Part shown: positions 1 to 64,000 of the stretch, in pieces | How positions within the stretch are numbered: position 1 is the stretch's first letter | Layout of the letters: each line of letters begins with the position of its first letter | Source of the DNA: Streptomyces sp. NBC_01260 | GTDB taxonomy: Bacteria; Actinomycetota; Actinomycetes; Streptomycetales; Streptomycetaceae | NCBI RefSeq assembly: GCF_036226405.1 | Contig: NZ_CP108464.1 | Span: forward strand, 8,308,001 to 8,372,000 | DNA: 64,000 nucleotides | Direction of reading: 5' to 3' | Notes under the pieces: generated by a model | Databases searched by the model: none | What the model saw: only the letters and a program-made list of their open reading frames with translations | What the model was told of the DNA's origin: nothing | Program-made: the position numbers and the translations under genes

Positions 1-1
1 C

Positions 2-478
2 GCCCGCGACCACCTGGCCGGCCTTTGGAGGTCGGCGACGACCGTTTTGCTCGGTCGGGTCAACGCCGAGGGGTTCCTCGGCTTCTGGCCCACCGTCATC
101 GACATGGAGGGGGCCGACGCACGCGACGTGGGCTTCGCCAAGTGGCTCGTCGACAGTGACAAGGTGGTCCTGTCCTCCACCCTCGACGACGCGCCGTGGG
201 AGCGGACGACGATCGTTGACAAGCCGGCTGCCGAGGTGGCAGCGGACCTCAAGGCGACCGAGGGCGGCGACATTCTCGTGCTGTCCAGCGCGAGCGTCAT
301 CAAGGCACTGCTGGCGTCCGACAAGGTCGACCGGCTGGCGCTCACGGTCTGCCCGGTCTTCCTCGGTGGCGGGCCGCGCCTCTTCGACGACGGCCTGCCT
401 GCGGGACGGTGGACGCTCGTCAGTCAGACTGCGGGCGAGCACGGAACGCTGGCCCTCGTCTACGACCGAGTCCGCTGA
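2..478 (+). CDS. Dihydrofolate reductase-family (RibD C-terminal) protein, 5' end outside window
   Basis: The frame is open from base 2, so this is only the C-terminal about 158 residues. The sequence shows the GRVNAEGFLGFWP stretch, the strand-helix WLVDSDKVVLSSTL, an ILVLSSASVIKALL segment that matches the NADPH-side helix of this fold, and the late VFLGGGPRLFDDG motif. These are typical of the RibD_C/DHFR-like reductases that are common and functionally vague in Streptomyces. Such proteins are soluble NADPH-dependent reductases, but substrates are mostly unknown. The TTG at 47 is an internal codon rather than a convincing start because the family needs the upstream beta strands. The product ends VYDRVR at a TGA. 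Family assignment is firm; the specific reaction is unknown. Confidence 0.85.
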   Translation, partial: ARDHLAGLWRSATTVLLGRVNAEGFLGFWPTVIDMEGADARDVGFAKWLVDSDKVVLSSTLDDAPWERTTIVDKPAAEVAADLKATEGGDILVLSSASVIKALLASDKVDRLALTVCPVFLGGGPRLFDDGLPAGRWTLVSQTAGEHGTLALVYDRVR

Positions 479-1015
479 GCGAGTCGTTCATAGCACTCGC
501 CCTCCGAGCCGGCCCGGACCGGTGGGCAACCGCGCCTGGCCGGCCCGCTCGTAGAGGGCCCGTCGCGCACGCGTCCACCAACTCGCCTCCCTGAGTGCAG
601 CGGTGCTCCCGCCCTCACTTCGGATCTTGCCTGGGACGTGGCGGGGGACCCGGACATGTTGCGTGCCTGGGCGCTCGCCTGGGACGGCGGAGACGGCAGC
701 GCGGGCCTCTTCCGGCCCGAGTTGCTCGACGACCCGGCCACCTTCCAATCAACTTGCTACAGGGGCGCGAAGCACCCGTCCACACGCCCTCACCGATTCC
801 GAGAGGAAGCCAGAAGAACCTGCTCCGCTGATCCCAGAACACGTGCTTACGAGCAGTTGGGGAACCCTGTCTGCGACGCACGATCCTCGGCTGCATTGAA
901 CGGAAGTTCACGCAGGTCGTCACCCATCCGACGATCATGACAGCTCATTCGGCCTCCCCGGCGAGCAGTCCGGAACACGGACGGGCCGCCTTCTCCGGAT
1001 TCGTGTGACAGGTAC
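479..1015. other. Intergenic stretch without a convincing gene
   Basis: Between the DHFR-family stop and the LLM oxidoreductase stop lie 537 bases in which every frame gives short, arginine- or proline-rich translations. One plus-strand piece near 638-750 (residues like DPDMLRAWALAWDGGDGSAG) looks protein-like and may be a gene scrap, but it matches nothing I recognise and has no start site. I see no RNA gene or strong hairpin. Confidence 0.4.
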
Positions 1016-1882
1016 TCAGCGGGCAAGAAGTACGCCGGCGAGTTCGCGCCAGGCGCTGCGTGCGAATGTGCCGCGCGATTCGGTGGCGATCTGCACGGCG
1101 ATGTGGTCGGCGCCTGCCTTGAGCCGTTCGGCGAGCCCTGCCGCGATGTCCTCGGTGTTTCCCCAGAGGAACAGAGCGTCGATGAGGCGGTCGCTTCCTC
1201 CGCCGGCCAGGTCCTCTTCGGTGAATCCGGACCGCAGCCATGCGGCCCGGTAGTTCGCCAGGGACATGTAGGGGGAGAGGGTCCAACGCGCCCGGGCTCG
1301 GGCAACCGCCGGATCGGTGTGCGCGACGACGGTCTGCTCCAGGGCGAGCAGCGGCCCGTCTCCCAGCAACTCCCTGGTACGGATCACGTGCTCGGTGTCC
1401 ACCAGGTACGGGTGCACACCGAGGGTCCGGTCGGCCGCCAGCCGGGTCATCCGGGGCCCGTGTGCCCCGATCAGCCGTGCGGAGACCGGCAGCGGAGGCA
1501 CGCCCGAGTCCAGTTCCTCCAGGTAGCCGGCCATCGCGGTGTAGGGCCGCCGGTACGTGCTGACTATCTCGCCGTGGCTGACACCCAGTCCGATCACCAG
1601 CCGCTCCCGGTCGGCCGGCGGCAGCGCATGGTAGGCGCGGGCCAGTTGATCCGCGGGCCGGTCCCAGACGGAGACGCAGGCGGGGGCAACGACCGCACGG
1701 CGGGTCGCGTCAAGCATCCGCGCCACTGTGACCAGATCGCCCCGCGGGTTGCCGCCGGGATCGCCGCCGAGCCACAGCGTCTCGTACCCGAGTTCCTCGG
1801 CCTCCGCCGCAGCGTCCGCGGCCTCACCGGGGTCGCCGTGGGTGAAAGCCAAGCTCCAGATGCCGAACATTCCCAGTTCCAT
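1016..1882 (-). CDS. F420-dependent LLM-class oxidoreductase
   Basis: This 288-residue protein belongs to the luciferase-like monooxygenase fold, in the actinobacterial subgroup of short F420-dependent enzymes. It begins MELGMFGIWSLAF, followed by the helix EAADAAAEAEELGYETLWLGG, the ARAYHALP and RLVIGLGVSHGE segments, and a GAHGPRMTRLAADRTLGVHPYLV core, which is where the family binds the deazaflavin phosphate. The family transfers hydride between F420H2 and small carbonyl or unsaturated substrates; the substrate cannot be read here. The ATG is chosen because AGGAGGGCGG precedes it by about four bases. It is transcribed leftward and stands alone, with no partner gene next to it. The length is normal for the subgroup and no damage is visible. 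Confidence 0.88.
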   Translation of the reverse strand: MELGMFGIWSLAFTHGDPGEAADAAAEAEELGYETLWLGGDPGGNPRGDLVTVARMLDATRRAVVAPACVSVWDRPADQLARAYHALPPADRERLVIGLGVSHGEIVSTYRRPYTAMAGYLEELDSGVPPLPVSARLIGAHGPRMTRLAADRTLGVHPYLVDTEHVIRTRELLGDGPLLALEQTVVAHTDPAVARARARWTLSPYMSLANYRAAWLRSGFTEEDLAGGGSDRLIDALFLWGNTEDIAAGLAERLKAGADHIAVQIATESRGTFARSAWRELAGVLLAR

Positions 1883-2068
1883 TGGCCGCCCTCCTGATGT
1901 CGGGTACGGCTCTTCCTATCGGAACAGTGACCACCCCTACTGCTGGATCCCGCTGAGCCCCGTGAGTTCGTGAAAACTGAAGGGTTCTCGGCAGGAACCC
2001 ACGGGTCCGACAGCAGAATTTCGGGTGAGAAGGCGCGGGTTCACGACGAACCTGGGGTGCGGGGCCAG

Positions 2069-2689
2069 CTACAGAGGTCGGTAGGTGCCGTAGTTCCCGG
2101 CGAGGGAGTTAGTGGCGGCTTCGGCGACATCGGATCGGGGGCCGGTGATGCATGCAGTGAGGAAGTCGTGTACTCGCTGCCCTGTCCAGCCGGCCGCGGC
2201 GACAGCGGGCCAGAAGTAGATCCCGTCGTGTGGGGATCTGGCTTCGATGAAGTCGAGGACGCAGGTCACGGATTCCAGATCCAGCGCAAGCCGGAGCATG
2301 GCCACAGCCTGCAACGCTCCGCCCACAAGCGTCTCGTTACCGGTACTCAGGCACCAGCCAATGACCTCGGTGTGGGAGTGCTCCATGTAGCTCAGCCGGA
2401 CGATGGCGTCGCCCCCGGCAGTGTGAACCGCATGGAGAGTTTCGCGCTGAAGGACGAGGTCTCGCAGGTAGGGGAGGTCGGACGGGGAGCCGCAAGTACC
2501 GAGTGCCATCGTCATCTGGTACTGGGTTTCCCAGGTCCGCGAATCCCTCACCTCATTCTTCAGGGCTTCGAGCAGGGCAGGACCCGCGGATGGGTCGCCC
2601 AGCTTTCGAAGTCGCTTCGCGGCCGAGCGGCGCTTGGCGGAACTTCGGTCTTGAAGCTGACTGATCGCCTCAACGGCGTCGAGAGCCAC
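2069..2689 (-). CDS. HEAT-repeat protein of unknown role
   Basis: The 206-residue protein is built of paired amphipathic helices: residues 1-40 (AISQLQDRSSAKRRSAAKRL) and several later units containing GDP-x-AGPALLEALKNE and GGALQAVAMLRLAL patterns. These are the marks of HEAT/PBS-lyase-like repeats, which act as protein-protein interaction scaffolds. No catalytic residues, signal peptide or membrane segment is seen. The GTG start has an AGGAGA site upstream. It lies only 34 bases downstream of the recombinase-like gene on the same strand, so it may be the last gene of that unit or a target-site neighbour. Function unknown. Confidence 0.7.
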   Translation of the reverse strand: MALDAVEAISQLQDRSSAKRRSAAKRLRKLGDPSAGPALLEALKNEVRDSRTWETQYQMTMALGTCGSPSDLPYLRDLVLQRETLHAVHTAGGDAIVRLSYMEHSHTEVIGWCLSTGNETLVGGALQAVAMLRLALDLESVTCVLDFIEARSPHDGIYFWPAVAAAGWTGQRVHDFLTACITGPRSDVAEAATNSLAGNYGTYRPL

Positions 2690-2723
2690 GGTCTCTCCTA
2701 CTGGATGCGGACGTCACCGGACT

Positions 2724-4337
2724 CTATTCGGCTTCTCTGACAGTCCCACCTGGGGTCTCACCGGGCGAGGCCAGAAGCAGCTGGCGGGCCGAGTCCGCGT
2801 AGCGCATGGCGGTCTTCTCATCGAGCCCGAAGACCTCGGCGAGGTGGAGCGGGTCCGGACCCTGGGTCATTGCTTCTTCGAGCTGTCGGTCAACGCGGAG
2901 CCGCTCCAGCGTTGCGGCCTGTCCGCGCATCGCGGCGCTGATCCAGTGGTTGCTGGCTCGGGTGGTCCTGTTCGCGGTCTGGTTGTTGATCAGCAGGTGG
3001 AGGTTCGCCGTGTTCGGCCAGCGGGTGCGCCGGTGCTCCAGCCAGTCCAGCAACAGCTTCAGGGTGAGGTCGTCGAGGGGACGGACGCGGCCGGCGATGG
3101 TCAGCCGCCGGTTGCCGATGTCGACGTCTTCGAGCATGAGCGTGCCGATCTGGGCGACCCGGGCGGCGTGCACCGCGGCAAGAGCGAGGATGAGCCGTGT
3201 GGCTGGGGTCGTCGCCGCCGCGACGGCCCGGTTGACCTGTTCGGGGACGAGCAGCTGCAGCACGGCGTACTCGTGCTGCCCGACCTTCATCCGGCTGGTG
3301 GGGTTGCGGAAGATGAGCCCGTTCCGCTTTGCCCAGCTGAACAGCGAACGTAGCGCAACGAGTTGATCGCGGCGGTGATGGCCGTGGAGATCCTTGAGGT
3401 GGGTAAGGACGTCGTCGCGGGTTACCTCCCGCAGGTGGTCGTAGCGATCCGACCACTCCAGCAGTGCCGGACGGACCCGGTTGAGGTAGAGCCAGACCGT
3501 TCCTTCTCGTCGCGGGAGACTGCGCGGGCCGCCGTCGTGCAGGACGCGGGTCCAGCGTTCGGTCTCCGAGCGGATGCCGGGCGCGAGGCCCTCCAGCCGC
3601 TCGGCGAGCCATCGCTCGAAGGAGGGCTCGCTGTCGTCCTCGTAGATCCTCATCTCCTCCAGGACCGTGACGATGTGGCCGACCGGCAGGTCGAGGGCTC
3701 TCAGCGGAATGAAGAGCTCGGTGTGCCGGATGACGTCGCCCTCGACGTAGCCGGTGAGGAGGTGCGCCAGGCCGCGATTCACCGCGAATCGGATGTTGCG
3801 GCCCCATCCGCGGGCCTCGGCCAGTTGGTGGGCCAGGTGTTGCGCCCAGGCCAGCCAGGGGCCGACCGGGTCGCGGTTGGCCGGGTCGAGTTGGCCGTAG
3901 TCGCGTGGGACCTGGTCGAAGAGTGGTAGCTGCCTCCAGGCGGGATCCGGGCGCCATGCCGGCGGGGGCGGTGGCTTGCGCGGGGCTCCCCGGCGGTCGT
4001 GGGGCTGCGGCAGAGGAGGCGTCGATCTCCGGCGGTAGTGCATGCCGATGAAGAACAACTGGTGGTACCTGACGGCGCCCAGTCGTGTCCGCACGTCCGC
4101 CTCGTCCATCGACGAACCGGCTTCGGCCTTAGCGCCGAGGCGTGCCTGGCACCAGCACAGACGGCAGTAGCCCCACTTCGTCGGCTGGACGCGATGGCAG
4201 CCGATGCAGGCGGCCTCGTCGTGGCTCCGGCCGAACATGTAGCACGTCGGGCAGCGGCGGCCGCTGAAGTTTCCCCAGGCCAGGCAGCTGTCGCAGGAGT
4301 CGGTCGGTTTGACGTACCCCTTCGGGAAGCGGGCCAC
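2724..4337 (-). CDS. Large tyrosine-recombinase-like protein with Cys-rich N terminus
   Basis: A protein of about 537 residues, third in a recombinase/HTH/recombinase set. Residues 10-60 contain closely spaced cysteines (CDSC, CPTC, CIGC, CRLCWC), which suggests one or two zinc ribbons. The C-terminal third resembles a phage-integrase catalytic domain: the box-I-like AVHAARVAQIGTLMLEDVD keeps the arginine, and a tyrosine sits in TAMRYADSARQLL. The usual HxLRH box is replaced by LERLRVDRQL and the GHxxxxTT motif is not recognisable, so catalysis may be reduced or the protein may be a partner subunit. I chose the GTG at 4337 because GGAG lies seven bases upstream and it follows the HTH stop by four bases. 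An ATG at 4409 would add 24 residues and overlap the HTH gene. Size and order recall TnpB of Tn554-like trios (inference). Confidence 0.65.
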   Translation of the reverse strand: MARFPKGYVKPTDSCDSCLAWGNFSGRRCPTCYMFGRSHDEAACIGCHRVQPTKWGYCRLCWCQARLGAKAEAGSSMDEADVRTRLGAVRYHQLFFIGMHYRRRSTPPLPQPHDRRGAPRKPPPPPAWRPDPAWRQLPLFDQVPRDYGQLDPANRDPVGPWLAWAQHLAHQLAEARGWGRNIRFAVNRGLAHLLTGYVEGDVIRHTELFIPLRALDLPVGHIVTVLEEMRIYEDDSEPSFERWLAERLEGLAPGIRSETERWTRVLHDGGPRSLPRREGTVWLYLNRVRPALLEWSDRYDHLREVTRDDVLTHLKDLHGHHRRDQLVALRSLFSWAKRNGLIFRNPTSRMKVGQHEYAVLQLLVPEQVNRAVAAATTPATRLILALAAVHAARVAQIGTLMLEDVDIGNRRLTIAGRVRPLDDLTLKLLLDWLEHRRTRWPNTANLHLLINNQTANRTTRASNHWISAAMRGQAATLERLRVDRQLEEAMTQGPDPLHLAEVFGLDEKTAMRYADSARQLLLASPGETPGGTVREAE

Positions 4338-4341
4338 CGGG

Positions 4342-4668
4342 TCACTCCGGTGGAAGCGACCGGCCGTCCCGGCGCTTGGGGACCACCGTTGGTGGGGCTG
4401 CCATCGCACCGACGGCGACCCGCGCTGTCTCTTGGCCCGGACGGACGACCTTCGCCGGTTCGGGGATCAGCAGGTCGCCGATCTCGCAGCCGAGCACGAC
4501 GCAGATCACGTCCAGGTCCTCCAGCTTGAGGGATACCGGCTGGCCGGACCACAAGCCGGACATCTTCCCGGCCGAGATGACCAGCCCGTGCTCGGCCAGG
4601 CTCCGCTGCAGTTCGGACGCCTTCCAGACGCCCTTGTTCGCGGCGGTCAGCCGCAGGTTCCACTTCAT
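4342..4668 (-). CDS. Small helix-turn-helix (XRE/Cro-like) protein of the recombinase trio
   Basis: A 108-residue protein starting MKWNLRLTAANKGVWKASEL. Residues 10-75 match a Cro/C1-type HTH: helix RLTAANKGVWKASELQRSLA, turn, recognition helix around ISAGKMSGLWSG, then LEDLDVICVVLGCEIGDLL. Its ATG overlaps the stop of the upstream integrase as ATGA (4665-4668), so the two are translationally coupled. The next gene starts four bases after its TGA. The position between two recombinase-like genes suggests a recombination directionality or repressor role for the unit. This is an inference from context. Confidence 0.8.
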   Translation of the reverse strand: MKWNLRLTAANKGVWKASELQRSLAEHGLVISAGKMSGLWSGQPVSLKLEDLDVICVVLGCEIGDLLIPEPAKVVRPGQETARVAVGAMAAPPTVVPKRRDGRSLPPE

Positions 4669-5759
4669 CCCATCAGTCCTTCCAGCCGCCTCGCGGCCCG
4701 TTGCTGCCCGGCGAGCCAGGCGTCTTCCACCCGGGTCTGCTGGACGTGGACGTACCGCATCGTCGTGGCGATCCAGGAATGTCCCAAAATCTCCTGAATT
4801 GCAACCAGGTCGAGACCGCCCGAGTAGAGCTCGGACGCACAGAAGTGCCGCAGGACATGCGGCGTCAACTTCTCGGCCCAACAAGGAAGATGAGCCTCGA
4901 CAGCCGCGGCCAGGCCGTTCCGCAGGGCGTCATCACCGACCCGGCGCGAGGACCCGTCGGTGTTTTTGCGCTCGGAGGGGAACAGCGGGGTGCCGGGGCG
5001 GGTGTGATCGTCGTCGAACTGGCCCCAGACGTCCTCGATGAACCACCGCAGCGTTCGGTCCGCGCCGTTGATCAGCGGCACCATCCGCTCGCGCGGGCCC
5101 GATCCGCGGGCGCCCTTGCCGTGGCGGACGTGGAGCTTGCCGAAGCGGCCCAGGTGCCACTTGATGTCGTCCAAGTCGAGTCCGCACGCTTCGCTCACCC
5201 GAAGTCCGACCTGGGACATCAGCTTCGCGGCGGTGTAGTTCCTGGCGGTTGGGGCGAACTTGCGGCAGGTCGCCATCTCGCCGCCCCAGCCGGTGAACAG
5301 CCGACTGATCTCCGGCGCGGTCGGTGGGATCCGCAGCTGGGCGTCCTTGGAGCCGCGCGGTCGGTTCATCTCGTCGATCGGGCACTCGACGACCCGGCCG
5401 GTCATCCGGTGGATCTCGACCTTGTGCCGCAGCTCCAGGAACAGGAAGTACGTGCTCAGCGCCTGGGAACGGGCCAGACGGGTGCCGCTGGGCGAGCCCC
5501 GCAGCACCCGTCCGAAGTATGCGTCCGCGTCGGTCGGCTCCATGTCCCACAGCGGGTGGCCGAACCAGGTCCTCACCTGCTCCAGGTGCCCGACGTCGCC
5601 GCGGATCGTGCCGTCCGTCAGCCCCGCCGACGCCCGGGCCAGCACGAAGCCAGCCAGCACGTCCGTCTCGAACCGCTCCAGTTCCTCCGCCGAGACCGGC
5701 TCCCGGTACTCGCGCAGGTCCCGCACCACCGCCAGCGCCGCCAACCCGCGCCTCCTCAC
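4665..5759 (-). CDS. Tyrosine-type site-specific recombinase (XerC/D-like)
   Basis: A 364-residue integrase with an N-terminal SAM-like DNA-binding domain (about 20-120) and a complete catalytic domain. The signature residues are all visible: box I arginine in MSQVGLRVSEACGLDLDD, lysine-bearing HVRHGKGARGSGPRERMVPL, box II HVLRHFCASELYSGG, then ILGHSWIATTMRYVHV with the nucleophilic tyrosine. It should cut and rejoin DNA through a 3'-phosphotyrosine intermediate. It is first of three coupled genes (ATGA overlap with the HTH gene), so the trio is probably a mobile unit in the manner of Tn554 or recombinase-in-trio elements. No att sites or terminal repeats were identified, so its limits are unknown. 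Confidence 0.9.
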   Translation of the reverse strand: MRRRGLAALAVVRDLREYREPVSAEELERFETDVLAGFVLARASAGLTDGTIRGDVGHLEQVRTWFGHPLWDMEPTDADAYFGRVLRGSPSGTRLARSQALSTYFLFLELRHKVEIHRMTGRVVECPIDEMNRPRGSKDAQLRIPPTAPEISRLFTGWGGEMATCRKFAPTARNYTAAKLMSQVGLRVSEACGLDLDDIKWHLGRFGKLHVRHGKGARGSGPRERMVPLINGADRTLRWFIEDVWGQFDDDHTRPGTPLFPSERKNTDGSSRRVGDDALRNGLAAAVEAHLPCWAEKLTPHVLRHFCASELYSGGLDLVAIQEILGHSWIATTMRYVHVQQTRVEDAWLAGQQRAARRLEGLMG

Positions 5760-6180
5760 CTTCGACCGGACCGCAGATCGGTCGCACGAGCTGAGAACGC
5801 TTCAGGATTCCCGAAGTTACGTCACACTCCGGCGGATCACTCGAAGGGGGAAGAAGCCGCTGGCCACGGCTTCGGTGACTCAGCGGGGCTCAGGAGAACT
5901 CGCGGGATGTCGCACAGGCTGTCCGGAATTCGCAGACCAGCCCGACGGGATTCGACCGGGAATCAGGCAGAACCTTGAACTGCGCCGGTACGGGCTCACG
6001 TCCGGCGTGGGAACCGGCCGGGAATGAGCGTGTTCCTATGGGCCTGGTCCCGGCCCGGCCCCGGCCGGCTCGCGACCGGATGCGTGCGGGGAGCGGACGA
6101 TGCATCCCGCCCGGACCGACTGGCCAGGGAGCCCGCCATCGGAACATGGGAGTCGTGGAGACCTGCCTGTGGGGCAGGCG
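5760..6180. other. Intergenic region upstream of the recombinase trio
   Basis: These 421 bases separate the start of the leftward recombinase trio from the stop of the methyltransferase, also leftward. The promoter of the trio should lie in the left part, but no confident -35/-10 pair or repeat could be picked out. No protein-like frame is seen. Confidence 0.4.
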
Positions 6181-6837
6181 TCAGTCTTGGTGCCAGACCA
6201 ATGTGTATCGCCAGAAGACTCGTCGGCGGAGCCGCACACCGGGCAGCACGTGCCGGGCATCACGAACGATATCGGCGAAGCTCATCGTCGCCGGTCGGGT
6301 GGGAGCGGTCATCGATGCCGGCCGTGCTGACCTGCCACCCCGGTTCTTGATCCAGGCCATGGCGACGTTCAGCGGAACGGCAGCCGTGCCGATCACGCGA
6401 TCGCCGGATGACTGCGCGCGGGCGAGTCCTACGACAACCAGAGTCCCGCCCGGCGCCAGGTGCTGGCGAAACAGGGTGAGGGCCTCGGAGAACGGCAGAT
6501 GATGGATGGCGGCGACACATGTGATCACGTCGTAGGAGCCGGGCGGTATGTCGGTCAGCGCGTCTCCCACGGTGAACGTGACGGGCACAGCCGGCGCGGT
6601 GAGTTCCCGTGCCCGAGCAACAATCGTGGGGTCGGCGTCCAGGCACAGCACGGACTTGGCACGTGTGCCCACCAGCCGGGCCAGGTCCCCGCTGCCCGAT
6701 CCGATGTCGAGGGCCGTGTCGAAGCGCCTCGGAATCTGCCGCATGATCCAGCGGTGGTAATGGGCGTTGTGGTCCCACGGGTGGACTGCGTGGAATTGAT
6801 CCAGCGCCTTGAGGATGCGGGGCAGCCGTGTCGTCAT
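6181..6837 (-). CDS. Class I SAM-dependent methyltransferase
   Basis: A 218-residue protein with the Rossmann-like SAM fold: motif I in TALDIGSGSGDLARLVG (about residues 40-56), the acidic end of strand 2 in SVLCLDADPTIVARARE, VGDALTDIPPGSYDVITCVAAIHHL for motifs II and III, and APGGTLVVVGLAR for the strand-4 region. This is the UbiE/Methyltransf_11 arrangement, methylating a small molecule. The C-terminal 60 residues, including RRVFWRYTLVWHQD, may form the substrate lid. The ATG start has only a weak ribosome-binding site. No neighbouring biosynthetic genes indicate a substrate. Confidence 0.85.
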   Translation of the reverse strand: MTTRLPRILKALDQFHAVHPWDHNAHYHRWIMRQIPRRFDTALDIGSGSGDLARLVGTRAKSVLCLDADPTIVARARELTAPAVPVTFTVGDALTDIPPGSYDVITCVAAIHHLPFSEALTLFRQHLAPGGTLVVVGLARAQSSGDRVIGTAAVPLNVAMAWIKNRGGRSARPASMTAPTRPATMSFADIVRDARHVLPGVRLRRRVFWRYTLVWHQD

Positions 6838-6946
6838 GGCACGATTCCATCATCCGCCTTCCGCAGCCGGCGCCGGATCTCCGCCGCGCCCTGCGCGCTC
6901 GCACCGGTACAGCTGCGACGGTCCAACTCTGCTCACAGTGGGCCCA

Positions 6947-7930
6947 GGCACTGTTTCTCGGATCTCCTGACGCGGGTCGGGTGTTGGGTCCAGGGTGGTT
7001 GTATGGGGCGTGGGGATCTGACGAATGCGGAGTGGGACCGGCTGGAGTCGTTCCTGCCGCGGGGCGGTACGCGTGGCGGTCGTTGGAGTGATCACCGGAG
7101 GGTGATCAACGGGGTTCTGTACCGGGTGCGGACGGGTGTGCAGTGGCGGGATCTGCCGGAGCGGTTCGGGCCGTGGGAGACGGTCTATAAGCGCCATCGC
7201 CGCTGGTCGGCGGATGGAACGTGGGAGATGTTGCTGTCGAAGGTGCAGGCTGCCGAGGATGCCGCGGGCCGGATCGACTGGGACGTGTCGGTGGACTCCA
7301 CCGTGGTGCGGGCTCACCAGCACGCCGCCGGCGCGAGAAAGGCGCCCCCGGCCGCAGTTCCTCAAAAGGGGGCCGGACGGGGGACGAACCAGGTCGATCC
7401 GGTGCTGCGGAAACTGGTCGTCCGGCTGGAGGAGGTGGTCAGGTCAGCGAATGCCTGGGACGGTCCCGAGGCGGCTTCACCACCAAGATCCACCTCGCAG
7501 CCGAAGGGCGATGCCGGCCCCTCGCCCTCGTCCTGACGCCCGGACACCACGGGGACGGTCCGCAGTTGGAGCGTGTGCTGGAGCTGATTTCCGTGCCTCG
7601 CACGCGGCCCGACCGTGTGTTGGCGGACAAGGCTTACACCTCCCGGAAGAACCGCCGCTACCTGCGACGACGCGGAATTCGGCACACCATCCCCGAACGC
7701 CTTGACCAGCACAGGCATCGCAAGAACCGAGGCTCCCGAGGCGGTCGGCCCACCGGCTTCGACCGCGAGCACTACAAGAAGCGCAACACCGTCGAACGCG
7801 CCATCAACCGCCTCAAGGGCTTCCGCGCCGTCGCCACCCGCTATGAGAAACGCGCCTACATCTACCTCGGCACCGTCACCCTCGCGGCCCTCATGATCTG
7901 GCTCCGAACATGATCCGAGAAACAGTTCCT
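6947..7930 (+). mobile_element. IS5-family insertion sequence (about 1 kb)
   Basis: The left end carries ACTGTTTCTCGGATC (around 6950) and the right end its inverted copy GATCCGAGAAACAGT (7912-7926), framing a transposase in two overlapping frames. A target duplication could not be assigned because the flanking bases do not match cleanly, so the exact borders may be off by a few bases. Confidence 0.8.
7003..7913 (+). CDS. IS5-family transposase, read through a -1 frameshift
   Basis: The first frame starts at ATG 7003 (MGRGDLTNAEWDRLESFL, the usual N-terminal helix) and carries WETVYKRHRRWS and DVSVDSTVVRAHQHAAG, with the first catalytic aspartate. The rest continues one frame back: LGRSRGGFTTKIHLA, RVLADKAYTS with the second aspartate, and NTVERAINRLKGFRAVATRYEK with the glutamate. 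Joining them needs a -1 shift, plausibly at the CAAAAGGGGG run near 7373. Many IS427-group elements use programmed frameshifting here, so this may be a normal element rather than a broken one. A decayed frame cannot be excluded. Confidence 0.82.
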
Positions 7931-8181
7931 AGTTCGGTATCCAGGCCTCGTCTCCGGGAGGGGCGGGACGTGCGGCGTCGAGGCGGGTGCGGCGTGGGCG
8001 AGGCGCGGGTTGTTGGTGCGCCAGAGCAGTGAGCACGTTCGAGGTTGAGGCATGGCCGGGCGCCACCTGATGCGAAGGCCCGATTCCGCGGACGGCGTGG
8101 CGATTCCTGAGCCCCTTGCAAAGGTTCCCTGACCTGGGGACCCCGTTCTCTCTTCCGTGGGCGTCGCACCTGCTCACATTT

Positions 8182-8200
8182 TCTGGAACTCATATCCAGA
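8182..8200. promoter_or_regulatory. Palindromic operator-like site
   Basis: TCTGGAACTCATATCCAGA contains perfect 6-bp inverted arms (TCTGGA/TCCAGA) around a 7-base AT-richer centre, 13 bases before an ATG. Its shape and spacing are like IclR-family operators, and an IclR gene lies just downstream on the other strand. The regulator-site pairing is inferred. Confidence 0.4.
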
Positions 8201-8213
8201 ATCCTGAACAGGT

Positions 8214-8310
8214 ATGAAGGGTCGGTGCGTTGTGCTCACCCTGGTCTTCGTGACCATGTGTGCGGGTGGCATCACCGTTCCGGTGCTCGCCTCGGGCGCG
8301 ATGGCGGGGC
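8214..8310 (+). pseudogene. Probable 5' scrap of a membrane transporter gene
   Basis: After the operator-like palindrome an ATG opens a frame beginning MKGRCVVLTLVFVTMC, a basic N terminus followed by a clean hydrophobic helix continuing through AGGITVPVLASGAMA. The frame then becomes glycine/arginine-rich and runs antisense into the IclR gene. This is what the first helix of an MFS-type transporter would look like after the rest was deleted. It is too short to assign a family with certainty. Confidence 0.3.
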
Positions 8311-8351
8311 CGGGGCGGGGCCGCTGCCGCGGTAGCGGCCCTGGAGGATCG

Positions 8352-9128
8352 TCAGTCGTCGGTCGCGACGAACCGCAGCCAGTACGGATCGCCGATCCGC
8401 TTGCCGACGCGCAGGGCGGCGTCCCGCACCGTCCTGCCGAAGCGCTCGGGCATGTCGTTGCGCAGCTCCTGGGAGGGGAGTGCGATGCCGATCCCGAAGA
8501 TCTGGCCCGTGTCGCCGTCCATGACGGCGCCCGAGATCCCGGCCACGCCGGGGACGTACTCGCCCCGCGAGAACTCCCACCCGTCGACCCGGACCCGCGC
8601 CAGCTGCGCCAGCAGCTCCCTGCGCGTCTTCGGCGCGGCTCCCGCGCTGTGCTTCAGGCGGTCGTCGACGAGGCGCATCACCTCGGCGTCCTCCAGACGC
8701 GCCAGCAGGGCCCGGCCCATTGAACTGGCGTAGGCAGGTGCCCGGGTGCCCGCCGGGGTGTAGGCGTGCAGAGCGCCGATGGCGCTGACGCGCATGTGCA
8801 GTACGAGCGATTCGCTGCCGTCGAGGACGTCGACGTACCCCGTGTAACCGGTGTCGGCGACCAGCCGGGCTGCCTCCTCCTCCAGCAGGGAGACCGTGCC
8901 GCGCGAGGCACGGAAGTGGTACGACGCCTCCATGATCAGTTCGCCGGGGCGGTAGGCGCGGGTGAGCGGGTCGCGCTCCAGGAAGCCGTACTCGGCCATC
9001 ATGCTCAGGGTCCGCGACACCGAACTCTTGGGAAGCCCGAGTTCGCCCGCCACATCGGTGACGGTGACATCGCGCTGCAAGTGGGCCATGAGACGCAGGA
9101 CGTCCCGGGCGTTGGCGAGTGTGCTCAC
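8352..9128 (-). CDS. IclR-family transcriptional regulator
   Basis: A 258-residue regulator with an N-terminal winged helix (VSTLANARDVLRLMAHLQ, then VTVTDVAGELGLPKSSVSRTLSMMAEYGFLERD) and a GAF-like effector domain (RASRGTVSLLEEEAARLV, SLVLHMRVSAIGAL, AYASSMGRALLARL, GVAGISGAVMDGDTGQIFGIGIALP). GTG 9128 is chosen as start because GGAGGAAGACG lies directly upstream; longer in-frame starts would run through a non-coding-like stretch. It is divergent from the OPT relic and DUF917 genes and is the natural candidate to control them, probably responding to a catabolic intermediate. Family is certain, effector unknown. Confidence 0.9.
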   Translation of the reverse strand: MSTLANARDVLRLMAHLQRDVTVTDVAGELGLPKSSVSRTLSMMAEYGFLERDPLTRAYRPGELIMEASYHFRASRGTVSLLEEEAARLVADTGYTGYVDVLDGSESLVLHMRVSAIGALHAYTPAGTRAPAYASSMGRALLARLEDAEVMRLVDDRLKHSAGAAPKTRRELLAQLARVRVDGWEFSRGEYVPGVAGISGAVMDGDTGQIFGIGIALPSQELRNDMPERFGRTVRDAALRVGKRIGDPYWLRFVATDD

Positions 9129-9348
9129 CGTCTTCCTCCCTCTCCGGCCTCTCCCGGCCGTGTCGCGTCCGATGGTATGCGGCCCCGGCACGGTCCCCGG
9201 CCGTCCACATTCCGAGACCCCTTGACGGCGGGCCCTCCTCGATCCGATGATCCATGCGTAGTCCAGATATTCGTACTCGGTTCCATATTTTAGAACTTTT
9301 CGATGGTTGACACGGCATCGCCCCCGCACCGACCTGTCAGGAGCACCG

Positions 9349-10000
9349 ATGAGCCACGACGCCGACACCGCTTCGTCGGCCGAGACCACGCGCGTCGAAC
9401 GGCCCGCAGCCTCCCCGCGACGCCATCATCGGTTTCCCGCCGGAGGCCCTCGTGGTCCTGGCCGGCTTCACCGCCGCCACCGGCCCGGCCTTCGCCGACA
9501 TGGGCTACGACCTCAAGACCGGCCACCTGCTGCGCGGCGGGGACGGCGACCCGGCATTCGACCTGGAAGGCCGCCGACAGCAGTTGATCGCCGCCATGAT
9601 CGGCTTCGGTGTGGCGGTCGTCGTGGTGCTCGTCTCCTACCAGATGTTCTTCGACAACGGGAAGGTCCCGCCCATTGACGCGGCCTACGTGGCCGCCATC
9701 AAGACCGGTCCCTTCATGGAGACCGCGCGCAATCTCGCCCTGTGGGCGATTCCCGGTGCCCTGGTGCAGTTCCTGGGCGGGCCGCGCCGTCAGCTCGGCA
9801 TCCTGTTGGTCACCGGCCTGCTGATCACCACGCCCATGGCGGGCTGGCTGGTCGCGGCGGGCCTGGTCTGCCGCCTGCTCGCGCCGCGGGTGCTCGGCCC
9901 CCGCGTCCAGGAGGACCTCGAGGTCTTCGCCGGCGGTGCCATCGCGGGCGACGCCCTCTACTCCTTCGGCCACGGAGCGTTCGACGCCCTGCGCAAGTAG
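9349..10000 (+). pseudogene. OPT-family oligopeptide transporter with internal deletion
   Basis: A normal-looking start (GGAGCACCG then ATG, MSHDADTASSAETTRVERPA) is followed after about 25 codons by a jump to another frame. From about 9419 this reads the last 190 residues of an OPT-type transporter: AGFTAATGPAFADMGYDLKTG, GRRQQLIAAMIGFGVAVVVV, two further hydrophobic helices (LALWAIPGALVQFLGG; LVTGLLITTPMAGWLVAAGL) and the terminal GGAIAGDALYSFGHGAF. Full OPT proteins have 500-650 residues, so about 350-400 codons are missing and the joint is out of frame. The gene should be dead, although the 3' part could still make a fragment. It sits in the IclR/transporter/DUF917 arrangement. Confidence 0.72.
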
Positions 10001-10058
10001 CCGGCAGCCCGCACACCGGACCGCTCTTTCAACCAGCCCCCTTCAGAGGAGAAGAAAC

Positions 10059-11123
10059 GTGAAGCGACAGTTGACCCACGACGACATCCGCGCGGCCGTG
10101 TACGGCGGCGCCGTGCTCGGTGGGGGCGGCGGCGGATTCGTCGAGCGTGGGCTGCGCACCGCCGAACTCGCCCTCCAGGCGGGTGCACCGGAGCTGTGGA
10201 GCGCCGACGAGTTCGCGCCCGAGGACCTGACCGCCACCGTGGCCCTGGTGGGCGCGCCCGCCGCATCCGACCCGCTGGTGCTGCCCACGCATCTGCTGCG
10301 CGCACTGGAGCTGCTGCGCCGCGACCTGCCGCGCCCGCTCGCGGCGATTCACACGAACGAGAACGGCGCCGAGACCACCGTCAACGGCTGGTTCCACTCG
10401 GCGATGACGGGCCTGCCCGTCATCGACCTGGCCTGCAACGGTCGCGCCCACCCCTCCAGCGTGATGGGCGCGATGGGTCTGCACCTGAAGGACGGATACC
10501 GCTCCGTGCAGGGATATGCGGGTGGCAAGCCGTACACGTACGTCGACGGCGCCGTCTCCGGCGGCCTGGAGGCCACGTCGTCCGTGGTCCGGCGCGCATC
10601 GGTCGAGGCCGGCGGCTGGGTGGGCGTTGCCCGGAACCCGGTCGAGGTCGGCTACGCCACGGTGCACGGCGCGCCCGGCGCCATCGGCTTCGCCATCGAA
10701 CTCGGCCATCGGTTCCTGGCCGACGGCCCGGTCGGCGCGGCGCGCCACCTGGGCGGCGAGATCGTCGCCACCGGCACGGTCCGTGAGTACCGCTGCGAGC
10801 AGCGAGAGGGCCTCGACGTCGGCGTCGCCGTGCTGGACGACGCGGCCGGCACCACATTGCACTTCGTCAACGAGTACATGACGCTGGAGTTGGGCGGCGA
10901 GCGCAGGGCCGCGTTCCCCGACCTGATCACGACGTTCGACGCGGACGGCGCGCCGCTCGCCTCCGCCGACGTCGCGGTCGGCAAGCAGCTCGGCGTCCTG
11001 TTCGCCCCGGCCGCGAACCTGCTCCTCTCGTCGACGATGTACATGCCCAAGGTGTACGCACCGGTCGAGGCACTGCTCGGCTTCCCCTTCGCGCCCAAGG
11101 ACAGGACCCTGGCCCACGCCTGA
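10059..11123 (+). CDS. DUF917-family protein
   Basis: A 354-residue protein of the DUF917 family: glycine-rich opening DDIRAAVYGGAVLGGGGGGF, then HTNENGAETTVNGWFHSAM, PVIDLACNGRAHPSSVMGAMGLH, GGKPYTYVDGAVSGGLEATS, and the C-terminal DLITTFDADGAPLASADVAVGK segment followed by KVYAPVEALLGF. DUF917 proteins are commonly found beside hydantoin or amino-acid type transporters and hydrolases; their reaction is not settled. GTG 10059 is used because AGAGGAG precedes it. It lies 58 bases after the OPT relic on the same strand. Its intact state beside a deleted transporter is notable. Confidence 0.88.
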   Translation: MKRQLTHDDIRAAVYGGAVLGGGGGGFVERGLRTAELALQAGAPELWSADEFAPEDLTATVALVGAPAASDPLVLPTHLLRALELLRRDLPRPLAAIHTNENGAETTVNGWFHSAMTGLPVIDLACNGRAHPSSVMGAMGLHLKDGYRSVQGYAGGKPYTYVDGAVSGGLEATSSVVRRASVEAGGWVGVARNPVEVGYATVHGAPGAIGFAIELGHRFLADGPVGAARHLGGEIVATGTVREYRCEQREGLDVGVAVLDDAAGTTLHFVNEYMTLELGGERRAAFPDLITTFDADGAPLASADVAVGKQLGVLFAPAANLLLSSTMYMPKVYAPVEALLGFPFAPKDRTLAHA

Positions 11124-11236
11124 ACCGGTTCGAGGACGGACACCGTCCGCGTGCGTGACTTCCGCGACGCCCGATGGGGCGGGGGCCACTGCCCCCCCGG
11201 GCCAGGAGCCGCACAACTCACGTCATGTCAAACGAC

Positions 11237-11265
11237 CGGCCGGGCAACAAGGGGCCGCCCGGCCG
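11237..11265. terminator. Hairpin between convergent genes
   Basis: CGGCCGGGC and GCCCGGCCG form a perfect 9-bp stem with an 11-base loop, midway between the DUF917 stop and the stop of the opposite-strand FG-GAP gene. It could end transcripts from both sides. There is no U-tract, as is usual in actinomycetes. Confidence 0.6.
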
Positions 11266-11289
11266 ATCGCCGAAATCCATGCGGTGCTG

Positions 11290-12819
11290 TCAGCGCAGGA
11301 AGCTGCCGAACAGCGCCTTGGTCGCCGGGCCCCCGACATCGCCGGGGCCGAAGGCCTTCGCGTGCTTCGTCGTCAGGCCCTTGGCGGTGCCGTCGAGGGT
11401 CCATACCGCTCCGGCCGAGGCGTTCTCCGCAGTCGAGGAGACCGCGAGGTCGCGGTGGCCGTCGCCGTTGACGTCAAGGAGCGCGCAGGCCGCCCCGAAC
11501 TTGTCGTTCGCCTCGGCGACACCGGGCACGCCGGAGGTGTTCTGGTGCATGACCTGGCTGCCCTCACCGGTGACCCCGGAAGCGGTGCCGTGGAGCAGCG
11601 CGAACGAGCCCGCGTCGGCCAGACCGCCGAAGTCCTCGCCGTCGATGCCGAGGGCGATCTCCGCGCGCCCGTCCCCGGTCACGTCGGCGACCGAGACGCA
11701 CGAGCCGACGTGGTCACCCTTCTCCTGCGTTCCGGGGAATCCGGGCAACGACTGGTCGAAGGTCTTCACGCGCCTGGACGAGGGGCCGGAGGCCGAGCCG
11801 TACACGACGGTGACCTTGCTGGTGCCCTTGCCGCTGCCGATCACCACGTCGCCGTAGCCGTCGCCGTCCACGTCGCCGATTCCGGTGGCCCCGGCGCCGC
11901 CCACGGAGCCGATGCCTCCGATCGTGCCGGACCTCTTGAAGCCGCCGGCGCCACCGAGCAGGACGCTGTTGCCCCACACACCGTCGCCCTCGTAGGCCCA
12001 GACGGCGATGTCGTCGCGGTGGTCGCCGTTGACGTCACCGACCGCCTCGGCGGTGACGGGCCCACTGAGTGAGTGGGGGCCGTCCACGCACGAGTCGTCC
12101 GTCGCGCAGCCGTCGTCGTCGTTGTTGTAGCCCCACCACTGGGACCGGTCCAGGAAGTCGAGCCGCGCGGTCGGCTTGCCCGTGCGCGAGATGGGCCCCT
12201 TCCACAGGTTCGCCGACTGCTGCACGGGGTCGTCGCCTTCTACCTCGGCGTCACCGAACAGCGCCAGATCGGCCTTCCCGTCACCGTCGAAGTCGCCCAC
12301 CTGCGGGGTCCGTCCGTAACCGGCGATGGCGGTGCCGCCGGTGAGCCCCGAGGGCGAACCCCATACGACGACGCTGCCCGTGGCCCCCTGGGCGGAACCG
12401 ATCACGAGGTCGCTGTAGCCGTCGCCGTCGAGGTCACCCTTGCTGAAGGTGTCCCCGAACCGCTGTTTCGCGGTGGCCGACCCGGGCACTCCGCTCGTCG
12501 AGCGGTTCACGAGCGTCTTGTGCGCGGGATCAATGCCGTTCGCCGAGCCGTACGTCACCGCCACATAGCCCGCCTGCGCCTTGCCGGAGACAGTCGCGCC
12601 AGGGGCTGCCGTGACGAGGTCCGCGTAGCCGTCGCCGTTGAAATCCTCCGCCGGCGCCGCGCGGCCCCCGGCCGCGTGAGCTACCCCGGGGGTGAGCGAT
12701 ACAACGGTCAGACCGCCCGCGACCAGGAGCGCTGCGGCCAGCGGCGCTGCCGCACGGGCGCCATGCCGTCTGCCGGTCCGTCGCGCATTGTGGGTGTCAG
12801 GGCGTCGTATCCAGAGCAT
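11290..12819 (-). CDS. Secreted FG-GAP/VCBS repeat protein
   Basis: The 509-residue product starts MLWIRRPDTHNARRTGRRHG, a basic n-region, followed by the hydrophobic core APLAAALLVAGGLTVVSLTP and an AHA-A cleavage site near residue 55. The mature part consists of about seven FG-GAP units, each with a calcium-loop pattern such as DFNGDGYADLV, DLDGDGYSDLVIG, DFDGDGKADLAL, DVNGDHRDDIAV, DVDGDGYGDVVIG and DVNGDGHRDLAV. The fold is an integrin-alpha-like beta propeller, extracellular and probably calcium-binding. Such proteins are abundant in Streptomyces and usually lack known ligands. The ATG at 12819 has AAGGAAG upstream. No enzymatic domain is attached. Confidence 0.9.
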   Translation of the reverse strand: MLWIRRPDTHNARRTGRRHGARAAAPLAAALLVAGGLTVVSLTPGVAHAAGGRAAPAEDFNGDGYADLVTAAPGATVSGKAQAGYVAVTYGSANGIDPAHKTLVNRSTSGVPGSATAKQRFGDTFSKGDLDGDGYSDLVIGSAQGATGSVVVWGSPSGLTGGTAIAGYGRTPQVGDFDGDGKADLALFGDAEVEGDDPVQQSANLWKGPISRTGKPTARLDFLDRSQWWGYNNDDDGCATDDSCVDGPHSLSGPVTAEAVGDVNGDHRDDIAVWAYEGDGVWGNSVLLGGAGGFKRSGTIGGIGSVGGAGATGIGDVDGDGYGDVVIGSGKGTSKVTVVYGSASGPSSRRVKTFDQSLPGFPGTQEKGDHVGSCVSVADVTGDGRAEIALGIDGEDFGGLADAGSFALLHGTASGVTGEGSQVMHQNTSGVPGVAEANDKFGAACALLDVNGDGHRDLAVSSTAENASAGAVWTLDGTAKGLTTKHAKAFGPGDVGGPATKALFGSFLR

Positions 12820-13060
12820 GAGGTCTTCCTTCGGTCGCCTGTTCACATCCACTCGGTATGACGGCGTCCCCACGGAGATGGTTGTGCCCCACAGGGCATC
12901 CGGGGTTTCACGTACGGGAGTTGTGCGGTGGGTGACCCGTGGTGTACGACTCCGCTCTGACGGGGTTCAGGGCCCCACCGGGTTCCGGCGCATGCCCTGG
13001 AGGCGAATTCAGGCAACGTTCGCCCGGCTGGGCGTTCGAAGGATGTGACCTGAGTCACGG

Positions 13061-13090
13061 TTGACGTTTGCTGGATTCGCGCAAATTTAT
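13061..13090 (+). promoter_or_regulatory. Possible promoter upstream of the ECF operon
   Basis: In an otherwise gene-free region (12820-13344) TTGACG (13061-13066) is followed after about 17 bases by the unusually AT-rich AATTTAT. The spacing fits a housekeeping-type sigma site reading toward the ECF operon, though the first likely start is about 250 bases further on. Just before it, TGTGACCTGAGTCACGG contains a small inverted repeat. Confidence 0.35.
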
Positions 13091-13344
13091 GCAAAGCGCC
13101 AGCCGTGAGGCGTGTGTGCTGGTGGTGGTGCTGGCGTGTGCGTGGCGTGAGGTGGCTAACGGCGCTGGATGAGCAGGAGGGAACGTCTGTGCGTGAGTGG
13201 CCTTGTCGCTCCGTAACTTTCCCTGAATTGCCCCTGCACACTTGTTCGTTCCCAGGTGTTGTTGAGAGTGAAGGGCGCACGACCCGCGCACTTCCCGGGC
13301 TCGAAGAAGCGCCCGGCTCTTCGCACGAACAGAGGCTCTCGCCT

Positions 13345-13506
13345 GTGACGATCCACCTCGTAGGTGACCTGATGATCCTGGCGGTCACGCTCCGCGTCTT
13401 CGGCAAGGACACCCTCACCCTGCTGCGCCACCTCGCGGCCGCCGGAGTCCGGGTCGGGGTGAGCGAGATGAGCCGCCGTCCCCACGAAGGGAAGGAAGGC
13501 CGGTGA
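13345..13506 (+). CDS. Small protein coupled to the ECF sigma gene (53 aa)
   Basis: GTG 13345 opens a frame VTIHLVGDLMILAVTLRVFG that contains a hydrophobic/amphipathic helix and ends in a basic tail (SRRPHEGKEGR). Its TGA overlaps the sigma-factor GTG as GTGA (13503-13506), a typical coupling. The coupling and codon use favour a real gene, but I recognise no family and the ribosome-binding site is weak. It could be a leader peptide or a small regulator of the sigma factor. Confidence 0.4.
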   Translation: MTIHLVGDLMILAVTLRVFGKDTLTLLRHLAAAGVRVGVSEMSRRPHEGKEGR

Positions 13507-14072
13507 GCGAGTACCGAAACCGCACCCGTCAGGGCACCGATCCGATGACCCAACAGCTCCCCGACCTCTCCTTCACCGCCTTCCACCAGATGAACCGGCC
13601 GCGCTACATCCACTACGCCGAGACGTTCCTCCACAACCGCCATGACGCCGAAGAGGCGATCGACAGCGCCTTCGAGCAGCTCCTGCGCACCTGGGACAAA
13701 GTCCTGCTCGTCGAGAACCCCTCCGGCTACGCCTGGACCGTCATGCGCAACAAGGTCAACGATCACAGCCGCGCGCGCAGGCGCCGGCCCCCGCTGCTCG
13801 ACGACGAGGCCTTCAACACCTTCGCCCTGCGCGACGCCGTGGATCCGTACGGACAGATCACCGAGTCCCTCGCCCTCATGAGGGCCATGCGTCAGCTCAC
13901 CGTGCGTCAGCTCGACGTCATGGTGATGACCTACCTCCATGGACTGAACGCACCCGAAGTCGCCGACGTCCTCGGTATCACCAGCGCTACCGTCCGCTCC
14001 ACGGTCCGCCACGCGACGCGCCGGCTGCGGGACATCCTGGGACCCGACCGCGCCATGGAAGGACGACGATGA
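13503..14072 (+). CDS. ECF-type RNA polymerase sigma factor
   Basis: A 189-residue sigma-70-family protein. Region 2 runs from about residue 25 (FHQMNRPRYIHYAETFLH, HDAEEAIDSAFEQLLRTW, NPSGYAWTVMRNKVNDHSRA) and region 4 from about 125 (ALMRAMRQLTVRQLDVMVMTYLHGLNAPEVADVLGI, then SATVRSTVRHATRRLRDIL). There is no region 1 or 3, so it is extracytoplasmic-function type. No anti-sigma gene with a transmembrane segment follows; instead a soluble protein overlaps its end. GTG 13503 has GGAAGG upstream; ATG 13545 is an alternative. It probably directs RNA polymerase to a small regulon in response to an unknown signal. Confidence 0.88.
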   Translation: MSEYRNRTRQGTDPMTQQLPDLSFTAFHQMNRPRYIHYAETFLHNRHDAEEAIDSAFEQLLRTWDKVLLVENPSGYAWTVMRNKVNDHSRARRRRPPLLDDEAFNTFALRDAVDPYGQITESLALMRAMRQLTVRQLDVMVMTYLHGLNAPEVADVLGITSATVRSTVRHATRRLRDILGPDRAMEGRR

Positions 14073-14935
14073 CACGCCACATCACGGAGTTCCTCTCCCG
14101 CGCACGCCTCGTCACCACCCCTTACACCCAGGACGACATCAACGCCGCCGAGACCCGGCTCCTCGCCCGGCTCCGCACCACCAACCCGTCCTTCGCCCCA
14201 CCGCCACCATCTGTCCCCGCGCCGGAGGAACCGACGGAGCACGAAGCGGCCCAGAACCTGCAGACCCTCTGCGAAACCGTCGTCACCCGCAACACCGCCC
14301 TCAGCACCCTGGACACCTTCCTCACCCCGCAACTCCCCGAACCCCCGGGCGCACGGGTCCTGGGCTGCATCCTCCAGCTCGCCGAATCCGAGGAGAACGC
14401 CCGCTTCTGGTGGCAGTACGCGGCCGGCGCCGGTGACCCCGCGGCCTCCTACTGCCTCTACCTCCACCACCTCGCGCTCGGTGAGCACGGTGAAGCCCGC
14501 TGGTGGTACGAGCAGACCGAGCAGATCCAGAGCGCTCCCCCCTCCACCGACGACTTCACCGACGCCGCGCCCGACGTCACAGCCGACGACGTGCCGGGCA
14601 TCGTCAGCGACGCCCTCAACGCCGTGACGACCACCGACGCGAACCTGCTGCCCACGGCGCTGCGGATCCTCGGCGCGCTCAAGACCGATCCGGCCCCGGT
14701 CCCCGCCATGGTCGGTGCCGTGCTCGACTACGTTCCCGCGGCCGTCGGCCACATCGACGACTTCGAACTGCCGCTGCCCGCCCCCGGCTTCACCGACCAC
14801 ATCCGCACCCTCACCGCGACCAGCGCCCCCGCCCCCGGACGGCCTCCCGTGCGCAACCGGCTCCAGCCCCGGCCCAAACCCACCCGGCCACTCATCGCCG
14901 CTGCCCGCCGGAACCCCAAGTGGTGCTGGGGGTAG
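14069..14935 (+). CDS. Unknown protein coupled to the ECF sigma factor
   Basis: A 288-residue soluble protein overlapping the sigma stop by four bases (ATGA). Residues 1-45 form a charged helix region (ITEFLSRARLVTTPYTQDDI), residues 50-70 are proline-rich, and 75-160 are helical with an ARFWWQYAAGAGDPAASYCL segment resembling a Sel1/TPR-like helix pair. The end (RPKPTRPLIAAARRNPKWCW) is basic. No membrane segment or zinc motif is seen, so it is not a classical anti-sigma factor. Strict coupling suggests it works with the sigma factor, perhaps as a soluble partner. Function unknown. Confidence 0.6.
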   Translation: MTRHITEFLSRARLVTTPYTQDDINAAETRLLARLRTTNPSFAPPPPSVPAPEEPTEHEAAQNLQTLCETVVTRNTALSTLDTFLTPQLPEPPGARVLGCILQLAESEENARFWWQYAAGAGDPAASYCLYLHHLALGEHGEARWWYEQTEQIQSAPPSTDDFTDAAPDVTADDVPGIVSDALNAVTTTDANLLPTALRILGALKTDPAPVPAMVGAVLDYVPAAVGHIDDFELPLPAPGFTDHIRTLTATSAPAPGRPPVRNRLQPRPKPTRPLIAAARRNPKWCWG

Positions 14936-14977
14936 AAGAGCGGAGCGCCGGTGCGACACGTGGGCCGAGACGCATCC

Positions 14978-15928
14978 TCAGCCCCGCCGGGGCCCGCCGA
15001 TCCGGCCGAGCGCATTGGCCAGTTCCGCCGCGTCGGGCGGGTTGGCTCCGGCCCTGGACACGGTCACGGCCGCCGACGCTGCCGCGTGGCGCAGGACATC
15101 GGTGACGGTGGCCCGGTCCAGTGAACGGAGCCGTTCCCGGCCGTCCGCGCCGAGCAGTCCGCGCGCGGCGAGCGCGTGCAGGGTGCCCGACATGAAGGCA
15201 TCCCCCGCCCCCACCGTGTCGGCGACGTCCACGGGCGGCGCTTCGACCGCGACCCGGCCGTCGGGCAGCACCGCCAAGGCCCCGTCGCCGCCCCGGGTGA
15301 CCAGGACGACGGCCGGGCCGGTGGCGAGCCACCGCTCGGCGACCTGCCCCGGCTCCTGACCCGGGTAGAGCCATTCCAGGTCCTCGTCACTCGCCTTGAC
15401 CACATCGCTGAGCGCGACACAGCGCTCGACCTTGCGGACGGCGGCCGCATGGTCCCCCATCAGTTCCGGGCGCACATTGGGGTCGTAGCTGACGGTCGCG
15501 GCCGTCCGGAGCGCGTCGACGGCAGCGACGACCGCGGTCGCCCCCGGTTCCATCACGGCGGCGATCGACCCGGTGTGGACGTGCCGGGGCGGCTGCTCCA
15601 AGGACACCGGGCCGAGCGTCCAGGTGATCTCGAAGGTGTACGCGGCCTGCCCGGCGCCGTCCAGGGTGACGGCGGCGGACGGGGTCGGGGCCGTGGCACC
15701 GTCGGTGCGCACCTCGACCCCGGCACCGGCCAGATGGTCGCGGATCTGCCGCCCGTCGGCGTCCGGGCCGAGCTGGGTGAGCAGGGTCACGCCGTGCCCG
15801 AGCCTGGCCAGGCCGTATGCGACGTTGGCCGGGCTGCCTCCCGGGTGGACCTGGTCGGCCGCACCCGGCAGCCGGACGATGTCGGCGACGCATTCACCGA
15901 TGACCAGCAGGTCGATTCTGTTGAGCAT
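14978..15928 (-). CDS. PfkB-family carbohydrate kinase, probably fructokinase-like
   Basis: The 316-residue protein begins LNRIDLLVIGECVADIVRL and shows the PfkB signature 1 GGSPANVAYGLARLGHGV, the substrate-lid region, and signature 2 VADTVGAGDAFMSGTLHALA, where GAGD provides the catalytic aspartate and anion hole. It phosphorylates a sugar with ATP. The gene directly follows the relic of a GH32 fructosidase on the same strand, so fructose released from sucrose, inulin or levan is the likely substrate (inference). ATG 15928 aligns with the family N terminus; the frame is open further upstream but there it belongs to the GH32 relic in another frame. Confidence 0.85.
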   Translation of the reverse strand: MLNRIDLLVIGECVADIVRLPGAADQVHPGGSPANVAYGLARLGHGVTLLTQLGPDADGRQIRDHLAGAGVEVRTDGATAPTPSAAVTLDGAGQAAYTFEITWTLGPVSLEQPPRHVHTGSIAAVMEPGATAVVAAVDALRTAATVSYDPNVRPELMGDHAAAVRKVERCVALSDVVKASDEDLEWLYPGQEPGQVAERWLATGPAVVLVTRGGDGALAVLPDGRVAVEAPPVDVADTVGAGDAFMSGTLHALAARGLLGADGRERLRSLDRATVTDVLRHAAASAAVTVSRAGANPPDAAELANALGRIGGPRRG

Positions 15929-16285
15929 GAGGGTGAGGTCTCCCAGAGTGCGGTGACGTAGGTGTCCTGGTAGGCCGCGGCACGGCCTCCGAACACATTG
16001 AGCCCGATCCTGCCTCGCGCATAGCGGGTATCGGTCGCGTCGAGGACCTGCCGGCCGTCGATGAACGCCTCGATGCGCCCACCCCGGGCCAGGATCCGCA
16101 GGGTCATGATCGCTCCCGAACGGATCGGCAGGGGCGTCTCGGCGAGTACGGTCGTCTGCCCGCCGTGCCCGCCGTGCCCGCCGTGCCGGCCGCAGGTTCG
16201 GATCGAGGTTGCCAGTGCAGGAGGTCGGTGGAGTCTGCGTGCGCCCACCGCCCCGAGTCCTGGTGGAACATCGCGGATGCATCGA
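15929..16285 (-). pseudogene. GH32 fructosidase/levanase relic
   Basis: Two disconnected pieces of one glycoside hydrolase family 32 gene are visible. Near 16210-16275 the minus strand reads MFHQDSGRWAHADSTDLLHW, the early W-x-H...S-x-D-L-x-H-W block. From about 16140 to 15940 it reads LRILARGGRIEAFIDGRQVL followed by DATDTRYARGRIGLNVFGG and YQDTYVTALW, the end of the C-terminal beta-sandwich. The central several hundred codons are lost and a short GHGGHGG repeat lies at the joint. The enzyme would have cleaved fructosyl linkages and fed the adjacent kinase. Confidence 0.65.
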
Positions 16286-16291
16286 CGCACA

Positions 16292-16361
16292 GACGACGGC
16301 ATGAACGATTGGGGCCACACAAGCCCAGTTCATCCGGCCCCCAACCGTTCATGCCGTCGTC
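16292..16361. repeat. Long inverted repeat with 25/26-base arms
   Basis: The arm at 16292-16316 (beginning GACGACGGCATGAACG) is matched in inverted order by 16336-16361 with one substitution and one extra C. The loop is 19 bases. It sits at the broken 5' end of the GH32 relic. It could be a terminator, a recombination scar or the folded-back end of a lost element. Confidence 0.75.
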
Positions 16362-16479
16362 CGGGTGCCATGGCGTCCCCGGAGCCCACTCACTCCGCGC
16401 GCGTGGCCGAGACCCGGAGGCCGGGTAGGGCGTGCAGAGAACCCCGTCGGGAAGACCGCGACGCGATGACGCTACCTAC

Positions 16480-16650
16480 GACCGTCCCGACCTGACCGGG
16501 TTCGCCCGGCTCGATGCACTCGGCCTCGAAGCCACCGGGCAGCGGCTCGACCCGGATCGTGCAGCGCTGGCGTGTCCGGTCGTTGAGCCGGACCAGTGGT
16601 GTCGCGGGTGCGGCGAGAAAACGCCGCGCGACACGGTGAGCGCATGCTGA
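16480..16650 (+). pseudogene. ISL3-family transposase, N-terminal remnant
   Basis: The frame reads DRPDLTGFARLDALGLEATG and on to ALACPVVEPDQWCRGCGEK, which corresponds to the N-terminal zinc-ribbon region of Streptomyces ISL3 transposases, then stops at VSAC. No DDE domain follows. Only the first about 60 residues survive. Confidence 0.6.
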
Positions 16651-16690
16651 TCGACAAAAAGGGCCGGTTCGACGCGGTCTGAGGAGCCCG

Positions 16691-17268
16691 GTCGAGCAGC
16701 CGCGCATCCTCATCACCCTCGAACCCGGCCGGCCACTGACCGACGGCGATCTGGCCCACCTGGAGCACAAGTACCTGCGCTTCCGACTTCCCCAGCAGTA
16801 CCGGGCGTTGATGACCGGGAGTGGCGGCGGCCGGCCCGCCCGGCCGTGCACATGGACCACGGGTTCGTACTCGACCAGCAGTTCTTCAACCTCTATGTCG
16901 AGGACAACCCCTACGACCTGCTCGATGTCGCGATGCGCTTCGTGGACCGCTTCACCGGCGATCTGCTCACCATCGCGTGGGTCCAGGGCGGCGCCCTGGT
17001 CATGGCGACCAAGGGGCCGGACGCCGGATCGATCTGGTACTGGGACAACGATGACCGTCGGGGAACCCAGCGACACGATCAGCCCCAGGAGAACGTGGAG
17101 TTGCTGTCCCCGGTGGCGGACAGCCTGGCCGCCCTGTTCACCCACGCCTTGGTCGAAGTCCCCGCCAGGCTCGACGAGATCGCCCGCAACAGCATCGCTG
17201 AGGGACACTTCAGGCAGGTCGCGCCCGACAACGCAGGAACGGCCCTGCCCCCCGAACTCCGCCGCTGA
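16691..17268 (+). pseudogene. SMI1/KNR4 (SUKH)-like protein with frameshift
   Basis: The 5' part in one frame reads LITLEPGRPLTDGDLAHLEH and KYLRFRLPQQYRALMTGSGG, the usual SUKH opening (acidic helix, then P-x-x-Y-x-x-L and a GG turn). At about 16830 the frame changes and continues HMDHGFVLDQQFFNLYVED, DLLTIAWVQGGALVMATK, SIWYWDNDD and a C-terminal helix SLAALFTHALVEVP. The W-x-x-D and hydrophobic pattern fit a SUKH fold. SUKH proteins are often immunity proteins to contact-dependent nuclease toxins, but no toxin gene is adjacent. There is a TGAGGAG site at 16678-16684 but no start codon at the right distance, so the 5' end is also damaged. A sequencing indel could account for the shift. Confidence 0.55.
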
Positions 17269-17469
17269 CGGCCCGACAGATGTGGCGTCGCCTCCGGTGC
17301 GGGCACTTGTGGCTCTCTGCCTCCTGGGCGGCGCCGGGCCACTGCCGGCGGTCGTCCGGTATGTGAGGGATGGCGGTTGGACGGCCGCCGCGCGAAGAGC
17401 CTGAAGACGGCTGAACTCCGGAAGTTGTGATCCCTCGAAGTGAAGCAACCAGCTCGACCCGGGTGCGAC

Positions 17470-17650
17470 GACGCCGACGTTCACCGCCGCGGGCAACAAC
17501 TTCGAGCTGGCCACCGCGGTCGCCGTCGCCATCGTCGGTGCCACCCCGGCCAGGCCCTCGCCGGAGTCGTCGACTCTTCATCGAGGTGCCAGTCCTCATC
17601 GGCCTGGTCTACGTCGCCCTGGCCGCTCGCCGTTTCTTCCCCCAGCCCGC
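17470..17650 (+). pseudogene. ACR3-type arsenite permease, C-terminal remnant
   Basis: Pieces in different frames give PTFTAAGNNFELATAVAVAI, then GQALAGVV, then IEVPVLIGLVYVALAARRFF. These are the last two membrane helices of ACR3/ArsB-type arsenite efflux pumps, including the conserved NNFELA motif. At least two frameshifts and loss of everything upstream make it non-functional. It directly precedes an arsenate reductase remnant, the normal operon order. Confidence 0.65.
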
Positions 17651-17691
17651 CCCGGCGGCCGGACCGGCTGCCGGGGCGGAAAGTGCCGCCC

Positions 17692-17991
17692 GTGTCCGAG
17701 AGCCCGAAGCCGTCCGTGCCGTTCGTGTGCGTCCACAACGCCGGCCGCTCGCAGACGGCCGCCGCGTTCCTCACCCACCTCGCGCAGCTCCGGGGCGAGG
17801 TCCGCTCTGCCGGGTCCGCACCGGTCAACGCCGTGAACCCCGCCGCCGTGCGAGATGCCGGAGGTCGGCATCGACATGCCCGCCGAGACACATCGAAGGG
17901 CCTGACCAGCGAAGTCGTGCGGGCGTCGGATGTGGTGATCACCATGCCGACCCGTCCGAATCCCTCGTGCGCCTCAGGAGTCATGCTGTGA
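17692..17991 (+). pseudogene. Arsenate reductase (LMW phosphatase type) remnant
   Basis: From GTG 17692 the frame reads SVPFVCVHNAGRSQTAAAFL, with the P-loop C-x(3)-N-A-G-R-S of thioredoxin-type arsenate reductases, then EVRSAGSAPVNAVNPAAV. Across about 17850-17890 the expected PEVGIDMPAET lies in another frame, after which the original frame resumes with KGLTSEVVRASDVVITM. The expected Gly-Cys segment after ITM is missing, and the frame ends in unrelated residues. Two compensating shifts plus truncation indicate a dead gene. Confidence 0.65.
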
Positions 17992-18015
17992 TCAACAGCG
18001 ACCCGGGCCCGTTGT

Positions 18016-18031
18016 CCCCGGCCGGCCGGGG
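18016..18031. terminator. GC palindrome downstream of the hemopexin/giant-protein operon
   Basis: CCCCGGCCGGCCGGGG is a perfect 16-base palindrome 29 bases past the last stop of the leftward operon. Its place fits a transcription end, although a perfect palindrome without loop bases must open to fold. Confidence 0.4.
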
Positions 18032-18059
18032 ATTGTCCGTACGGATGAGAAAGCGCCCC

Positions 18060-18407
18060 TCACGCCTGGCCGCCGCTGACGTCGAACGATGCCTGTGAGC
18101 CGCGTACCGTCACCACTACCGCGGACGGCGGTGGATTGCCGGGGTTGGCGAAGGTGAAGAACCCGACCGCGTTGATGCTCAGCAGCTCCAGGGTCGTCAG
18201 CGGACCGGGAGTGGGACCGCTTTCCCTCACCAACGTCCGCTCTCCTGCGGTCACTTCAGCCTGCAGATCCGAATCCTGAAGGTTGTCCTCGGCGGACACC
18301 GTGACACTGACGTGCAGTTTTACGAGTCCGTCCGCGGCCGTGTCGACGGTTGGCAGGACCCAGTAGTCTCCCGCCTGTTGAGGCGGGTAGTCCGGAATTC
18401 CACTCAT
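18060..18407 (-). CDS. 115-aa protein, last gene of the hemopexin operon
   Basis: Starts MSGIPDYPPQQAGDYWVLPT and is predicted as an all-beta protein with alternating hydrophobic strands (LVKLHVSVTVSAEDN, LQAEVTAGERTLVRE, AVGFFTFANPG, SAVVVTVRGSQASFDV). There is no signal peptide, cysteine or membrane helix. The ATG shares one base with the stop of the 405-aa hemopexin gene (TGATG at 18405-18409), so it is translated by coupling. The pattern suggests a small beta-sandwich, possibly a partner of the hemopexin protein. No family recognised. Confidence 0.55.
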   Translation of the reverse strand: MSGIPDYPPQQAGDYWVLPTVDTAADGLVKLHVSVTVSAEDNLQDSDLQAEVTAGERTLVRESGPTPGPLTTLELLSINAVGFFTFANPGNPPPSAVVVTVRGSQASFDVSGGQA

Positions 18408-19624
18408 CAGGGCACCTCGCAGGTCACTGTCCACTCGTTCTGCTGAAGGACCGCACCCCCGTTGCACGTATCGATCACCCGGCCGCGGAAATCTATGTCC
18501 ATGCGAATGAACGCGCCTTGCGGCGACTTCATGCTGGGCGTATCTCGACCGGTATACGTGCAACCCGTACGCCGGGGGAACGGCTGGTAGAGGTCGTTGA
18601 GGTCCACCGTCGCCGTAGGGCGCGGGCGGTGTCCGTAGTGCAGGTCCACGTGCGTCAGGAGGTTCTGTGAGGCCGGTCTGCCGTCCTCTCGGAAGTTGTC
18701 GTCCGCCGCGCCGGATTCCGGCCGCGGCCGCAGAACCACGGGCGGGACGTTCACGCCGTCCTGCAGAATGAAGTTGATGCGCTCGCCGTCGACGAAGAAG
18801 TCACCTCGCACGTACTGGCGATACTCTCCGCAGGCGCACAGGGATGGATGGGCCTGACGCATGGCTGCCCGCATTTCGAAGGTGCGTACGGCGGTGACGG
18901 CCGGTGCGGTGGTGGTCGCGCAGGCAGTGAAGCTTGCCGGGGCGGTGAAGGAAGTGACCTCGGCCCGGGGCCACTCGATCGCCTCCTGCAAGCGGTCGGT
19001 GAACCCGACCCCGGCGAGCTGTGTCCAGCCCTCGGCGGTGTCGCGGGGGTAGACGCTTGCGTCGACTGTGTCGTTGCCGATGTTGTACTTGATGTACTTC
19101 GGTCCCTTGAAGAAGTACGCGTATCCGTCTCCCCAGTTGATGGCGGCATCGATTCCTGTGCGGAACGACGCGGGGAACGCCGTCCAGCCCTCGGCGGTGT
19201 CGCGGGGGTAGACGCTTGCGTCGACTGTGTCGTTGCCGATGTTGTACTTGATGTACTTCGGTCCCTTGAAGAAGTACGCGTATCCGTCTCCCCAGTTGAT
19301 GGCGGCATCGATTCCTGTGCGGAACGACGCGGGGAACGCCGTCCAGCCCTCCGCGATATCGCGCGGGTAGTTGCTTGCGTCCACCGTGTCGTCGGTGGCA
19401 TCCCAGCGCACGTACGTGCTGCCCTTGAAGAAGTAGACGAAGGCATCGGGCCACGTCACGGCGGCGTCGATGTTGTTGCGGAAGGAGACGGGCATGGCGT
19501 CCCACCCCGCACCGATGTCACGCGGATAGCTGCCTGTGTCGACGGTGTCGTTACCGGTGCTCGGATTCACGTCGTACCGGACGTACGTGCCGCCACGGAA
19601 GAAGAACGCCGTCCGGGTTGCCAT
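18407..19624 (-). CDS. Hemopexin-repeat protein with unique C-terminal domain (405 aa)
   Basis: Residues 1-210 are four hemopexin-type blades. Each carries the signature A-x-x-W-x-D-x-x-x-Y-F-F-K-G followed by Y-x-K/R-Y-x-x-x-x-D-T-V-D and YPRD-x-x-x-GW. Such domains form a four-bladed propeller that binds haem, metals or other proteins; bacterial examples include Photorhabdus photopexins. Residues 215-405 form a separate domain with a CAC pair, HVDLHYGHRPRP and CNGG, not recognised. The start is well defined by AGGAGGAATC before the ATG. There is no signal sequence, so any export would be non-classical. Two blades are encoded by near-identical DNA repeats. Confidence 0.75.
   Translation of the reverse strand: MATRTAFFFRGGTYVRYDVNPSTGNDTVDTGSYPRDIGAGWDAMPVSFRNNIDAAVTWPDAFVYFFKGSTYVRWDATDDTVDASNYPRDIAEGWTAFPASFRTGIDAAINWGDGYAYFFKGPKYIKYNIGNDTVDASVYPRDTAEGWTAFPASFRTGIDAAINWGDGYAYFFKGPKYIKYNIGNDTVDASVYPRDTAEGWTQLAGVGFTDRLQEAIEWPRAEVTSFTAPASFTACATTTAPAVTAVRTFEMRAAMRQAHPSLCACGEYRQYVRGDFFVDGERINFILQDGVNVPPVVLRPRPESGAADDNFREDGRPASQNLLTHVDLHYGHRPRPTATVDLNDLYQPFPRRTGCTYTGRDTPSMKSPQGAFIRMDIDFRGRVIDTCNGGAVLQQNEWTVTCEVP
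19024..19341. repeat. Two tandem about 159-bp coding repeats
   Basis: Two successive copies encode the same 53 residues (TAFPASFRTG...DTAEGW), with apparently no base differences in the shared stretch. The other two blades of the same protein are diverged, so this is a recent in-frame duplication inside the hemopexin gene. Confidence 0.85.
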
Positions 19625-19920
19625 GATTCCTCCTGGTCTGAAGGGTCACTGGGGCCACTCACCGGCAGAGGCACGGAGCCGGTCGGTTTTCCTGATTGAG
19701 CCTTCCCGCACGAGTCGGGGAGATGGTTGAGATGCCTCTCCGTCCACTCAACTCCTCCAGGGTGAACAGCGCATCTTGGCTCGCTTACGGCGCCCGAGAT
19801 TCTCCAAGTGCGCTCACTGAGAGCGGATTTGGCGGGGGCGCAGGGCAACGGGACGCCGATGTGTTCGCGCATCGCTACGGCCGGCGACGGGCTCCGGTCG
19901 CCCTCGGGTGCCCGCCGGAA

Positions 19921-22900
19921 CTACGCGACAGCCCCTCGGGCGCGGGTCGCCGGGCTGCGGCGTCCGAGCGGGTCGACAACGACGAGGTCGAAGTGCGCGT
20001 CCGGGACCGGCGAGGGGTCGGTCCAGGACAGCGTGGGGTCGAGCACGGGGACGACTGCCTGCTGTTCCGCGAGGGTGCCGGCCGTTCCCCGGTAGATCTC
20101 CAGCAGGTAGGGGGCGTCCGCAGCGGGGAGAGCGGTCGGCAGACCGCCCAACGACAGTGCCACGGAGCCGTCCGCGCCCGTCGTCACGTCCGGCGCGGCA
20201 GGTGCTCCCGGTCCGTCCGGTGGGACCAGCAGCGATTCGGCGGCAAGGGACGGCTCGCTCCACAGGCCCTCGGAGCTGCTTCCGACCGTGCTCCATGCAG
20301 GCTCGATGCCGCCGTCCGCGGGGAGCGCGACCACACCCGGCGGGAGCGCCGGCTCGGCAGGATAGCGGACCTCCGCGTACCAGACGCGGCGGACGAAGGG
20401 GGCCAGCTCGACCGGCGGTACGTTGACCGTCGCCGACCAGACGCCGTCTGCGTCGGGACCGGAGAGGAACCCGGTCAGATGTATGGGGGCGTAGTGGCCG
20501 TCAACGCCACGACTGGTGCGGCGCAGGTGGTATTCCGGCGTGCTGCCCGGTGCGGCACCGAGCAGTTCGGGCCGCAGCCCGTGGGCGCGCAGGGTCAGGG
20601 TGAGTCCGAGGTTCGGATCGGTGCGCGCATCCAGGAGCGGCGGCGGCGGACGGTCCTGGACGGGGACGGCGATGGGGACGAGGCCGCAGGACGGGAACGC
20701 GGCCTCGGCGCCGCCGGCGGTGAGAGGGACCACGCGGACGAACTGGATACTGCGCAGGCCGCCGGGGATACGGGTGGCGAAGTGGACGAAACCATCATCG
20801 GACGGGGCGCCCCCGGTCTCACCGAGGAAGGTGAAGGCGCTCTTTGTTGTGAGCTGGTCACCGGCGAGATGGATCGGGTGGGCCTGCGTCGCCCGGACCG
20901 GGGTGAGGGGGAGGGAGAGGCCGAGTTCGCCGGCGAGGCGGCGGGCGTCGCCGAGATAGATCCGGTACCGGTCGGCATGCGGCTGGGGCGGCCAGCGGAG
21001 GGCCAGCTCAGCCAACCCGGTCGCGTCCTTCTGTCCGGCCCACAGGACCATCGGTGAGGTGGGAACGACCTGCGGGGCGCGAGTGTCGTGGACGGCGCAA
21101 TCGTTCTCGGACGCAGGCGACGCCGTTCCGTCCGCGTCCAGGTAGGTGGAGACGATCCGTACGCTGCGGCGCTCGCCGACATCGAAGGGCTCTGGTGTCG
21201 CTTCGAGGACGACGGTTTCGCCGGGATCGAGCGGCCTCGGTGCGAGGGGCTCCCCGTCGACACCGACGCGGAGTTCCACGATCGGAAGGCTGCCGGGTGC
21301 GGCGGAACCTGGATCGGGTGCGGTGTACCGGAGCCGGAGGGTGCCGGGCACGCGTGGCCCGTTCGAGCCGTCGGCCGGCTCGGCGCGGAACGTGGCCTCC
21401 AACACGGGTGCGGGCGGCGCGGGCCGCATGGGCAGCGGTACGCCGAGTTCGGCACCGTCGGACCACTGGCCGAATTCGTCCGCTCCCCAGACCCGCCAGC
21501 TCGCGCCGGCCGGATCCGCCGGAACCGTGCGGTCCTCCACGACGCGTTGATTGTTGGCGGCCCAGTTCGGTACGAGCGGCAGGGCCCGGGTGACGTAGCC
21601 CTGGGCCTGCGGCGGTGCGAAGCGGTGCAGGGCGACGGGGCCGTCCGGGCCCGTGCGGGCGAAGCCGACCATGCCGCGTGCCGGCTGCGCGCCGAGGGAG
21701 ACGGGCTGTCGCCAGCTCTCCGGGCCGGGGTCGTCCGGATCGGCGGAGGGGTTCCACTGGCCGGGCTCCGCCGCCGCGAGCTGGAACGGATCAGGCGGGT
21801 CGGGCGGGGCGTCACCGGCGGCGACTGCGACCGCGAACAGGGTCGCGCCGGACCACGGTCCGTCCTCCCCGCCGGGCCGTTGGGCGAGGTCACCGATGAG
21901 CTGCGGCGCCTCCGGGAACACGCCGTCGAGCAGGCCGTCCGCCCAGCCGCCGGAGGCGGGTGGCCCGAGTACGTCGCCGAGGGTGAGCGGAGCGCCGAGC
22001 TGATCGCTCGACGGGTGGAGGGTGCGCTCCCGCTGAACGGCCCAGCGCCCGGCGACCACCCAGACATTGGCCCGCTGAATCGGTGCGGTGGCGGAGAACG
22101 GGACGGTGGTGGCAAGGCCGAGGTACCGGGCGATCTGCGGGTCGACAGCCATGGTCGAGAGTGACGGGGTGATGGCCGCGGTCGCCTTGACAGGCCGGTT
22201 GTCGGCGCCCGTGACGGAGTCGCTGAACGTGGCGTGCGCCGGAGCGAGGTCTGGGTCGTACCACCCGCTCTGGAGCCACGGGTCGACGTACTCCGGGGCG
22301 ATCCGCTCCACGATTCTGCGGGTCTCGGCGTCCGGGTCGGTGTCGTTGGGGAGCCGTCCGTCGGGGTTGTCCGGTGGGTTCAGTCGACGTGGCGCGGCAA
22401 GGGCGACCCGTTCCGCCGCGGCGCCCAACGGGTCGGTGTTCGAGTCGGGGGCGTACCAGGGGCCCGGGGGGAGCGGCAGACCGAAGACGAGATCCGGTGG
22501 CCGGTCGGCGATCGCCGTCTCCTGGAGGACGGAGGTCTGTCGCAGGCCCCATGCCGTGCTGACGGTTCCCGCACCGGATGCCTGGAGACGGGCGACGCGG
22601 GTATGGCCGAACCTGAATGGCGCGCTGCGGCGGGTGGCGAGGACGCGTGCGCCCCCGGCAGTGGCGTGCAGAGCGTCCAGCAGGTCGACGCGCAGCCCGC
22701 GATCGTCGACGTCCACCTCGGCCCAGATGCAGGGATCGGCTGCGGGGTATCCGAAGAGCGAGCCTTCGGCGAAGCCGCCGGTCTGCTCCAGGTCGAATGG
22801 GACGGTCAGCGCGTTTCCGTAGGAATCGCGCCACTGGATCGGCAGCTCGGTCAACTCCTCGTCGAAACCCAGCCGCCAGGCAGCGAAGGGGTGGATCGGG

Positions 22901-23019
22901 AAGCCGATCCACGGGTTCAGCTTCACGCGGAGATGGAATCCGTCGGCCAGCCAGGGCACGCCCGCGGCGGCGATGGCACTGGCTCGGAACAGTGTCGGCG
23001 GGGCGACGTCGAGGCTCAT
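19921..23019 (-). CDS. Large protein of unknown function (1,032 aa)
   Basis: An uninterrupted 1,032-residue frame starting MSLDVAPPTLFRASAIAAAG. It lacks a signal peptide and membrane helices. From about residue 540 there are fibronectin-III-like stretches (PPAPVLEATFRAEP; LRWPPQPHADRYRIYLGDA; YLLEIYRGTAG; WTDPSPVPDAHFDLVVVDPLG), each a beta sandwich with the W/Y pattern. The first half has no family I can name. Its ATG overlaps the stop of the 1,757-aa gene as ATGA (23016-23019), so the two are co-translated. It may be an adhesive or structural partner of the giant protein. No catalytic motif seen. Confidence 0.7.
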   Translation of the reverse strand: MSLDVAPPTLFRASAIAAAGVPWLADGFHLRVKLNPWIGFPIHPFAAWRLGFDEELTELPIQWRDSYGNALTVPFDLEQTGGFAEGSLFGYPAADPCIWAEVDVDDRGLRVDLLDALHATAGGARVLATRRSAPFRFGHTRVARLQASGAGTVSTAWGLRQTSVLQETAIADRPPDLVFGLPLPPGPWYAPDSNTDPLGAAAERVALAAPRRLNPPDNPDGRLPNDTDPDAETRRIVERIAPEYVDPWLQSGWYDPDLAPAHATFSDSVTGADNRPVKATAAITPSLSTMAVDPQIARYLGLATTVPFSATAPIQRANVWVVAGRWAVQRERTLHPSSDQLGAPLTLGDVLGPPASGGWADGLLDGVFPEAPQLIGDLAQRPGGEDGPWSGATLFAVAVAAGDAPPDPPDPFQLAAAEPGQWNPSADPDDPGPESWRQPVSLGAQPARGMVGFARTGPDGPVALHRFAPPQAQGYVTRALPLVPNWAANNQRVVEDRTVPADPAGASWRVWGADEFGQWSDGAELGVPLPMRPAPPAPVLEATFRAEPADGSNGPRVPGTLRLRYTAPDPGSAAPGSLPIVELRVGVDGEPLAPRPLDPGETVVLEATPEPFDVGERRSVRIVSTYLDADGTASPASENDCAVHDTRAPQVVPTSPMVLWAGQKDATGLAELALRWPPQPHADRYRIYLGDARRLAGELGLSLPLTPVRATQAHPIHLAGDQLTTKSAFTFLGETGGAPSDDGFVHFATRIPGGLRSIQFVRVVPLTAGGAEAAFPSCGLVPIAVPVQDRPPPPLLDARTDPNLGLTLTLRAHGLRPELLGAAPGSTPEYHLRRTSRGVDGHYAPIHLTGFLSGPDADGVWSATVNVPPVELAPFVRRVWYAEVRYPAEPALPPGVVALPADGGIEPAWSTVGSSSEGLWSEPSLAAESLLVPPDGPGAPAAPDVTTGADGSVALSLGGLPTALPAADAPYLLEIYRGTAGTLAEQQAVVPVLDPTLSWTDPSPVPDAHFDLVVVDPLGRRSPATRARGAVA

Positions 23020-26000
23020 GTCAGATCCTTCGCGAAGCCGGGCACCAGGGGCGCCGGGCAGCTGAGGGCCGTGTCCACCGGCACGGTGGTGGCCTCCAAT
23101 GGGACGTCCTGCAGGGTCACAGCGAGAGTGAGCGGGCCGGTGGGCACGACGGGGCTCCCGGTCAGGAAGAGGAGCCGGTCACCGGAGGCGGAACGGATAA
23201 TGCCTGGGAACAACTGACCACCGCAGTCAAGGCTGTTCACCCTCAGCCGGCCGCCGAAGTCGACGAGGTCGAGCGAGTCGGGACGGTGGATTGGTTCGGG
23301 AGCTTCCAGCAGCACTCCGTGCAGGGCCCACGTACCGTCGTCGTCCGTCCACAGGGCTGTTGTGCGGCCCTCGTGAGTGGGGGAGGGGCGGCCGAGAGCC
23401 AGCATGGCGAGAGCGTGTTCCAGCGCGCCGTCGGCGGTGATGTCCCCGACGGCCACCGGAATACGGTCCACCCGCAGATCACCGGTGATGTGGCCACCTT
23501 CCGCTCCCGGGGGGACGAAGCCCAGATCAGCCAGGAGGGCGTGGGGGCCGGTGTAACGGGAGGTGGTGAACACTCCACCGCGGATCGCCGATCCGCCCGA
23601 TTGCCCGGAGCCTGCCGAATCCAGGAAGGGGAAGGCCAGGGAGAGCTCGTAGTCGGACAGCGGCTGGAGGGCCGGCCGGCCTCCGAGCGTCGCTCCCGGC
23701 CCCGGATAGGGGCAGGAGCCGGCCGTGTTCGTGGCCCCGTACAGGCGCAGATCGGCCTGCGGCTGGAGGTTCGAGACGCCGGCCTGCCAGATGTCGGCGG
23801 CGGGGAAAGCCTGCTCCTCGAACGGATCCGGGTGGCCCCGGGTCGGGTCGGTACGGCGGACGCGGACGAGCGTGTCGTGGTCGTAGGCGGCGGCGAGGTC
23901 CGGCACGTGGCTGACTTCGAGCTGGACCCCGACGGGGTCGTCGAGGAACCAGGAGCCGGCCTTGTCCGCGGGCATCCAGGAGAGGATGTAGCGCTCCAGA
24001 TAGGCCGGGTCGAACCGGTCCGTCCGCAACAGGACCGCAGGGGCGGCGACGTAGTCCTCGTAGTGCTTCAGGGCGAGGGCGGACGTGGTCCCCTGTGGGT
24101 ACTGCGTGCCGTTGCTCGGCGCGGGGCCGGACATGTCCGCGGTGCGGAACCAGTAGCTCTCCACGTGGGGGACCACCGGACCGGTGGCGCCTTCGCGCCG
24201 GCCCTGGCCCTCGACGCCGATGTCGATGCGGTAGACGGTGTCCGGCGACAGCATGGGACGTGGCGTCACCGTGTGCGCCTTGGCCGCGGCGGCCTGGCCG
24301 GCGCTGCTGTCCGCTTGGGTGGCCGCCTCCGCGTTGCCCTGCGCGCGGACCGAGACGGCTCGTACACCGAGGACCTCGGGAGCGAGAGCGGCGTGGTACT
24401 CCAGCACGATCGCGGTGTACGGGCCTCCCTCCGCCGCGTAGCTGCGGACCTCCGCGTCGCCGGGTACGGGCTCGGCGCCGGTGCCGGGGAAGGGGACTGT
24501 GCCGTCCGGGCCGATCAGGCTGACCCGCACCTGGTCCGCCCGGCCCGGAGGCCAGTCGGGCAGGCGCAGGCCGAGGCAGGGATCGAGCAACGGCTCGGAG
24601 AACGAGAGTACGGCTCTGACCGGCACCTCGCCGATGCCCGGGGCGATCTCGTCCGGGTCACGGTCGAGCGGCAGGCCTGCCACGTGAGGTAGCGCGAAAT
24701 CGCCCGCGAAGCCGCGGCCGATCACCGGCAGCGGTTCGTCGAACACCGTGGGAGCGCCGAGTCGCAGCGGGAAGACATAGGGGAAGAACCCGGCCGTCGC
24801 GTCATCGATCGGCACGCCCCACCATTGCGCGGCGACGCTGACGTCGAACACCGAGGAGAAGAGGCCGGGTCCGGGCTCGGTGGGCAGATTCCAGTCCTCG
24901 CCGGGGCCGTGGCGGTTGCCGAGGCTTCCCAGCGCCCACCCGGGCTGTGCGGAGAACTCCGTGCGGCAGCGGTGCGCGATGGCGGGAACGGGGTCGTTCG
25001 GGTCATTGACCGCGCCGTCCACCAGCTTGCGGGTCCAGAGCGCCGATTCCCAGCTGAGGAGGGCGAGTTCTCGTGCGCCGGGCTCGCCCGGGGCGCCGGT
25101 CCTGATGTCCTGCCAGGCGGCTTCGAGCTGACCTGGGACCGGTGTCTCGTTCCCGGTGGCGGGGTCGATGGCGGTGAGGTCGACGGAGGTGAGGGTGTAG
25201 GTGTAGCTGAGGCGGTCGTTCCCGACGATGCCGCTGCCGACCGCGGTCGGGTTCCAGGCGAGCCTGTCGTGGAACGGGCCGGGTCGGAGGCCGTCGGCCG
25301 GGCCGTTGGTGAACTGGAGGAGGGGGATGACGTCCGGCCAGACCACCGGGAGGCCGTCGACGGGGGGTGGGACCGGTGCCCCGACGGCGTCGGCCAGTTT
25401 GGTGTAGCGGTGATCGGCGAGCGCCACCGATTCCAGCGGCCAGTCGACCGGATCGGGAACCTCCGTTCCCTTCTGGCCGAGTTCGATGGTGACGCAGCCC
25501 TCCAGGCTGAAGAAGAAGAGGTCGACCTCACCGCACACCTCGAACCGCACCCAGGTGTCGCCGAGTTCGGGGGCGATCAGGAAGCTGACCTCGGCACTGG
25601 CCCCGATGGAGACGGGACCCAGGTGCAGACTGCCCGAGAGGTGTCCGACGCCGCCGAGCAGCAGCGGACGGGTGCCGAGGGCGAGGATGACGGAGGCGCT
25701 GATGTCGACGTGGATGAGCGGGATGCCGTAGACGGCGGTGAATCCGGCTCCGAAGCCGAGCGAGAACCCGGTCGGTGAGAGTGCCGGAATGCCGCCGAGG
25801 TGTGCGATGCCGTCGCCCTCCACCATGAAGAACGCCCACGCGTTGATGTTCAGGAAATCCGGGAGCACTTTGGCCTGGATGAGGCCGGGGCCGCGGCCGG
25901 GCTGACCGTCCGAGCCGAGCCGGACGTACCAGTCGCGCCCGTGGTTCGGGAAGCGGGCGCCGAAGGGGACGTCGAGCGTGAACAGGACGGGTACTTCGTA

Positions 26001-28289
26001 GTGGCCCCGCATGGCGACGGTGACACCGTCTCCGGCGACGGCGAGTGCGCCGATGAAGGAAGCACCCTCTCCCGGCGGGCCCAGGCTGTCGGTCATCTGT
26101 ATGCGCGGTGACAGGATGCGGCCCTGAAGGCTTGCCCGGACCGCGACGTCCGGCAGGCCGATCACCACGACACCCTTGGCGCTGAACGTGAAGCCGAGGT
26201 CCGGGGCGGTTCCGACCACGACGCCCAGGCCGAACACGCTTCCGTCGGGGGCGCAGGCGTAGCTGCCGGCGTCGAACGGATCCAGCCCCAGCTGGAAGAG
26301 GATGGGATCGTCCCCCGGGCCGGGGGAGGGCAGCGCGGCGTTGACGCCGAAAATGCCGCCGAGCCCGTAGAGTCCGAGGCCGCTGTTGGCGAGGGGGACC
26401 GGCCCGGGCAGGTCGACGCCCAGCGCGAGGACCAGTTCGTTGACCCCGTCACCGCAGTCCTTGTAGCTGAGGTCGGCGAACGCGGCGACGTTGAGCGGGA
26501 CGATGTGGGCGGCCAGGGCGAGGTCCAGCTTGCCGGCGCCCAGCGATGCCTTGCCGCGGGCCTCGAACAGCCCCGGCAGGACAAGCGCGGCGTCAAGTCC
26601 ACGTACCTCCGGGTGGAGTGCGCCCCCGGGCCCGAGCGTCACGCGGACCGTTGCCCCGCTGACCTTGACCGGACCGAGGTCGAGCGCGAAGCGCAGATCG
26701 GTCTCGAACCATTGAGAGCCGTGGCCCGAACGGCTGCCGAGCACATCGAAGAGGTCCGACAGGGTGCCGGGAGACTGGATCTGCCAGCCGCCCGGATCCT
26801 CCACGTCGATGTCGGCCTCCCCGTAGGAGAGGTGGAAGCGCTCAAGGCCGGACTGGGCGAAGTCGACGAGCAGCCGTACATTGCGGTAGCGCAGCCGCAT
26901 GGGCACGCTCGGCTTCATGCCGATGCTCATGAACCCGAGGTCGATCGTCTTGATCTGGACGTCGACGCTGTAGTCCACCCGCAGGGTGACCTGCGTACCG
27001 GCCGAACCGAGCCCGGCATCCACCTCTACGGCGTGCAGGACGACCGTACCGTCGTCGAGGAAGGCGCTTAGTCCGGCAGCGGCGACCAGCAGCATGTGCA
27101 GGGTCGCGCCGAAACCGTCGTACGAGGTCTGAGCGGGGGTGGGCGGATCCGCATCCGCCATGAAGGCCGTTGCCAGGGCTGCCGCCGTGACGACGACCTT
27201 CCCGGCGGTGTCATGTCCCGTCACGGAGAGGAGCCCCTGATCGCCACCGGCCTCGACCACCAGGCCGAAGTCGAAGTCGCTCGTCCCGGGCCTGCGCGAG
27301 AACCGTCCCGTCACACGCAAGGGGCGGCCGCCGAGCAACTCGATGGTCCCCAGACCCGGCGGAGCGGTCGCCTGGTCCAGGTTCCATTCCGTGCGTATTT
27401 CGATCGAGGCCGGCAGCGTGGAGGCGAGCGAGGTCGCGCCGGGATCGTCCCAGACGACGGTGACGTCGAATGCGGGGCGTGATCCGTCGGCAGGGACGTG
27501 CGCCTCCGTACGTCCGTACAGGCCGTTGGGCAGGCCGAGGTCCAGCTCGACGGGGATCGGACCACTGCCCACGAGCGGAGTCGCCTCCGGGAGGAAGAGT
27601 TCGGCCCGGCGGATCGCGACCCCCTCCCAGCCCGGCGCCCCGGAGGGTGCCGGTCCTCCGGTCCCGTCCGTCACCGGTACCGGTGCGCGGGTCGCGGAGG
27701 AATCGACCGTCAGACCACCGGGGAGATGGAGACCGAATCCCTGCGTACCCAGGAGGAATGCGGCCGGGCTGGTACCGACCGTGCCCAGCCCCTGCCCGGC
27801 GGCGTCGAGTACGACGACGCCCTGCTGTGCGGGGGAGTCGACACCGCCCTCGACGCGGATTGCCAGAGGGTCGGCACCATTGAGCGTGAGGGCGACTTTG
27901 CCGCCGCCGGCCTGCGCCACCAGGGTGCGCCGGCCGGCGGCACCGACCTGGACCGCGGCCGGCACACAGGCCGCCGGAAGCTCAAGCAGGCCGTCAGCCG
28001 GCTTCAGATCGAGCTGGAAGCCGGACGGTACGGCGGAAGGACCGGTCAGGCGTAGGTCGAAGGGGATCGGCGGGCCGAGCGGGTCGATCGAGAGCTGGGC
28101 GAAACCGCCGGCCGAGTCGTCGGCAGTGGCCCGTGCGTCGCCGGAGAGCGGAGCGGCGGAAGGACCGGCCGGCAGTGGCAGATCCGTGGAGAGGTGATCG
28201 AGGAGAAGCCTGATCCCGGGCGGAAGGACGATGCGGTCGAAGACACCAGGCAGGAGAGGCTTCACGAAGTCGAGCAGCGGCGTGGTCAT
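23016..28289 (-). CDS. Giant beta-rich protein of unknown function (1,757 aa)
   Basis: The longest gene of the window, starting MTTPLLDFVKPLLPGVFDRI with AAGGGCAAGG just upstream. Residues about 450-960 are rich in short amphipathic strands and glycine turns (SGLGLYGLGGIFGVNAAL; FGLGVVVGTAPDLGFTFSAK; GVGHLSGSLHLGPVSIGAS), resembling the repeats of very large DUF6603-type proteins; that family name is tentative. The C-terminal 750 residues look like sandwich domains (RAVLSFSEPLLDPCLG; TPRPMLSPDTVYRIDIGVEG) of the Ig/FnIII kind. No signal peptide, LPXTG, membrane anchor or active site is apparent. It lies between a hemopexin protein and the 1,032-aa protein in one operon. A structural, shell-like or lipid-contacting role is possible but unproven. 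Confidence 0.72.
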   Translation of the reverse strand: MTTPLLDFVKPLLPGVFDRIVLPPGIRLLLDHLSTDLPLPAGPSAAPLSGDARATADDSAGGFAQLSIDPLGPPIPFDLRLTGPSAVPSGFQLDLKPADGLLELPAACVPAAVQVGAAGRRTLVAQAGGGKVALTLNGADPLAIRVEGGVDSPAQQGVVVLDAAGQGLGTVGTSPAAFLLGTQGFGLHLPGGLTVDSSATRAPVPVTDGTGGPAPSGAPGWEGVAIRRAELFLPEATPLVGSGPIPVELDLGLPNGLYGRTEAHVPADGSRPAFDVTVVWDDPGATSLASTLPASIEIRTEWNLDQATAPPGLGTIELLGGRPLRVTGRFSRRPGTSDFDFGLVVEAGGDQGLLSVTGHDTAGKVVVTAAALATAFMADADPPTPAQTSYDGFGATLHMLLVAAAGLSAFLDDGTVVLHAVEVDAGLGSAGTQVTLRVDYSVDVQIKTIDLGFMSIGMKPSVPMRLRYRNVRLLVDFAQSGLERFHLSYGEADIDVEDPGGWQIQSPGTLSDLFDVLGSRSGHGSQWFETDLRFALDLGPVKVSGATVRVTLGPGGALHPEVRGLDAALVLPGLFEARGKASLGAGKLDLALAAHIVPLNVAAFADLSYKDCGDGVNELVLALGVDLPGPVPLANSGLGLYGLGGIFGVNAALPSPGPGDDPILFQLGLDPFDAGSYACAPDGSVFGLGVVVGTAPDLGFTFSAKGVVVIGLPDVAVRASLQGRILSPRIQMTDSLGPPGEGASFIGALAVAGDGVTVAMRGHYEVPVLFTLDVPFGARFPNHGRDWYVRLGSDGQPGRGPGLIQAKVLPDFLNINAWAFFMVEGDGIAHLGGIPALSPTGFSLGFGAGFTAVYGIPLIHVDISASVILALGTRPLLLGGVGHLSGSLHLGPVSIGASAEVSFLIAPELGDTWVRFEVCGEVDLFFFSLEGCVTIELGQKGTEVPDPVDWPLESVALADHRYTKLADAVGAPVPPPVDGLPVVWPDVIPLLQFTNGPADGLRPGPFHDRLAWNPTAVGSGIVGNDRLSYTYTLTSVDLTAIDPATGNETPVPGQLEAAWQDIRTGAPGEPGARELALLSWESALWTRKLVDGAVNDPNDPVPAIAHRCRTEFSAQPGWALGSLGNRHGPGEDWNLPTEPGPGLFSSVFDVSVAAQWWGVPIDDATAGFFPYVFPLRLGAPTVFDEPLPVIGRGFAGDFALPHVAGLPLDRDPDEIAPGIGEVPVRAVLSFSEPLLDPCLGLRLPDWPPGRADQVRVSLIGPDGTVPFPGTGAEPVPGDAEVRSYAAEGGPYTAIVLEYHAALAPEVLGVRAVSVRAQGNAEAATQADSSAGQAAAAKAHTVTPRPMLSPDTVYRIDIGVEGQGRREGATGPVVPHVESYWFRTADMSGPAPSNGTQYPQGTTSALALKHYEDYVAAPAVLLRTDRFDPAYLERYILSWMPADKAGSWFLDDPVGVQLEVSHVPDLAAAYDHDTLVRVRRTDPTRGHPDPFEEQAFPAADIWQAGVSNLQPQADLRLYGATNTAGSCPYPGPGATLGGRPALQPLSDYELSLAFPFLDSAGSGQSGGSAIRGGVFTTSRYTGPHALLADLGFVPPGAEGGHITGDLRVDRIPVAVGDITADGALEHALAMLALGRPSPTHEGRTTALWTDDDGTWALHGVLLEAPEPIHRPDSLDLVDFGGRLRVNSLDCGGQLFPGIIRSASGDRLLFLTGSPVVPTGPLTLAVTLQDVPLEATTVPVDTALSCPAPLVPGFAKDLT

Positions 28290-28402
28290 GGCCTTGCCCT
28301 TCTGGCGGGCGCCCGACCGTACCTGGCAGGACGCCCCGAGACCGGACCCGCTGTCACGGAGACCCCGTTGGCACTGGTCAGCCGTCTCATCGCTCGGGTG
28401 GA

Positions 28403-28424
28403 GCGAGAGCCGATCGGCTCTCGC
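28403..28424. terminator. 22-base perfect palindrome between operon genes
   Basis: The palindrome centred on GATC (arms GCGAGAGCCGA/TCGGCTCTCGC) lies in the 147-base gap between the first hemopexin gene and the 1,757-aa gene. In the leftward transcript it would form a strong hairpin 13 bases after the hemopexin stop. It could attenuate transcription or fix mRNA ends so that the small hemopexin protein is made in excess. Confidence 0.55.
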
Positions 28425-28436
28425 GCCCCTCCCCTG

Positions 28437-29063
28437 TCAGGCCTCGTCCCAATCGACGACCGTGTCGAGGTCGCTCTGGAATTCGGTGGGGAGTGCGGGC
28501 CAGTTGTCGGAGATTTCGGTGGGGCCGACGTCGACTGTGTCGTTGGTGATGTTGTAGCGGAGGTAGCGGTCGGCCTTGAAGAAGTAGGCGTTTCCGTCTC
28601 CCCAGTTGATGGCTGTGTCGAGGTCGCTCTGGAATTCGGTGGGGAGTGCGGGCCAGTTGTCGGAGATTTCGGTGGGGCCGACGTCGACTGTGTCGTTGGT
28701 GATGTTGTAGCGGAGGTAGCGGTCGGCCTTGAAGAAGTAGGCGTTTCCGTCTCCCCAGTTGATGGCTGTGTCGAGGTCGCTCTGGAATTCGGTGGGGAGT
28801 GCGGGCCAGTTGTCGGAGATCTCGGTGGGGCCGACGTCGACTGTGTCGTTGGTGATGTTGTAGCGGAGGCAGCGGTCGGCCTTGAAGAAGTAGGCGTTTC
28901 CGTCTCCCCAGTTGATGGCTGTGTCGAGGTCGCTCTGGAATTCGGTGGGGAGTGCGGGCCAGTTGTCGGAGATCTCCGTGGGATCGACGTCGACTGTGTC
29001 GTTGGTGATGTTGTAGCGGAGGTAGCGATCGCCTTTGAAGAAATAGGCAGCTCGGTCACTCAT
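28437..29063 (-). CDS. Four-blade hemopexin-repeat protein (208 aa)
   Basis: The whole 208-residue protein is one hemopexin-like propeller: four units of 51 residues with the pattern AINWGDGNAYFFKADRYLRY, then NITNDTVDVGPTEISDNWPA and LPTEFQSDLDT. Only a few positions differ between units (for example Arg-Cys instead of Arg-Tyr in blade 2, and the changed first and last half-units). It lacks a signal peptide. The gene is first of the leftward set ending at 18060 and is probably transcribed from the region above 29063. The near-perfect internal symmetry makes it look like a ring-shaped ligand-binding or multivalent protein. Ligand unknown. Confidence 0.8.
   Translation of the reverse strand: MSDRAAYFFKGDRYLRYNITNDTVDVDPTEISDNWPALPTEFQSDLDTAINWGDGNAYFFKADRCLRYNITNDTVDVGPTEISDNWPALPTEFQSDLDTAINWGDGNAYFFKADRYLRYNITNDTVDVGPTEISDNWPALPTEFQSDLDTAINWGDGNAYFFKADRYLRYNITNDTVDVGPTEISDNWPALPTEFQSDLDTVVDWDEA
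28462..29060. repeat. 153-bp tandem repeats encoding hemopexin blades
   Basis: Units starting at 28462, 28615, 28768 and 28921 are spaced exactly 153 bases and differ at very few bases. The identity includes synonymous positions, so the array was homogenised recently. It lies inside a coding frame and is not a CRISPR array. Confidence 0.9.
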
Positions 29064-29592
29064 GACTCGCCCTTCAGCGCGGCGGCTGAAAATTCCGGAG
29101 GGAAGGCGACCAGCGGAGTACTGTCACTCACCCGAGTCTGCCCATCAGATGGCAGCTTTCCGGTCGATGATTCCCTGCCTCCACGGTCTCATCCAAGCTC
29201 CGGCGCCGCACCTCAGGCGGCTCCGTGAATTCCGTCCGACGGGAACCACCGGACGGGCGCTGTCTGGCCCTCGGCGGGGGCGTGGGTCAAGGGCAGTCAG
29301 CCGTATTTGGGTCGGCTCCGGCGTACTGGTAGATCCAACCGGCGGAGGTCTCGGGGGCTCGAACTGAGGTGTGTGTCAGGCGGCAGGATTCCAAGGTCCC
29401 TGCCGCCGGCCGCCCCGAGCACGCAGGCGTGCGGGCGGTAGCCCGTCCTGATCTGAGGGTGATCTTGGTCCGCCCGTCGTAGCAGGCGCGTGAGGCCGCG
29501 GCTTCGCGGCGCCGCCGGCGGTCCGCGGTGACGGCCCGGCGGGTCCGCTGGGCCAACTCGGCTGTCCGGGCGGGCGGGCGGAGGGGGCGAGC
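29064..29592. other. Upstream region of the hemopexin operon
   Basis: No convincing gene. A minus-strand frame (29287-29556) ends with a protein-like, Cys-containing tail (GWIYQYAGADPNTADCP) that may be a gene scrap or a small secreted protein, but it has no signal sequence and the first half is arginine-rich noise. The promoter of the leftward operon should be here. Confidence 0.3.
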
Positions 29593-29841
29593 TCAGCAGG
29601 GTGGACGGCCGGTCGGTAGCAGCAGCCCGCACCAGCGCCAGTTCCCGGGCCGGCTCACCCTTCTCTCTTGGGTGTCCTGCTCAGCCGTGCAGCGAACCGC
29701 GAAGTCACCTTGGAGCCTGGTGACCGGATTGCCCAAGCGGGCTGCGGTCTCAATGCGGTTGTAGTGCTGCGGCCACTCCAGCCACTCCGGATCATCGAGC
29801 TCGCGCAGCAACGCCGGCAGATCCGTTTCGCTCTCGGTCAC
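29593..29841 (-). CDS. Small unknown protein (82 aa)
   Basis: GTG 29841, preceded by AGGATGAGGG, opens VTESETDLPALLRELDDPEW, LEWPQHYNRIETAARLGNPV and TRLQGDFAVRCTAEQDTQER. The first 55 residues look like genuine coding sequence, with an acidic helix and aromatic residues; the last 25 (Arg/Pro-rich) may be read-through after truncation. It is divergent from the peptide/oxygenase/exporter locus. No family recognised. Confidence 0.4.
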   Translation of the reverse strand: MTESETDLPALLRELDDPEWLEWPQHYNRIETAARLGNPVTRLQGDFAVRCTAEQDTQERRVSRPGNWRWCGLLLPTGRPPC

Positions 29842-30012
29842 GCCCTCATCCTGACGCGGACAGCCAGACGCGGCGGCGATCGGAGTACCACCGCGCTTGC
29901 CCTGCCCCGACAACACCCATTCACGTCCCTGCCGCCGGCCCGCGCCGGGGAGGGGGCCAGGAGCGGGGCCGCGCATGCCGTATGCCGCCCGGTGCCGGAT
30001 TCCGCGGTCGGG

Positions 30013-30080
30013 TTGTCCGCGGACAAACGAGGGTTGTCCGCACCTCGGCTGGGCTTTTGTGCCGACCGCTTTACGGACAA
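30013..30080 (+). promoter_or_regulatory. Array of TTGTCCG half-sites before the peptide gene
   Basis: A perfect 14-base palindrome TTGTCCGCGGACAA lies at 30013-30026. A second direct half-site TTGTCCG follows at 30034, two helical turns from the first, and an inverted half-site CGGACAA is at 30074-30080. This looks like a cooperative binding region for a dimeric regulator controlling the gene at 30149. The regulator is unknown. Confidence 0.5.
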
Positions 30081-30148
30081 TCGGCGTCGGCCGCACGGTG
30101 GTTCTCGCACCGAATCCGCGGACCACGTCACTACAGAACGGAAACGTG

Positions 30149-30322
30149 ATGGCGAACTCACTCAACCCCGAGGACATTACGGTCATCAGGCCCGAGGGCC
30201 TCGAACTCGCGCGGCACGACATCAGCAGGGGGAACCACGACGACAACGACACCAACGATTCCGGCAAGAGGGACGTGTTCAACCAGTACATCGACAACAT
30301 CTACGTTGACGACGAGGATTAA
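30149..30322 (+). CDS. Acidic 57-aa peptide, candidate RiPP precursor
   Basis: The ATG at 30149 begins MANSLNPEDITVIRPEGLEL, followed by ARHDISRGNHDDNDTNDSGK and a C-terminal RDVFNQYIDNIYVDDED. The first half is leader-like (short hydrophobic-acidic helix); the second is rich in Asp and Asn with two tyrosines at the end. Before the mobile-element insertions the gene would have stood about 52 bases ahead of a Cupin_4-type oxygenase gene, followed by an ABC exporter. That order is typical of ribosomally made, post-translationally modified peptides: asparagine/aspartate hydroxylation would be expected. The present stop TAA is made by the MITE, but removing the MITE and the adjacent ISAzo13 copy restores TAG at the same place. 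No precursor family recognised. Confidence 0.55.
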   Translation: MANSLNPEDITVIRPEGLELARHDISRGNHDDNDTNDSGKRDVFNQYIDNIYVDDED

Positions 30323-30483
30323 GGGCTGTCCCGCAATTCCCGGCGGGCGCGCGACGACAGTTACGGCACCTCGCCGCGTTGTCGGAACGTCCACATACAT
30401 CCAGTATGCGGACGCCCCTCCGCCTTGCGATGCACCGCATCTGACGCCGCGCGCTGATCCGCCAGGAATTGCGGGACAGCCCT
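30322..30483. mobile_element. 162-bp MITE, copy 1
   Basis: Ends AGGGCTGTCCCGCAATTCC and its inverted copy, flanked by TA on both sides (30320-30321 and 30484-30485). The interior has no gene and contains a further hairpin around GTCCACATAC/GTATGCGGAC. A second copy of equal length lies at 47631. The ends resemble those of the IS5-like element at 49494, so it is probably mobilised in trans. Confidence 0.8.
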
Positions 30484-30485
30484 TA

Positions 30486-32182
30486 GGGCTTGCAGATCAT
30501 TAACACGGTGTCTTGATCTTGATGCTGGTGTCGCCGGTCAGTGCGAGGACCCTGGCTTGGAGGACTGTGAGGGACGCGGGTGGGGTCTTCGCGGGCGGGA
30601 TAGTGATGCCCTGGGCCTCGAGCAGTCTTCTGTTCTTGAGGAGAGTGCGGTGCATGGCCGTGCGGCTGCTGGCGAACAGTACGGCGAGTGGTTCCGCGGC
30701 CAGGGCGACCCGCAGGTGGAGCACGGTGGCCAGGACCTGTTCAGGGAAGGTAAGTCGGGGTGGGCGACCTCGCTGAGTATCCCCGTCGGGAGCCAACATT
30801 GTCGTGAGGTTGTCCAGTTGCTGGCGGGGCATCCCGGTCAGGGAAGGATCGGTCAGTAGGGCCTGGTCCCACTGTGTGTCAGCGGCCTGCGGGGCTCGTG
30901 CCGCCGGGATGGCAGGGCGTGTCTGGGGGTGCAGTGCATAGTTCCAGTCGGCGTGGAAGGCATGCCGGGTCAGCGGCAGGGCAGCCATCTCTGCGTCGCC
31001 GATCTTCACCCCGATGGGATAGCTGTTGGTGTCAAGCGCGGCTTTCACGCGCAGTCCGGTGCGGGTGGTGGTCGCTGCGATGCTGTTCACGATGACTTCG
31101 TGGCTGGTCAGCGGGCGGCCGCGCCAGTTCATGGTGATGTGCGAGAAGAGCCGGTGCTCGATCTTGTTCCACTTTGACGTGCCCGGCGGTAGGTGGCACA
31201 CGGTGATGGTCAGTCCCGTTTCGGCGGCGAGCCGTGCGAGTTCGAGTTTCCAGGCCCGGGTGCGGTAACCGTTCGAGCCGCCCGCGTCGGCGGTGACGAG
31301 CAGTCGCGTCGCTTGCGGGTAGGCGGCCCGACCCTGGCCGCACCACCAGCGGCGGATCGATTCCACTGCGAATGCGGCGGTGTCGTGATCGGTGCCCACG
31401 TTGACCCAGCCGGTGTTCGCCGCGAGGTCGTAGATCCCGTACGGGACGGCCTTGCCCAGCCGGGGGTCGGCGAAGTCATGGACGTTCACCGGCGCCGGAT
31501 CAGCCGCAGGCCGCCACTGGAGACCGTTGTTCTTGAACTCGCCGACGAGTTCCTTCTTCTTGGTGTCCACGCTGATCACCGGCTGGCCAGCGTCCCGGTG
31601 ATCACGGGCCTGCTCGTTGAGATAGCGGAACTGGGCATCTCGGTCGGGATGTTGGCTTCCCTCGATGGTCTTGGCGTTGGCCTGCAGACTGAAGCCTTCC
31701 TCTCGCAGCAGGTCCGCGACGGTGTCCGCACTGACTTTGTGTCCGGTTCGGGCGAGTTCCCGCGCCAGAGTGCGGGTCGACTTCACCGTCCACCGCAGCG
31801 GCGACATCGGATCGCCTCGCTCGTCTGGCTCGACAAGCGTCAGGAGAGCCGGCCGCAGCCCCGGATCGAGATCTGCGACCCTCTTGCGGCCTCCGCCCGG
31901 CCGCCGCACTCTCCCCAGAGGCTCCTCGCCGGCCTCCAACTCGGACACGCCCTTGCGGACCGTGGTCTCACTCATCGAGGCCGCCCGCGCGACGGCCCGA
32001 ACGCCACCGTGTCCCAGAGCACGGGCCTCTGCGGCCATCAGCAGCCGTCGTTGCCGCTCATCCAGATGAGGGAACAACACCTCGAACTTCATGGTGAGTT
32101 GGGCACAGGCCTCTTCCAGGATGCGCATACCACATCAACGAGCCAAGGGACGGGAAGCAACACCTTGATGATCTGCAAGCCC
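30486..32182 (-). mobile_element. ISAzo13-family element, copy A
   Basis: A 1,697-bp element with terminal inverted repeats GGGCTTGCAGATCAT and a TTA duplication (30483-30485; 32183-32185). It is inserted exactly at the right edge of MITE copy 1, separating the peptide gene from the oxygenase gene. Confidence 0.88.
30500..32128 (-). CDS. ISAzo13-family transposase (copy A)
   Basis: A 542-residue DDE transposase. Residues 20-75 form an HTH region (ERQRRLLMAAEARALGHGGV, ASMSETTVRKGVSELEAG). The catalytic core has the first aspartate in VISVDTKKKELVGEF, the second in LLVTADAGGSNGYRTRAWK, and the glutamate in SKWNKIEHRLFSHITMNWRG. This matches the ISAzo13/Rhodopirellula-type group. The predicted protein is identical to those of the copies at 45986, 47849 and 51009. 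All four are intact, so the element is recently active. Confidence 0.92.
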   Translation of the reverse strand: MRILEEACAQLTMKFEVLFPHLDERQRRLLMAAEARALGHGGVRAVARAASMSETTVRKGVSELEAGEEPLGRVRRPGGGRKRVADLDPGLRPALLTLVEPDERGDPMSPLRWTVKSTRTLARELARTGHKVSADTVADLLREEGFSLQANAKTIEGSQHPDRDAQFRYLNEQARDHRDAGQPVISVDTKKKELVGEFKNNGLQWRPAADPAPVNVHDFADPRLGKAVPYGIYDLAANTGWVNVGTDHDTAAFAVESIRRWWCGQGRAAYPQATRLLVTADAGGSNGYRTRAWKLELARLAAETGLTITVCHLPPGTSKWNKIEHRLFSHITMNWRGRPLTSHEVIVNSIAATTTRTGLRVKAALDTNSYPIGVKIGDAEMAALPLTRHAFHADWNYALHPQTRPAIPAARAPQAADTQWDQALLTDPSLTGMPRQQLDNLTTMLAPDGDTQRGRPPRLTFPEQVLATVLHLRVALAAEPLAVLFASSRTAMHRTLLKNRRLLEAQGITIPPAKTPPASLTVLQARVLALTGDTSIKIKTPC

Positions 32183-32237
32183 TTAGGCCTTCCCCCTTCG
32201 AGCTGTGCGCTCATTCAGCAAGGAGAGTCAGAAGCAG

Positions 32238-33496
32238 ATGACCATTCCTGTCGGCCGGCAAGAGGTCGGTCCCGGGCCTCGGCTCGTTCCGGGAACCGAG
32301 GAGCGAGTTCCTTTCGGTCTTTCTCGGATAATTCACCCGTTGGAAACGGAATCCTTTCGGGAAAAGTACTGGGAGAAGCAGGTTCTTTTGGTCCAACGCG
32401 AAGATCCCAGCTATTTCTCGGACCTTTTGACGCTGGACGACGTGGACCTGTTGCTCTTCTCCTCGGGCGTGAATCTCGATGGCATACGGGTCCTGACCGA
32501 GGGCAAGGAGATGCCGGTCTCCGAGCTGGAGCACCTGAGCGGACAGAACGGCCGGGTCACGGTCCTCGAAACGCTCTACCAGCTCTACCGGACGGGATCC
32601 ACGATTGCGCTGAACGCCCTGGAGCCGCGCTGGGAGCCGCTGTCCCGTCTGTCCGCCGAACTCAGCGCGGAGACCAGTGCGCGCGTGCAGACGAATGTGT
32701 ATCTCACTCCGGGCGGTGGCGCCCAGGGACTCAGCCCGCACTACGACACTCACGACGTCTGCGTTCTGCAGGTGCACGGGGTGAAACGCTGGAGCCTCTA
32801 CGGAACGGCGCACGAGCTGCCTCTCCGTGATCAGCCCTTCGACCACTCGAAGGTCTTCGAGCGTGAGGTGGAGCAAGAAATAGACCTGAAGCCGGGTGAT
32901 GTGCTCTATCTCCCGAGGGGAACCGTCCACGCGGCGACCTCGACGGACTCGGCATCGGTCCACATCACCGTGGGATTTCGTCCGCTTCTGTGGAACGCGG
33001 TGATCCAGGAGGCCGTCAACGCGGTTCTCGGCGACGACGTGCGGTTCCGCACCGGCCGATGGGATTCGCCAATGACGCGCAAGCGCAGAAGGAGACCGAG
33101 GAGACCCTGACGGATCTTCTCGCGTCGCTGGCCTCCAGGCTGTCTCCGACGTCGATGACCGCCAGGGCGGTGAAACGTGCGGTGTCCTTGGCAGCGCCAC
33201 GGCTGCGGCACCACTTGACCGACCTGGAAGGCGTCGCGTCCATCGGGCTCGACACGCCGGTGCGACTCCAACCCGGTGTTCGGTGGCGTATCGAGGCGAA
33301 ACCCGAGGGAATCGAACTCCGGTTCCACAACAAGACGGTCGCGTTCCCCGTCCACGTGTCGGACGAGGTCCGGTACGTGGCCAAGAGAGACGAGGCGTCG
33401 TTCTCGCCGCGGTCGATTCCGGGCCTGTTGGACGAGCCTGGTCGGCTGGTGCTCGTCCAGTCACTCGTACGGGAAGGATTTCTGACTCTGAGCTGA
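32238..33496 (+). pseudogene. Cupin_4/JmjC-like oxygenase with one apparent frameshift
   Basis: From ATG 32238 (MTIPVGRQEVGPGPRLVPGT) the frame encodes a Cupin_4-type 2-oxoglutarate/Fe(II) oxygenase: IIHPLETESFREKYWEKQVL, the iron-binding HYDTHDVCVLQVHGVKRW (H-x-D) and GDVLYLPRGTVHAA (distal His), in the manner of bacterial ribosomal oxygenases. Near 33045-33060 the protein-like sequence moves one frame back and continues PMGFANDAQAQKETEETL and a C-terminal winged-helix-like region to 33496, matching the expected end of the family. The shift equals a one-base deletion; it may be decay or an assembly indel. A protein ending at 33110 would still hold the jelly roll. The position between peptide and exporter suggests it hydroxylates the peptide (inference). 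Confidence 0.68.
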
Positions 33497-33599
33497 CCTG
33501 CGGTGCCAGCAGCAAGTGATCACGCCGGACCGGTGGCCTCGTCGGACGCAGCGCCGACGGGGCCACCGGACGTCCGGCAGTCCGGAGGGGGAGACGCGC

Positions 33600-35372
33600 T
33601 TGACCGCCGAGCTGAAGGGTCCGCAGCGGGTGGGGTTACTCAGGGTGCTGAGGCTCTTCCTGCCGTACCGTGGACGCCTCGCCGTGCTGATACTCCTGAT
33701 CGTGGGGGCGTCCCTGGTGTCGATGGCTCTACCCTTCCTGCTGCGCGAGATCGTGGATGTGGCCCTGCCACGGGCACGCACCGGTCTGCTCACCGCTCTG
33801 TCAGCCGGGATGGCCGGAGTCGTGGTACTGAGCACCGGGCTCGGCGTACTCCAGTCGTACCTGACCGTGGTCCTGGGACAGCGGGTGATGCAGGACTTGC
33901 GTATCGGCGTCTACAACCATCTCCAACGAATGTCGCCGGCGTTTTTCACGACCGCTCGCACGGGCGAGATCCAGTCCCGGATCTCCAACGATATCGGAGG
34001 TATTCAGGCGACGATCACGAGCACCGCCACGGTGGTCGTCGGCAGCGTCACCACGGTTCTGGCCAGCCTGGTCGCGATGGTCGCACTGGACCCGGAACTC
34101 ACCGTTCTCTCTCTCGCCATACTTCCGCTGTTCGTATGGATCAGCCGCAAGGTCGGGGCCGAACGACGCGGGATAGTCATGGAGTACCAGCGCAAACTGG
34201 CTGTGACGTCAGCCCTGGTGGAGGAGTCGCTGTCGGTGAGCGGCTTCCTCCTCGGCCGGACGATGGGCCGGACCAGTACGTTGAACGCCGAGTTCGCCGC
34301 GGACTCCCGGGCCCTGACCGACCTCGCGGTCCGGTCGACGATGGTGGGCCGGTGGAGGCAGTCGACGATTGCGATCATCATGGGGACGATGCCCGTCATC
34401 ATCTACTGGGCGGCGGGAGTCATCGGTCATCAGAGCCAGGACCCGGTCTCCATCGGCACACTCATCGCCTTCACATCGCTTCAGCAGGGCCTGTTCGGCC
34501 CCGCGGTCTCGCTCCTGCAGGTGGGCATCTCCATCCAGAGTTCCATGGCGCTGTTCGACCGGGTCTTCGAGTACCTCGACCTTCCCGTGGGCGTCCCCGA
34601 ACCGGCCGATCCGAAGCCGCTCCCTCACCCGAAGGGCAGGGTCGAACTGCGGGGAGTGCACTTCCACTACCCCGGATCCACGACAGGGCTGTCAGGGATC
34701 GACGTGGACATCGCCCCCGGTGAACACCTCGCGGTCGTGGGAACGACTGGAGCAGGGAAGACGACCCTGGGATACCTGATCACGCGGCTGTGCGACCCGA
34801 CCAGCGGCACGGTCACCGTCGACGGGGTCGACGTCCGGGACCTCGGCTTCGAGACCCTCGCGGCCACGGTGGGCCTGGTATCACAGGACACCTACCTGTT
34901 CCACACCACCATCGCCGACAACCTTCGTTTCGCGAAGGCGGGCGCGACGGACGGAGAGCTGGTCGCCGCGGCCAAAGCGGCCCACATCCACGACCTCATC
35001 AGCAGCCTTCCCGAGGGGTACCGGACGATCGTCGGCGAACGGGGGTACCGATTCTCCGGCGGGGAGAAGCAGCGCCTCGCCGTCGCCAGGACAGTGCTGC
35101 GTGACCCACCGGTCCTCGTCCTGGACGAAGCCACCAGCGCGCTCGATGTCGACACCGAGCGACACGTCCAACGCGCGTTGGCGGAGATGTCCGGCGGACG
35201 CACCACGATCACCATCACCCACCGCCTCTCCACGGTGGTGAACGCCGACCGGATCATCGTGCTGGAGCGCGGACGCATCGTCGAGCACGGCTCTCACACC
35301 GATCTCCTGGCACACTCGGGCCGCTACGCCGCGCTGCTCCGGCCGGACCACCGGGAGCGGCCCCGGGTGTGA
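33600..35372 (+). CDS. ABC exporter, fused membrane and ATPase domains
   Basis: A 590-residue half-transporter. The first 310 residues carry six membrane helices (LAVLILLIVGASLVSMALPF; GLLTALSAGMAGVVVLSTGL and others), the rest a complete nucleotide-binding domain: Walker A VGTTGAGKTT near residue 380, Q-loop GLVSQDTYLF, signature FSGGEKQRLAVART, Walker B PVLVLDEATSALD and H-loop ITHRLST. It would act as a homodimer to expel a peptide or lipophilic compound. No C39 peptidase domain is fused. TTG 33600 is preferred because GGAGGGGGAG lies upstream and the family N terminus begins near here; an ATG at 33516 adds an unlikely Arg-rich extension. It follows the oxygenase on the same strand. Confidence 0.88.
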   Translation: MTAELKGPQRVGLLRVLRLFLPYRGRLAVLILLIVGASLVSMALPFLLREIVDVALPRARTGLLTALSAGMAGVVVLSTGLGVLQSYLTVVLGQRVMQDLRIGVYNHLQRMSPAFFTTARTGEIQSRISNDIGGIQATITSTATVVVGSVTTVLASLVAMVALDPELTVLSLAILPLFVWISRKVGAERRGIVMEYQRKLAVTSALVEESLSVSGFLLGRTMGRTSTLNAEFAADSRALTDLAVRSTMVGRWRQSTIAIIMGTMPVIIYWAAGVIGHQSQDPVSIGTLIAFTSLQQGLFGPAVSLLQVGISIQSSMALFDRVFEYLDLPVGVPEPADPKPLPHPKGRVELRGVHFHYPGSTTGLSGIDVDIAPGEHLAVVGTTGAGKTTLGYLITRLCDPTSGTVTVDGVDVRDLGFETLAATVGLVSQDTYLFHTTIADNLRFAKAGATDGELVAAAKAAHIHDLISSLPEGYRTIVGERGYRFSGGEKQRLAVARTVLRDPPVLVLDEATSALDVDTERHVQRALAEMSGGRTTITITHRLSTVVNADRIIVLERGRIVEHGSHTDLLAHSGRYAALLRPDHRERPRV

Positions 35373-35451
35373 GGAGACGCGTGGACTGACAGAGCTCCGC
35401 GCCGAACCGGCGCCTCCCCCGACCTGGAGAAGATCGTCCGGCCAGGAGGCG

Positions 35452-37493
35452 TCACTCCGCGACCACGAGTGTTCGGACACGTCCCCCGATACGCAGCCAG
35501 TCCGTCCCGTCCCATTCCCGGACCGCCGCGCGATCGCGGTCCAACCGGTAGAGATGGTCCCCGCGGGTCCCGTACGCGGCTCCGGCATCGCCGACGCGCG
35601 ACCAAGCGCCCGCCCGATAGCGCCAAAGCCCGCCGTCTCCGTAATTCGTGACGTACAGGTCCGAGAGACCGGCGAAGAGTTCGCCTGCCGGCCCGCCGAT
35701 CGGGCTCCAGACGCCTGCCTTGCCGCTCCAGCGCATCACCGCGCTGCGTTCGGGGTTGAGCCCGTACAGATGGTCGCCGCTCACGGCGAAGTCGGCGCCG
35801 GCCGTTCCGGCGCAGAACCAGACGCCGTCCTTCCCCCCGTACGCGAAGATCCGGCCGTCCACGGGATCGGTCGCGAACAGCCCCGCCCTGCCGCCGTACA
35901 GCCTTCCCGCCGGACCGCCGATCCGCGTCCAGGTTCCACGGGCCCGGTTCCACCGGTGGACGGCGTTGCGGTCCGCGGCCAGCCGGTACAGCTGCCTGCC
36001 GCTCATCGCGAAAGCGACTGCGCGCGCGCTGACCGCTGTCCAGTCCCCGGGCACACCGGTGTACCCGGGCAATTCGCCCGTCTCCGGGTCGGTGGCGAAG
36101 ACGCCGGCCGGGCCCGCGTAAAGATCCTTGGCGGGACCGCCGATTTTCACCCACGCGGCATCCGCCCCGCTCCACTGCACGATCGCACGGCCGTCCGCCG
36201 CCACGGCATAGACGCCGCTGCCCGACGGCTTCGGGATCTCGGCGGGCAGCGGTGCCGTGGACGACGGCACCGCCTCGGACGCGAACCGGCTCGGCACAGG
36301 CGCGGACGGGTGTGAGGGAGCGCCGGCAGAGGGCGCCGTTCCCGGCGGTAATCGGCTCGATGTCGCCACGGGGGGCCGCAGCGGGGAGCCGGTGGCGTGC
36401 TTCTGCGGGGCCATCTCCGGTATGCGGCCGGACCGGAAGGGGGCCGCGGATTCGGCGCGCGGAGCGGACGGCATCGGGTCCAGCGACGTGGCCGCCGCTC
36501 CGAGGACCAAGACCACGCACACCATGAACAGGACGCGCCGCTGCCATCCCGGGTACAACGGCGCACGAGCGAATACGCGTCGCAGTGCGACGGGCGAACG
36601 GCTGCGTCCGCCGAACGCGTTGTCCGCCCGGCTCACCACGCGTCCGGAGACGACCTTCGCCTCCCCGGCCGCGATCATTCCGGCCCTGGTACGAAGTTGG
36701 GGCAGGTCCGCACGCCGGACCTCCACATTGGCACCGACCGGAATGAGAGGCGCTTCAAGGTCTCGTGTCGCTGGCAGATACAGATCTCGCAGGACGAGCT
36801 CCGCTCCGGGCGGGATACCGCTCGCTTCGTCCTGCGCGTCCGGCTGCCGGTCGTCGCACAGTTCCCCGGCTGCCGGGGACGGAAGGACGTCCCTCTTCTC
36901 CCGGGCGACGGCATGTTCTTGGGACGGCTGTACGAGGTCGTCCTCCGCCGCACCCGGCCGGGACTGTGCCGAAGGTCCGGGCTCCGGCCCCGTGGACGGA
37001 GCCCAGCCCACCGCCGTCACGCCGCCCGCCCTTCGGAGGGCGTCGTCCAACTCGCTCTGCAGCCGTGCCGTCACCCCCAGCAGACTGCGCACCGACCTCG
37101 CGGATTCGGCCAGGCGCGCCTCGGTGAGCCGCTTGGCCTCCCGCATCGGCTCGAGCCATTCGCCGCTCGCCGAAACCTCCTTCGCGCCTGTCCCTTGCCC
37201 TCTTCCGCCGCGCAGGCAGCGGCGTGCAGCCGCCTGGCCCGGGCAAGCAATTCAGCGCGGCCTCGGTCGTCGCGGACCCGGCTGAACGCCACCCGTTCCA
37301 GCAGCTCCAGCGGAGCGATCTTCGCCCCGGAGCGGTAGTCGCTCCAGCTGGCTCTGCCGGCCCCGTAGCTCTTGGCCAGGTCGCGGACCGTACGTCCTTG
37401 TGTGATGTCCCGCAGGAAGACGGCCAGCGCGTTCGCCTCGGCCGTCTCCCTTCTTGGCTCCTCTTGTCGGCGTCCCGCCTTGCCCATCTCCAA
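35452..37493 (-). pseudogene. HTH-membrane-propeller protein, split by a frameshift
   Basis: The first frame (37493 downward) has a helix-turn-helix (EANALAVFLRDITQGRTVRD, LAKSYGAGRASWSDYRSG) and runs to KGQA near 37188. A second frame continues without loss as KEVSASGEWLEPMREAKRLT, a coiled coil, a Pro/Gly-rich linker, one membrane helix (RRVLFMVCVVLVLGAAATSL), and a C-terminal series of about six short propeller-like units with W-x-x-I-G-G-P-A-x-x-L-Y and YRLDRDRAAVREW patterns. The coherent join after a one-base shift at about 37185 suggests a single gene of about 680 codons with an indel. The architecture suggests a DNA-binding cytoplasmic domain linked through the membrane to an external sensor. 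It is convergent with the ABC exporter. Confidence 0.6.
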
Positions 37494-37739
37494 AATCTTT
37501 CAGTGGGTGGCGGACTTCGCGATCCCGGCGAAGGCACGAACGCGCCCCAGCCGGTGCGGGCGGCTGGGGCACTGACGGCTGCACCGGCACAGGGTGATCC
37601 AGGTGACCAGGGCGGCGACACCGGCAGCGCGGTGGGCCGCTCTGCCCAGCCCCGTGAGCGCGGTGCCGGGCCCGCCTACGTCTCGGCAAGGACGGCGCGA
37701 AACGAGTGCCGTCAAACGACCCTGATCGCCGAGGGATCA

Positions 37740-37977
37740 GCCGCGAACGAGAGGTCCATGAGTACCAGAGCGGGCGGAGGAGTCGCAGGGGCGGCCTGCT
37801 CGGGTGCGATGCCCCCACAGCCATGTCGTCGTTGTCGGGGACCTGCACCCTGCCGTGGGCGAGCACGTCGGGTTCGGGATGCCAGCGAACACGAGGGCCA
37901 GGGCCTGCATTTCACTGGGCGTGACACCGGTCTCGGGCCGGATCGGTCGACGCCGAGGCCGCGGGGCAGATCTCGTC
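37740..37977 (-). pseudogene. Short broken ORF in a gene-poor stretch
   Basis: Within 37494-38233 the only protein-like sequence reads RPETGVTPSEMQALALVFAG, IPNP, then, one base out of frame, DVLAHGRVQVPDNDDMAVGA. The shift falls in a run of C. I do not recognise the family. The rest of this 740-base interval holds nothing I can support. Confidence 0.25.
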
Positions 37978-38233
37978 ATGGCCTTGCCTCTCGAACGTGT
38001 GGGGTCGCCGCCTATGAGCTGTCGGCTCGCCAACGCGACGGTTGAGTTCGCAGGGGTTGCCCTTTGCGATGGCGAGCAAGGTAGTTTCTACTCACTGACC
38101 CTGGGAGCTTGGATGGGACTCGGCCATCCGCAGCACTGACAACCACGTGTCCTTCATGGGCCATGAAGGGCCCCAGCCAGATTCGGTGGCCGGGGCTCCG
38201 CCGCCGGTGTCAGCGCTCGGGCTTGGGAGGCCG

Positions 38234-39290
38234 CTACATCAGCGCGGCCCTGGCCTGGTCGAGGGTGACCGTCTCGTGCAGCAGCGCGGAGATCACTTCC
38301 GTGATCGGCATCCCGACATCGTGCGCGAGCGCAAGAGCAAGGAGTGCCTCCGCGCTCTTGACGCCCTCGGTGGTCTGCCGGGTGGCAGCGGTTGGGCTTC
38401 CTGGACGCTCAGGCCCCGGCCGAGGTGTGAGCCGAAGGTGCGGTTCCGAGAAAGCGGGGAGGAGCAGGTGGCCACCAAGTCGCCCACACCGGCGAGACCC
38501 GCGAGGGTGGCCGGGTCGGTGCCCATCGCGGTGGCCAGCCGGGTGGCTACCGCCGACCCACGGGTGAGGAGCATGGCGGCCGCGTTGTCGCCCAGATCCA
38601 TGCCCGAGGCGATGCCGACCGCCAGGGCGATCACGTTCTTCACCGCTCCGCCGAGCTCGCAGCCGGTCACGTCCGTGCTGGTGTAGGGGCGGAAGTACGG
38701 GGTGTGGCAGGCAGCTTTGAAGCGTCGCGCCACGTCCTCGTAGGGGCAGGCGATAGTCGCGGGCAGCGGGCCGTCCGGCCATGACCTCGCGGGCCGGATT
38801 CGGGCCCGACAGCACCGCGACCTGGTCGGCGGAGAGGCAGGCCACCTCCGCCATGACCTGGCTCGCGCGCAGCCCGGAGCCGACCTCGATGCCCTTCATC
38901 AGCGACACGATCACGGTGTCGGGCCCGACGCACGGCGCCCACGCGGCGAGGCCGGCCCGCCGGGACTGTGCGGCAATGGACAGCACGAGGTAGCTCGCAG
39001 CTGACCATCACTCTGCCGCTGATCGCCTCGCGCCTCCCGCCGGGCGGGAGGTTGCGGCCGCACCACCGACCTGCCCGAGGCGGCACGTCGCCAAGCAGGT
39101 GCCGGGGAAGGGCCGACTACGGCCTCGGGAAGTGCGCGTGCCGGTCGTACTCGGGGTGCCCGGGCCGGTAGACGGCCTGACGGGTGCCCCATGCCGAGAG
39201 CTTTCCCGGACCGAGCACAGCCCGCCGCGCAGCCCCGCGCCGCGGAACACGGCGACGGGGGCGTGAAGTCGGCAGCCGGTACGCGGGCAG
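38234..39290 (-). pseudogene. gpsA: Glycerol-3-phosphate dehydrogenase (NAD(P)+) relic
   Basis: Successive frames give a complete series of GpsA blocks: a damaged N terminus (VAVFRGAG; FPGTCLATCRLGQV), then [48 protein letters not shown], then in another frame [20 protein letters not shown] and [20 protein letters not shown] with the catalytic lysine context, [20 protein letters not shown], and back again [18 protein letters not shown] and LLHETVTLDQARAALM. At least three frameshifts and a degraded Rossmann loop make it non-functional. It is probably a second, dispensable copy, since the enzyme is needed for phospholipid synthesis. Confidence 0.72.
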
Positions 39291-39303
39291 GCGTTCAATG
39301 ACA

Positions 39304-39324
39304 TTAGCTCTCATACAGAGCTAA
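39304..39324. promoter_or_regulatory. MarR-type operator
   Basis: TTAGCTCT and AGAGCTAA form a perfect 8-bp inverted repeat with a 5-base spacer, ending 9 bases before the MarR start codon. The size, symmetry and position are as expected for an autoregulatory MarR-family site that would also control the coupled exporter. Confidence 0.7.
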
Positions 39325-39333
39325 AATGGACGG

Positions 39334-39789
39334 ATGAAGGCGAGTGATCTCTCTGATGAGCTCGCCGGACTTCTGCTCCGCATCCAGCGGCTCGCCCGGC
39401 GCAGACTGTGGAACGGCTTGTCCGCTCCCCGGCTGCGAGGGGCGCACGCCGAACTGTTGCGGCTGGTGGCCACCGAGCCCGGCGTGCGGGTCTCGACGGC
39501 CGCACGGAGCCTCTGCCTCGCGCCCAACTCGGTCAGCACGCTGGTGAACCACCTGGTCGCGGAGGGACTGCTGCGGCGGGAGAAGGACCCCGGAGACGGG
39601 CGTGCCGCCTTGCTGTACCCCACCCCCGCGGGGGTGGAGAAGTTGCACGAGTGGCACACCCGCCGTGAGGCGCTCTTCCGCCGGCACCTGGCCGGACTCG
39701 ACGCCGACGACCGCACGGCACTCGCCGCCGCACTCCCGGCCCTGCACAGACTCGCCGCGTCACTGGGCAAGGGGGATGAGACCGCGTGA
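39334..39789 (+). CDS. MarR-family transcriptional regulator
   Basis: A 151-residue winged-helix regulator: dimerisation helix ELAGLLLRIQRLARRRLW, HTH RVSTAARSLCLAPNSVSTLV, wing LLRREKDPGDGRAALLYPTP with the usual D-x-R, and a C-terminal helix pair (LDADDRTALAAALPALHRLA). It should repress the downstream exporter genes until a ligand, perhaps the exported drug, binds. Its TGA overlaps the next gene's GTG (GTGA at 39786-39789), so the three genes form an operon. Confidence 0.92.
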   Translation: MKASDLSDELAGLLLRIQRLARRRLWNGLSAPRLRGAHAELLRLVATEPGVRVSTAARSLCLAPNSVSTLVNHLVAEGLLRREKDPGDGRAALLYPTPAGVEKLHEWHTRREALFRRHLAGLDADDRTALAAALPALHRLAASLGKGDETA

Positions 39790-40646
39790 CCACAGATACC
39801 GCGCCCGCTGTCCGCTGCACCGCCCTGACCTACAGCTTCGGCAGCTCGAAGGCCGTCGACAGCCTGGACCTGCTGGTCCGGCCCGGGGAGGTGTTCGGGC
39901 TCCTCGGCCCGAACGGTGCGGGCAAGACCACCACCATGCGCGCCATCACCACCCTGCTGCCTGTGCCGACCGGAGTCGTCGAAGTGTTCGGCCATGACGC
40001 GGCCCGGCAGCAGATGGCGGTGCGGCGCCTGCTCGGTTACGTACCGCAGCAGTTGTCGGCGGACGCAGGGCTCACCGGTCTGGAGAACGTCCAGCTCTTC
40101 GCCCGCGTGTACGACGTACCTCGCCGCGAGCGCGCGGCACGCGTCTCCCAGGCCCTGGACGCCGTCGGCCTCGGCGACGTCGCGCGCCGGCTCGCCGCCA
40201 CGTACTCCGGCGGCATGGTGCGCCGCCTCGAACTGGCCCAGGCCCTGGTCAGCGCCCCCCGCCTGTTGATCCTGGACGAGCCGACGATCGGCCTGGACCC
40301 GATCGCACGGGACAGCGTCTGGGACCGCATCAACGAGATCCGGACCGGCACCGGGATGACCGTCCTGGTGACCACGCACTCCATGGACGAGGCCGACCGC
40401 CGCTGCGACCGGCTCGCCCTGATGCACCTCGGCAGGCTCCGCGCGCTCGGCACCCCCACCGAGCTCAAGAGCGAACTGGTCACCCACCGCCGGGAAACCG
40501 GTGAACCCGCCTCCCCGCCGCCGTCCCTGGAGGACGTCTTCCGGTACCACTCCGGAAGCGGACTGGACGACCCCGGGGCCGAGGAGGAGAAGGGAGCGTT
40601 CAACGATGTCCGCCGCACCCGCCGCACCGCAACCCGCCGCGGCTGA
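39786..40646 (+). CDS. ABC transporter ATPase, DrrA-like
   Basis: A 286-residue ATP-binding protein of the daunorubicin-resistance (DrrA) type. Visible motifs are Walker A LLGPNGAGKTTTMRAI, Q-loop YVPQQLSADAGLTG, signature YSGGMVRRLELAQAL, Walker B LLILDEPTIGLDPIARD and the H-loop VTTHSMDEAD, followed by the DrrA-type C-terminal extension (SLEDVFRYHSG). It energises drug export together with the permease encoded by the overlapping next gene. Start is GTG by coupling with the MarR gene. Confidence 0.92.
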   Translation: MTTDTAPAVRCTALTYSFGSSKAVDSLDLLVRPGEVFGLLGPNGAGKTTTMRAITTLLPVPTGVVEVFGHDAARQQMAVRRLLGYVPQQLSADAGLTGLENVQLFARVYDVPRRERAARVSQALDAVGLGDVARRLAATYSGGMVRRLELAQALVSAPRLLILDEPTIGLDPIARDSVWDRINEIRTGTGMTVLVTTHSMDEADRRCDRLALMHLGRLRALGTPTELKSELVTHRRETGEPASPPPSLEDVFRYHSGSGLDDPGAEEEKGAFNDVRRTRRTATRRG

Positions 40647-41460
40647 GCCCGATCCGCGCTTCGCCCTGCTGCTCACCCCGCCACCGCCTCGCACCGGCTG
40701 GCGGGTCGTACCGTCCCGGGTCGGCGCGATGTGCGCCGTCGAACTGCAGAAGCTGCTGCACGACCGCACCGAGATCTACACCCGCGCCGTCCAGCCCGCA
40801 CTCTGGCTGCTGATCTTCGGTACGACGTTCTCCCGCATCCACGCCATCCCCACCGGCGGCGTCCCCTATCTCGACTTTCTCGCGCCCGGGATCATCGCCC
40901 AGTCGGCCATGTTCATCGCTATCTTCTACGGCATCATGATCATCTGGGAGCGCGACTCCGGCGTCCTCACCAAACTCATGGTCACGCCGACCCCACGGTC
41001 GGCCCTCGTGACGGGCAAGGCGTTCGCCGCCGGGGTCAAGGCCGTGATCCAGGCCGTCGTCGTCATCGTGATCGCCGCCCTGCTCGGCGTCGGCATGAGC
41101 TGGAACCCGCTGCATCTGCTCGGCGTGGCCGTGGTGGTCGTGCTGGCCTCGGCGTTCTTCTCGTGCCTGTCGATGTCGATCGCCGGGATCGTCCTCACAC
41201 GCGACCGGCTGATGGGCATCGGCCAGGCCATCACCATGCCGCTGTTCTTCGCCTCCAACGCGCTCTACCCGGTCGCCCTGATGCCCGGCTGGCTCCAGGC
41301 CATCAGCAAGGTGAACCCGCTGAGCTACCAGGTCGACGCCCTGCGCGGCCTGCTCATCGGCACTCCGTCCCATCTCGGCCTGGACTTCGGGGTGCTGGCC
41401 TTCGCCGCGGCGGTCGGCATCGCGGCCGCCGGATCCCTGCTCGGCCGGCTCGCCCGCTGA
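40606..41460 (+). CDS. ABC-2 type permease, DrrB-like
   Basis: The 284-residue protein has a 45-residue cytoplasmic N terminus and six membrane helices (PALWLLIFGTTFSRI; FLAPGIIAQSAMFIAIFYG; VIQAVVVIVIAALLGVGM; LLGVAVVVVLASAFFSCLS; FGVLAFAAAVGIAAAGSLL among them), plus the ABC-2 signature around MPLFFASNALYPVALMPGWL and INPLSYQVDALRGLL-like VNPLSYQVDALRGLL. ATG 40606 lies after GGAGAAGGGAG and overlaps the ATPase gene by 41 bases. With the DrrA-like ATPase it forms an exporter for a hydrophobic drug or toxin; the substrate is unknown. Confidence 0.9.
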   Translation: MSAAPAAPQPAAAEPDPRFALLLTPPPPRTGWRVVPSRVGAMCAVELQKLLHDRTEIYTRAVQPALWLLIFGTTFSRIHAIPTGGVPYLDFLAPGIIAQSAMFIAIFYGIMIIWERDSGVLTKLMVTPTPRSALVTGKAFAAGVKAVIQAVVVIVIAALLGVGMSWNPLHLLGVAVVVVLASAFFSCLSMSIAGIVLTRDRLMGIGQAITMPLFFASNALYPVALMPGWLQAISKVNPLSYQVDALRGLLIGTPSHLGLDFGVLAFAAAVGIAAAGSLLGRLAR

Positions 41461-41498
41461 CGGCCCGTACCGACCCACCCCTGCACGAGCCCCCGTAC

Positions 41499-41514
41499 CG
41501 CTCCCGTGGGAGCG
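41499..41514 (+). terminator. Hairpin after the exporter operon
   Basis: CGCTCC and GGAGCG pair across the 4-base loop CGTG, 38 bases after the permease stop. Short but GC-rich; likely the end of the MarR-DrrAB transcript. Confidence 0.45.
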
Positions 41515-41710
41515 CTGCGGGGGGTTCCATGCCGGTGTGGCAGCCACATATGTGAAGCGATTCACCATGCGACCGCCTCGACACCGGCTTACACCGGCCA
41601 GCTATTCGCGGAGGCCGGCCGCCGGCACAGTGACCGCCTCCGGCACCATCCCCAGCGCCCGCGCGCACAACCTCACCGTCAACCAGCACCTCGTGCACCA
41701 CACCCATGAC

Positions 41711-41779
41711 CCCAGCGTCGTCGTCTCCTATGAAACGGTCCGGCGATGGTGCCGGAAGTTCGGGCAGGCCTGGCGGTGA
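41711..41779 (+). pseudogene. IS6-family transposase scrap
   Basis: The frame reads DPSVVVSYETVRRWCRKFGQ, a close match to the HTH segment (VSYETIRRWxxKFG) of IS6-type transposases, and then stops. Nothing else of the element is recognisable in the surrounding 41515-42006 interval, which otherwise holds no gene I can support. Confidence 0.5.
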
Positions 41780-42006
41780 GGCCGAACTGAACCGGATCAC
41801 CGGAGTGCAGACGCCCTCGGGCGTGCCCGTCACCATCCCCGCACCGCTGACCGAGCGGCCCAGGAGCGGTGGCGCGTCGTCCCGAGGCCGGCGCGGACGC
41901 CCCGTCCGGGCAGTCGCGTCGCTCGGAGCTGCCCACGCCGGACGCGCGCGCCGCCGGCAAGCAGCGCCGTACCAACCGGGTGTGGTGACCTCGGGGGCAG
42001 TGCCCC

Positions 42007-43905
42007 TCAGGCGATCATGAAGTTCCTTACGGGCAGGGCGCGTTCGACGATCCTGATGTCGCCGAGCCAGCCGTGCATCAACTGGTCGAGTCTGCCCCCG
42101 TACTCGTAGGCGCCGAGCAGCCAGGGCAGGCCCAGGGTGGCGAGGCCAGCGGTGTGGGTGGCAGGGTTGCGGGCGACTATGCAGCCGTCGATGTACATCG
42201 TCGTGTGCTTCCCGTCATTGACGACCGCCACATGCCACCACCGTTCACGCAGCAGTTCATGGCTCCAGTTGGTGACGGCCCCCGGCTGGTTCAGCGGCGC
42301 CGCCGCCCACTGGAGCCCGGGGCCGTCCGACACGGAGAGGGTGGCGACGGGTTCCTCCGGGTCGCCGGAGGTCTTGCCGGCCGCTCCGAGGGTGCCACGG
42401 CGGCCGAGTACGGCGCCCCAGGCATTGCGTCCGGCGTCCCAGTCGGCGGGGAGGCGGAGGAATGCCTCGATGGTGTAACCGGACCTGAACGTCTTGGTGT
42501 TGAGCGGTGCGTTGCTCTCCGTGCGCAGATACGCGCCCCGCAGCGGTGGCTTCGAGCCGTCGAAGTAGAGGCTGCCGTGGCCGGGCTGGTCGGGGTGGTG
42601 GGCGGTGGACCAGCGCAGCGCGTCGGGCGCACTGCCGGGGACGGCTTCGCGAACCAGGTCGTTGCGGTGCCCGGACAGGTCGGGGACGCGCAGGCCGGCG
42701 TCGGCGGCGGAACCGTCCTGTTGCGAAGGGAAGTCGAAGCGCCAGTAGGCGACGGTGCCCGGTATCACCAGCTGCTTCGCTGGGCGGGGGCCCCGCACGG
42801 GCACGGGGGCGAAGCCGGCGAAACGCTTCTCGAAGTCGATGGGAACGGCGAAGCTGTCCTGTGGGCCGGTCAGTTCGATCTCGCCGCGCTCCAGGTCGTT
42901 GATCCTGTCGCCCGCGCGGCCGAGGATCCATGGAGAGATCGTCTCCACGTCGATGGTGTTCCTGGCCAGGTCGAAGCGGTAGAGGCGGATCATGGCGCTG
43001 CCGCCGTAGTAGCGGTTCTGGTAGTTCGTGATGTGCAGATGGACGTCGTTGCCCGCGGTGTTCTTACGGGTGGTGCGTCCAGCGGGCCAGTAGTGGCCGT
43101 TGAGGGTGAGGAAGATCTGGTCGTGCCCGGCTATCAGCTCGTCCCACAGATGCTTTCCGTGATCGGAGAGTTCAGCCTCGTCGCCGTCCGTGTCCGCGTA
43201 TACCAGCTCGTGGGTGGTGAGGATGACCGGAGTGTCCGGGTGCTGGGCGATGACGTCCTTCGCCCAAGCGAGCCCGGCCGCCGATGGCCGCCAGTCGAGC
43301 GCCAGCACCAGCCACTCGCGCCCGGCGGCGCGGAACAGGTGGAAGGTGTTGTAGCCATCCAGGGTTGCCCCGCCGAACGTCGGCAGGCGTCGCATCCGCT
43401 GCGGACCGAAGGTGTCCAGGTACGGGGTGCGGCCGCGCTGATCGTCGGTGGAGGACTTGATGTCGTGGTTGCCCGCGACGACGCTGTAGCCGACTCGCCG
43501 CCGGTCGAGCAGCTCGAACGCTTCGCCGATCGCCTCGAATTCGCCTGACTGGCCGCTCTCGGTGAGGTCGCCCAGATGGGACAGGAAGACGATGTTCTCG
43601 TCGCGCCCGTGATCGAGTACGTAACGCAACGACGCCTCGACCGGCGCCTTGTTGATGCTCGCCCCGTCGAAGAGGTACTGGGTGTCCGGCATGACGACGA
43701 GCGTGAACCTGGAGCTCTCGGGGTCGGGCCGCCAACCGGCCGTGACGGCGTCGGCCGTCTGCTGGGAGAGAGCCGCGGCGGGCGCGGCGGACGCGAGCCC
43801 CGTGGCTGCGGTGGCGGCACCGGTGAGCGCGGTTGCCCGCAGGAACGTACGACGGCTCGCGCCGGGAAGAAGCGGTCCGTCGGGCTGGTGGAGGGGGCTG
43901 CACAT
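42007..43905 (-). CDS. TAT-exported metallophosphoesterase with LamG-like domain
   Basis: A 632-residue secreted protein. The N terminus has a twin-arginine signal (ASRRTFLRATALTGAATAAT, cleaved near residue 48). Residues 65-340 are a calcineurin-type phosphoesterase: VVMPDTQYL (D-x-Q replacing D-x-H), FLSHLGDLTESG (GDxxE), VVAGNHDIKSS (GNHD), VILTTHELVY and LTLNGHYWPAG (GH-x-H-like), which bind two metal ions. Residues 400-632 form a concanavalin/LamG-like beta sandwich (YLRTESNAPLNTKTFRSGYT; WWHVAVVNDGKHTTMYIDG). It probably hydrolyses an extracellular phosphoester, with the tail binding carbohydrate. No partner gene lies beside it. Confidence 0.88.
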   Translation of the reverse strand: MCSPLHQPDGPLLPGASRRTFLRATALTGAATAATGLASAAPAAALSQQTADAVTAGWRPDPESSRFTLVVMPDTQYLFDGASINKAPVEASLRYVLDHGRDENIVFLSHLGDLTESGQSGEFEAIGEAFELLDRRRVGYSVVAGNHDIKSSTDDQRGRTPYLDTFGPQRMRRLPTFGGATLDGYNTFHLFRAAGREWLVLALDWRPSAAGLAWAKDVIAQHPDTPVILTTHELVYADTDGDEAELSDHGKHLWDELIAGHDQIFLTLNGHYWPAGRTTRKNTAGNDVHLHITNYQNRYYGGSAMIRLYRFDLARNTIDVETISPWILGRAGDRINDLERGEIELTGPQDSFAVPIDFEKRFAGFAPVPVRGPRPAKQLVIPGTVAYWRFDFPSQQDGSAADAGLRVPDLSGHRNDLVREAVPGSAPDALRWSTAHHPDQPGHGSLYFDGSKPPLRGAYLRTESNAPLNTKTFRSGYTIEAFLRLPADWDAGRNAWGAVLGRRGTLGAAGKTSGDPEEPVATLSVSDGPGLQWAAAPLNQPGAVTNWSHELLRERWWHVAVVNDGKHTTMYIDGCIVARNPATHTAGLATLGLPWLLGAYEYGGRLDQLMHGWLGDIRIVERALPVRNFMIA

Positions 43906-43949
43906 AGATGTCTCCGCGGAGGATGAACGTCGGGGTGATCGTCTGCAAG

Positions 43950-44282
43950 CTAGCCGCGGGGTGAGGGAGAAACCGGTCCGTAAGGGCGACAGCCGGGCGA
44001 AGACTCAATGAATTGCACAGCGCCGGCGCGCGGGATCGTGGTGGTGGGAACGTGAGGGCGCGGGTTGGCCTGGGCCGGGTGGCTCAACGGGCCGCCACCA
44101 GCAGTGAACGTCCACGCGGGCTCCTGGTCCCGCAACCGTTCAGCGTCCACCCTGATCGCGGCGCCCACACCCTGCTCGCCCAACCACTCCAGGATGAGCA
44201 ACACCGCATCCTCGATGCCACTGTCCTGGTCGATCTTCGGCCACCGGCCCCGGCTCGCTGTCACAAACGCAACTCCAGCCAC
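43950..44282 (-). CDS. Possible small gene or fragment
   Basis: The minus strand reads DSGIEDAVLLILEWLGEQGV, then GAAIRVDAERLRDQEPAWTF and TAGGGPLSH before turning into low-complexity residues. The first 60 residues look like true coding sequence for a small alpha/beta protein, but the start (MAGVAFVTASRGRW) and the end are unconvincing. I do not recognise a family. It may be a truncated gene next to the IS701-like insertion. Confidence 0.35.
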   Translation of the reverse strand: MAGVAFVTASRGRWPKIDQDSGIEDAVLLILEWLGEQGVGAAIRVDAERLRDQEPAWTFTAGGGPLSHPAQANPRPHVPTTTIPRAGAVQFIESSPGCRPYGPVSPSPRG

Positions 44283-44322
44283 AACCCGACGAAGGCAGCC
44301 GTGCCGATCAACCGCAGTCTAA

Positions 44323-45927
44323 CTTGATCTTTAACCTCGGGGTCCGAACGGCTCGTCGTACTTGATCACTCGGATTGGTAACTGCCGTACACACGGGCGG
44401 CCTTCGGCTGAGCATGTGATCCGACCAAGGAACACACAAGCTCAGCACGAAGGCCGTGGGGATGACTCTGTCGCACCATGCTGTCGGGCAGGATCCGTTT
44501 GCGGAACTGTCACGCTTCCGGGGTGAGTTCTACTCCTGTCTGACCAGGCGTGCGGATGCGCTGTTCGAACTCGCGGACGCGGTGCTGTGTGCGGACGGTC
44601 CCGTCCGGTCGCTGGTGGAACTGTCGCTGGTGGGTGAACACCGTCGCGGACACGGCGGGCTCTACGACGCCCTGTCTGCAGGCCGGGTCGACGTCGCGCG
44701 GCTGCGACGGGCTCTGGCGGCGGTGCCGCTGCCGCGGGCGGCGGACGGCCGGCTGGTCCTGGCCGCCGACCTCACCTGCTGGCTGCGGCCCAGCGCGCAC
44801 ACCTCACCACAGCGGATCCTGTGCCACACCTACGGACGGGGCAAGGACCAGCACATTCCCGTGCCCGGCTGGCCCTACTCGGTGATCTGTGCGCTGGAGA
44901 CGGGCCGCAGTTCCTGGACCGCACCGCTGGACGCGCTGCGTCTGGCGCCGGGCGATGATGCTGCCACTGTCACCGCCGGGCAGATGCGTGACCTTGTCGA
45001 GCGGCTGATCGCGGCGGGGCAGTGGAAGGACGGCGACCCGGAGATCCTGATCGTGGTGGATGCCGGCTACGACGTGCCCCGTCTGGCCTTTCTGCTGAAG
45101 GACCTACCGGTGCAGGTACTGGGCCGGATGCGCTCGGACCGTGTCCTGCGACGCGCGGTCCCATGCCGCGAGCCCGGTGTCCGGGGGCGGCCGCCCCGCC
45201 ACGGCGGCGAGTTCGTCTTCGGTGACCCCGCCACCTGGGGCACTCCCGATGCCCAGACGGTGACCGCAACCCGCCTCTACGGCGCCGCCATCGCACGGGC
45301 CTGGGACCGTCTTCACCCGAGACTGACCCACCGCTCTGCCTGGACGGCCCAGCTCGGCGCCCTGCCGGTCATCGAAGGAACCGTGATCCGTTTGCAGGTC
45401 GAGCACCTGCCCAGCGGCGCGACACCGAAGCCGGTCTGGCTGTGGTGGTCAGGCACCGACGCCACCACCGGCGACGTCGACCTGCTCTGGCAGGCATTCC
45501 TGCGACGCTTCGACATCGAGCACACCTTCCGCCTGTTCAAGCAGACCCTGGGCTGGACCTGCCCGAAGATCCGCAGCCCCGAAGCCGCCGACCGCTGGAC
45601 CTGGCTGACCCTGGTGGTCTTCACCCAGCTCCGACTCGCCCGCCCGCTGGCCGCCGACCTCCGACGGCCGTGGGAGAAGCCGAGCCCGCCGGACAAACTG
45701 ACCCCCGCACGAGTCCGCCGAGATTTCCGGCACCTCCGCCCGAAGGCTGCCTGTCCTGCCGGAGCACCGAAATCCTCACGGCCCGGCCCAGGACGGCCAC
45801 CCGGCCGCAGAAACAACCAACCCACCGCACGCTACGACGTGCACACAGTCGGCAAACCAGGCCCCGCAAAGCGACGGACGAAAAAGTCAACAACCCCCCG
45901 TCCCCGCCGCACAGGATAAAGATCAAG
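44323..45927 (+). mobile_element. IS701-like element, left copy
   Basis: Ends CTTGATCTTT and AAAGATCAAG with a CTAA duplication (44319-44322; 45928-45931), matching the YTAR target rule known for the IS701 family. The CTAA comprises host C, the TA of the MITE 2 duplication and the first A of that MITE, so the element landed on a MITE border. Confidence 0.82.
44456..45919 (+). CDS. IS701-like transposase, left copy
   Basis: A 487-residue DDE transposase starting MGMTLSHHAVGQDPFAEL. Catalytic acids are likely in LVLAADLTCWLR, ILIVVDAGYDVPRLAFLL and RRFDIEHTFRLFKQTLGW (E-H-x-F-R-x-x-K). The tail is basic and Pro-rich. It differs from the right copy (52704-54167) at roughly twenty to thirty residues, so the two were acquired separately or long ago. 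The frame is intact. Confidence 0.87.
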   Translation: MGMTLSHHAVGQDPFAELSRFRGEFYSCLTRRADALFELADAVLCADGPVRSLVELSLVGEHRRGHGGLYDALSAGRVDVARLRRALAAVPLPRAADGRLVLAADLTCWLRPSAHTSPQRILCHTYGRGKDQHIPVPGWPYSVICALETGRSSWTAPLDALRLAPGDDAATVTAGQMRDLVERLIAAGQWKDGDPEILIVVDAGYDVPRLAFLLKDLPVQVLGRMRSDRVLRRAVPCREPGVRGRPPRHGGEFVFGDPATWGTPDAQTVTATRLYGAAIARAWDRLHPRLTHRSAWTAQLGALPVIEGTVIRLQVEHLPSGATPKPVWLWWSGTDATTGDVDLLWQAFLRRFDIEHTFRLFKQTLGWTCPKIRSPEAADRWTWLTLVVFTQLRLARPLAADLRRPWEKPSPPDKLTPARVRRDFRHLRPKAACPAGAPKSSRPGPGRPPGRRNNQPTARYDVHTVGKPGPAKRRTKKSTTPRPRRTG

Positions 45928-45931
45928 CTAA

Positions 45932-47628
45932 GGGCTTGCAGATCATCAAGGTGTTGCTTCCCGTCCCTTGGCTCGTTGATGTGGTATGCGCATCCTGGAA
46001 GAGGCCTGTGCCCAACTCACCATGAAGTTCGAGGTGTTGTTCCCTCATCTGGATGAGCGGCAACGACGGCTGCTGATGGCCGCAGAGGCCCGTGCTCTGG
46101 GACACGGTGGCGTTCGGGCCGTCGCGCGGGCGGCCTCGATGAGTGAGACCACGGTCCGCAAGGGCGTGTCCGAGTTGGAGGCCGGCGAGGAGCCTCTGGG
46201 GAGAGTGCGGCGGCCGGGCGGAGGCCGCAAGAGGGTCGCAGATCTCGATCCGGGGCTGCGGCCGGCTCTCCTGACGCTTGTCGAGCCAGACGAGCGAGGC
46301 GATCCGATGTCGCCGCTGCGGTGGACGGTGAAGTCGACCCGCACTCTGGCGCGGGAACTCGCCCGAACCGGACACAAAGTCAGTGCGGACACCGTCGCGG
46401 ACCTGCTGCGAGAGGAAGGCTTCAGTCTGCAGGCCAACGCCAAGACCATCGAGGGAAGCCAACATCCCGACCGAGATGCCCAGTTCCGCTATCTCAACGA
46501 GCAGGCCCGTGATCACCGGGACGCTGGCCAGCCGGTGATCAGCGTGGACACCAAGAAGAAGGAACTCGTCGGCGAGTTCAAGAACAACGGTCTCCAGTGG
46601 CGGCCTGCGGCTGATCCGGCGCCGGTGAACGTCCATGACTTCGCCGACCCCCGGCTGGGCAAGGCCGTCCCGTACGGGATCTACGACCTCGCGGCGAACA
46701 CCGGCTGGGTCAACGTGGGCACCGATCACGACACCGCCGCATTCGCAGTGGAATCGATCCGCCGCTGGTGGTGCGGCCAGGGTCGGGCCGCCTACCCGCA
46801 AGCGACGCGACTGCTCGTCACCGCCGACGCGGGCGGCTCGAACGGTTACCGCACCCGGGCCTGGAAACTCGAACTCGCACGGCTCGCCGCCGAAACGGGA
46901 CTGACCATCACCGTGTGCCACCTACCGCCGGGCACGTCAAAGTGGAACAAGATCGAGCACCGGCTCTTCTCGCACATCACCATGAACTGGCGCGGCCGCC
47001 CGCTGACCAGCCACGAAGTCATCGTGAACAGCATCGCAGCGACCACCACCCGCACCGGACTGCGCGTGAAAGCCGCGCTTGACACCAACAGCTATCCCAT
47101 CGGGGTGAAGATCGGCGACGCAGAGATGGCTGCCCTGCCGCTGACCCGGCATGCCTTCCACGCCGACTGGAACTATGCACTGCACCCCCAGACACGCCCT
47201 GCCATCCCGGCGGCACGAGCCCCGCAGGCCGCTGACACACAGTGGGACCAGGCCCTACTGACCGATCCTTCCCTGACCGGGATGCCCCGCCAGCAACTGG
47301 ACAACCTCACGACAATGTTGGCTCCCGACGGGGATACTCAGCGAGGTCGCCCACCCCGACTTACCTTCCCTGAACAGGTCCTGGCCACCGTGCTCCACCT
47401 GCGGGTCGCCCTGGCCGCGGAACCACTCGCCGTACTGTTCGCCAGCAGCCGCACGGCCATGCACCGCACTCTCCTCAAGAACAGAAGACTGCTCGAGGCC
47501 CAGGGCATCACTATCCCGCCCGCGAAGACCCCACCCGCGTCCCTCACAGTCCTCCAAGCCAGGGTCCTCGCACTGACCGGCGACACCAGCATCAAGATCA
47601 AGACACCGTGTTAATGATCTGCAAGCCC
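45932..47628 (+). mobile_element. ISAzo13-family element, copy B
   Basis: 1,697 bp with ends GGGCTTGCAG and a TAA duplication (45929-45931; 47629-47631). It lies between the IS701-like left copy and MITE copy 2, inside the shared TAA. Confidence 0.88.
45986..47614 (+). CDS. ISAzo13-family transposase (copy B)
   Basis: Same 542-residue protein as copy A, without visible differences, with DDE residues in VISVDTKKK, VTADAGGSNG and NKIEHRLFS. Opposite orientation to copies A and D. Confidence 0.92.
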   Translation: MRILEEACAQLTMKFEVLFPHLDERQRRLLMAAEARALGHGGVRAVARAASMSETTVRKGVSELEAGEEPLGRVRRPGGGRKRVADLDPGLRPALLTLVEPDERGDPMSPLRWTVKSTRTLARELARTGHKVSADTVADLLREEGFSLQANAKTIEGSQHPDRDAQFRYLNEQARDHRDAGQPVISVDTKKKELVGEFKNNGLQWRPAADPAPVNVHDFADPRLGKAVPYGIYDLAANTGWVNVGTDHDTAAFAVESIRRWWCGQGRAAYPQATRLLVTADAGGSNGYRTRAWKLELARLAAETGLTITVCHLPPGTSKWNKIEHRLFSHITMNWRGRPLTSHEVIVNSIAATTTRTGLRVKAALDTNSYPIGVKIGDAEMAALPLTRHAFHADWNYALHPQTRPAIPAARAPQAADTQWDQALLTDPSLTGMPRQQLDNLTTMLAPDGDTQRGRPPRLTFPEQVLATVLHLRVALAAEPLAVLFASSRTAMHRTLLKNRRLLEAQGITIPPAKTPPASLTVLQARVLALTGDTSIKIKTPC

Positions 47629-47630
47629 TA

Positions 47631-47792
47631 AGGGCTGTCCCGCAATTCCGGATCAGCGCGCGACGACCGCTACGGCACCTCGCCGCGTTGTCGGAACGTC
47701 CACATACATCCAGTATGCGGACGCCCCTCCGCCTTGCGATGCACCGCATCTGACGCCGCGCGCTGATCCGCCAGGAATTGCGGGACAGCCCT
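47631..47792. mobile_element. 162-bp MITE, copy 2
   Basis: Same length and ends as copy 1, flanked by TA (47629-47630; 47793-47794). In this copy the arms pair further: GGATCAGCGCGCG follows the left end and CGCGCGCTGATCC precedes the right end, so the element can fold into a long hairpin. Copy 1 differs at some of these bases. Confidence 0.82.
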
Positions 47793-47794
47793 TA

Positions 47795-49491
47795 GGGCTT
47801 GCAGATCATCAAGGTGTTGCTTCCCGTCCCTTGGCTCGTTGATGTGGTATGCGCATCCTGGAAGAGGCCTGTGCCCAACTCACCATGAAGTTCGAGGTGT
47901 TGTTCCCTCATCTGGATGAGCGGCAACGACGGCTGCTGATGGCCGCAGAGGCCCGTGCTCTGGGACACGGTGGCGTTCGGGCCGTCGCGCGGGCGGCCTC
48001 GATGAGTGAGACCACGGTCCGCAAGGGCGTGTCCGAGTTGGAGGCCGGCGAGGAGCCTCTGGGGAGAGTGCGGCGGCCGGGCGGAGGCCGCAAGAGGGTC
48101 GCAGATCTCGATCCGGGGCTGCGGCCGGCTCTCCTGACGCTTGTCGAGCCAGACGAGCGAGGCGATCCGATGTCGCCGCTGCGGTGGACGGTGAAGTCGA
48201 CCCGCACTCTGGCGCGGGAACTCGCCCGAACCGGACACAAAGTCAGTGCGGACACCGTCGCGGACCTGCTGCGAGAGGAAGGCTTCAGTCTGCAGGCCAA
48301 CGCCAAGACCATCGAGGGAAGCCAACATCCCGACCGAGATGCCCAGTTCCGCTATCTCAACGAGCAGGCCCGTGATCACCGGGACGCTGGCCAGCCGGTG
48401 ATCAGCGTGGACACCAAGAAGAAGGAACTCGTCGGCGAGTTCAAGAACAACGGTCTCCAGTGGCGGCCTGCGGCTGATCCGGCGCCGGTGAACGTCCATG
48501 ACTTCGCCGACCCCCGGCTGGGCAAGGCCGTCCCGTACGGGATCTACGACCTCGCGGCGAACACCGGCTGGGTCAACGTGGGCACCGATCACGACACCGC
48601 CGCATTCGCAGTGGAATCGATCCGCCGCTGGTGGTGCGGCCAGGGTCGGGCCGCCTACCCGCAAGCGACGCGACTGCTCGTCACCGCCGACGCGGGCGGC
48701 TCGAACGGTTACCGCACCCGGGCCTGGAAACTCGAACTCGCACGGCTCGCCGCCGAAACGGGACTGACCATCACCGTGTGCCACCTACCGCCGGGCACGT
48801 CAAAGTGGAACAAGATCGAGCACCGGCTCTTCTCGCACATCACCATGAACTGGCGCGGCCGCCCGCTGACCAGCCACGAAGTCATCGTGAACAGCATCGC
48901 AGCGACCACCACCCGCACCGGACTGCGCGTGAAAGCCGCGCTTGACACCAACAGCTATCCCATCGGGGTGAAGATCGGCGACGCAGAGATGGCTGCCCTG
49001 CCGCTGACCCGGCATGCCTTCCACGCCGACTGGAACTATGCACTGCACCCCCAGACACGCCCTGCCATCCCGGCGGCACGAGCCCCGCAGGCCGCTGACA
49101 CACAGTGGGACCAGGCCCTACTGACCGATCCTTCCCTGACCGGGATGCCCCGCCAGCAACTGGACAACCTCACGACAATGTTGGCTCCCGACGGGGATAC
49201 TCAGCGAGGTCGCCCACCCCGACTTACCTTCCCTGAACAGGTCCTGGCCACCGTGCTCCACCTGCGGGTCGCCCTGGCCGCGGAACCACTCGCCGTACTG
49301 TTCGCCAGCAGCCGCACGGCCATGCACCGCACTCTCCTCAAGAACAGAAGACTGCTCGAGGCCCAGGGCATCACTATCCCGCCCGCGAAGACCCCACCCG
49401 CGTCCCTCACAGTCCTCCAAGCCAGGGTCCTCGCACTGACCGGCGACACCAGCATCAAGATCAAGACACCGTGTTAATGATCTGCAAGCCC
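47795..49491 (+). mobile_element. ISAzo13-family element, copy C
   Basis: 1,697 bp, same ends as the others. Its flanks differ: TTA on the left (MITE 2 border) and TAA on the right (border of the IS5-like element), unlike copies A, B and D, which have matching 3-bp flanks. It may have inserted at TTAA between the two elements or arisen through recombination. Confidence 0.88.
47849..49477 (+). CDS. ISAzo13-family transposase (copy C)
   Basis: Identical 542-residue protein to copies A, B and D, and in direct orientation to B. B and C, separated only by the 162-bp MITE, could recombine and delete the interval. Confidence 0.92.
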   Translation: MRILEEACAQLTMKFEVLFPHLDERQRRLLMAAEARALGHGGVRAVARAASMSETTVRKGVSELEAGEEPLGRVRRPGGGRKRVADLDPGLRPALLTLVEPDERGDPMSPLRWTVKSTRTLARELARTGHKVSADTVADLLREEGFSLQANAKTIEGSQHPDRDAQFRYLNEQARDHRDAGQPVISVDTKKKELVGEFKNNGLQWRPAADPAPVNVHDFADPRLGKAVPYGIYDLAANTGWVNVGTDHDTAAFAVESIRRWWCGQGRAAYPQATRLLVTADAGGSNGYRTRAWKLELARLAAETGLTITVCHLPPGTSKWNKIEHRLFSHITMNWRGRPLTSHEVIVNSIAATTTRTGLRVKAALDTNSYPIGVKIGDAEMAALPLTRHAFHADWNYALHPQTRPAIPAARAPQAADTQWDQALLTDPSLTGMPRQQLDNLTTMLAPDGDTQRGRPPRLTFPEQVLATVLHLRVALAAEPLAVLFASSRTAMHRTLLKNRRLLEAQGITIPPAKTPPASLTVLQARVLALTGDTSIKIKTPC

Positions 49492-49524
49492 TAAGGGCCG
49501 TCCCGTAAGTGATCTTGCTCTGCG

Positions 49525-50303
49525 ATGATCTTGACCGTGTCAGGTGTGATCACGGCCTCCGAGCCGTCCTGGATAGCCCCGTTTACCGGGCTGCGCCCGC
49601 CCGTCTTCAGCAAGTTGGTGACCGCGCTGCGTCGTGAGGGTGCCGACTCCCCGGGCCGGGGCCGGCCGTGGAAGCTGTCGCTGGAGGACCGGGTGCTGCT
49701 GGTCGCCGCGTACTGGCGAACGAACTTGACGATGCGGCAACTGGCCCCGCTGTTCGGGGTGTCGAAGTCGGCCGCAGACCGAGTGATCGGCGACATCGGC
49801 CCGAGGCTCGCGCTGCATCCCCGCCAGCGGTTCGCCAAGGACGCGGTGCTGATCGTGGACGGCACCCTGGTGCCCACCCGGGACCACAAGGTCGCCGAGC
49901 AGTCGAAGAACTACCGCTACTCCACCAACCACCAGGTAGTCATCGACGCCGACACCCGCCTGGTCGTGGTGGTCGGCCTGCCGCTGCCGGGCAATCGCAA
50001 CGACTGCCGGGCCTGGTCGGAGTCCGGCGCCAAGGCCGCCGTCGGCAACACGATTACCATCGCCGATGGCGGCTACCCAGGAACCGGGCTCCTGATGCCG
50101 CACCGCCGCCGCAAGGAGAGGATCTCCCCGACTGGAAACAGGCCCACAACAAGTCCCACAAGCAGGTCCGCGCCCGCGTCGAGCATGCCTTCGCCCGTAT
50201 GAAGACCTGGAAGATCCTGCGCGACTGCCGCCTGAGAGGCGACGGCGTGCGCCACGCAATGCACGGCGTCGCCCGCCTACACAACCTCGCCCTCACGGGA
50301 TAA
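49525..50303 (+). CDS. IS5-family (DDE_4) transposase, frameshifted
   Basis: Starts around 49525-49537 (VSGVITASEPSWIAPFTGLR) with an HTH (LTMRQLAPLFGVSKSAADRV), the first aspartate in VLIVDGTLVPTRDH, the second in TITIADGGYPGTGLL. At about 50115 (HRRRK) the sense moves one frame back to GEDLPDWKQAHNKSHKQVRA, RVEHAFARMKTWKILRDCRL with the glutamate, ending in HGVARLHNLALTG. The shift corresponds to one missing G in AAGGAGAGG. It may be decay, an indel in the assembly, or programmed frameshifting as in related elements. Confidence 0.75.
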
Positions 50304-50372
50304 CCCCCGCCGCATGCGGACCTGAGAGGGTCCAGGTAAGACAGCTCCCCACCTCGCAGTCTCGGAGGAGAC

Positions 50373-50804
50373 TCAGTCGAGGCAGAACTCGTTGCCCTCG
50401 ATGTCCTGCATCGTGATGCACGACTCGTTGACGCCATCGGCGCGCTGCGTCAGCACGTGCTTCGCGCCGAGCGCCATCAGCCGTGCGCATTCAGCCTCGA
50501 GTGTGGCCAGGCGCTCGTCACCCACGAGCCCGGCGCCGGCCCGCACACAGAGATGCACCCGGTTCTTGACGACCTTGCCTTCGGGAACTCGCTGGAAGAG
50601 CAGGCGCGGGGCCACACCCGAGGGATCAGTACACGCGAAGTAGATCTCGTCCTCGGGCGGCAGCGAGCGGTGGTACTCCTCCCACGTGGCAAAACCCTCC
50701 GGGACCGCCGGTACGACGTACCCCAGCACCTCACACCAGAAGGCGGCGAGGCGCGCAGGTTCAGCGCAGTCGAAGGTCACTTGAAACTGCTTGATCGCTG
50801 ACAT
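50373..50804 (-). CDS. VOC-family (glyoxalase/bleomycin-resistance fold) protein
   Basis: A 143-residue protein with two beta-alpha-beta-beta-beta modules: IKQFQVTFDCAEPARLAAFW, CEVLGYVV, EIYFACTDPSGVAPRLLFQR and VKNRVHLCVRAGAGL in the second half, ending MQDIEGNEFCLD with the usual Glu metal ligand near the C terminus; a histidine ligand is likely in NRVHLCV. The subgroup (Glyoxalase_6-like) includes many uncharacterised small-molecule enzymes and a few antibiotic-binding proteins. It is the only non-transposase gene inside the 44.3-54.4 kb element pile and seems to be a passenger of the IS5-like element. Substrate unknown. Confidence 0.85.
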   Translation of the reverse strand: MSAIKQFQVTFDCAEPARLAAFWCEVLGYVVPAVPEGFATWEEYHRSLPPEDEIYFACTDPSGVAPRLLFQRVPEGKVVKNRVHLCVRAGAGLVGDERLATLEAECARLMALGAKHVLTQRADGVNESCITMQDIEGNEFCLD

Positions 50805-50994
50805 CGGCGCACCCTACCAAGGGGGCTCTGCTGCACTTTCCCCAGGTGGATCCCCATGCCGTCGAGATGTCGACCCAACCCCGCCGAAACCTGGCCCGGA
50901 TCGGACATCAGGTAATCAAACCGAACAGGTCACGCGAACAGCGCAACCCTGGCGCGTAGCTGCGTGCCGAAGACCAGTTACGGGACAGCCCTTA

Positions 50995-52691
50995 GGGCTT
51001 GCAGATCATTAACACGGTGTCTTGATCTTGATGCTGGTGTCGCCGGTCAGTGCGAGGACCCTGGCTTGGAGGACTGTGAGGGACGCGGGTGGGGTCTTCG
51101 CGGGCGGGATAGTGATGCCCTGGGCCTCGAGCAGTCTTCTGTTCTTGAGGAGAGTGCGGTGCATGGCCGTGCGGCTGCTGGCGAACAGTACGGCGAGTGG
51201 TTCCGCGGCCAGGGCGACCCGCAGGTGGAGCACGGTGGCCAGGACCTGTTCAGGGAAGGTAAGTCGGGGTGGGCGACCTCGCTGAGTATCCCCGTCGGGA
51301 GCCAACATTGTCGTGAGGTTGTCCAGTTGCTGGCGGGGCATCCCGGTCAGGGAAGGATCGGTCAGTAGGGCCTGGTCCCACTGTGTGTCAGCGGCCTGCG
51401 GGGCTCGTGCCGCCGGGATGGCAGGGCGTGTCTGGGGGTGCAGTGCATAGTTCCAGTCGGCGTGGAAGGCATGCCGGGTCAGCGGCAGGGCAGCCATCTC
51501 TGCGTCGCCGATCTTCACCCCGATGGGATAGCTGTTGGTGTCAAGCGCGGCTTTCACGCGCAGTCCGGTGCGGGTGGTGGTCGCTGCGATGCTGTTCACG
51601 ATGACTTCGTGGCTGGTCAGCGGGCGGCCGCGCCAGTTCATGGTGATGTGCGAGAAGAGCCGGTGCTCGATCTTGTTCCACTTTGACGTGCCCGGCGGTA
51701 GGTGGCACACGGTGATGGTCAGTCCCGTTTCGGCGGCGAGCCGTGCGAGTTCGAGTTTCCAGGCCCGGGTGCGGTAACCGTTCGAGCCGCCCGCGTCGGC
51801 GGTGACGAGCAGTCGCGTCGCTTGCGGGTAGGCGGCCCGACCCTGGCCGCACCACCAGCGGCGGATCGATTCCACTGCGAATGCGGCGGTGTCGTGATCG
51901 GTGCCCACGTTGACCCAGCCGGTGTTCGCCGCGAGGTCGTAGATCCCGTACGGGACGGCCTTGCCCAGCCGGGGGTCGGCGAAGTCATGGACGTTCACCG
52001 GCGCCGGATCAGCCGCAGGCCGCCACTGGAGACCGTTGTTCTTGAACTCGCCGACGAGTTCCTTCTTCTTGGTGTCCACGCTGATCACCGGCTGGCCAGC
52101 GTCCCGGTGATCACGGGCCTGCTCGTTGAGATAGCGGAACTGGGCATCTCGGTCGGGATGTTGGCTTCCCTCGATGGTCTTGGCGTTGGCCTGCAGACTG
52201 AAGCCTTCCTCTCGCAGCAGGTCCGCGACGGTGTCCGCACTGACTTTGTGTCCGGTTCGGGCGAGTTCCCGCGCCAGAGTGCGGGTCGACTTCACCGTCC
52301 ACCGCAGCGGCGACATCGGATCGCCTCGCTCGTCTGGCTCGACAAGCGTCAGGAGAGCCGGCCGCAGCCCCGGATCGAGATCTGCGACCCTCTTGCGGCC
52401 TCCGCCCGGCCGCCGCACTCTCCCCAGAGGCTCCTCGCCGGCCTCCAACTCGGACACGCCCTTGCGGACCGTGGTCTCACTCATCGAGGCCGCCCGCGCG
52501 ACGGCCCGAACGCCACCGTGTCCCAGAGCACGGGCCTCTGCGGCCATCAGCAGCCGTCGTTGCCGCTCATCCAGATGAGGGAACAACACCTCGAACTTCA
52601 TGGTGAGTTGGGCACAGGCCTCTTCCAGGATGCGCATACCACATCAACGAGCCAAGGGACGGGAAGCAACACCTTGATGATCTGCAAGCCC
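50995..52691 (-). mobile_element. ISAzo13-family element, copy D
   Basis: 1,697 bp with a TTA duplication (50992-50994; 52692-52694). It sits between the right end of the IS5-like element and the right IS701-like copy. Confidence 0.88.
51009..52637 (-). CDS. ISAzo13-family transposase (copy D)
   Basis: The fourth apparently identical 542-residue copy, inverted relative to B and C. B or C with D could invert the central segment that carries the VOC gene. Confidence 0.92.
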   Translation of the reverse strand: MRILEEACAQLTMKFEVLFPHLDERQRRLLMAAEARALGHGGVRAVARAASMSETTVRKGVSELEAGEEPLGRVRRPGGGRKRVADLDPGLRPALLTLVEPDERGDPMSPLRWTVKSTRTLARELARTGHKVSADTVADLLREEGFSLQANAKTIEGSQHPDRDAQFRYLNEQARDHRDAGQPVISVDTKKKELVGEFKNNGLQWRPAADPAPVNVHDFADPRLGKAVPYGIYDLAANTGWVNVGTDHDTAAFAVESIRRWWCGQGRAAYPQATRLLVTADAGGSNGYRTRAWKLELARLAAETGLTITVCHLPPGTSKWNKIEHRLFSHITMNWRGRPLTSHEVIVNSIAATTTRTGLRVKAALDTNSYPIGVKIGDAEMAALPLTRHAFHADWNYALHPQTRPAIPAARAPQAADTQWDQALLTDPSLTGMPRQQLDNLTTMLAPDGDTQRGRPPRLTFPEQVLATVLHLRVALAAEPLAVLFASSRTAMHRTLLKNRRLLEAQGITIPPAKTPPASLTVLQARVLALTGDTSIKIKTPC

Positions 52692-52695
52692 TTAG

Positions 52696-54301
52696 CTTGA
52701 TCTTTAACCTGTGCGGCGTGGACGTGGAGTCGTTGGCTTCTTCGTCCGTCGCTTTGTGGAGTCTGGTTTGCCGACTGTGTGCACGTCGTAGCGTGCGGTG
52801 GGTTGGTTGTTTCTGCGGCCGGGTGGCCGTCCTGGGCCGGGCTGAGAGGATTTCGGTGCTCCGGCTGGGCAGGCGGCCTTCGGCCGGAGGTGCCGAAAAT
52901 CGCGGCGGACTCGTGCAGGGGTAAGCCTGTCCGCGGGACTTGGCTTCTCCCAGGGTCGGCGCAGGTCCGCCGCCAGGGGGCGGGCGAGCCGGAGCTGGGT
53001 GAAGACCACGAGGATCAGCCAGGTCCAGCGGTCGGCGGCTTCGGGGCTGCGGATCTTCGGGCAGGTCCAGCCCAGGGTCTGTTTGAACAGCCGGAAGGTG
53101 TGCTCGATATCGAAGCGCCGCAGGAATGCCTGCCAGAGCAGATCGACTTCCGCCTCAGTGGCGTCGAGCCCTGACCACCACAGCCAGACCGGCTTCGGTG
53201 TTGCCCCGCTGGGCAGGTGCTCGACCTGCAAACGGATCACCGTGCCCTCGATAACCGGCAAAGCACCCAGCTGAGCGGTCCAGGCCGAGCGATGGGTCAG
53301 TCTCGGGTGGAGCCGGTCCCAGGCCCGGGCGACGGCGGTGCCATAGAGGCGGGTTGCGGTCACCGTCTGCGCGTCGGGAGTGTTCCAGGTGGACGGGTCA
53401 CCGAATACGAACTCGCCGCCATGGCGGGGCGGCCGACCCCGGACACCGGGTTCGCGGGGCGGGACCGACCGTCGCAGGACACGGTCCGAACGCATCCGGC
53501 CCAGCACCTGCACCGGTAGATCCTTGAGCAGGAAGGCCAGGCGGGGCACGTCGTAGCCGGCGTCCACGACGATCAGGATCTCCGGATCGCCGTCCTTCCA
53601 CTGCCCGGCATCGATCAGCCGCTCGACGAGATCGCGCATCTGCCCGGCAGTGACGGTGGCGGCGTCATCGCCCGGTGCCAGACGCAGTGCGTCCAGCGGT
53701 GCGGTCCAGGAACTGCGGCCTGTCTCCAGCGCGCAGATCACCGAGTAGGGCCAGCCGGGCACGGGAATGTGCTGGTCCCTGCCCCGCCCGTAGGTGTGGC
53801 ACAGGATCCGCTGCGGTGAGGTGTGGGCACTGGGCCGCAGCCAGCAGGTCAGGTCGGCGGCCAGGACCAGCCGGCCGTCCGCCGCCCGTGGCAGCGGCAC
53901 CGTGGCCAGGCCCCGTCGCAGCCGGGCGACGTCGACCCGGCCCGCGGACAGGGCGTCGTAGAGCCCGCCATGCCCGCGACGGTGTTCGCCCACCAGCGAC
54001 AGTTCCACCAGCGACCGGACCGGACCATCCGCGCACAACACCGCGTCCGCGAGTTCGAACAGCGCATCCGCACGCTTGGTCAGACAGGAGTAGAACTCAC
54101 CCCGGAAGCGTGACAGTTCCGCAAACGGATCCTGCCCGACAGCATGGTGCGACAGACTCATCCCCACGGCCTTCGTGCTGAGCGTTGTGTGTTCCTTGGT
54201 CGGATCACATGCTCAGCCGAAGGCCGCCCGTGTGTACGGCAGTTACCAATCCGAGTGATCAAGTACGACGAGCCGTTCGGACCCCGAGGTTAAAGATCAA
54301 G
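52696..54301 (-). mobile_element. IS701-like element, right copy
   Basis: Same ends as the left copy, with TTAG on each side (52692-52695; 54302-54305), again a YTAR sequence. The target TTAG is the left border of the 90-bp MITE that follows. Confidence 0.82.
52704..54167 (-). CDS. IS701-like transposase, right copy
   Basis: 487 residues starting MGMSLSHHAVGQDPFAEL, intact, with acids in LVLAADLTCWLR, ILIVVDAGYDVPRL and RRFDIEHTFRLFKQ. It shows scattered substitutions relative to the left copy (for example STWNTPDAQT against ATWGTPDAQT, DSTKRRTKKP against GPAKRRTKKS), so it is a sister copy rather than a recent duplicate. Confidence 0.87.
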   Translation of the reverse strand: MGMSLSHHAVGQDPFAELSRFRGEFYSCLTKRADALFELADAVLCADGPVRSLVELSLVGEHRRGHGGLYDALSAGRVDVARLRRGLATVPLPRAADGRLVLAADLTCWLRPSAHTSPQRILCHTYGRGRDQHIPVPGWPYSVICALETGRSSWTAPLDALRLAPGDDAATVTAGQMRDLVERLIDAGQWKDGDPEILIVVDAGYDVPRLAFLLKDLPVQVLGRMRSDRVLRRSVPPREPGVRGRPPRHGGEFVFGDPSTWNTPDAQTVTATRLYGTAVARAWDRLHPRLTHRSAWTAQLGALPVIEGTVIRLQVEHLPSGATPKPVWLWWSGLDATEAEVDLLWQAFLRRFDIEHTFRLFKQTLGWTCPKIRSPEAADRWTWLILVVFTQLRLARPLAADLRRPWEKPSPADRLTPARVRRDFRHLRPKAACPAGAPKSSQPGPGRPPGRRNNQPTARYDVHTVGKPDSTKRRTKKPTTPRPRRTG

Positions 54302-54304
54302 TTA

Positions 54305-54394
54305 GGGCGTGCCGGTAAACAACTTGCTGTCGAACACCCTGCTTGAGCAGCGGTGTCAAGGGCTACAACACGCAAGTTAATGCTCTGCACGCCC
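54305..54394. mobile_element. 90-bp MITE related to the ISAzo13-family ends
   Basis: Inverted ends GGGCGTGC...GCACGCCC are flanked by TTA on both sides (54302-54304; 54395-54397). Read inward from the right, the end GGGCGTGCAGAGCATTAAC differs from the ISAzo13 copy end GGGCTTGCAGATCATTAAC at only two bases, and the 3-bp TTA duplication is the same. It is therefore probably a non-autonomous derivative of an ISAzo13-family relative. Confidence 0.65.
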
Positions 54395-54549
54395 TTAACC
54401 TCGCGCTTTCATGAAGCGGGCTGTCCGACGGGTGGCGGCCGAGTTACCACTCGGTCGTGACTTTGCCCCCCGCCGGCAGCGGGTCCTCCCTCGGACCGTG
54501 CCCTATGCGGTGACGCGGCATCCGGCCACGGAGCCTCCGCGAAAACCCG

Positions 54550-54579
54550 TTGGCGAACCACGATGGCCACTGCTAACCT
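54550..54579 (+). promoter_or_regulatory. Probable housekeeping-type promoter of the hydrolase gene
   Basis: TTGGCG (54550-54555) and TAACCT (54574-54579) are separated by 18 bases, a good match to HrdB-type promoters. Transcription would start near 54586, about 30 bases before a short leader ORF. Confidence 0.6.
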
Positions 54580-54616
54580 CTCGGAGGCCGTGCGAGAGAA
54601 CGAGGAGGTGGTACCC

Positions 54617-54670
54617 GTGAACGCAGTATCGACATGGGTGCTCCCCTCCGGGGTCACGGTCGGACGATAG
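54617..54670 (+). CDS. 17-aa leader ORF
   Basis: GTG 54617, behind a strong GAGGAGG site, encodes VNAVSTWVLPSGVTVGR and stops at TAG, 45 bases before the hydrolase start. The strong ribosome-binding site and the place between promoter and gene suggest a translated leader that may control the hydrolase. No attenuator hairpin was firmly identified. Confidence 0.5.
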   Translation: MNAVSTWVLPSGVTVGR

Positions 54671-54715
54671 GTCGTCCGGGAGCGCCGTTCAAGAGCACTC
54701 CCGAAAGGCACGACC

Positions 54716-55438
54716 ATGCAATTCACTTCCGAACAGCGCCTCGACGACGGCGTCCTCGAACGCGAATTCACCCTCAGCGAGATCCCTGGTGTCCTGTGGA
54801 TGCCTGACTCCGCACCGGCCCCGCTGATCCTGATCGGCCACAACGGTGGCTTGCACATGCGGGAACCGCGGCTGGTGGCCCGGGCCCGGCACTACGCGGC
54901 GAAGTACGGCTTCGCGGCGGCTGCCGTCGACGCCCCCGGACACGGTGACCGGCCCCGTTCCGCCGCCGATGAGCAGTCCCGTGCTGACCTCCGCCGGGCA
55001 GCGCAGGCCGGTGAGCCTGTCGACGAGATCCTCGACGCCTTCATCCTCCCGCTGGTCGAAAAGGCGGTCCCGGAATGGCGGACCACCCTGGACGCCCTCC
55101 TTTCGCTGCCCGAGATCGACGGCCCGGTCGGGTACAACGGGATGACCGCCACCGGCATTCGGCTGGCGGTGGTCGAACCGCGCATCTCGGCCGCCGTCTT
55201 TTTCGGCCAGGGTTTCGTGCCCGGCACCCTGCGCGAGGAGGCCCGGCAGGTCGCCATTCCGCTGCAGTTCCTGATGCAGTGGGACGACGAAGGAATGGAA
55301 CGGCAGCCGACCCTGGACCTGTTCGACACCTTCGGCGCCAAGGAGAAGACGCTGCACGCCAATCTTGGCGGACACGCCGGCACTCCGTGGTTCGAGGTGG
55401 ACGACGCGGCCCGATTCTTCACCCGGCACCTGAGGTGA
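54716..55438 (+). CDS. Alpha/beta hydrolase (dienelactone-hydrolase-like)
   Basis: A 240-residue single-domain hydrolase: strand and oxyanion region APLILIGHNGG, AAAAVDAPGHGDRP, the nucleophile-elbow region PVGYNGMTATGIRLAVVEPR, FLMQWDDEGMERQ with the likely acid, and LHANLGGHAGTPW with the histidine. At the elbow the expected G-x-S-x-G is replaced by a GMTATG sequence, so threonine may take the place of serine, or the enzyme may be altered in activity. Start ATG 54716 has GAAAGG upstream. It has its own promoter and leader ORF and no coupled neighbour. Substrate unknown. Confidence 0.8.
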   Translation: MQFTSEQRLDDGVLEREFTLSEIPGVLWMPDSAPAPLILIGHNGGLHMREPRLVARARHYAAKYGFAAAAVDAPGHGDRPRSAADEQSRADLRRAAQAGEPVDEILDAFILPLVEKAVPEWRTTLDALLSLPEIDGPVGYNGMTATGIRLAVVEPRISAAVFFGQGFVPGTLREEARQVAIPLQFLMQWDDEGMERQPTLDLFDTFGAKEKTLHANLGGHAGTPWFEVDDAARFFTRHLR

Positions 55439-55899
55439 GGCCGGGCCGTCAAGCCGGCAGCAGACGCTAGGCCATGTCGGCCAGTATGCCGGTCATCGAG
55501 GACGGGTCCCGGCCCTCATCGAAGCGGTGGCCAGCAGATGCATAGCCGCCCCGATCGCGGCGATACCGGTCATCTGCGGTACCGGCCGGTCGGGGCGGTG
55601 CCGGCCGCCAGCGCGCGGCCTCGGTGGTTCGGCTGACCTTGGAGAACAGGGGCTCGGTGGCGGCTCGGTACGCGGTGACGAAGAAGCCGTTCTTGGTCTT
55701 TGGTCCGTGCCCTGTGTGGTGGGGCGGAGAAGCCGGTTGTAGCAGCAGCGGTGGTGGCGATGATGGCCCTGTGACTTGCTCCGTACTTCGCGGGTGGCTG
55801 GGTCGGGTGGAGTTGCTGCCTGGCCGTGTCCGGTCCGGGGCGGTCGTGTTGACCGGGTGTGACGAAGTCTTCCCGGTCCCCGCGGCTGCGGACGGTGCG
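55439..55899. other. Decayed intergenic region
   Basis: No complete gene. The minus strand between about 55570 and 55700 reads FFVTAYRAATEPLFSKVSRT followed by TEARALAAGTAP, which resembles the end of some protein, but I cannot name it. The rest gives no protein-like frame. Confidence 0.35.
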
Positions 55900-56150
55900 T
55901 CCGCGCGTGGAATGCGTGGTCACCTCCGTGGTGGAGAAGCGTCTGGGCGCTCTGCCTGTCGCTGCCGGGTTGCTGCGCCGGCTTGATGTGGCCGGGACCG
56001 TCGATCGGCTGCGCCGGGCCGCGACATCGCCCACCTCACGCATGGTCAGGTCATCGAGGCGCTGGTGGCCGACAGGGCTGACCGCGCCGTCGCCGTTGTG
56101 GCGGGTGGTTCGCTGGGCCCGTGGCTTTGTCCATGAGAACGGGTTCTGGC
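55900..56150 (+). pseudogene. IS1634-family transposase, N-terminal remnant
   Basis: In shifting frames the plus strand gives VVEKRLGALPVAAGLLRRLD, VAGTVDRL, DIAHLTHGQVIEALVADR, LTAPSPLWRVVRWARGFV. These are the N-terminal (DUF4277-type) residues of IS1634/IS4-group transposases (GQVIEALVANR...VRVxDWA). At least two frameshifts and loss of the catalytic part make it dead. Confidence 0.6.
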
Positions 56151-56189
56151 TCAGTTTCGTGGTCGACCACACTGCGCATCGCCCGCGTC

Positions 56190-56726
56190 TCATGCGATCC
56201 GAGGATGCTGCACGAGATCGCGCGCCATACGCACGTTGGGCAACCTGTCTCGCCACAGCTCACGCTCACCCGTGAGCTGGAACCCGTGGCGCTCGTAGAA
56301 CCGGATCGCTCTCCCGTTGTACTCAGTCACCCACAGGTGCATGGGAGTACCGTCCGCCCATAGGAAGAACTCACCCATCAGCTGACCGCCGATGCCCTGG
56401 CCTTGGGCTTCGTTCAGCAGATACATCGGTCCGAGGGTCACTAATTCGTCCCGGCGACCACAGAGGACACCAGTGATCTCAGCCCCGGATCGGACGACAC
56501 GGCAGAAAAGCCGTTCAGGGTGGCGTGCGACCTCGTCAATGAACTCTCGCCACTGCGCAATGCCCTCGGCGGTGACAGCGGACGCTCGCTGCTCGCGGAT
56601 CCACGTCTCATCAATGCCGGCGTCCTCGTTGGGGTAGGTCTGGAGCCAGGCCGTGAGCTGCATGCGGCCCACGGGTGCAGCATCGTCGGGACTGGGCGCT
56701 TCGATTCGGTGGACCATGGGCACCAT
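56190..56726 (-). CDS. GNAT-family N-acetyltransferase
   Basis: About 178 residues with the GNAT fold: IEAPSPDDAAPVGRMQLTAW at the start, GAEITGVLCGRRDELVTLGP for strands 3-4, LGPMYLLNEAQGQGIGGQLM with the acetyl-CoA P-loop (Q-G-x-G-I-G), and HLWVTEYNGRAIRFYERHGF, the usual end motif (N-x-x-A-x-x-F-Y-x-x-x-G-F). ATG 56726 is preferred; a second in-frame ATG is at 56717. The upstream sequence in frame is the tail of an ISL3 transposase relic and not part of the gene. Substrate unknown. Confidence 0.88.
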   Translation of the reverse strand: MVPMVHRIEAPSPDDAAPVGRMQLTAWLQTYPNEDAGIDETWIREQRASAVTAEGIAQWREFIDEVARHPERLFCRVVRSGAEITGVLCGRRDELVTLGPMYLLNEAQGQGIGGQLMGEFFLWADGTPMHLWVTEYNGRAIRFYERHGFQLTGERELWRDRLPNVRMARDLVQHPRIA

Positions 56727-56821
56727 TCTCAGAGATGTAACTGACCTGCCGCATGCGGTTATGCCACTGCTGGCCTGTCGATACCCAGAGGCGGCCAACG
56801 GGTGTCGGCGATCACAGAGCG

Positions 56822-57143
56822 TCAGGACAGAAGGACGCGCTTGCGGAGTTCGAAGCCGGCGCGGCCGAACATCTGGCGCTTGAGCATCTTGATCCTTGAC
56901 ATGTCCTTCGACGACGCCCGAGTTCCAGGGCAGGGTCAGGCCGGCGATCACAGCATCCCGGTCGCGTTCCAACCCTGTGGCGAGGGCGTGGAGACTGGGA
57001 AGGTCGTCCTGTCGGATGGCGTCGAGCCAATCCGGTAGACGCTCGCCCTGACGCTCGGTCAGCATGGTCGCGAAGGACCGGACGTGGCGGGTGAGGGCGG
57101 CGATCTCCGGGCAGTTGGTCGAGACGGCCTTGAGCTGGAGCTG
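56822..57143 (-). pseudogene. ISL3-family transposase, C-terminal remnant
   Basis: Reads QLQLKAVSTNCPEIAALTRH, VRSFATMLTERQGERLPDWL, then DRDAVIAGLTLPWNSGVVEG with the catalytic glutamate (E-G-H-V-N), and after a small deletion MLKRQMFGRAGFELRKRVLL to a TGA. It is the direct continuation of the remnant at 58259-58445; an IS5 element separates them. Confidence 0.72.
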
Positions 57144-57146
57144 TTA

Positions 57147-58255
57147 GAGGACGTTTCGGTTGAAAACCGGATAGTTCATGGGTTGTGCCAGGTTATGGGC
57201 GTTTCGCCGGTTACTCGCTTCGCAAGGTTCGAGATCATCGCGATGCGGATCATGCTTTCGGAGTGTGCTGGTTTGGTCTCGTAGTCGCGGGCGAGGCGGC
57301 GGTGCATCATGATCCACCCGAAACTTCGCTCGACAACCCAGCGCCTCGGTACCACGGAGAAGCCTTTGACCTGCTCGTTTCGTGGGACCACGTCGACGTC
57401 GATGCCGAGGGCGGCACCATGCTCGATGGCCTTGGTCTTGTAGCCGGTGTCGACCCACGCCTTGGTGATCGTGGGGTAGTCCGCGGCGAGCTGGGTGAGG
57501 AGCTGTTTGCCGGCCTCGTTGTCCGAGACGCTGGCGGCGGTCACGATGACCAGCAGTAACAGGCCGAGAGTGTCGACAACGATGCTGCGTTTGCGGCCCA
57601 CGATCTTCTTGCCGGCATCGGTTCCCTGGGTGCCGATAGGGACGCTGGAGGCGGTCTTGACGCTCTGGGCGTCGATCAAGCAGGCGGTGGGTTCGGCGGT
57701 GCGTCCTGCCTGTTCACGGACCATCCTGTGCAGGTGGACGCCGAGATTCTCGATGGTGCCGTCGGCACTCCAGGCGCTGAAGTAGCCGAACACGGTGGTG
57801 TGAGGCGGGAAGTCGTGCGGAAGGTAGCGCCACGGGACGCCGGTCCGATTGAGGAAGAGGATCGCGTTCATGACTTCCCGCAGGTCAGTGACCTTGCCGC
57901 CGAGGTTGAGCGAGGTCTTCTGGCGCTCGGCCCGCCAGGCTGTCAAGGTCGGTTCCATCAACGCCCAGCGGGCATCGGAGAGGTCACTCAGGTACGGCAG
58001 GCGCGGCTGCGAAGAAGTCATGGGGATACTCATGCACAAGGTCTCTACCTGGGCATATCGCTCGATCGAGCGAGGCAAAAGCCGCTCTCAGTGGGTTCTT
58101 CGAACCGGACAGGAGCTACTGGCTGGAACCGGGGCGAAACGTAAGGTCATGCCTGCCGAAGCTGCTGCCGCAAATCGCCTGTTCTGCCAGTATGCGGCTA
58201 ATCCTGGCGCGACAGAACCGGCGCAAACCGTCACATAAATGACACGAACGTCCTC
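57147..58255 (-). mobile_element. IS5-family element inserted in the ISL3 relic
   Basis: Ends GAGGACGTT and AACGTCCTC with a TTA duplication (57144-57146; 58256-58258). It splits an ISL3 transposase reading frame. Confidence 0.82.
57176..58033 (-). CDS. IS5-family transposase (IS112-like)
   Basis: About 285 residues in a single intact frame: LPYLSDLSDARWALMEPTLT, then LREVMNAILFLNRTGVPWRY, the first aspartate in ACLIDAQSVKTASSV, KRSIVVDTLGLLLLVIVTAA, the second aspartate in ITKAWVDTGYKTKAIEHGAA, and RRWVVERSFGWIMMHRRLAR with the glutamate, then DYETKPAHSES. All DDE residues are present and the element is probably functional. ATG 58033 is the likely start; 58078 is possible. Confidence 0.9.
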   Translation of the reverse strand: MSIPMTSSQPRLPYLSDLSDARWALMEPTLTAWRAERQKTSLNLGGKVTDLREVMNAILFLNRTGVPWRYLPHDFPPHTTVFGYFSAWSADGTIENLGVHLHRMVREQAGRTAEPTACLIDAQSVKTASSVPIGTQGTDAGKKIVGRKRSIVVDTLGLLLLVIVTAASVSDNEAGKQLLTQLAADYPTITKAWVDTGYKTKAIEHGAALGIDVDVVPRNEQVKGFSVVPRRWVVERSFGWIMMHRRLARDYETKPAHSESMIRIAMISNLAKRVTGETPITWHNP

Positions 58256-58258
58256 TTA

Positions 58259-58445
58259 GGACTCGCTGAGAGTCTCGGGGCGGCGGAGGATCCATCCGGC
58301 GACCGCGCGGGGCGACGGCGGTCGGGTCGCAGCCGGCCGTGGCGATGTCCGTTTGAGACGCAGGTAGGCGCGGACGCGCGCGTAGCTCCCCTGGTAGCCG
58401 AGGGGAACGATCTCCTCCCACAGCTTCCAGGCATTGGTGCAGCCT
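58259..58445 (-). pseudogene. ISL3-family transposase, middle remnant
   Basis: Minus-strand frame CTNAWKLWEEIVPLGYQGSY, ARVRAYLRLKRTSPRPAATR, AVAGWILRRPETLSES, then TAA at the IS5 insertion point. It joins the C-terminal remnant at 57143. The region upstream of it (above 58445) has been replaced by an IS3 scrap. Confidence 0.68.
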
Positions 58446-58484
58446 GAGCTGCCCTGGGTTTCGTAGCGGCCGGTTTCTATGGTT

Positions 58485-58580
58485 TCAGGCAGTGTTCGTG
58501 GTCGCCTGGGATCGGTGGTGGCGGGCCTCGAATTCTTCGGGTGGGCGGTAGTCGAGGGCGGAGTGCAGGCGTTCGGTCAG
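58485..58580 (-). pseudogene. IS3-family transposase C-terminal scrap
   Basis: Reads ERLHSALDYRPPEEFEARHH and RSQATTNTA to a TGA, matching the R-x-H-S-x-L-x-Y-x-x-P-x-E-F end of IS3 OrfB proteins. The join with the alkylsulfatase remnant at about 58580 marks the breakpoint that removed that gene's 5' part. Confidence 0.55.
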
Positions 58581-59069
58581 GCCGACGCGCTGGAACAGCT
58601 CGGATGCGGCAGTGAGAACGGGACCTGGCGCAACTTCTACCTCATGGGCGCGCTGGAGCTGCGTCACGGCTCGGTCGGCACCCCCACCTTCATGGTGGCG
58701 CCCGATCTTCTCGCGGTACTGCCCCTGGATCAGCTGTGCGACGCCCTCGCCATCAGGGTGGACGGGCCGCGCAGCTGGGACGCGGACATCACCGTGCGCT
58801 GGAAGCTGTCCGACGGTGAGCCCCTCACGCTGCGGCTGCGCAGCGGTGTCCTCAGCCACGCCATGGGCACCGGGCGGGCCGCGGGCGCCCCGGACGTCGA
58901 GATCTGTCTGACGGTGGCCGAGGTGCGGGCCGTACTGCTCGGTGTCGTGGCCCCGGCCGACCTCGCGGCCCGCCCCGGAGTCGAGAGCACCTGGGACGTC
59001 GGCAAGCTGACCGAGCTGCTCGGCCACCTCAGCGATCCGGACCCGCACTTCGCCATCGTCACCCCCTGA
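58580..59069 (+). pseudogene. Alkylsulfatase, C-terminal remnant
   Basis: The frame from about 58583 reads ADALEQLGCGSENGTWRNFY, LMGALELRHGSVG, then VAPDLLAVLPLDQLCDALAI, ADITVRWKLSDGEPLTLRLR and SGVLSHAMGTG. This is the dimerisation end plus the SCP2-like C-terminal domain of MBL-fold alkylsulfatases (BDS1/SdsA type). The metal-binding lactamase domain of about 450 residues is absent. Enzymes of this family remove sulfate from alkyl sulfates such as SDS. The surviving part is intact and ends before a strong hairpin. Confidence 0.7.
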
Positions 59070-59104
59070 CCTGGTCGGCCCCGCAGCAGCGGGCGAGCGC
59101 GCGA

Positions 59105-59139
59105 CCGTACCCGGCCCGAGCCACGGGGGCCGGGTACGG
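59105..59139 (+). terminator. Strong hairpin terminator
   Basis: CCGTACCCGGCCC and GGGCCGGGTACGG form a perfect 13-bp stem with a 9-base loop, 36 bases after the alkylsulfatase stop. No U-tract, as is common in actinomycetes. Confidence 0.75.
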
Positions 59140-59143
59140 CTGC

Positions 59144-59178
59144 GTCACCCGTCACCCGTCACCCGTCACCCGTCACCC
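59144..59178. repeat. (GTCACCC)5 tandem repeat
   Basis: Five exact heptamer units follow directly after the terminator and about 130 bases before the TetR gene. Copy number may vary between strains. Confidence 0.85.
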
Positions 59179-59308
59179 GCCGCCGGAGCGGCTGGGCATC
59201 AGGCGCTCCGTCGTCGTACGTCCCGTCCGGTTGGTGCGTAGTACGGGGGACGGAGCGAGAGCGGCAGGGGGCCTGGCGGGAAACTCTGAATGATGGTTCA
59301 CTTTTTAT

Positions 59309-59929
59309 ATGGCCTACCGCAAGACCCCAGCCGAAATCGGCCGGCTCGAAGCCGCCAGGGAGCACCTCGTCACCTGTGCCACCTCGGTGGTCACCGAGGT
59401 GGGCTGGGCGCAGGCGTCCGTGACCGCCGTCGCCGACTCGGCGGGCATCGCCGCCGGCTCCGTGTATCAGCACTTCGCGTCCAAGACGGCACTGGCCGTC
59501 GAGGTGTTCCGGCGCGCCGCCGGACGCGAGGTCGACGTACTGGGCGAAGTGCTCCAAGGGCCGGGAAGCCCCGTCGAGCGGATCGGCCACGGCGTCGAGG
59601 TCTTCGCCCGCCGCGCCCTGGAGAACCGTGGACTGGCCTACGCGCTGCTCGCCGCCCCGGCCGAGCCGGCGGTCGGCGCCGAACGTCTCGACTTCCGCCG
59701 CCGCTACCGGGCCCTGTTCGCCCGGGCCGTCCACGAAGGAATCGAGGACGGCCTGCTGCCCGCCCAGAACGGCGAGATCACCGCGGCCGCGCTCACCGGG
59801 GCGATCGGCGAGGTGCTCGTCGACCCGCTCGGCACCCGCGACGAGGAGGCCGCGGAGGAACTCCTCGTTGAACTCGTCGCCATGGCGTTGCGCTGCGCGG
59901 GCGCCCCGCCCGCCGCTGGGCAGCCCTGA
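59309..59929 (+). CDS. TetR-family transcriptional regulator
   Basis: A 206-residue regulator. The N-terminal HTH is clear (AREHLVTCATSVVTEVGWAQ, then ASVTAVADSAGIAAGSVYQH, FASKTALAVEVFRRAAGRE). The C-terminal domain is helical and ligand-binding (VFARRALENRGLAYALLAAP; RRRYRALFARAVHEGIEDGL). ATG 59309 is used. It lies 62 bases ahead of an AidB-like acyl-CoA dehydrogenase on the same strand and probably controls it, as TetR regulators commonly do for fatty-acid-type genes. Confidence 0.9.
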   Translation: MAYRKTPAEIGRLEAAREHLVTCATSVVTEVGWAQASVTAVADSAGIAAGSVYQHFASKTALAVEVFRRAAGREVDVLGEVLQGPGSPVERIGHGVEVFARRALENRGLAYALLAAPAEPAVGAERLDFRRRYRALFARAVHEGIEDGLLPAQNGEITAAALTGAIGEVLVDPLGTRDEEAAEELLVELVAMALRCAGAPPAAGQP

Positions 59930-59991
59930 CCCGGTCGGTGCGTCCCAGCCGCTTGCCCCCGCCTTACGTTCCCTTCCACTCGGAGGACCCC

Positions 59992-61650
59992 GTGCGCACG
60001 ACCGACGCTCCACACAGCCACCCCACCACCCTGACGCACGAAGTGACCAACCAGCCGCCGCCGTTGACCGGCCATGACGTCGCCGACGACGCGGTCCTGC
60101 TGGAGGGAGTGCGCCGCGAGGGTGCGGAGTGGCACACCGAGGAACTCCACCGCCTCGGCCGCCTCGTCGGCGGCGAGGAGGCCCAGGAGTGGGCCGACCA
60201 GGCCAATCACCACGAACCCGTGCTGCGCACACACGACCGCTACGGTCACCGGGTCGACGAGGTCGAGTTCCACCCCGCCTACCACCACCTCATGGACACC
60301 TCGGTGGGTGCGGGCCTCGCCGGCGCGGCGTGGGCCGACGAGCGGCCGGGCGCCCATGTGGCCCGCGCCGCGGGCTTCATGCTGATGACGACGCTGGAGC
60401 CGGGACACCTGTGCCCGGTCTCCATGACGTACGCGGTGGTCCCGGCGCTGCGCCACTCACCCGGCCTGGCCAAGACGTACGAACCCCTTCTCACGAGCCG
60501 GGTCTACGAGGCCGGGCTGCGCGCCCCCGCCGGCAAGCGGGGACTGCTCGCCGGGATGGGCATGACCGAGAAGCAGGGCGGCACCGACGTACGAGCCAAC
60601 ACCACCACGGCCGCCGAGGCGGCCGACGGAACCTGGCGGCTGCGCGGGCACAAGTGGTTCACCAGCGCACCGATGAACGACCTCTTCCTGGTGCTGGCCC
60701 AGGCGCCCGGCGGGCTCTCCTGCTTCCTCGTGCCCCGCGTGCTGCCGGACGGCAGCCGCAACACCTTCCGGATCCAGCGGCTCAAGGACAAGCTCGGCAA
60801 CCGTGCCAACGCCAGCAGCGAGCCTGAGTTCGACGACACGGTGGCCTGGCTCGTCGGCACCGAGGGCAAGGGCGTACGCACCATCATCGACATGGTGACC
60901 ATGACACGCCTGGACTGCGTTCTCGGCTCCGCGGCCGGGACCCGTGCCGCACTCGCCCAGGCCGCCCACCACGCCCGCCACCGAGCGGTGTTCGGCGCCA
61001 AACTGATCGACCAGCCCCTGATGCGCAACGTGATCGGCGACCTCTCCGTGGAGTCCGAGGCCGCCACCACGCTCGCGCTGCGCCTGGCCGGCGCCGCCGA
61101 CCGGGCCCAGCGGGGCGACGCGGGGGAGCGCGCGTTCCTGCGGCTCGCCACGGCCGTGGGCAAGTACTGGGTGTGCAAGCGGCAGCCCGCCGCTGTGGCC
61201 GAGGCGCTGGAATGCCTGGGGGGAAACGGCTATGACGAAGCGTCAGGAATGCCCCGCCTCTACCGGGAGGCGCCGCTCAACGGCATCTGGGAGGGCTCGG
61301 GCAATGTGAACGCCCTCGACCTGCTGCGGGCGCTGGGGCGCGAGCCCGAGTCCCTCGACGCCTTCCGCACCGAGATCGAGGCGGCCTCGGGCGCCGACCG
61401 GCGGCTGGACGCGGCCTGGCAGGCGCTGCGCGGCGAACTCGTCCTCACCGAGGACGCTCCTCTGCGCGCCCGCCGTCTCATCGAGCGCGCCGCGCTCGTG
61501 CTCCAGGGCTCCCTCCTCGTACGGCACGCGCCGGCTGCCGTCGCCGACGCGTTCTGCGCGTCCCGGCTGGACGGGGACCAGGGCCTGGCATTCGGCACCC
61601 TTGCGCCGGGCACGGATTTCGCCGGGCTGCTGGAGCGGCTCCCCGCCTGA
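59992..61650 (+). CDS. Acyl-CoA dehydrogenase, AidB-like
   Basis: A 552-residue flavoprotein of the AidB branch, longer than ordinary acyl-CoA dehydrogenases. Seen are the N-terminal TNQPPPLTGHDVADDAVLLE, typical of AidB (NQ-PPL), RPGAHVARAAGFMLMTTLEP, LLAGMGMTEKQGGTDVRANT (flavin contact), GTWRLRGHKWFTSAPMNDLF, LGNRANASSEPEFDDTVAWL, VEALECLGGNGYDE-like AEALECLGGNGYDEASGMP and LYREAPLNGIWEGSGNVNAL. GTG 59992 follows GGAGGACCCC. E. coli AidB is tied to the alkylation response and binds DNA; Streptomyces members may instead act on isovaleryl- or other acyl-CoA. It is preceded by its likely TetR regulator. Confidence 0.88.
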   Translation: MRTTDAPHSHPTTLTHEVTNQPPPLTGHDVADDAVLLEGVRREGAEWHTEELHRLGRLVGGEEAQEWADQANHHEPVLRTHDRYGHRVDEVEFHPAYHHLMDTSVGAGLAGAAWADERPGAHVARAAGFMLMTTLEPGHLCPVSMTYAVVPALRHSPGLAKTYEPLLTSRVYEAGLRAPAGKRGLLAGMGMTEKQGGTDVRANTTTAAEAADGTWRLRGHKWFTSAPMNDLFLVLAQAPGGLSCFLVPRVLPDGSRNTFRIQRLKDKLGNRANASSEPEFDDTVAWLVGTEGKGVRTIIDMVTMTRLDCVLGSAAGTRAALAQAAHHARHRAVFGAKLIDQPLMRNVIGDLSVESEAATTLALRLAGAADRAQRGDAGERAFLRLATAVGKYWVCKRQPAAVAEALECLGGNGYDEASGMPRLYREAPLNGIWEGSGNVNALDLLRALGREPESLDAFRTEIEAASGADRRLDAAWQALRGELVLTEDAPLRARRLIERAALVLQGSLLVRHAPAAVADAFCASRLDGDQGLAFGTLAPGTDFAGLLERLPA

Positions 61651-61664
61651 CGCAGGGACGGCGG

Positions 61665-61681
61665 GGGCCGGCGCGCGGCCC
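61665..61681. terminator. Short hairpin between convergent genes
   Basis: GGGCCG and CGGCCC pair across five bases in the 43-base gap between the acyl-CoA dehydrogenase stop and the stop of the opposite-strand NTF2-like gene. It may serve both. Confidence 0.4.
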
Positions 61682-61693
61682 ACCCCGTGCGGC

Positions 61694-62143
61694 TCAGTGC
61701 GTCGGAGCCGGCGATGTGCAGGCGTCGGCGACAGCCGCCGTGTCCCAGTAGAACGGACGGACCTCGGTGATCCGCCCGTCCTCGACCGTGACCGTTTGCA
61801 GGATCGGGAAACTGAGTTCACGGCCGGTCGCCCGGGCGCGGGCACGGACCTGCGTGAGCACGACCGCAGTCTCACCGGTGGCAAGGAACTCCTGCTCGAC
61901 CATGTCGAACGACTCCCACACCTGTGCCATCCGGAGGAAGAAATCCGTCATGCTGTCGTGTCCGCGCCATGTGCCCCCATAGGGCAGAGCAGCTGCTTGG
62001 TACAGCGTGACGTCCGGGGCGAAGAAGGGGGCGAGGAGGCCGAAGGAGGCCTCGCCGGGACCGCCGGCCGCCAGGTACTCGGCCTCGGCCGCGTACATGC
62101 CGGTGAGAACGGTCATTGAGTCCGTAGCTGATGACTTCGTCAT
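61694..62143 (-). CDS. NTF2-like (SnoaL-type) protein
   Basis: A 149-residue protein with the cone-shaped NTF2 fold: an N-terminal helix (MTVLTGMYAAEAEYLAAGGP), LLAPFFAPDVTLYQAAALPY, GGTWRGHDSMTDFFLRMAQV, and strands VEQEFLATGETAVVLTQVRA and FPILQTVTVEDGRITEVRPF ending YWDT. The W-R-G-H-D turn and the final I-x-E-x-R-P-F-Y-W are typical of SnoaL_2-type proteins. They can be small isomerases or hydrolases or have no enzymatic role. ATG 62143 aligns with the family. It is convergent with the acyl-CoA dehydrogenase. Substrate unknown. Confidence 0.85.
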   Translation of the reverse strand: MTKSSATDSMTVLTGMYAAEAEYLAAGGPGEASFGLLAPFFAPDVTLYQAAALPYGGTWRGHDSMTDFFLRMAQVWESFDMVEQEFLATGETAVVLTQVRARARATGRELSFPILQTVTVEDGRITEVRPFYWDTAAVADACTSPAPTH

Positions 62144-62210
62144 GCCGCCAGCATGATCACCGCAGTCCGGCCGTGTCCGGCGGCAAACAGACATCGTTGT
62201 CGAACGGCAG

Positions 62211-62860
62211 TTACTCGTGCGGTTCCCGCCCGGACCGGTCGCCCGCCACCAGCTGCCGTGCGGCAGCCGCATGACGTATGCCCGCCGGGTAGGGCAACGC
62301 CCGCACCAGCTTCTCGGCCCGGTCCAGGGCCTCCCGCGCGGCGTCGTCGTCCGCGAGCCGGAACAGGGACACCGCGAGGGCGATCCGTGCGTCCGGCTCG
62401 GCGATGCGCTCACCGGTCCGTCCGGCCCGTTCGGCCTCCGCGTGCGTGAGCCGCCGCGTCGATTCGGCGTGTCCCGCCCGGAGTTGCCCCAGGCCACAGC
62501 ACCGGGGCCTCCTGGGCGAAGCCGTCCACCGCGCGGAGCGCCTCGCCCGGAAGGCCGGTACGCGGGGCGAGTCGGCGCGGGCCGTGCGTACTTCATGGCA
62601 GGCCTGCCGGTCCATCATCCCCGCCGCGGACCTCGGCCCGGTCCAGGAGGGCCGCGGCGTTCGAGGGAGCCCCAGTGCGTATCCGGACCAGGGCCGGCGT
62701 CGCCAGGCTGTACGGCAGACACCATGCGTCGTCCGGCTCGGCGATCGCCACCGCTGACCGATCGGCAGGCCGGTTGACGGTGAGTGCTGTGGCCGCCCAT
62801 GCGGCGGTTCTGCGCCGGGGCGATCGGGACAGGTGCATCGGGATGCTCCTCCAGGAACGG
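62211..62860 (-). pseudogene. Decayed TPR-type gene
   Basis: Pieces in two or more frames give SAVAIAEPDDAWCLPYSLAT, PALVRIRTGAPSNAAALLDR, then AEPDARIALAVSLFRLADDD, AAREALDRAEKLVRALPYPA and a clean end at GREPHE. These are helical, TPR-like repeats of the kind found at the C terminus of large LuxR/AfsR-type regulators. Frameshifts near 62500 and 62600 and loss of the upstream part suggest a relic. Confidence 0.45.
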
Positions 62861-62987
62861 TACGGAGGAGCCCGGACGCCAGAAGAGCAGCATGGCCCCG
62901 TTCGGGTCCCTGTCGAGACTCCGCATCCGCATGGGTGCCCTGAATGGCCCAGCCCTGCTCGCGCCCGCGCGCCGCAGGCCGTTCCCT

Positions 62988-63011
62988 GACAGACAGACAG
63001 ACAGACAGACA
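62988..63011. repeat. (GACA)6 microsatellite followed by (CCGGA)3
   Basis: Six exact GACA units are followed by GACGAG and then three CCGGA units, 40-60 bases ahead of the GTG of the next gene. Slipped-strand changes here would alter the spacing of its upstream control region. Confidence 0.85.
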
Positions 63012-63050
63012 GACGAGCCGGACCGGACCGGACCGGGCAGGGGAGCAAGG

Positions 63051-64000
63051 GTGGAGGACGGAAGGGCACGGGAGGATGACGGCTCCGGGCAGTCCGAGCA
63101 GTCCGAACTCGAAGGTCTGCGCACGCGGGTGACAGCCCTTGAACGCGGAGTGGCACGGTCGCCCCGGCACCGCGGCCGGTCCTTCCTCGCCGCGCTGCTG
63201 ATCACGGTCGGATGCCTGCTCACACCCCTCTCCGTCGTCGCCGCCTGGGCGGCCGACGAGGTGGGGGACACCAGCCGCTACGTGGACACGGTCGGACCCC
63301 TGGCCTCCGACGCCGATGTCCAGGACGCCGTGGCCGGACGGGTGACCGACGCGCTCATGACCCGGATCGACCTCTCCACCCTGCTCGCCGACGTGGCGCC
63401 CGCGGACCGGCCGCGCCTGGAGAAGGCCCTGGGGCGGCTGGGTGACTCACTGGAGGCCGCGGTCCGCAGCTTCGTGCACGACAAGGCGAGCGCGGTCGCC
63501 GCCTCGGACGAGTTCAAGAAGATCTGGACCGAGGCCAACCGCCGGGCGCACAGCGCCGTGGTCAAGGCTCTGACCGGAAAGGGCGGCGGGGCGCTCACGC
63601 TGACGAACGACGCGGTCACCCTCGACCTCGGCCCGGTCGTCGAACGCGTCGAGCAGCGTCTGGTCGACGCCGGGATGACGGTCGCCGGGCGGATCCCCGA
63701 GATCCACACCGACATCACGCTCGTCAGGTCCGATGACATCGGCAAGGTCAAGACGTACATGCGGGTCCTGCAGTTCCTGGGCAACTGGCTGCCGGTCATC
63801 GCCCTCGTCCTGATCGCCGCCGGTGTGCTGCTCGCGGTGCGGCGACGGCGGGCCCTGGTCGCGGGATGTCTCGGCGCCGCCGTCGCCGCCGGTGTCCTCG
63901 GCATCGGGCTGCGCATCTTCCGGGGGTTCTACCTGGACGCGCTGCCGGCCGACGTCTCCCAGGGCGCGGCGGGCGCGGTCTACGACGCCCTGACCCACTT
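63051..64000 (+). CDS. Membrane protein, 3' end outside window
   Basis: GTG 63051 (preceded by GGGGAGCAAGG) opens VEDGRAREDDGSGQSEQSEL, an acidic and coiled-coil-like N terminus, then a first membrane helix (FLAALLITVGCLLTPLSVVA), an extracellular domain of about 170 residues (SRYVDTVGPLASDADVQDAV; SFVHDKASAVAASDEFKKIW; TLTNDAVTLDLGPVVERVEQ) and at least two more helices (LPVIALVLIAAGVLLAV; LVAGCLGAAVAAGVLGIGL). The frame is still open at the window end, after about 316 residues. The pattern fits a conserved actinobacterial integral membrane protein of unknown role. Confidence 0.85.
   Translation, partial: MEDGRAREDDGSGQSEQSELEGLRTRVTALERGVARSPRHRGRSFLAALLITVGCLLTPLSVVAAWAADEVGDTSRYVDTVGPLASDADVQDAVAGRVTDALMTRIDLSTLLADVAPADRPRLEKALGRLGDSLEAAVRSFVHDKASAVAASDEFKKIWTEANRRAHSAVVKALTGKGGGALTLTNDAVTLDLGPVVERVEQRLVDAGMTVAGRIPEIHTDITLVRSDDIGKVKTYMRVLQFLGNWLPVIALVLIAAGVLLAVRRRRALVAGCLGAAVAAGVLGIGLRIFRGFYLDALPADVSQGAAGAVYDALTH

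Follow-up and report, generated by a model that had tools for sequence, protein, structure and literature searches.

A probable RiPP-like gene set of an Asp-rich peptide, a JmjC_2 oxygenase and an ABC exporter, present as a damaged copy in Streptomyces sp. NBC_01260

Three neighboring genes of Streptomyces sp. NBC_01260, encoding a short Asp-rich peptide, a JmjC_2/Cupin_4 oxygenase and a fused ABC exporter, probably belong to a RiPP-like gene set that is conserved in Streptomyces and its relatives. We place a probability of roughly 0.6 on the reading that the window, by which we mean the whole 64,000-nucleotide stretch of DNA analyzed here, holds a damaged copy of a RiPP-like pathway in which the JmjC_2 enzyme oxidizes the peptide and the ABC protein exports it. 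The original prediction of such a locus survives through the relatives, where the small ORF recurs at 19 of the 22 loci of one oxygenase clade, but the oxygenase of the window itself is broken (Table 1).

Table 1. Features of the gene set, its surroundings and its insertions, in window coordinates.
Feature	Position	Strand	Remarks
Operator-like repeats	30013..30080		Palindrome TTGTCCGCGGACAA at 30013-30026; half-sites at 30034 and 30070-30080; seen in sequence
Predicted precursor peptide, 57 aa	30149..30322	+	ORF; leader NSLNPEDITV, core DDNDTNDSG, C-terminal DDED
MITE-like element	30322..30483		Terminal inverted repeats AGGGCTGTCCCGCAATTCC; probable TA duplication; ends set by eye
ISAzo13-family insertion sequence	30486..32182	-	Probable TTA duplication; ends set by eye
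ISAzo13-family transposase	30500-32128	-	NF033519 E 1.8e-181; PF07592 E 9.1e-147
JmjC_2/Cupin_4 oxygenase, N-terminal catalytic part	32238..33110	+	PF08007 E 2.9e-27; early end via frameshift
Frameshift site	33050..33058	+	4 bases fewer than L003, near 33055; direct comparison
Oxygenase C-terminal part (winged-helix or RRE-like)	33059..33496	+	Different frame; same part aligned in intact relatives
ABC exporter, fused membrane and ATPase domains	33516..35372	+	PF00664 and PF00005; true start uncertain

The 57-codon peptide ORF is present as originally described, with GC1/GC2/GC3 values of 0.55/0.28/0.88, and a search of the strain's own genome returned it as the sole strong match. Its C-terminal part had been proposed as the modified region; the conserved Asp-rich block instead lies mid-peptide, and the C-terminus bears only a short DDxD. 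Both of the insertions expected between peptide and oxygenase were found. The MITE-like element sits at the stop codon of the peptide gene and has a second copy at 47629-47801 (96% identity over 173 bases), while the ISAzo13 element has three more copies within the window (99.88-100% identity). At the corresponding locus of Streptomyces sp. TSRI0281 (L003) all three genes are intact and uninterrupted, with 50 bases from the peptide stop to the oxygenase ATG, which matches the gap of about 52 bases predicted for the window once the insertions are removed. The operator-like repeats lie 79-136 bases upstream of the peptide ATG. The TTGTCCGCGGACAA palindrome was considered as a shared operator and rejected, as among 185 loci its exact form is confined to L003 and loci of this same window site; a 16-base form, TTGTCCGCGGACAAAC, searched with at most two mismatches in the strain's own genome, was found at the peptide-upstream site and one other.

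The assignment of the second gene to the Cupin_4/JmjC family was borne out (PF08007, 95.1 bits against a cut-off of 22), as was its H-x-D...H motif, the HYD...H of which aligns with NO66; the gene is, however, frameshifted, so that its PF08007 protein is not intact in the window. Residues H168, D170 and H231 (L003 numbering), the putative iron ligands of the enzyme, do not vary among 17 proteins and line up with NO66. Over residues 1-273 the window oxygenase and the L003 protein share 93% identity. For the two oxygenase parts, dN/dS against the intact L003 reference is 0.16 and 0.22; the break is therefore either recent or a sequencing error. Because of the frameshift, the window copy of the gene set is probably dead, and we infer that frameshift and insertion together inactivate it. 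A structure model of the L003 oxygenase, built from a three-row alignment, had a mean pLDDT of 31 and was set aside.

The small ORF is conserved beside homologous oxygenases. Within the oxygenase clade of the window (tree support 99/99), 25 peptides with a leader resembling SLxPEDITV and an Asp-rich core were found in 19 of 22 loci, against none when those 22 loci were read as reversed sequence and none in 38 loci outside the clade (473 kb). The consensus leader is roughly S-L-x-P-[ED]-[DE]-I-x-V, and M1, L5, D9, I10 and D32 are invariant in the 15-row A3 alignment, D32 falling within the core. Two hallmarks of RiPP loci are present, a conserved leader joined to a more variable core and a short ribosomal precursor gene adjoining a gene of modifying-enzyme type. 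The 15-row A3 peptide model gave 11 strong matches in 7 of 394 genomes, none farther than about 7 kb from an oxygenase of the window's clade; a genome lacking such an oxygenase gave one weak match (E 5.8e-5). Since these loci themselves supplied the leader pattern and the A3 model, with rows from all 7 strong-match genomes, matches within the clade are partly circular and absence elsewhere is the only test. Exceptions within the set are L146, which in place of a full peptide has a leader-like stretch that overlaps the start of the oxygenase, L149, with no recognizable peptide, and L159, where a different acidic ORF takes the place of the leader-motif peptide. A peptide was found at 48 of the 60 long-flank loci (19 by leader motif, 29 by DGG count) and other acidic ORFs at L159, L164 and L172; none was found at L146, L149, L156 or L157, and L173-L177 were left out of the peptide reading. 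Oxygenases of this type (E <= 1e-25) occur in 112 of the 394 genomes of the class, in part of which peptides were sought.

That the ORF is coding is supported by substitution patterns in clade II, where the peptide genes look to be under purifying selection (pN/pS 0.14-0.58 in seven pairs), but not by the window itself: the window and L003 peptides are identical at 52 of 57 residues, and their 2 synonymous and 6 non-synonymous differences (dN/dS 0.73) are too few for selection to be read from them. Asp-containing open frames are common in high-GC DNA, and at least 6 D+N in 30 residues were found upstream of 80 of 332 control genes (taken from the same DNA stretches as the oxygenase loci by a simple ORF caller, not curated annotation), so that the linkage of an acidic ORF to a housekeeping-like Cupin_4 gene could in principle be accidental. 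This is very improbable: at least 8 D+N in 30 residues occur at 27 of 60 oxygenase loci versus 19 of 332 control genes, and the leader motif has no control matches. Chance linkage was rejected on the absence of the motif from reversed sequences and outside loci together with the low clade II pN/pS, and the gene association goes beyond chance because it is conserved in other genomes.

The D+N window statistic separates DGG-repeat peptides poorly, and a DGG count was added. A sister clade pairs its JmjC_2 enzyme with such peptides, often together with a ferredoxin-like gene; three or more DGG lie upstream at 29 of 60 oxygenase loci versus 2 of 332 control genes. A Suc_Fer-like homologue is present in 17 of the 60 loci (Pfam confirmation on one), and no ABC exporter was found in the sister-clade stretches examined. 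The D-x-D-x-x-D pattern resembles metal-binding loops. These observations would suit a different role, in which the acidic peptide is no natural-product precursor but is hydroxylated, binds metal or calcium and has its function in or on its producer, an explanation we regard as improbable, as the exporter, LanB and peptidases in its clade fit a secreted, processed peptide.

The fused ABC exporter was recovered where the original prediction had placed it and is 94% identical to that of L003; only PF00664 and PF00005 exceeded Pfam cut-offs in the protein, and no C39 peptidase domain was found in it. Such an exporter occurs in 19 of the 60 loci, all within the window's oxygenase clade (19 of 22), and was not found at L147, L149 and L159 in the stretch examined. 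The expected lack of a peptidase holds for the seven window proteins scanned against Pfam, among which no LanB/LanC or LanM-type enzyme was found and no MNIO or B12 radical SAM enzyme matched, but it does not extend to some relatives, where neighboring genes are of RiPP type: S9 peptidase homologues are present in 7 of 22 clade loci (S9 in L158 and L065), an M16 pair in L151 (L155 likewise judged by similar gene starts), and LanB, a lantibiotic dehydratase, in the relative L152.

Gene arrangement bears on whether the peptide instead serves the cluster in signaling or regulation, the oxygenase having another substrate. Five loci carry different peptides, two each in L063, L064, L151 and L153 and three in L155, where one of them lies on the opposite strand; a two-component system lies near the S. 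clavuligerus locus, with probable homologues at other clade II loci. We judge such a role unlikely: in L065-L067 of clade II the oxygenase ATG follows the peptide stop by 4 bases, and 17 of the 18 clade III loci have an in-frame oxygenase TTG that overlaps the stop codon of the peptide gene.

In the RiPP-like pathway that we favor, where the JmjC enzyme is on our best reading the principal or sole modifier, the peptide would serve as precursor, its conserved leader at the N-terminus and its core rich in Asp. The leader would be bound by the JmjC_2 enzyme, perhaps via the enzyme's own C-terminal domain, and the enzyme would act as an Fe(II)/2-oxoglutarate oxygenase on core residues, most likely by beta-hydroxylation of Asp in the recurring D-x-D-x-x-D. 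The ABC protein would export the product. For leader removal, some relatives would rely on S9 or M16 peptidases; in the window strain any such cleavage would fall to an unlinked peptidase. To our knowledge, no modification or product has been described for this gene set.

The original remark that no classical RiPP recognition domain was seen may need qualifying, as the C-terminal domain of the oxygenase may be a recognition element. One report hints, in a single sentence, at RRE-like domains in JmjC proteins of PF08007 (PMC12710340). Comparison with 12 PqqD sequences by hhalign was weak, giving a probability of 31% for 56 C-terminal domains and 0.7% for the 21 exporter-type domains alone.

The closest solved structures to the oxygenase are NO66 and MINA53, and these, with YcfD, have the HxD...H and flanking residues in common with it. 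The targets of NO66, MINA53 and YcfD are His or Arg residues of ribosomal proteins; by contrast, the neighbor of the oxygenase studied here is a short peptide whose core is often without His and Arg. Because the clade II repeats are without His and almost without Arg, the Asp of D-x-D-x-x-D, rather than Arg or His, appears from the sequences to be the likeliest target. Oxidation of another kind, such as a cross-link or a backbone change, is improbable: the closest relatives with solved structures carry the name hydroxylase, and those JmjC enzymes reported from RiPP pathways hydroxylate Orn. Fe/2OG enzymes in RiPPs are nevertheless capable of chemistry beyond hydroxylation, which Cys or Trp in some precursors (L153, L158) would fit.

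Hydroxylation within RiPP precursors has precedents. In biphenomycin biosynthesis the JmjC enzymes BipG and BpmG and the cupin-like PbsQ are reported to hydroxylate Orn in RiPP precursors (PMC12707348, PMC12257519). The likeness lies in an Fe/2OG-type enzyme within a RiPP cluster; there the hydroxylase works alongside other tailoring enzymes (MNIO, arginase, B12 radical SAM) and its target is ornithine, whereas here most loci show no modifier besides the JmjC_2 enzyme and the cores are Asp-rich. PesHI and SmaO are described as catalyzing Asp beta-hydroxylation in a RiPP precursor (PMC13060819, PMC13097080); in the description of PesHI the words JmjC and cupin are absent, and that of SmaO makes it part of a graspetide cluster. 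The proteins hinted at in PMC12710340 are of the same Pfam family as the window oxygenase, and the part of that source available describes no precursor family, exporter, target residue or actinobacterial class. The open-access literature, which leaves most subscription papers outside, yielded no described class of this kind, the nearest being that hint and the biphenomycin JmjC hydroxylases.

More tentatively, these loci may belong to an unnamed, widespread actinobacterial peptide class in which a PF08007 JmjC enzyme, acting as chief or sole modifier and with its own peptide-binding C-terminal domain, would beta-hydroxylate Asp in acidic cores, of D-x-D-x-x-D in the exported type and DGG in the ferredoxin-linked type, to give metal- or calcium-binding peptides. 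The gene set yields testable candidate enzyme-substrate pairs, such as the intact precursor WP_009999493.1 and oxygenase WP_009999494.1 of Streptomyces clavuligerus. Database records label such oxygenases only "cupin domain-containing protein". If the proposal is true, there would be a RiPP-like class recognizable by one enzyme family, with short, poorly annotated precursors, and a second large role for the bacterial JmjC_2 enzymes, which are best known as ribosomal protein hydroxylases.

The peptide, oxygenase and exporter genes of the original prediction are all present in the window on the plus strand. A scan of genome contigs gave a single confirmed related locus, from Streptomyces sp. TSRI0281 (L003), in which 52 of 57 peptide residues are identical, the oxygenase is uninterrupted (420 residues), the exporter is 94% identical to that of the window, and 50 bases lie between peptide stop and oxygenase start. 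This uninterrupted arrangement and its short gap back the earlier reconstruction, in which insertions had parted once-adjacent genes. The MITE-like element seems, from comparison with L003, to have entered at the stop codon of the peptide gene (TAG in L003, TAA in the window). Three additional ISAzo13 copies, 99.88–100% identical, lie within 45928–52695 of the window; these and a second MITE-like copy suggest recent transposition in that interval.

Features of the window locus and associated elements (window positions)
Feature	Position	Strand	Basis
Palindrome TTGTCCGCGGACAA with half-sites	30013-30080		
Peptide gene, 57 codons	30149-30322	+	sequence
MITE-like element and ISAzo13 insertion	between peptide gene and oxygenase gene		sequence
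JmjC_2 (PF08007) oxygenase	from 32238, frame ends 33110	+	Pfam match
ABC exporter	33516-35372	+	Pfam match
MITE-like element, second copy	47629-47801		
208-aa hemopexin-like repeat protein	28437-29063	-	
564-aa protein	35452-37146	-	

The three-gene set stands as to presence and orientation, but its oxygenase is broken by a frameshift: direct comparison with L003 shows it to be 4 bases shorter near 33055, and the C-terminal part runs on in a different frame to 33496. As dN/dS against L003 is low for both parts (0.16 and 0.22), the break is either recent or an assembly error; the window copy is probably defunct. The palindrome before the peptide gene, shared with L003 only among the loci searched, is a possible operator for some regulator. 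Of the flanking proteins, the 208-aa protein is made up of four nearly identical repeats of the hemopexin type (PF00045, E 3.3e-41), an arrangement that seems unusual in bacteria, and the 564-aa protein has a weak tectonin-like match below cut-off and a similar protein in the same place after the L003 exporter.

When 392 genomes from the genus were searched with the peptide alone, G038 (E 2.3e-7) was the one clear relative genome, and its oxygenase is preceded by two peptides in tandem. At E ≤ 1, 76 of the 392 genomes matched, many weakly, and one weak match (G286, E 0.006) is a true member, locus L063. An oxygenase-based search with flank retrieval, L003 included, produced 60 loci with long flanks. 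Oxygenases of the window type form a single clade of 22 rows (support 99/99) in a 59-protein oxygenase tree. Using a leader motif (roughly S-L-x-P-[ED]-[DE]-I-x-V), tuned on these same 22 loci, together with at least five Asp residues, we found 25 peptides in 19 of the 22 loci. Neither their reversed sequences nor the remaining 38 loci (473 kb) gave any. This agrees with the expectation of a conserved small ORF near related oxygenases. The motif missed L149 (no peptide found), L159 (a different acidic ORF) and L146 (a leader-like stretch overlapping the oxygenase start). Five loci carry more than one peptide (two each in L063, L064, L151 and L153, three in L155). Several peptides lie off position: peptidase or exporter genes precede those of L151, two from L155 and the second L063 peptide; one L155 peptide is on the opposite strand, and that of L152 is upstream of a LanB gene.

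Run over 394 genomes from the family, a 15-row peptide model matched strongly in 7 of them, 11 times in all, and every such match lay about 7 kb or less from an oxygenase of the window-type clade; a single weak match came from G880, a genome without such an oxygenase at E ≤ 1e-40. Rows of the model had come from all 7 genomes, so what informs is that the remaining 387 yielded no further strong match. Without correction, pN/pS was 0.14–0.58 in seven overlapping clade II peptide pairs, a pattern that looks like purifying selection, and 0.39 for L152 against L154.

Across the 60 loci a peptide was recognized in 48, 19 by leader motif and 29 by at least three DGG; acidic ORFs of other kinds are present in L159, L164 and L172, and none was found in L146, L149, L156 and L157 (L173–L177 were left out of this reading). 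Three or more DGG occurred before 29/60 oxygenases versus 2/332 control genes, and an ORF with at least 8 D+N in 30 residues before 27/60 versus 19/332; at 6 or more the contrast was weaker (48/60 versus 80/332).

An ABC exporter related to that of the window occurs in 19 of the 60 loci, all within its clade, where L147, L149 and L159 have none in the stretch fetched. Relatives also depart from the predicted set lacking a peptidase: 7 loci of the clade and one outside it have S9 peptidase homologues (Pfam checked on two), L151 has two M16 peptidases, and L155 has the same M16 gene order, judged by similar gene starts. L152 has a LanB dehydratase gene. The S. clavuligerus locus combines a 48-aa peptide (WP_009999493.1), a cupin (WP_009999494.1), an S9 peptidase, an ABC transporter and a two-component system. 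In L149 the neighbours of the oxygenase are a carbamoyltransferase and an ATP-grasp ligase of RimK type, with no recognisable precursor peptide or such exporter.

The sister clade (28 rows) has DGG-repeat peptides, and spans several actinobacterial families; in L068–L082, L160–L163, L165–L171 and L178–L180 these lie upstream of the PF08007 enzyme, and a Suc_Fer-like gene often comes next (homologues in 17/60 loci, one of them checked against Pfam). In 17/18 clade III loci the stop codon of the peptide gene is overlapped by an in-frame oxygenase TTG. DGTDGDSTDG-like repeat peptides precede oxygenases of a further group in L093 and L112 (genomes of L164 and L172), a group that takes in L173 in the tree. 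Two plasmid loci look RiPP-like by gene content: L213 (Streptomyces sp. WAC00288 p1, 1380–8820), with YcaO and TfuA divergent from a related cupin, a methyltransferase and a carbamoyltransferase, and, outside Actinomycetota, L212 (Rhizobium etli IE4803, 2230–6155), with small ORF, radical SAM/SPASM, hypothetical and JmjC genes in a row. The 7.9-kb mobilizable E. coli plasmid pRHBSTW-00322_4 (L211, 6429–7322) encodes a weakly similar cupin-like domain protein (30% identity over a third of the query); matches also come from several E. coli records of this size.

The nearest solved structures to the oxygenase are NO66 and MINA53, and HxD...H is conserved; Fe(II)/2OG hydroxylation would therefore be the first guess. 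Clade II repeats (e.g. ISDNDPTDPV) contain no His, with Arg in one repeat of L143 only and in the linker of L144, and one S. clavuligerus repeat has Pro for Asn (DPDPFD). The residue common to such repeats is thus the Asp of D-x-D-x-x-D, which we infer to be the target; deviations occur in part of clade I (for example DNNNND in L145), and the L152/L154 type is without the motif. Leader binding may be the role of the C-terminal domain; our own comparison with 12 PqqD sequences was weak. RRE-like domains fused to PF08007, with bacterial homologues in RiPP-like contexts, are reported in PMC12710340.

JmjC enzymes already have a precedent in RiPP biosynthesis: BipG/BpmG, encoded in biphenomycin clusters, acts on a RiPP precursor and hydroxylates its ornithine (PMC12707348, PMC12257519); the window type differs in its Asp-rich precursors. 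In the open literature, with subscription papers mostly outside the search, we found no described class combining a JmjC enzyme, Asp-rich precursors and an exporter. On these genomic comparisons, we conclude that the linked peptide–oxygenase–exporter set is real and more general than originally seen.
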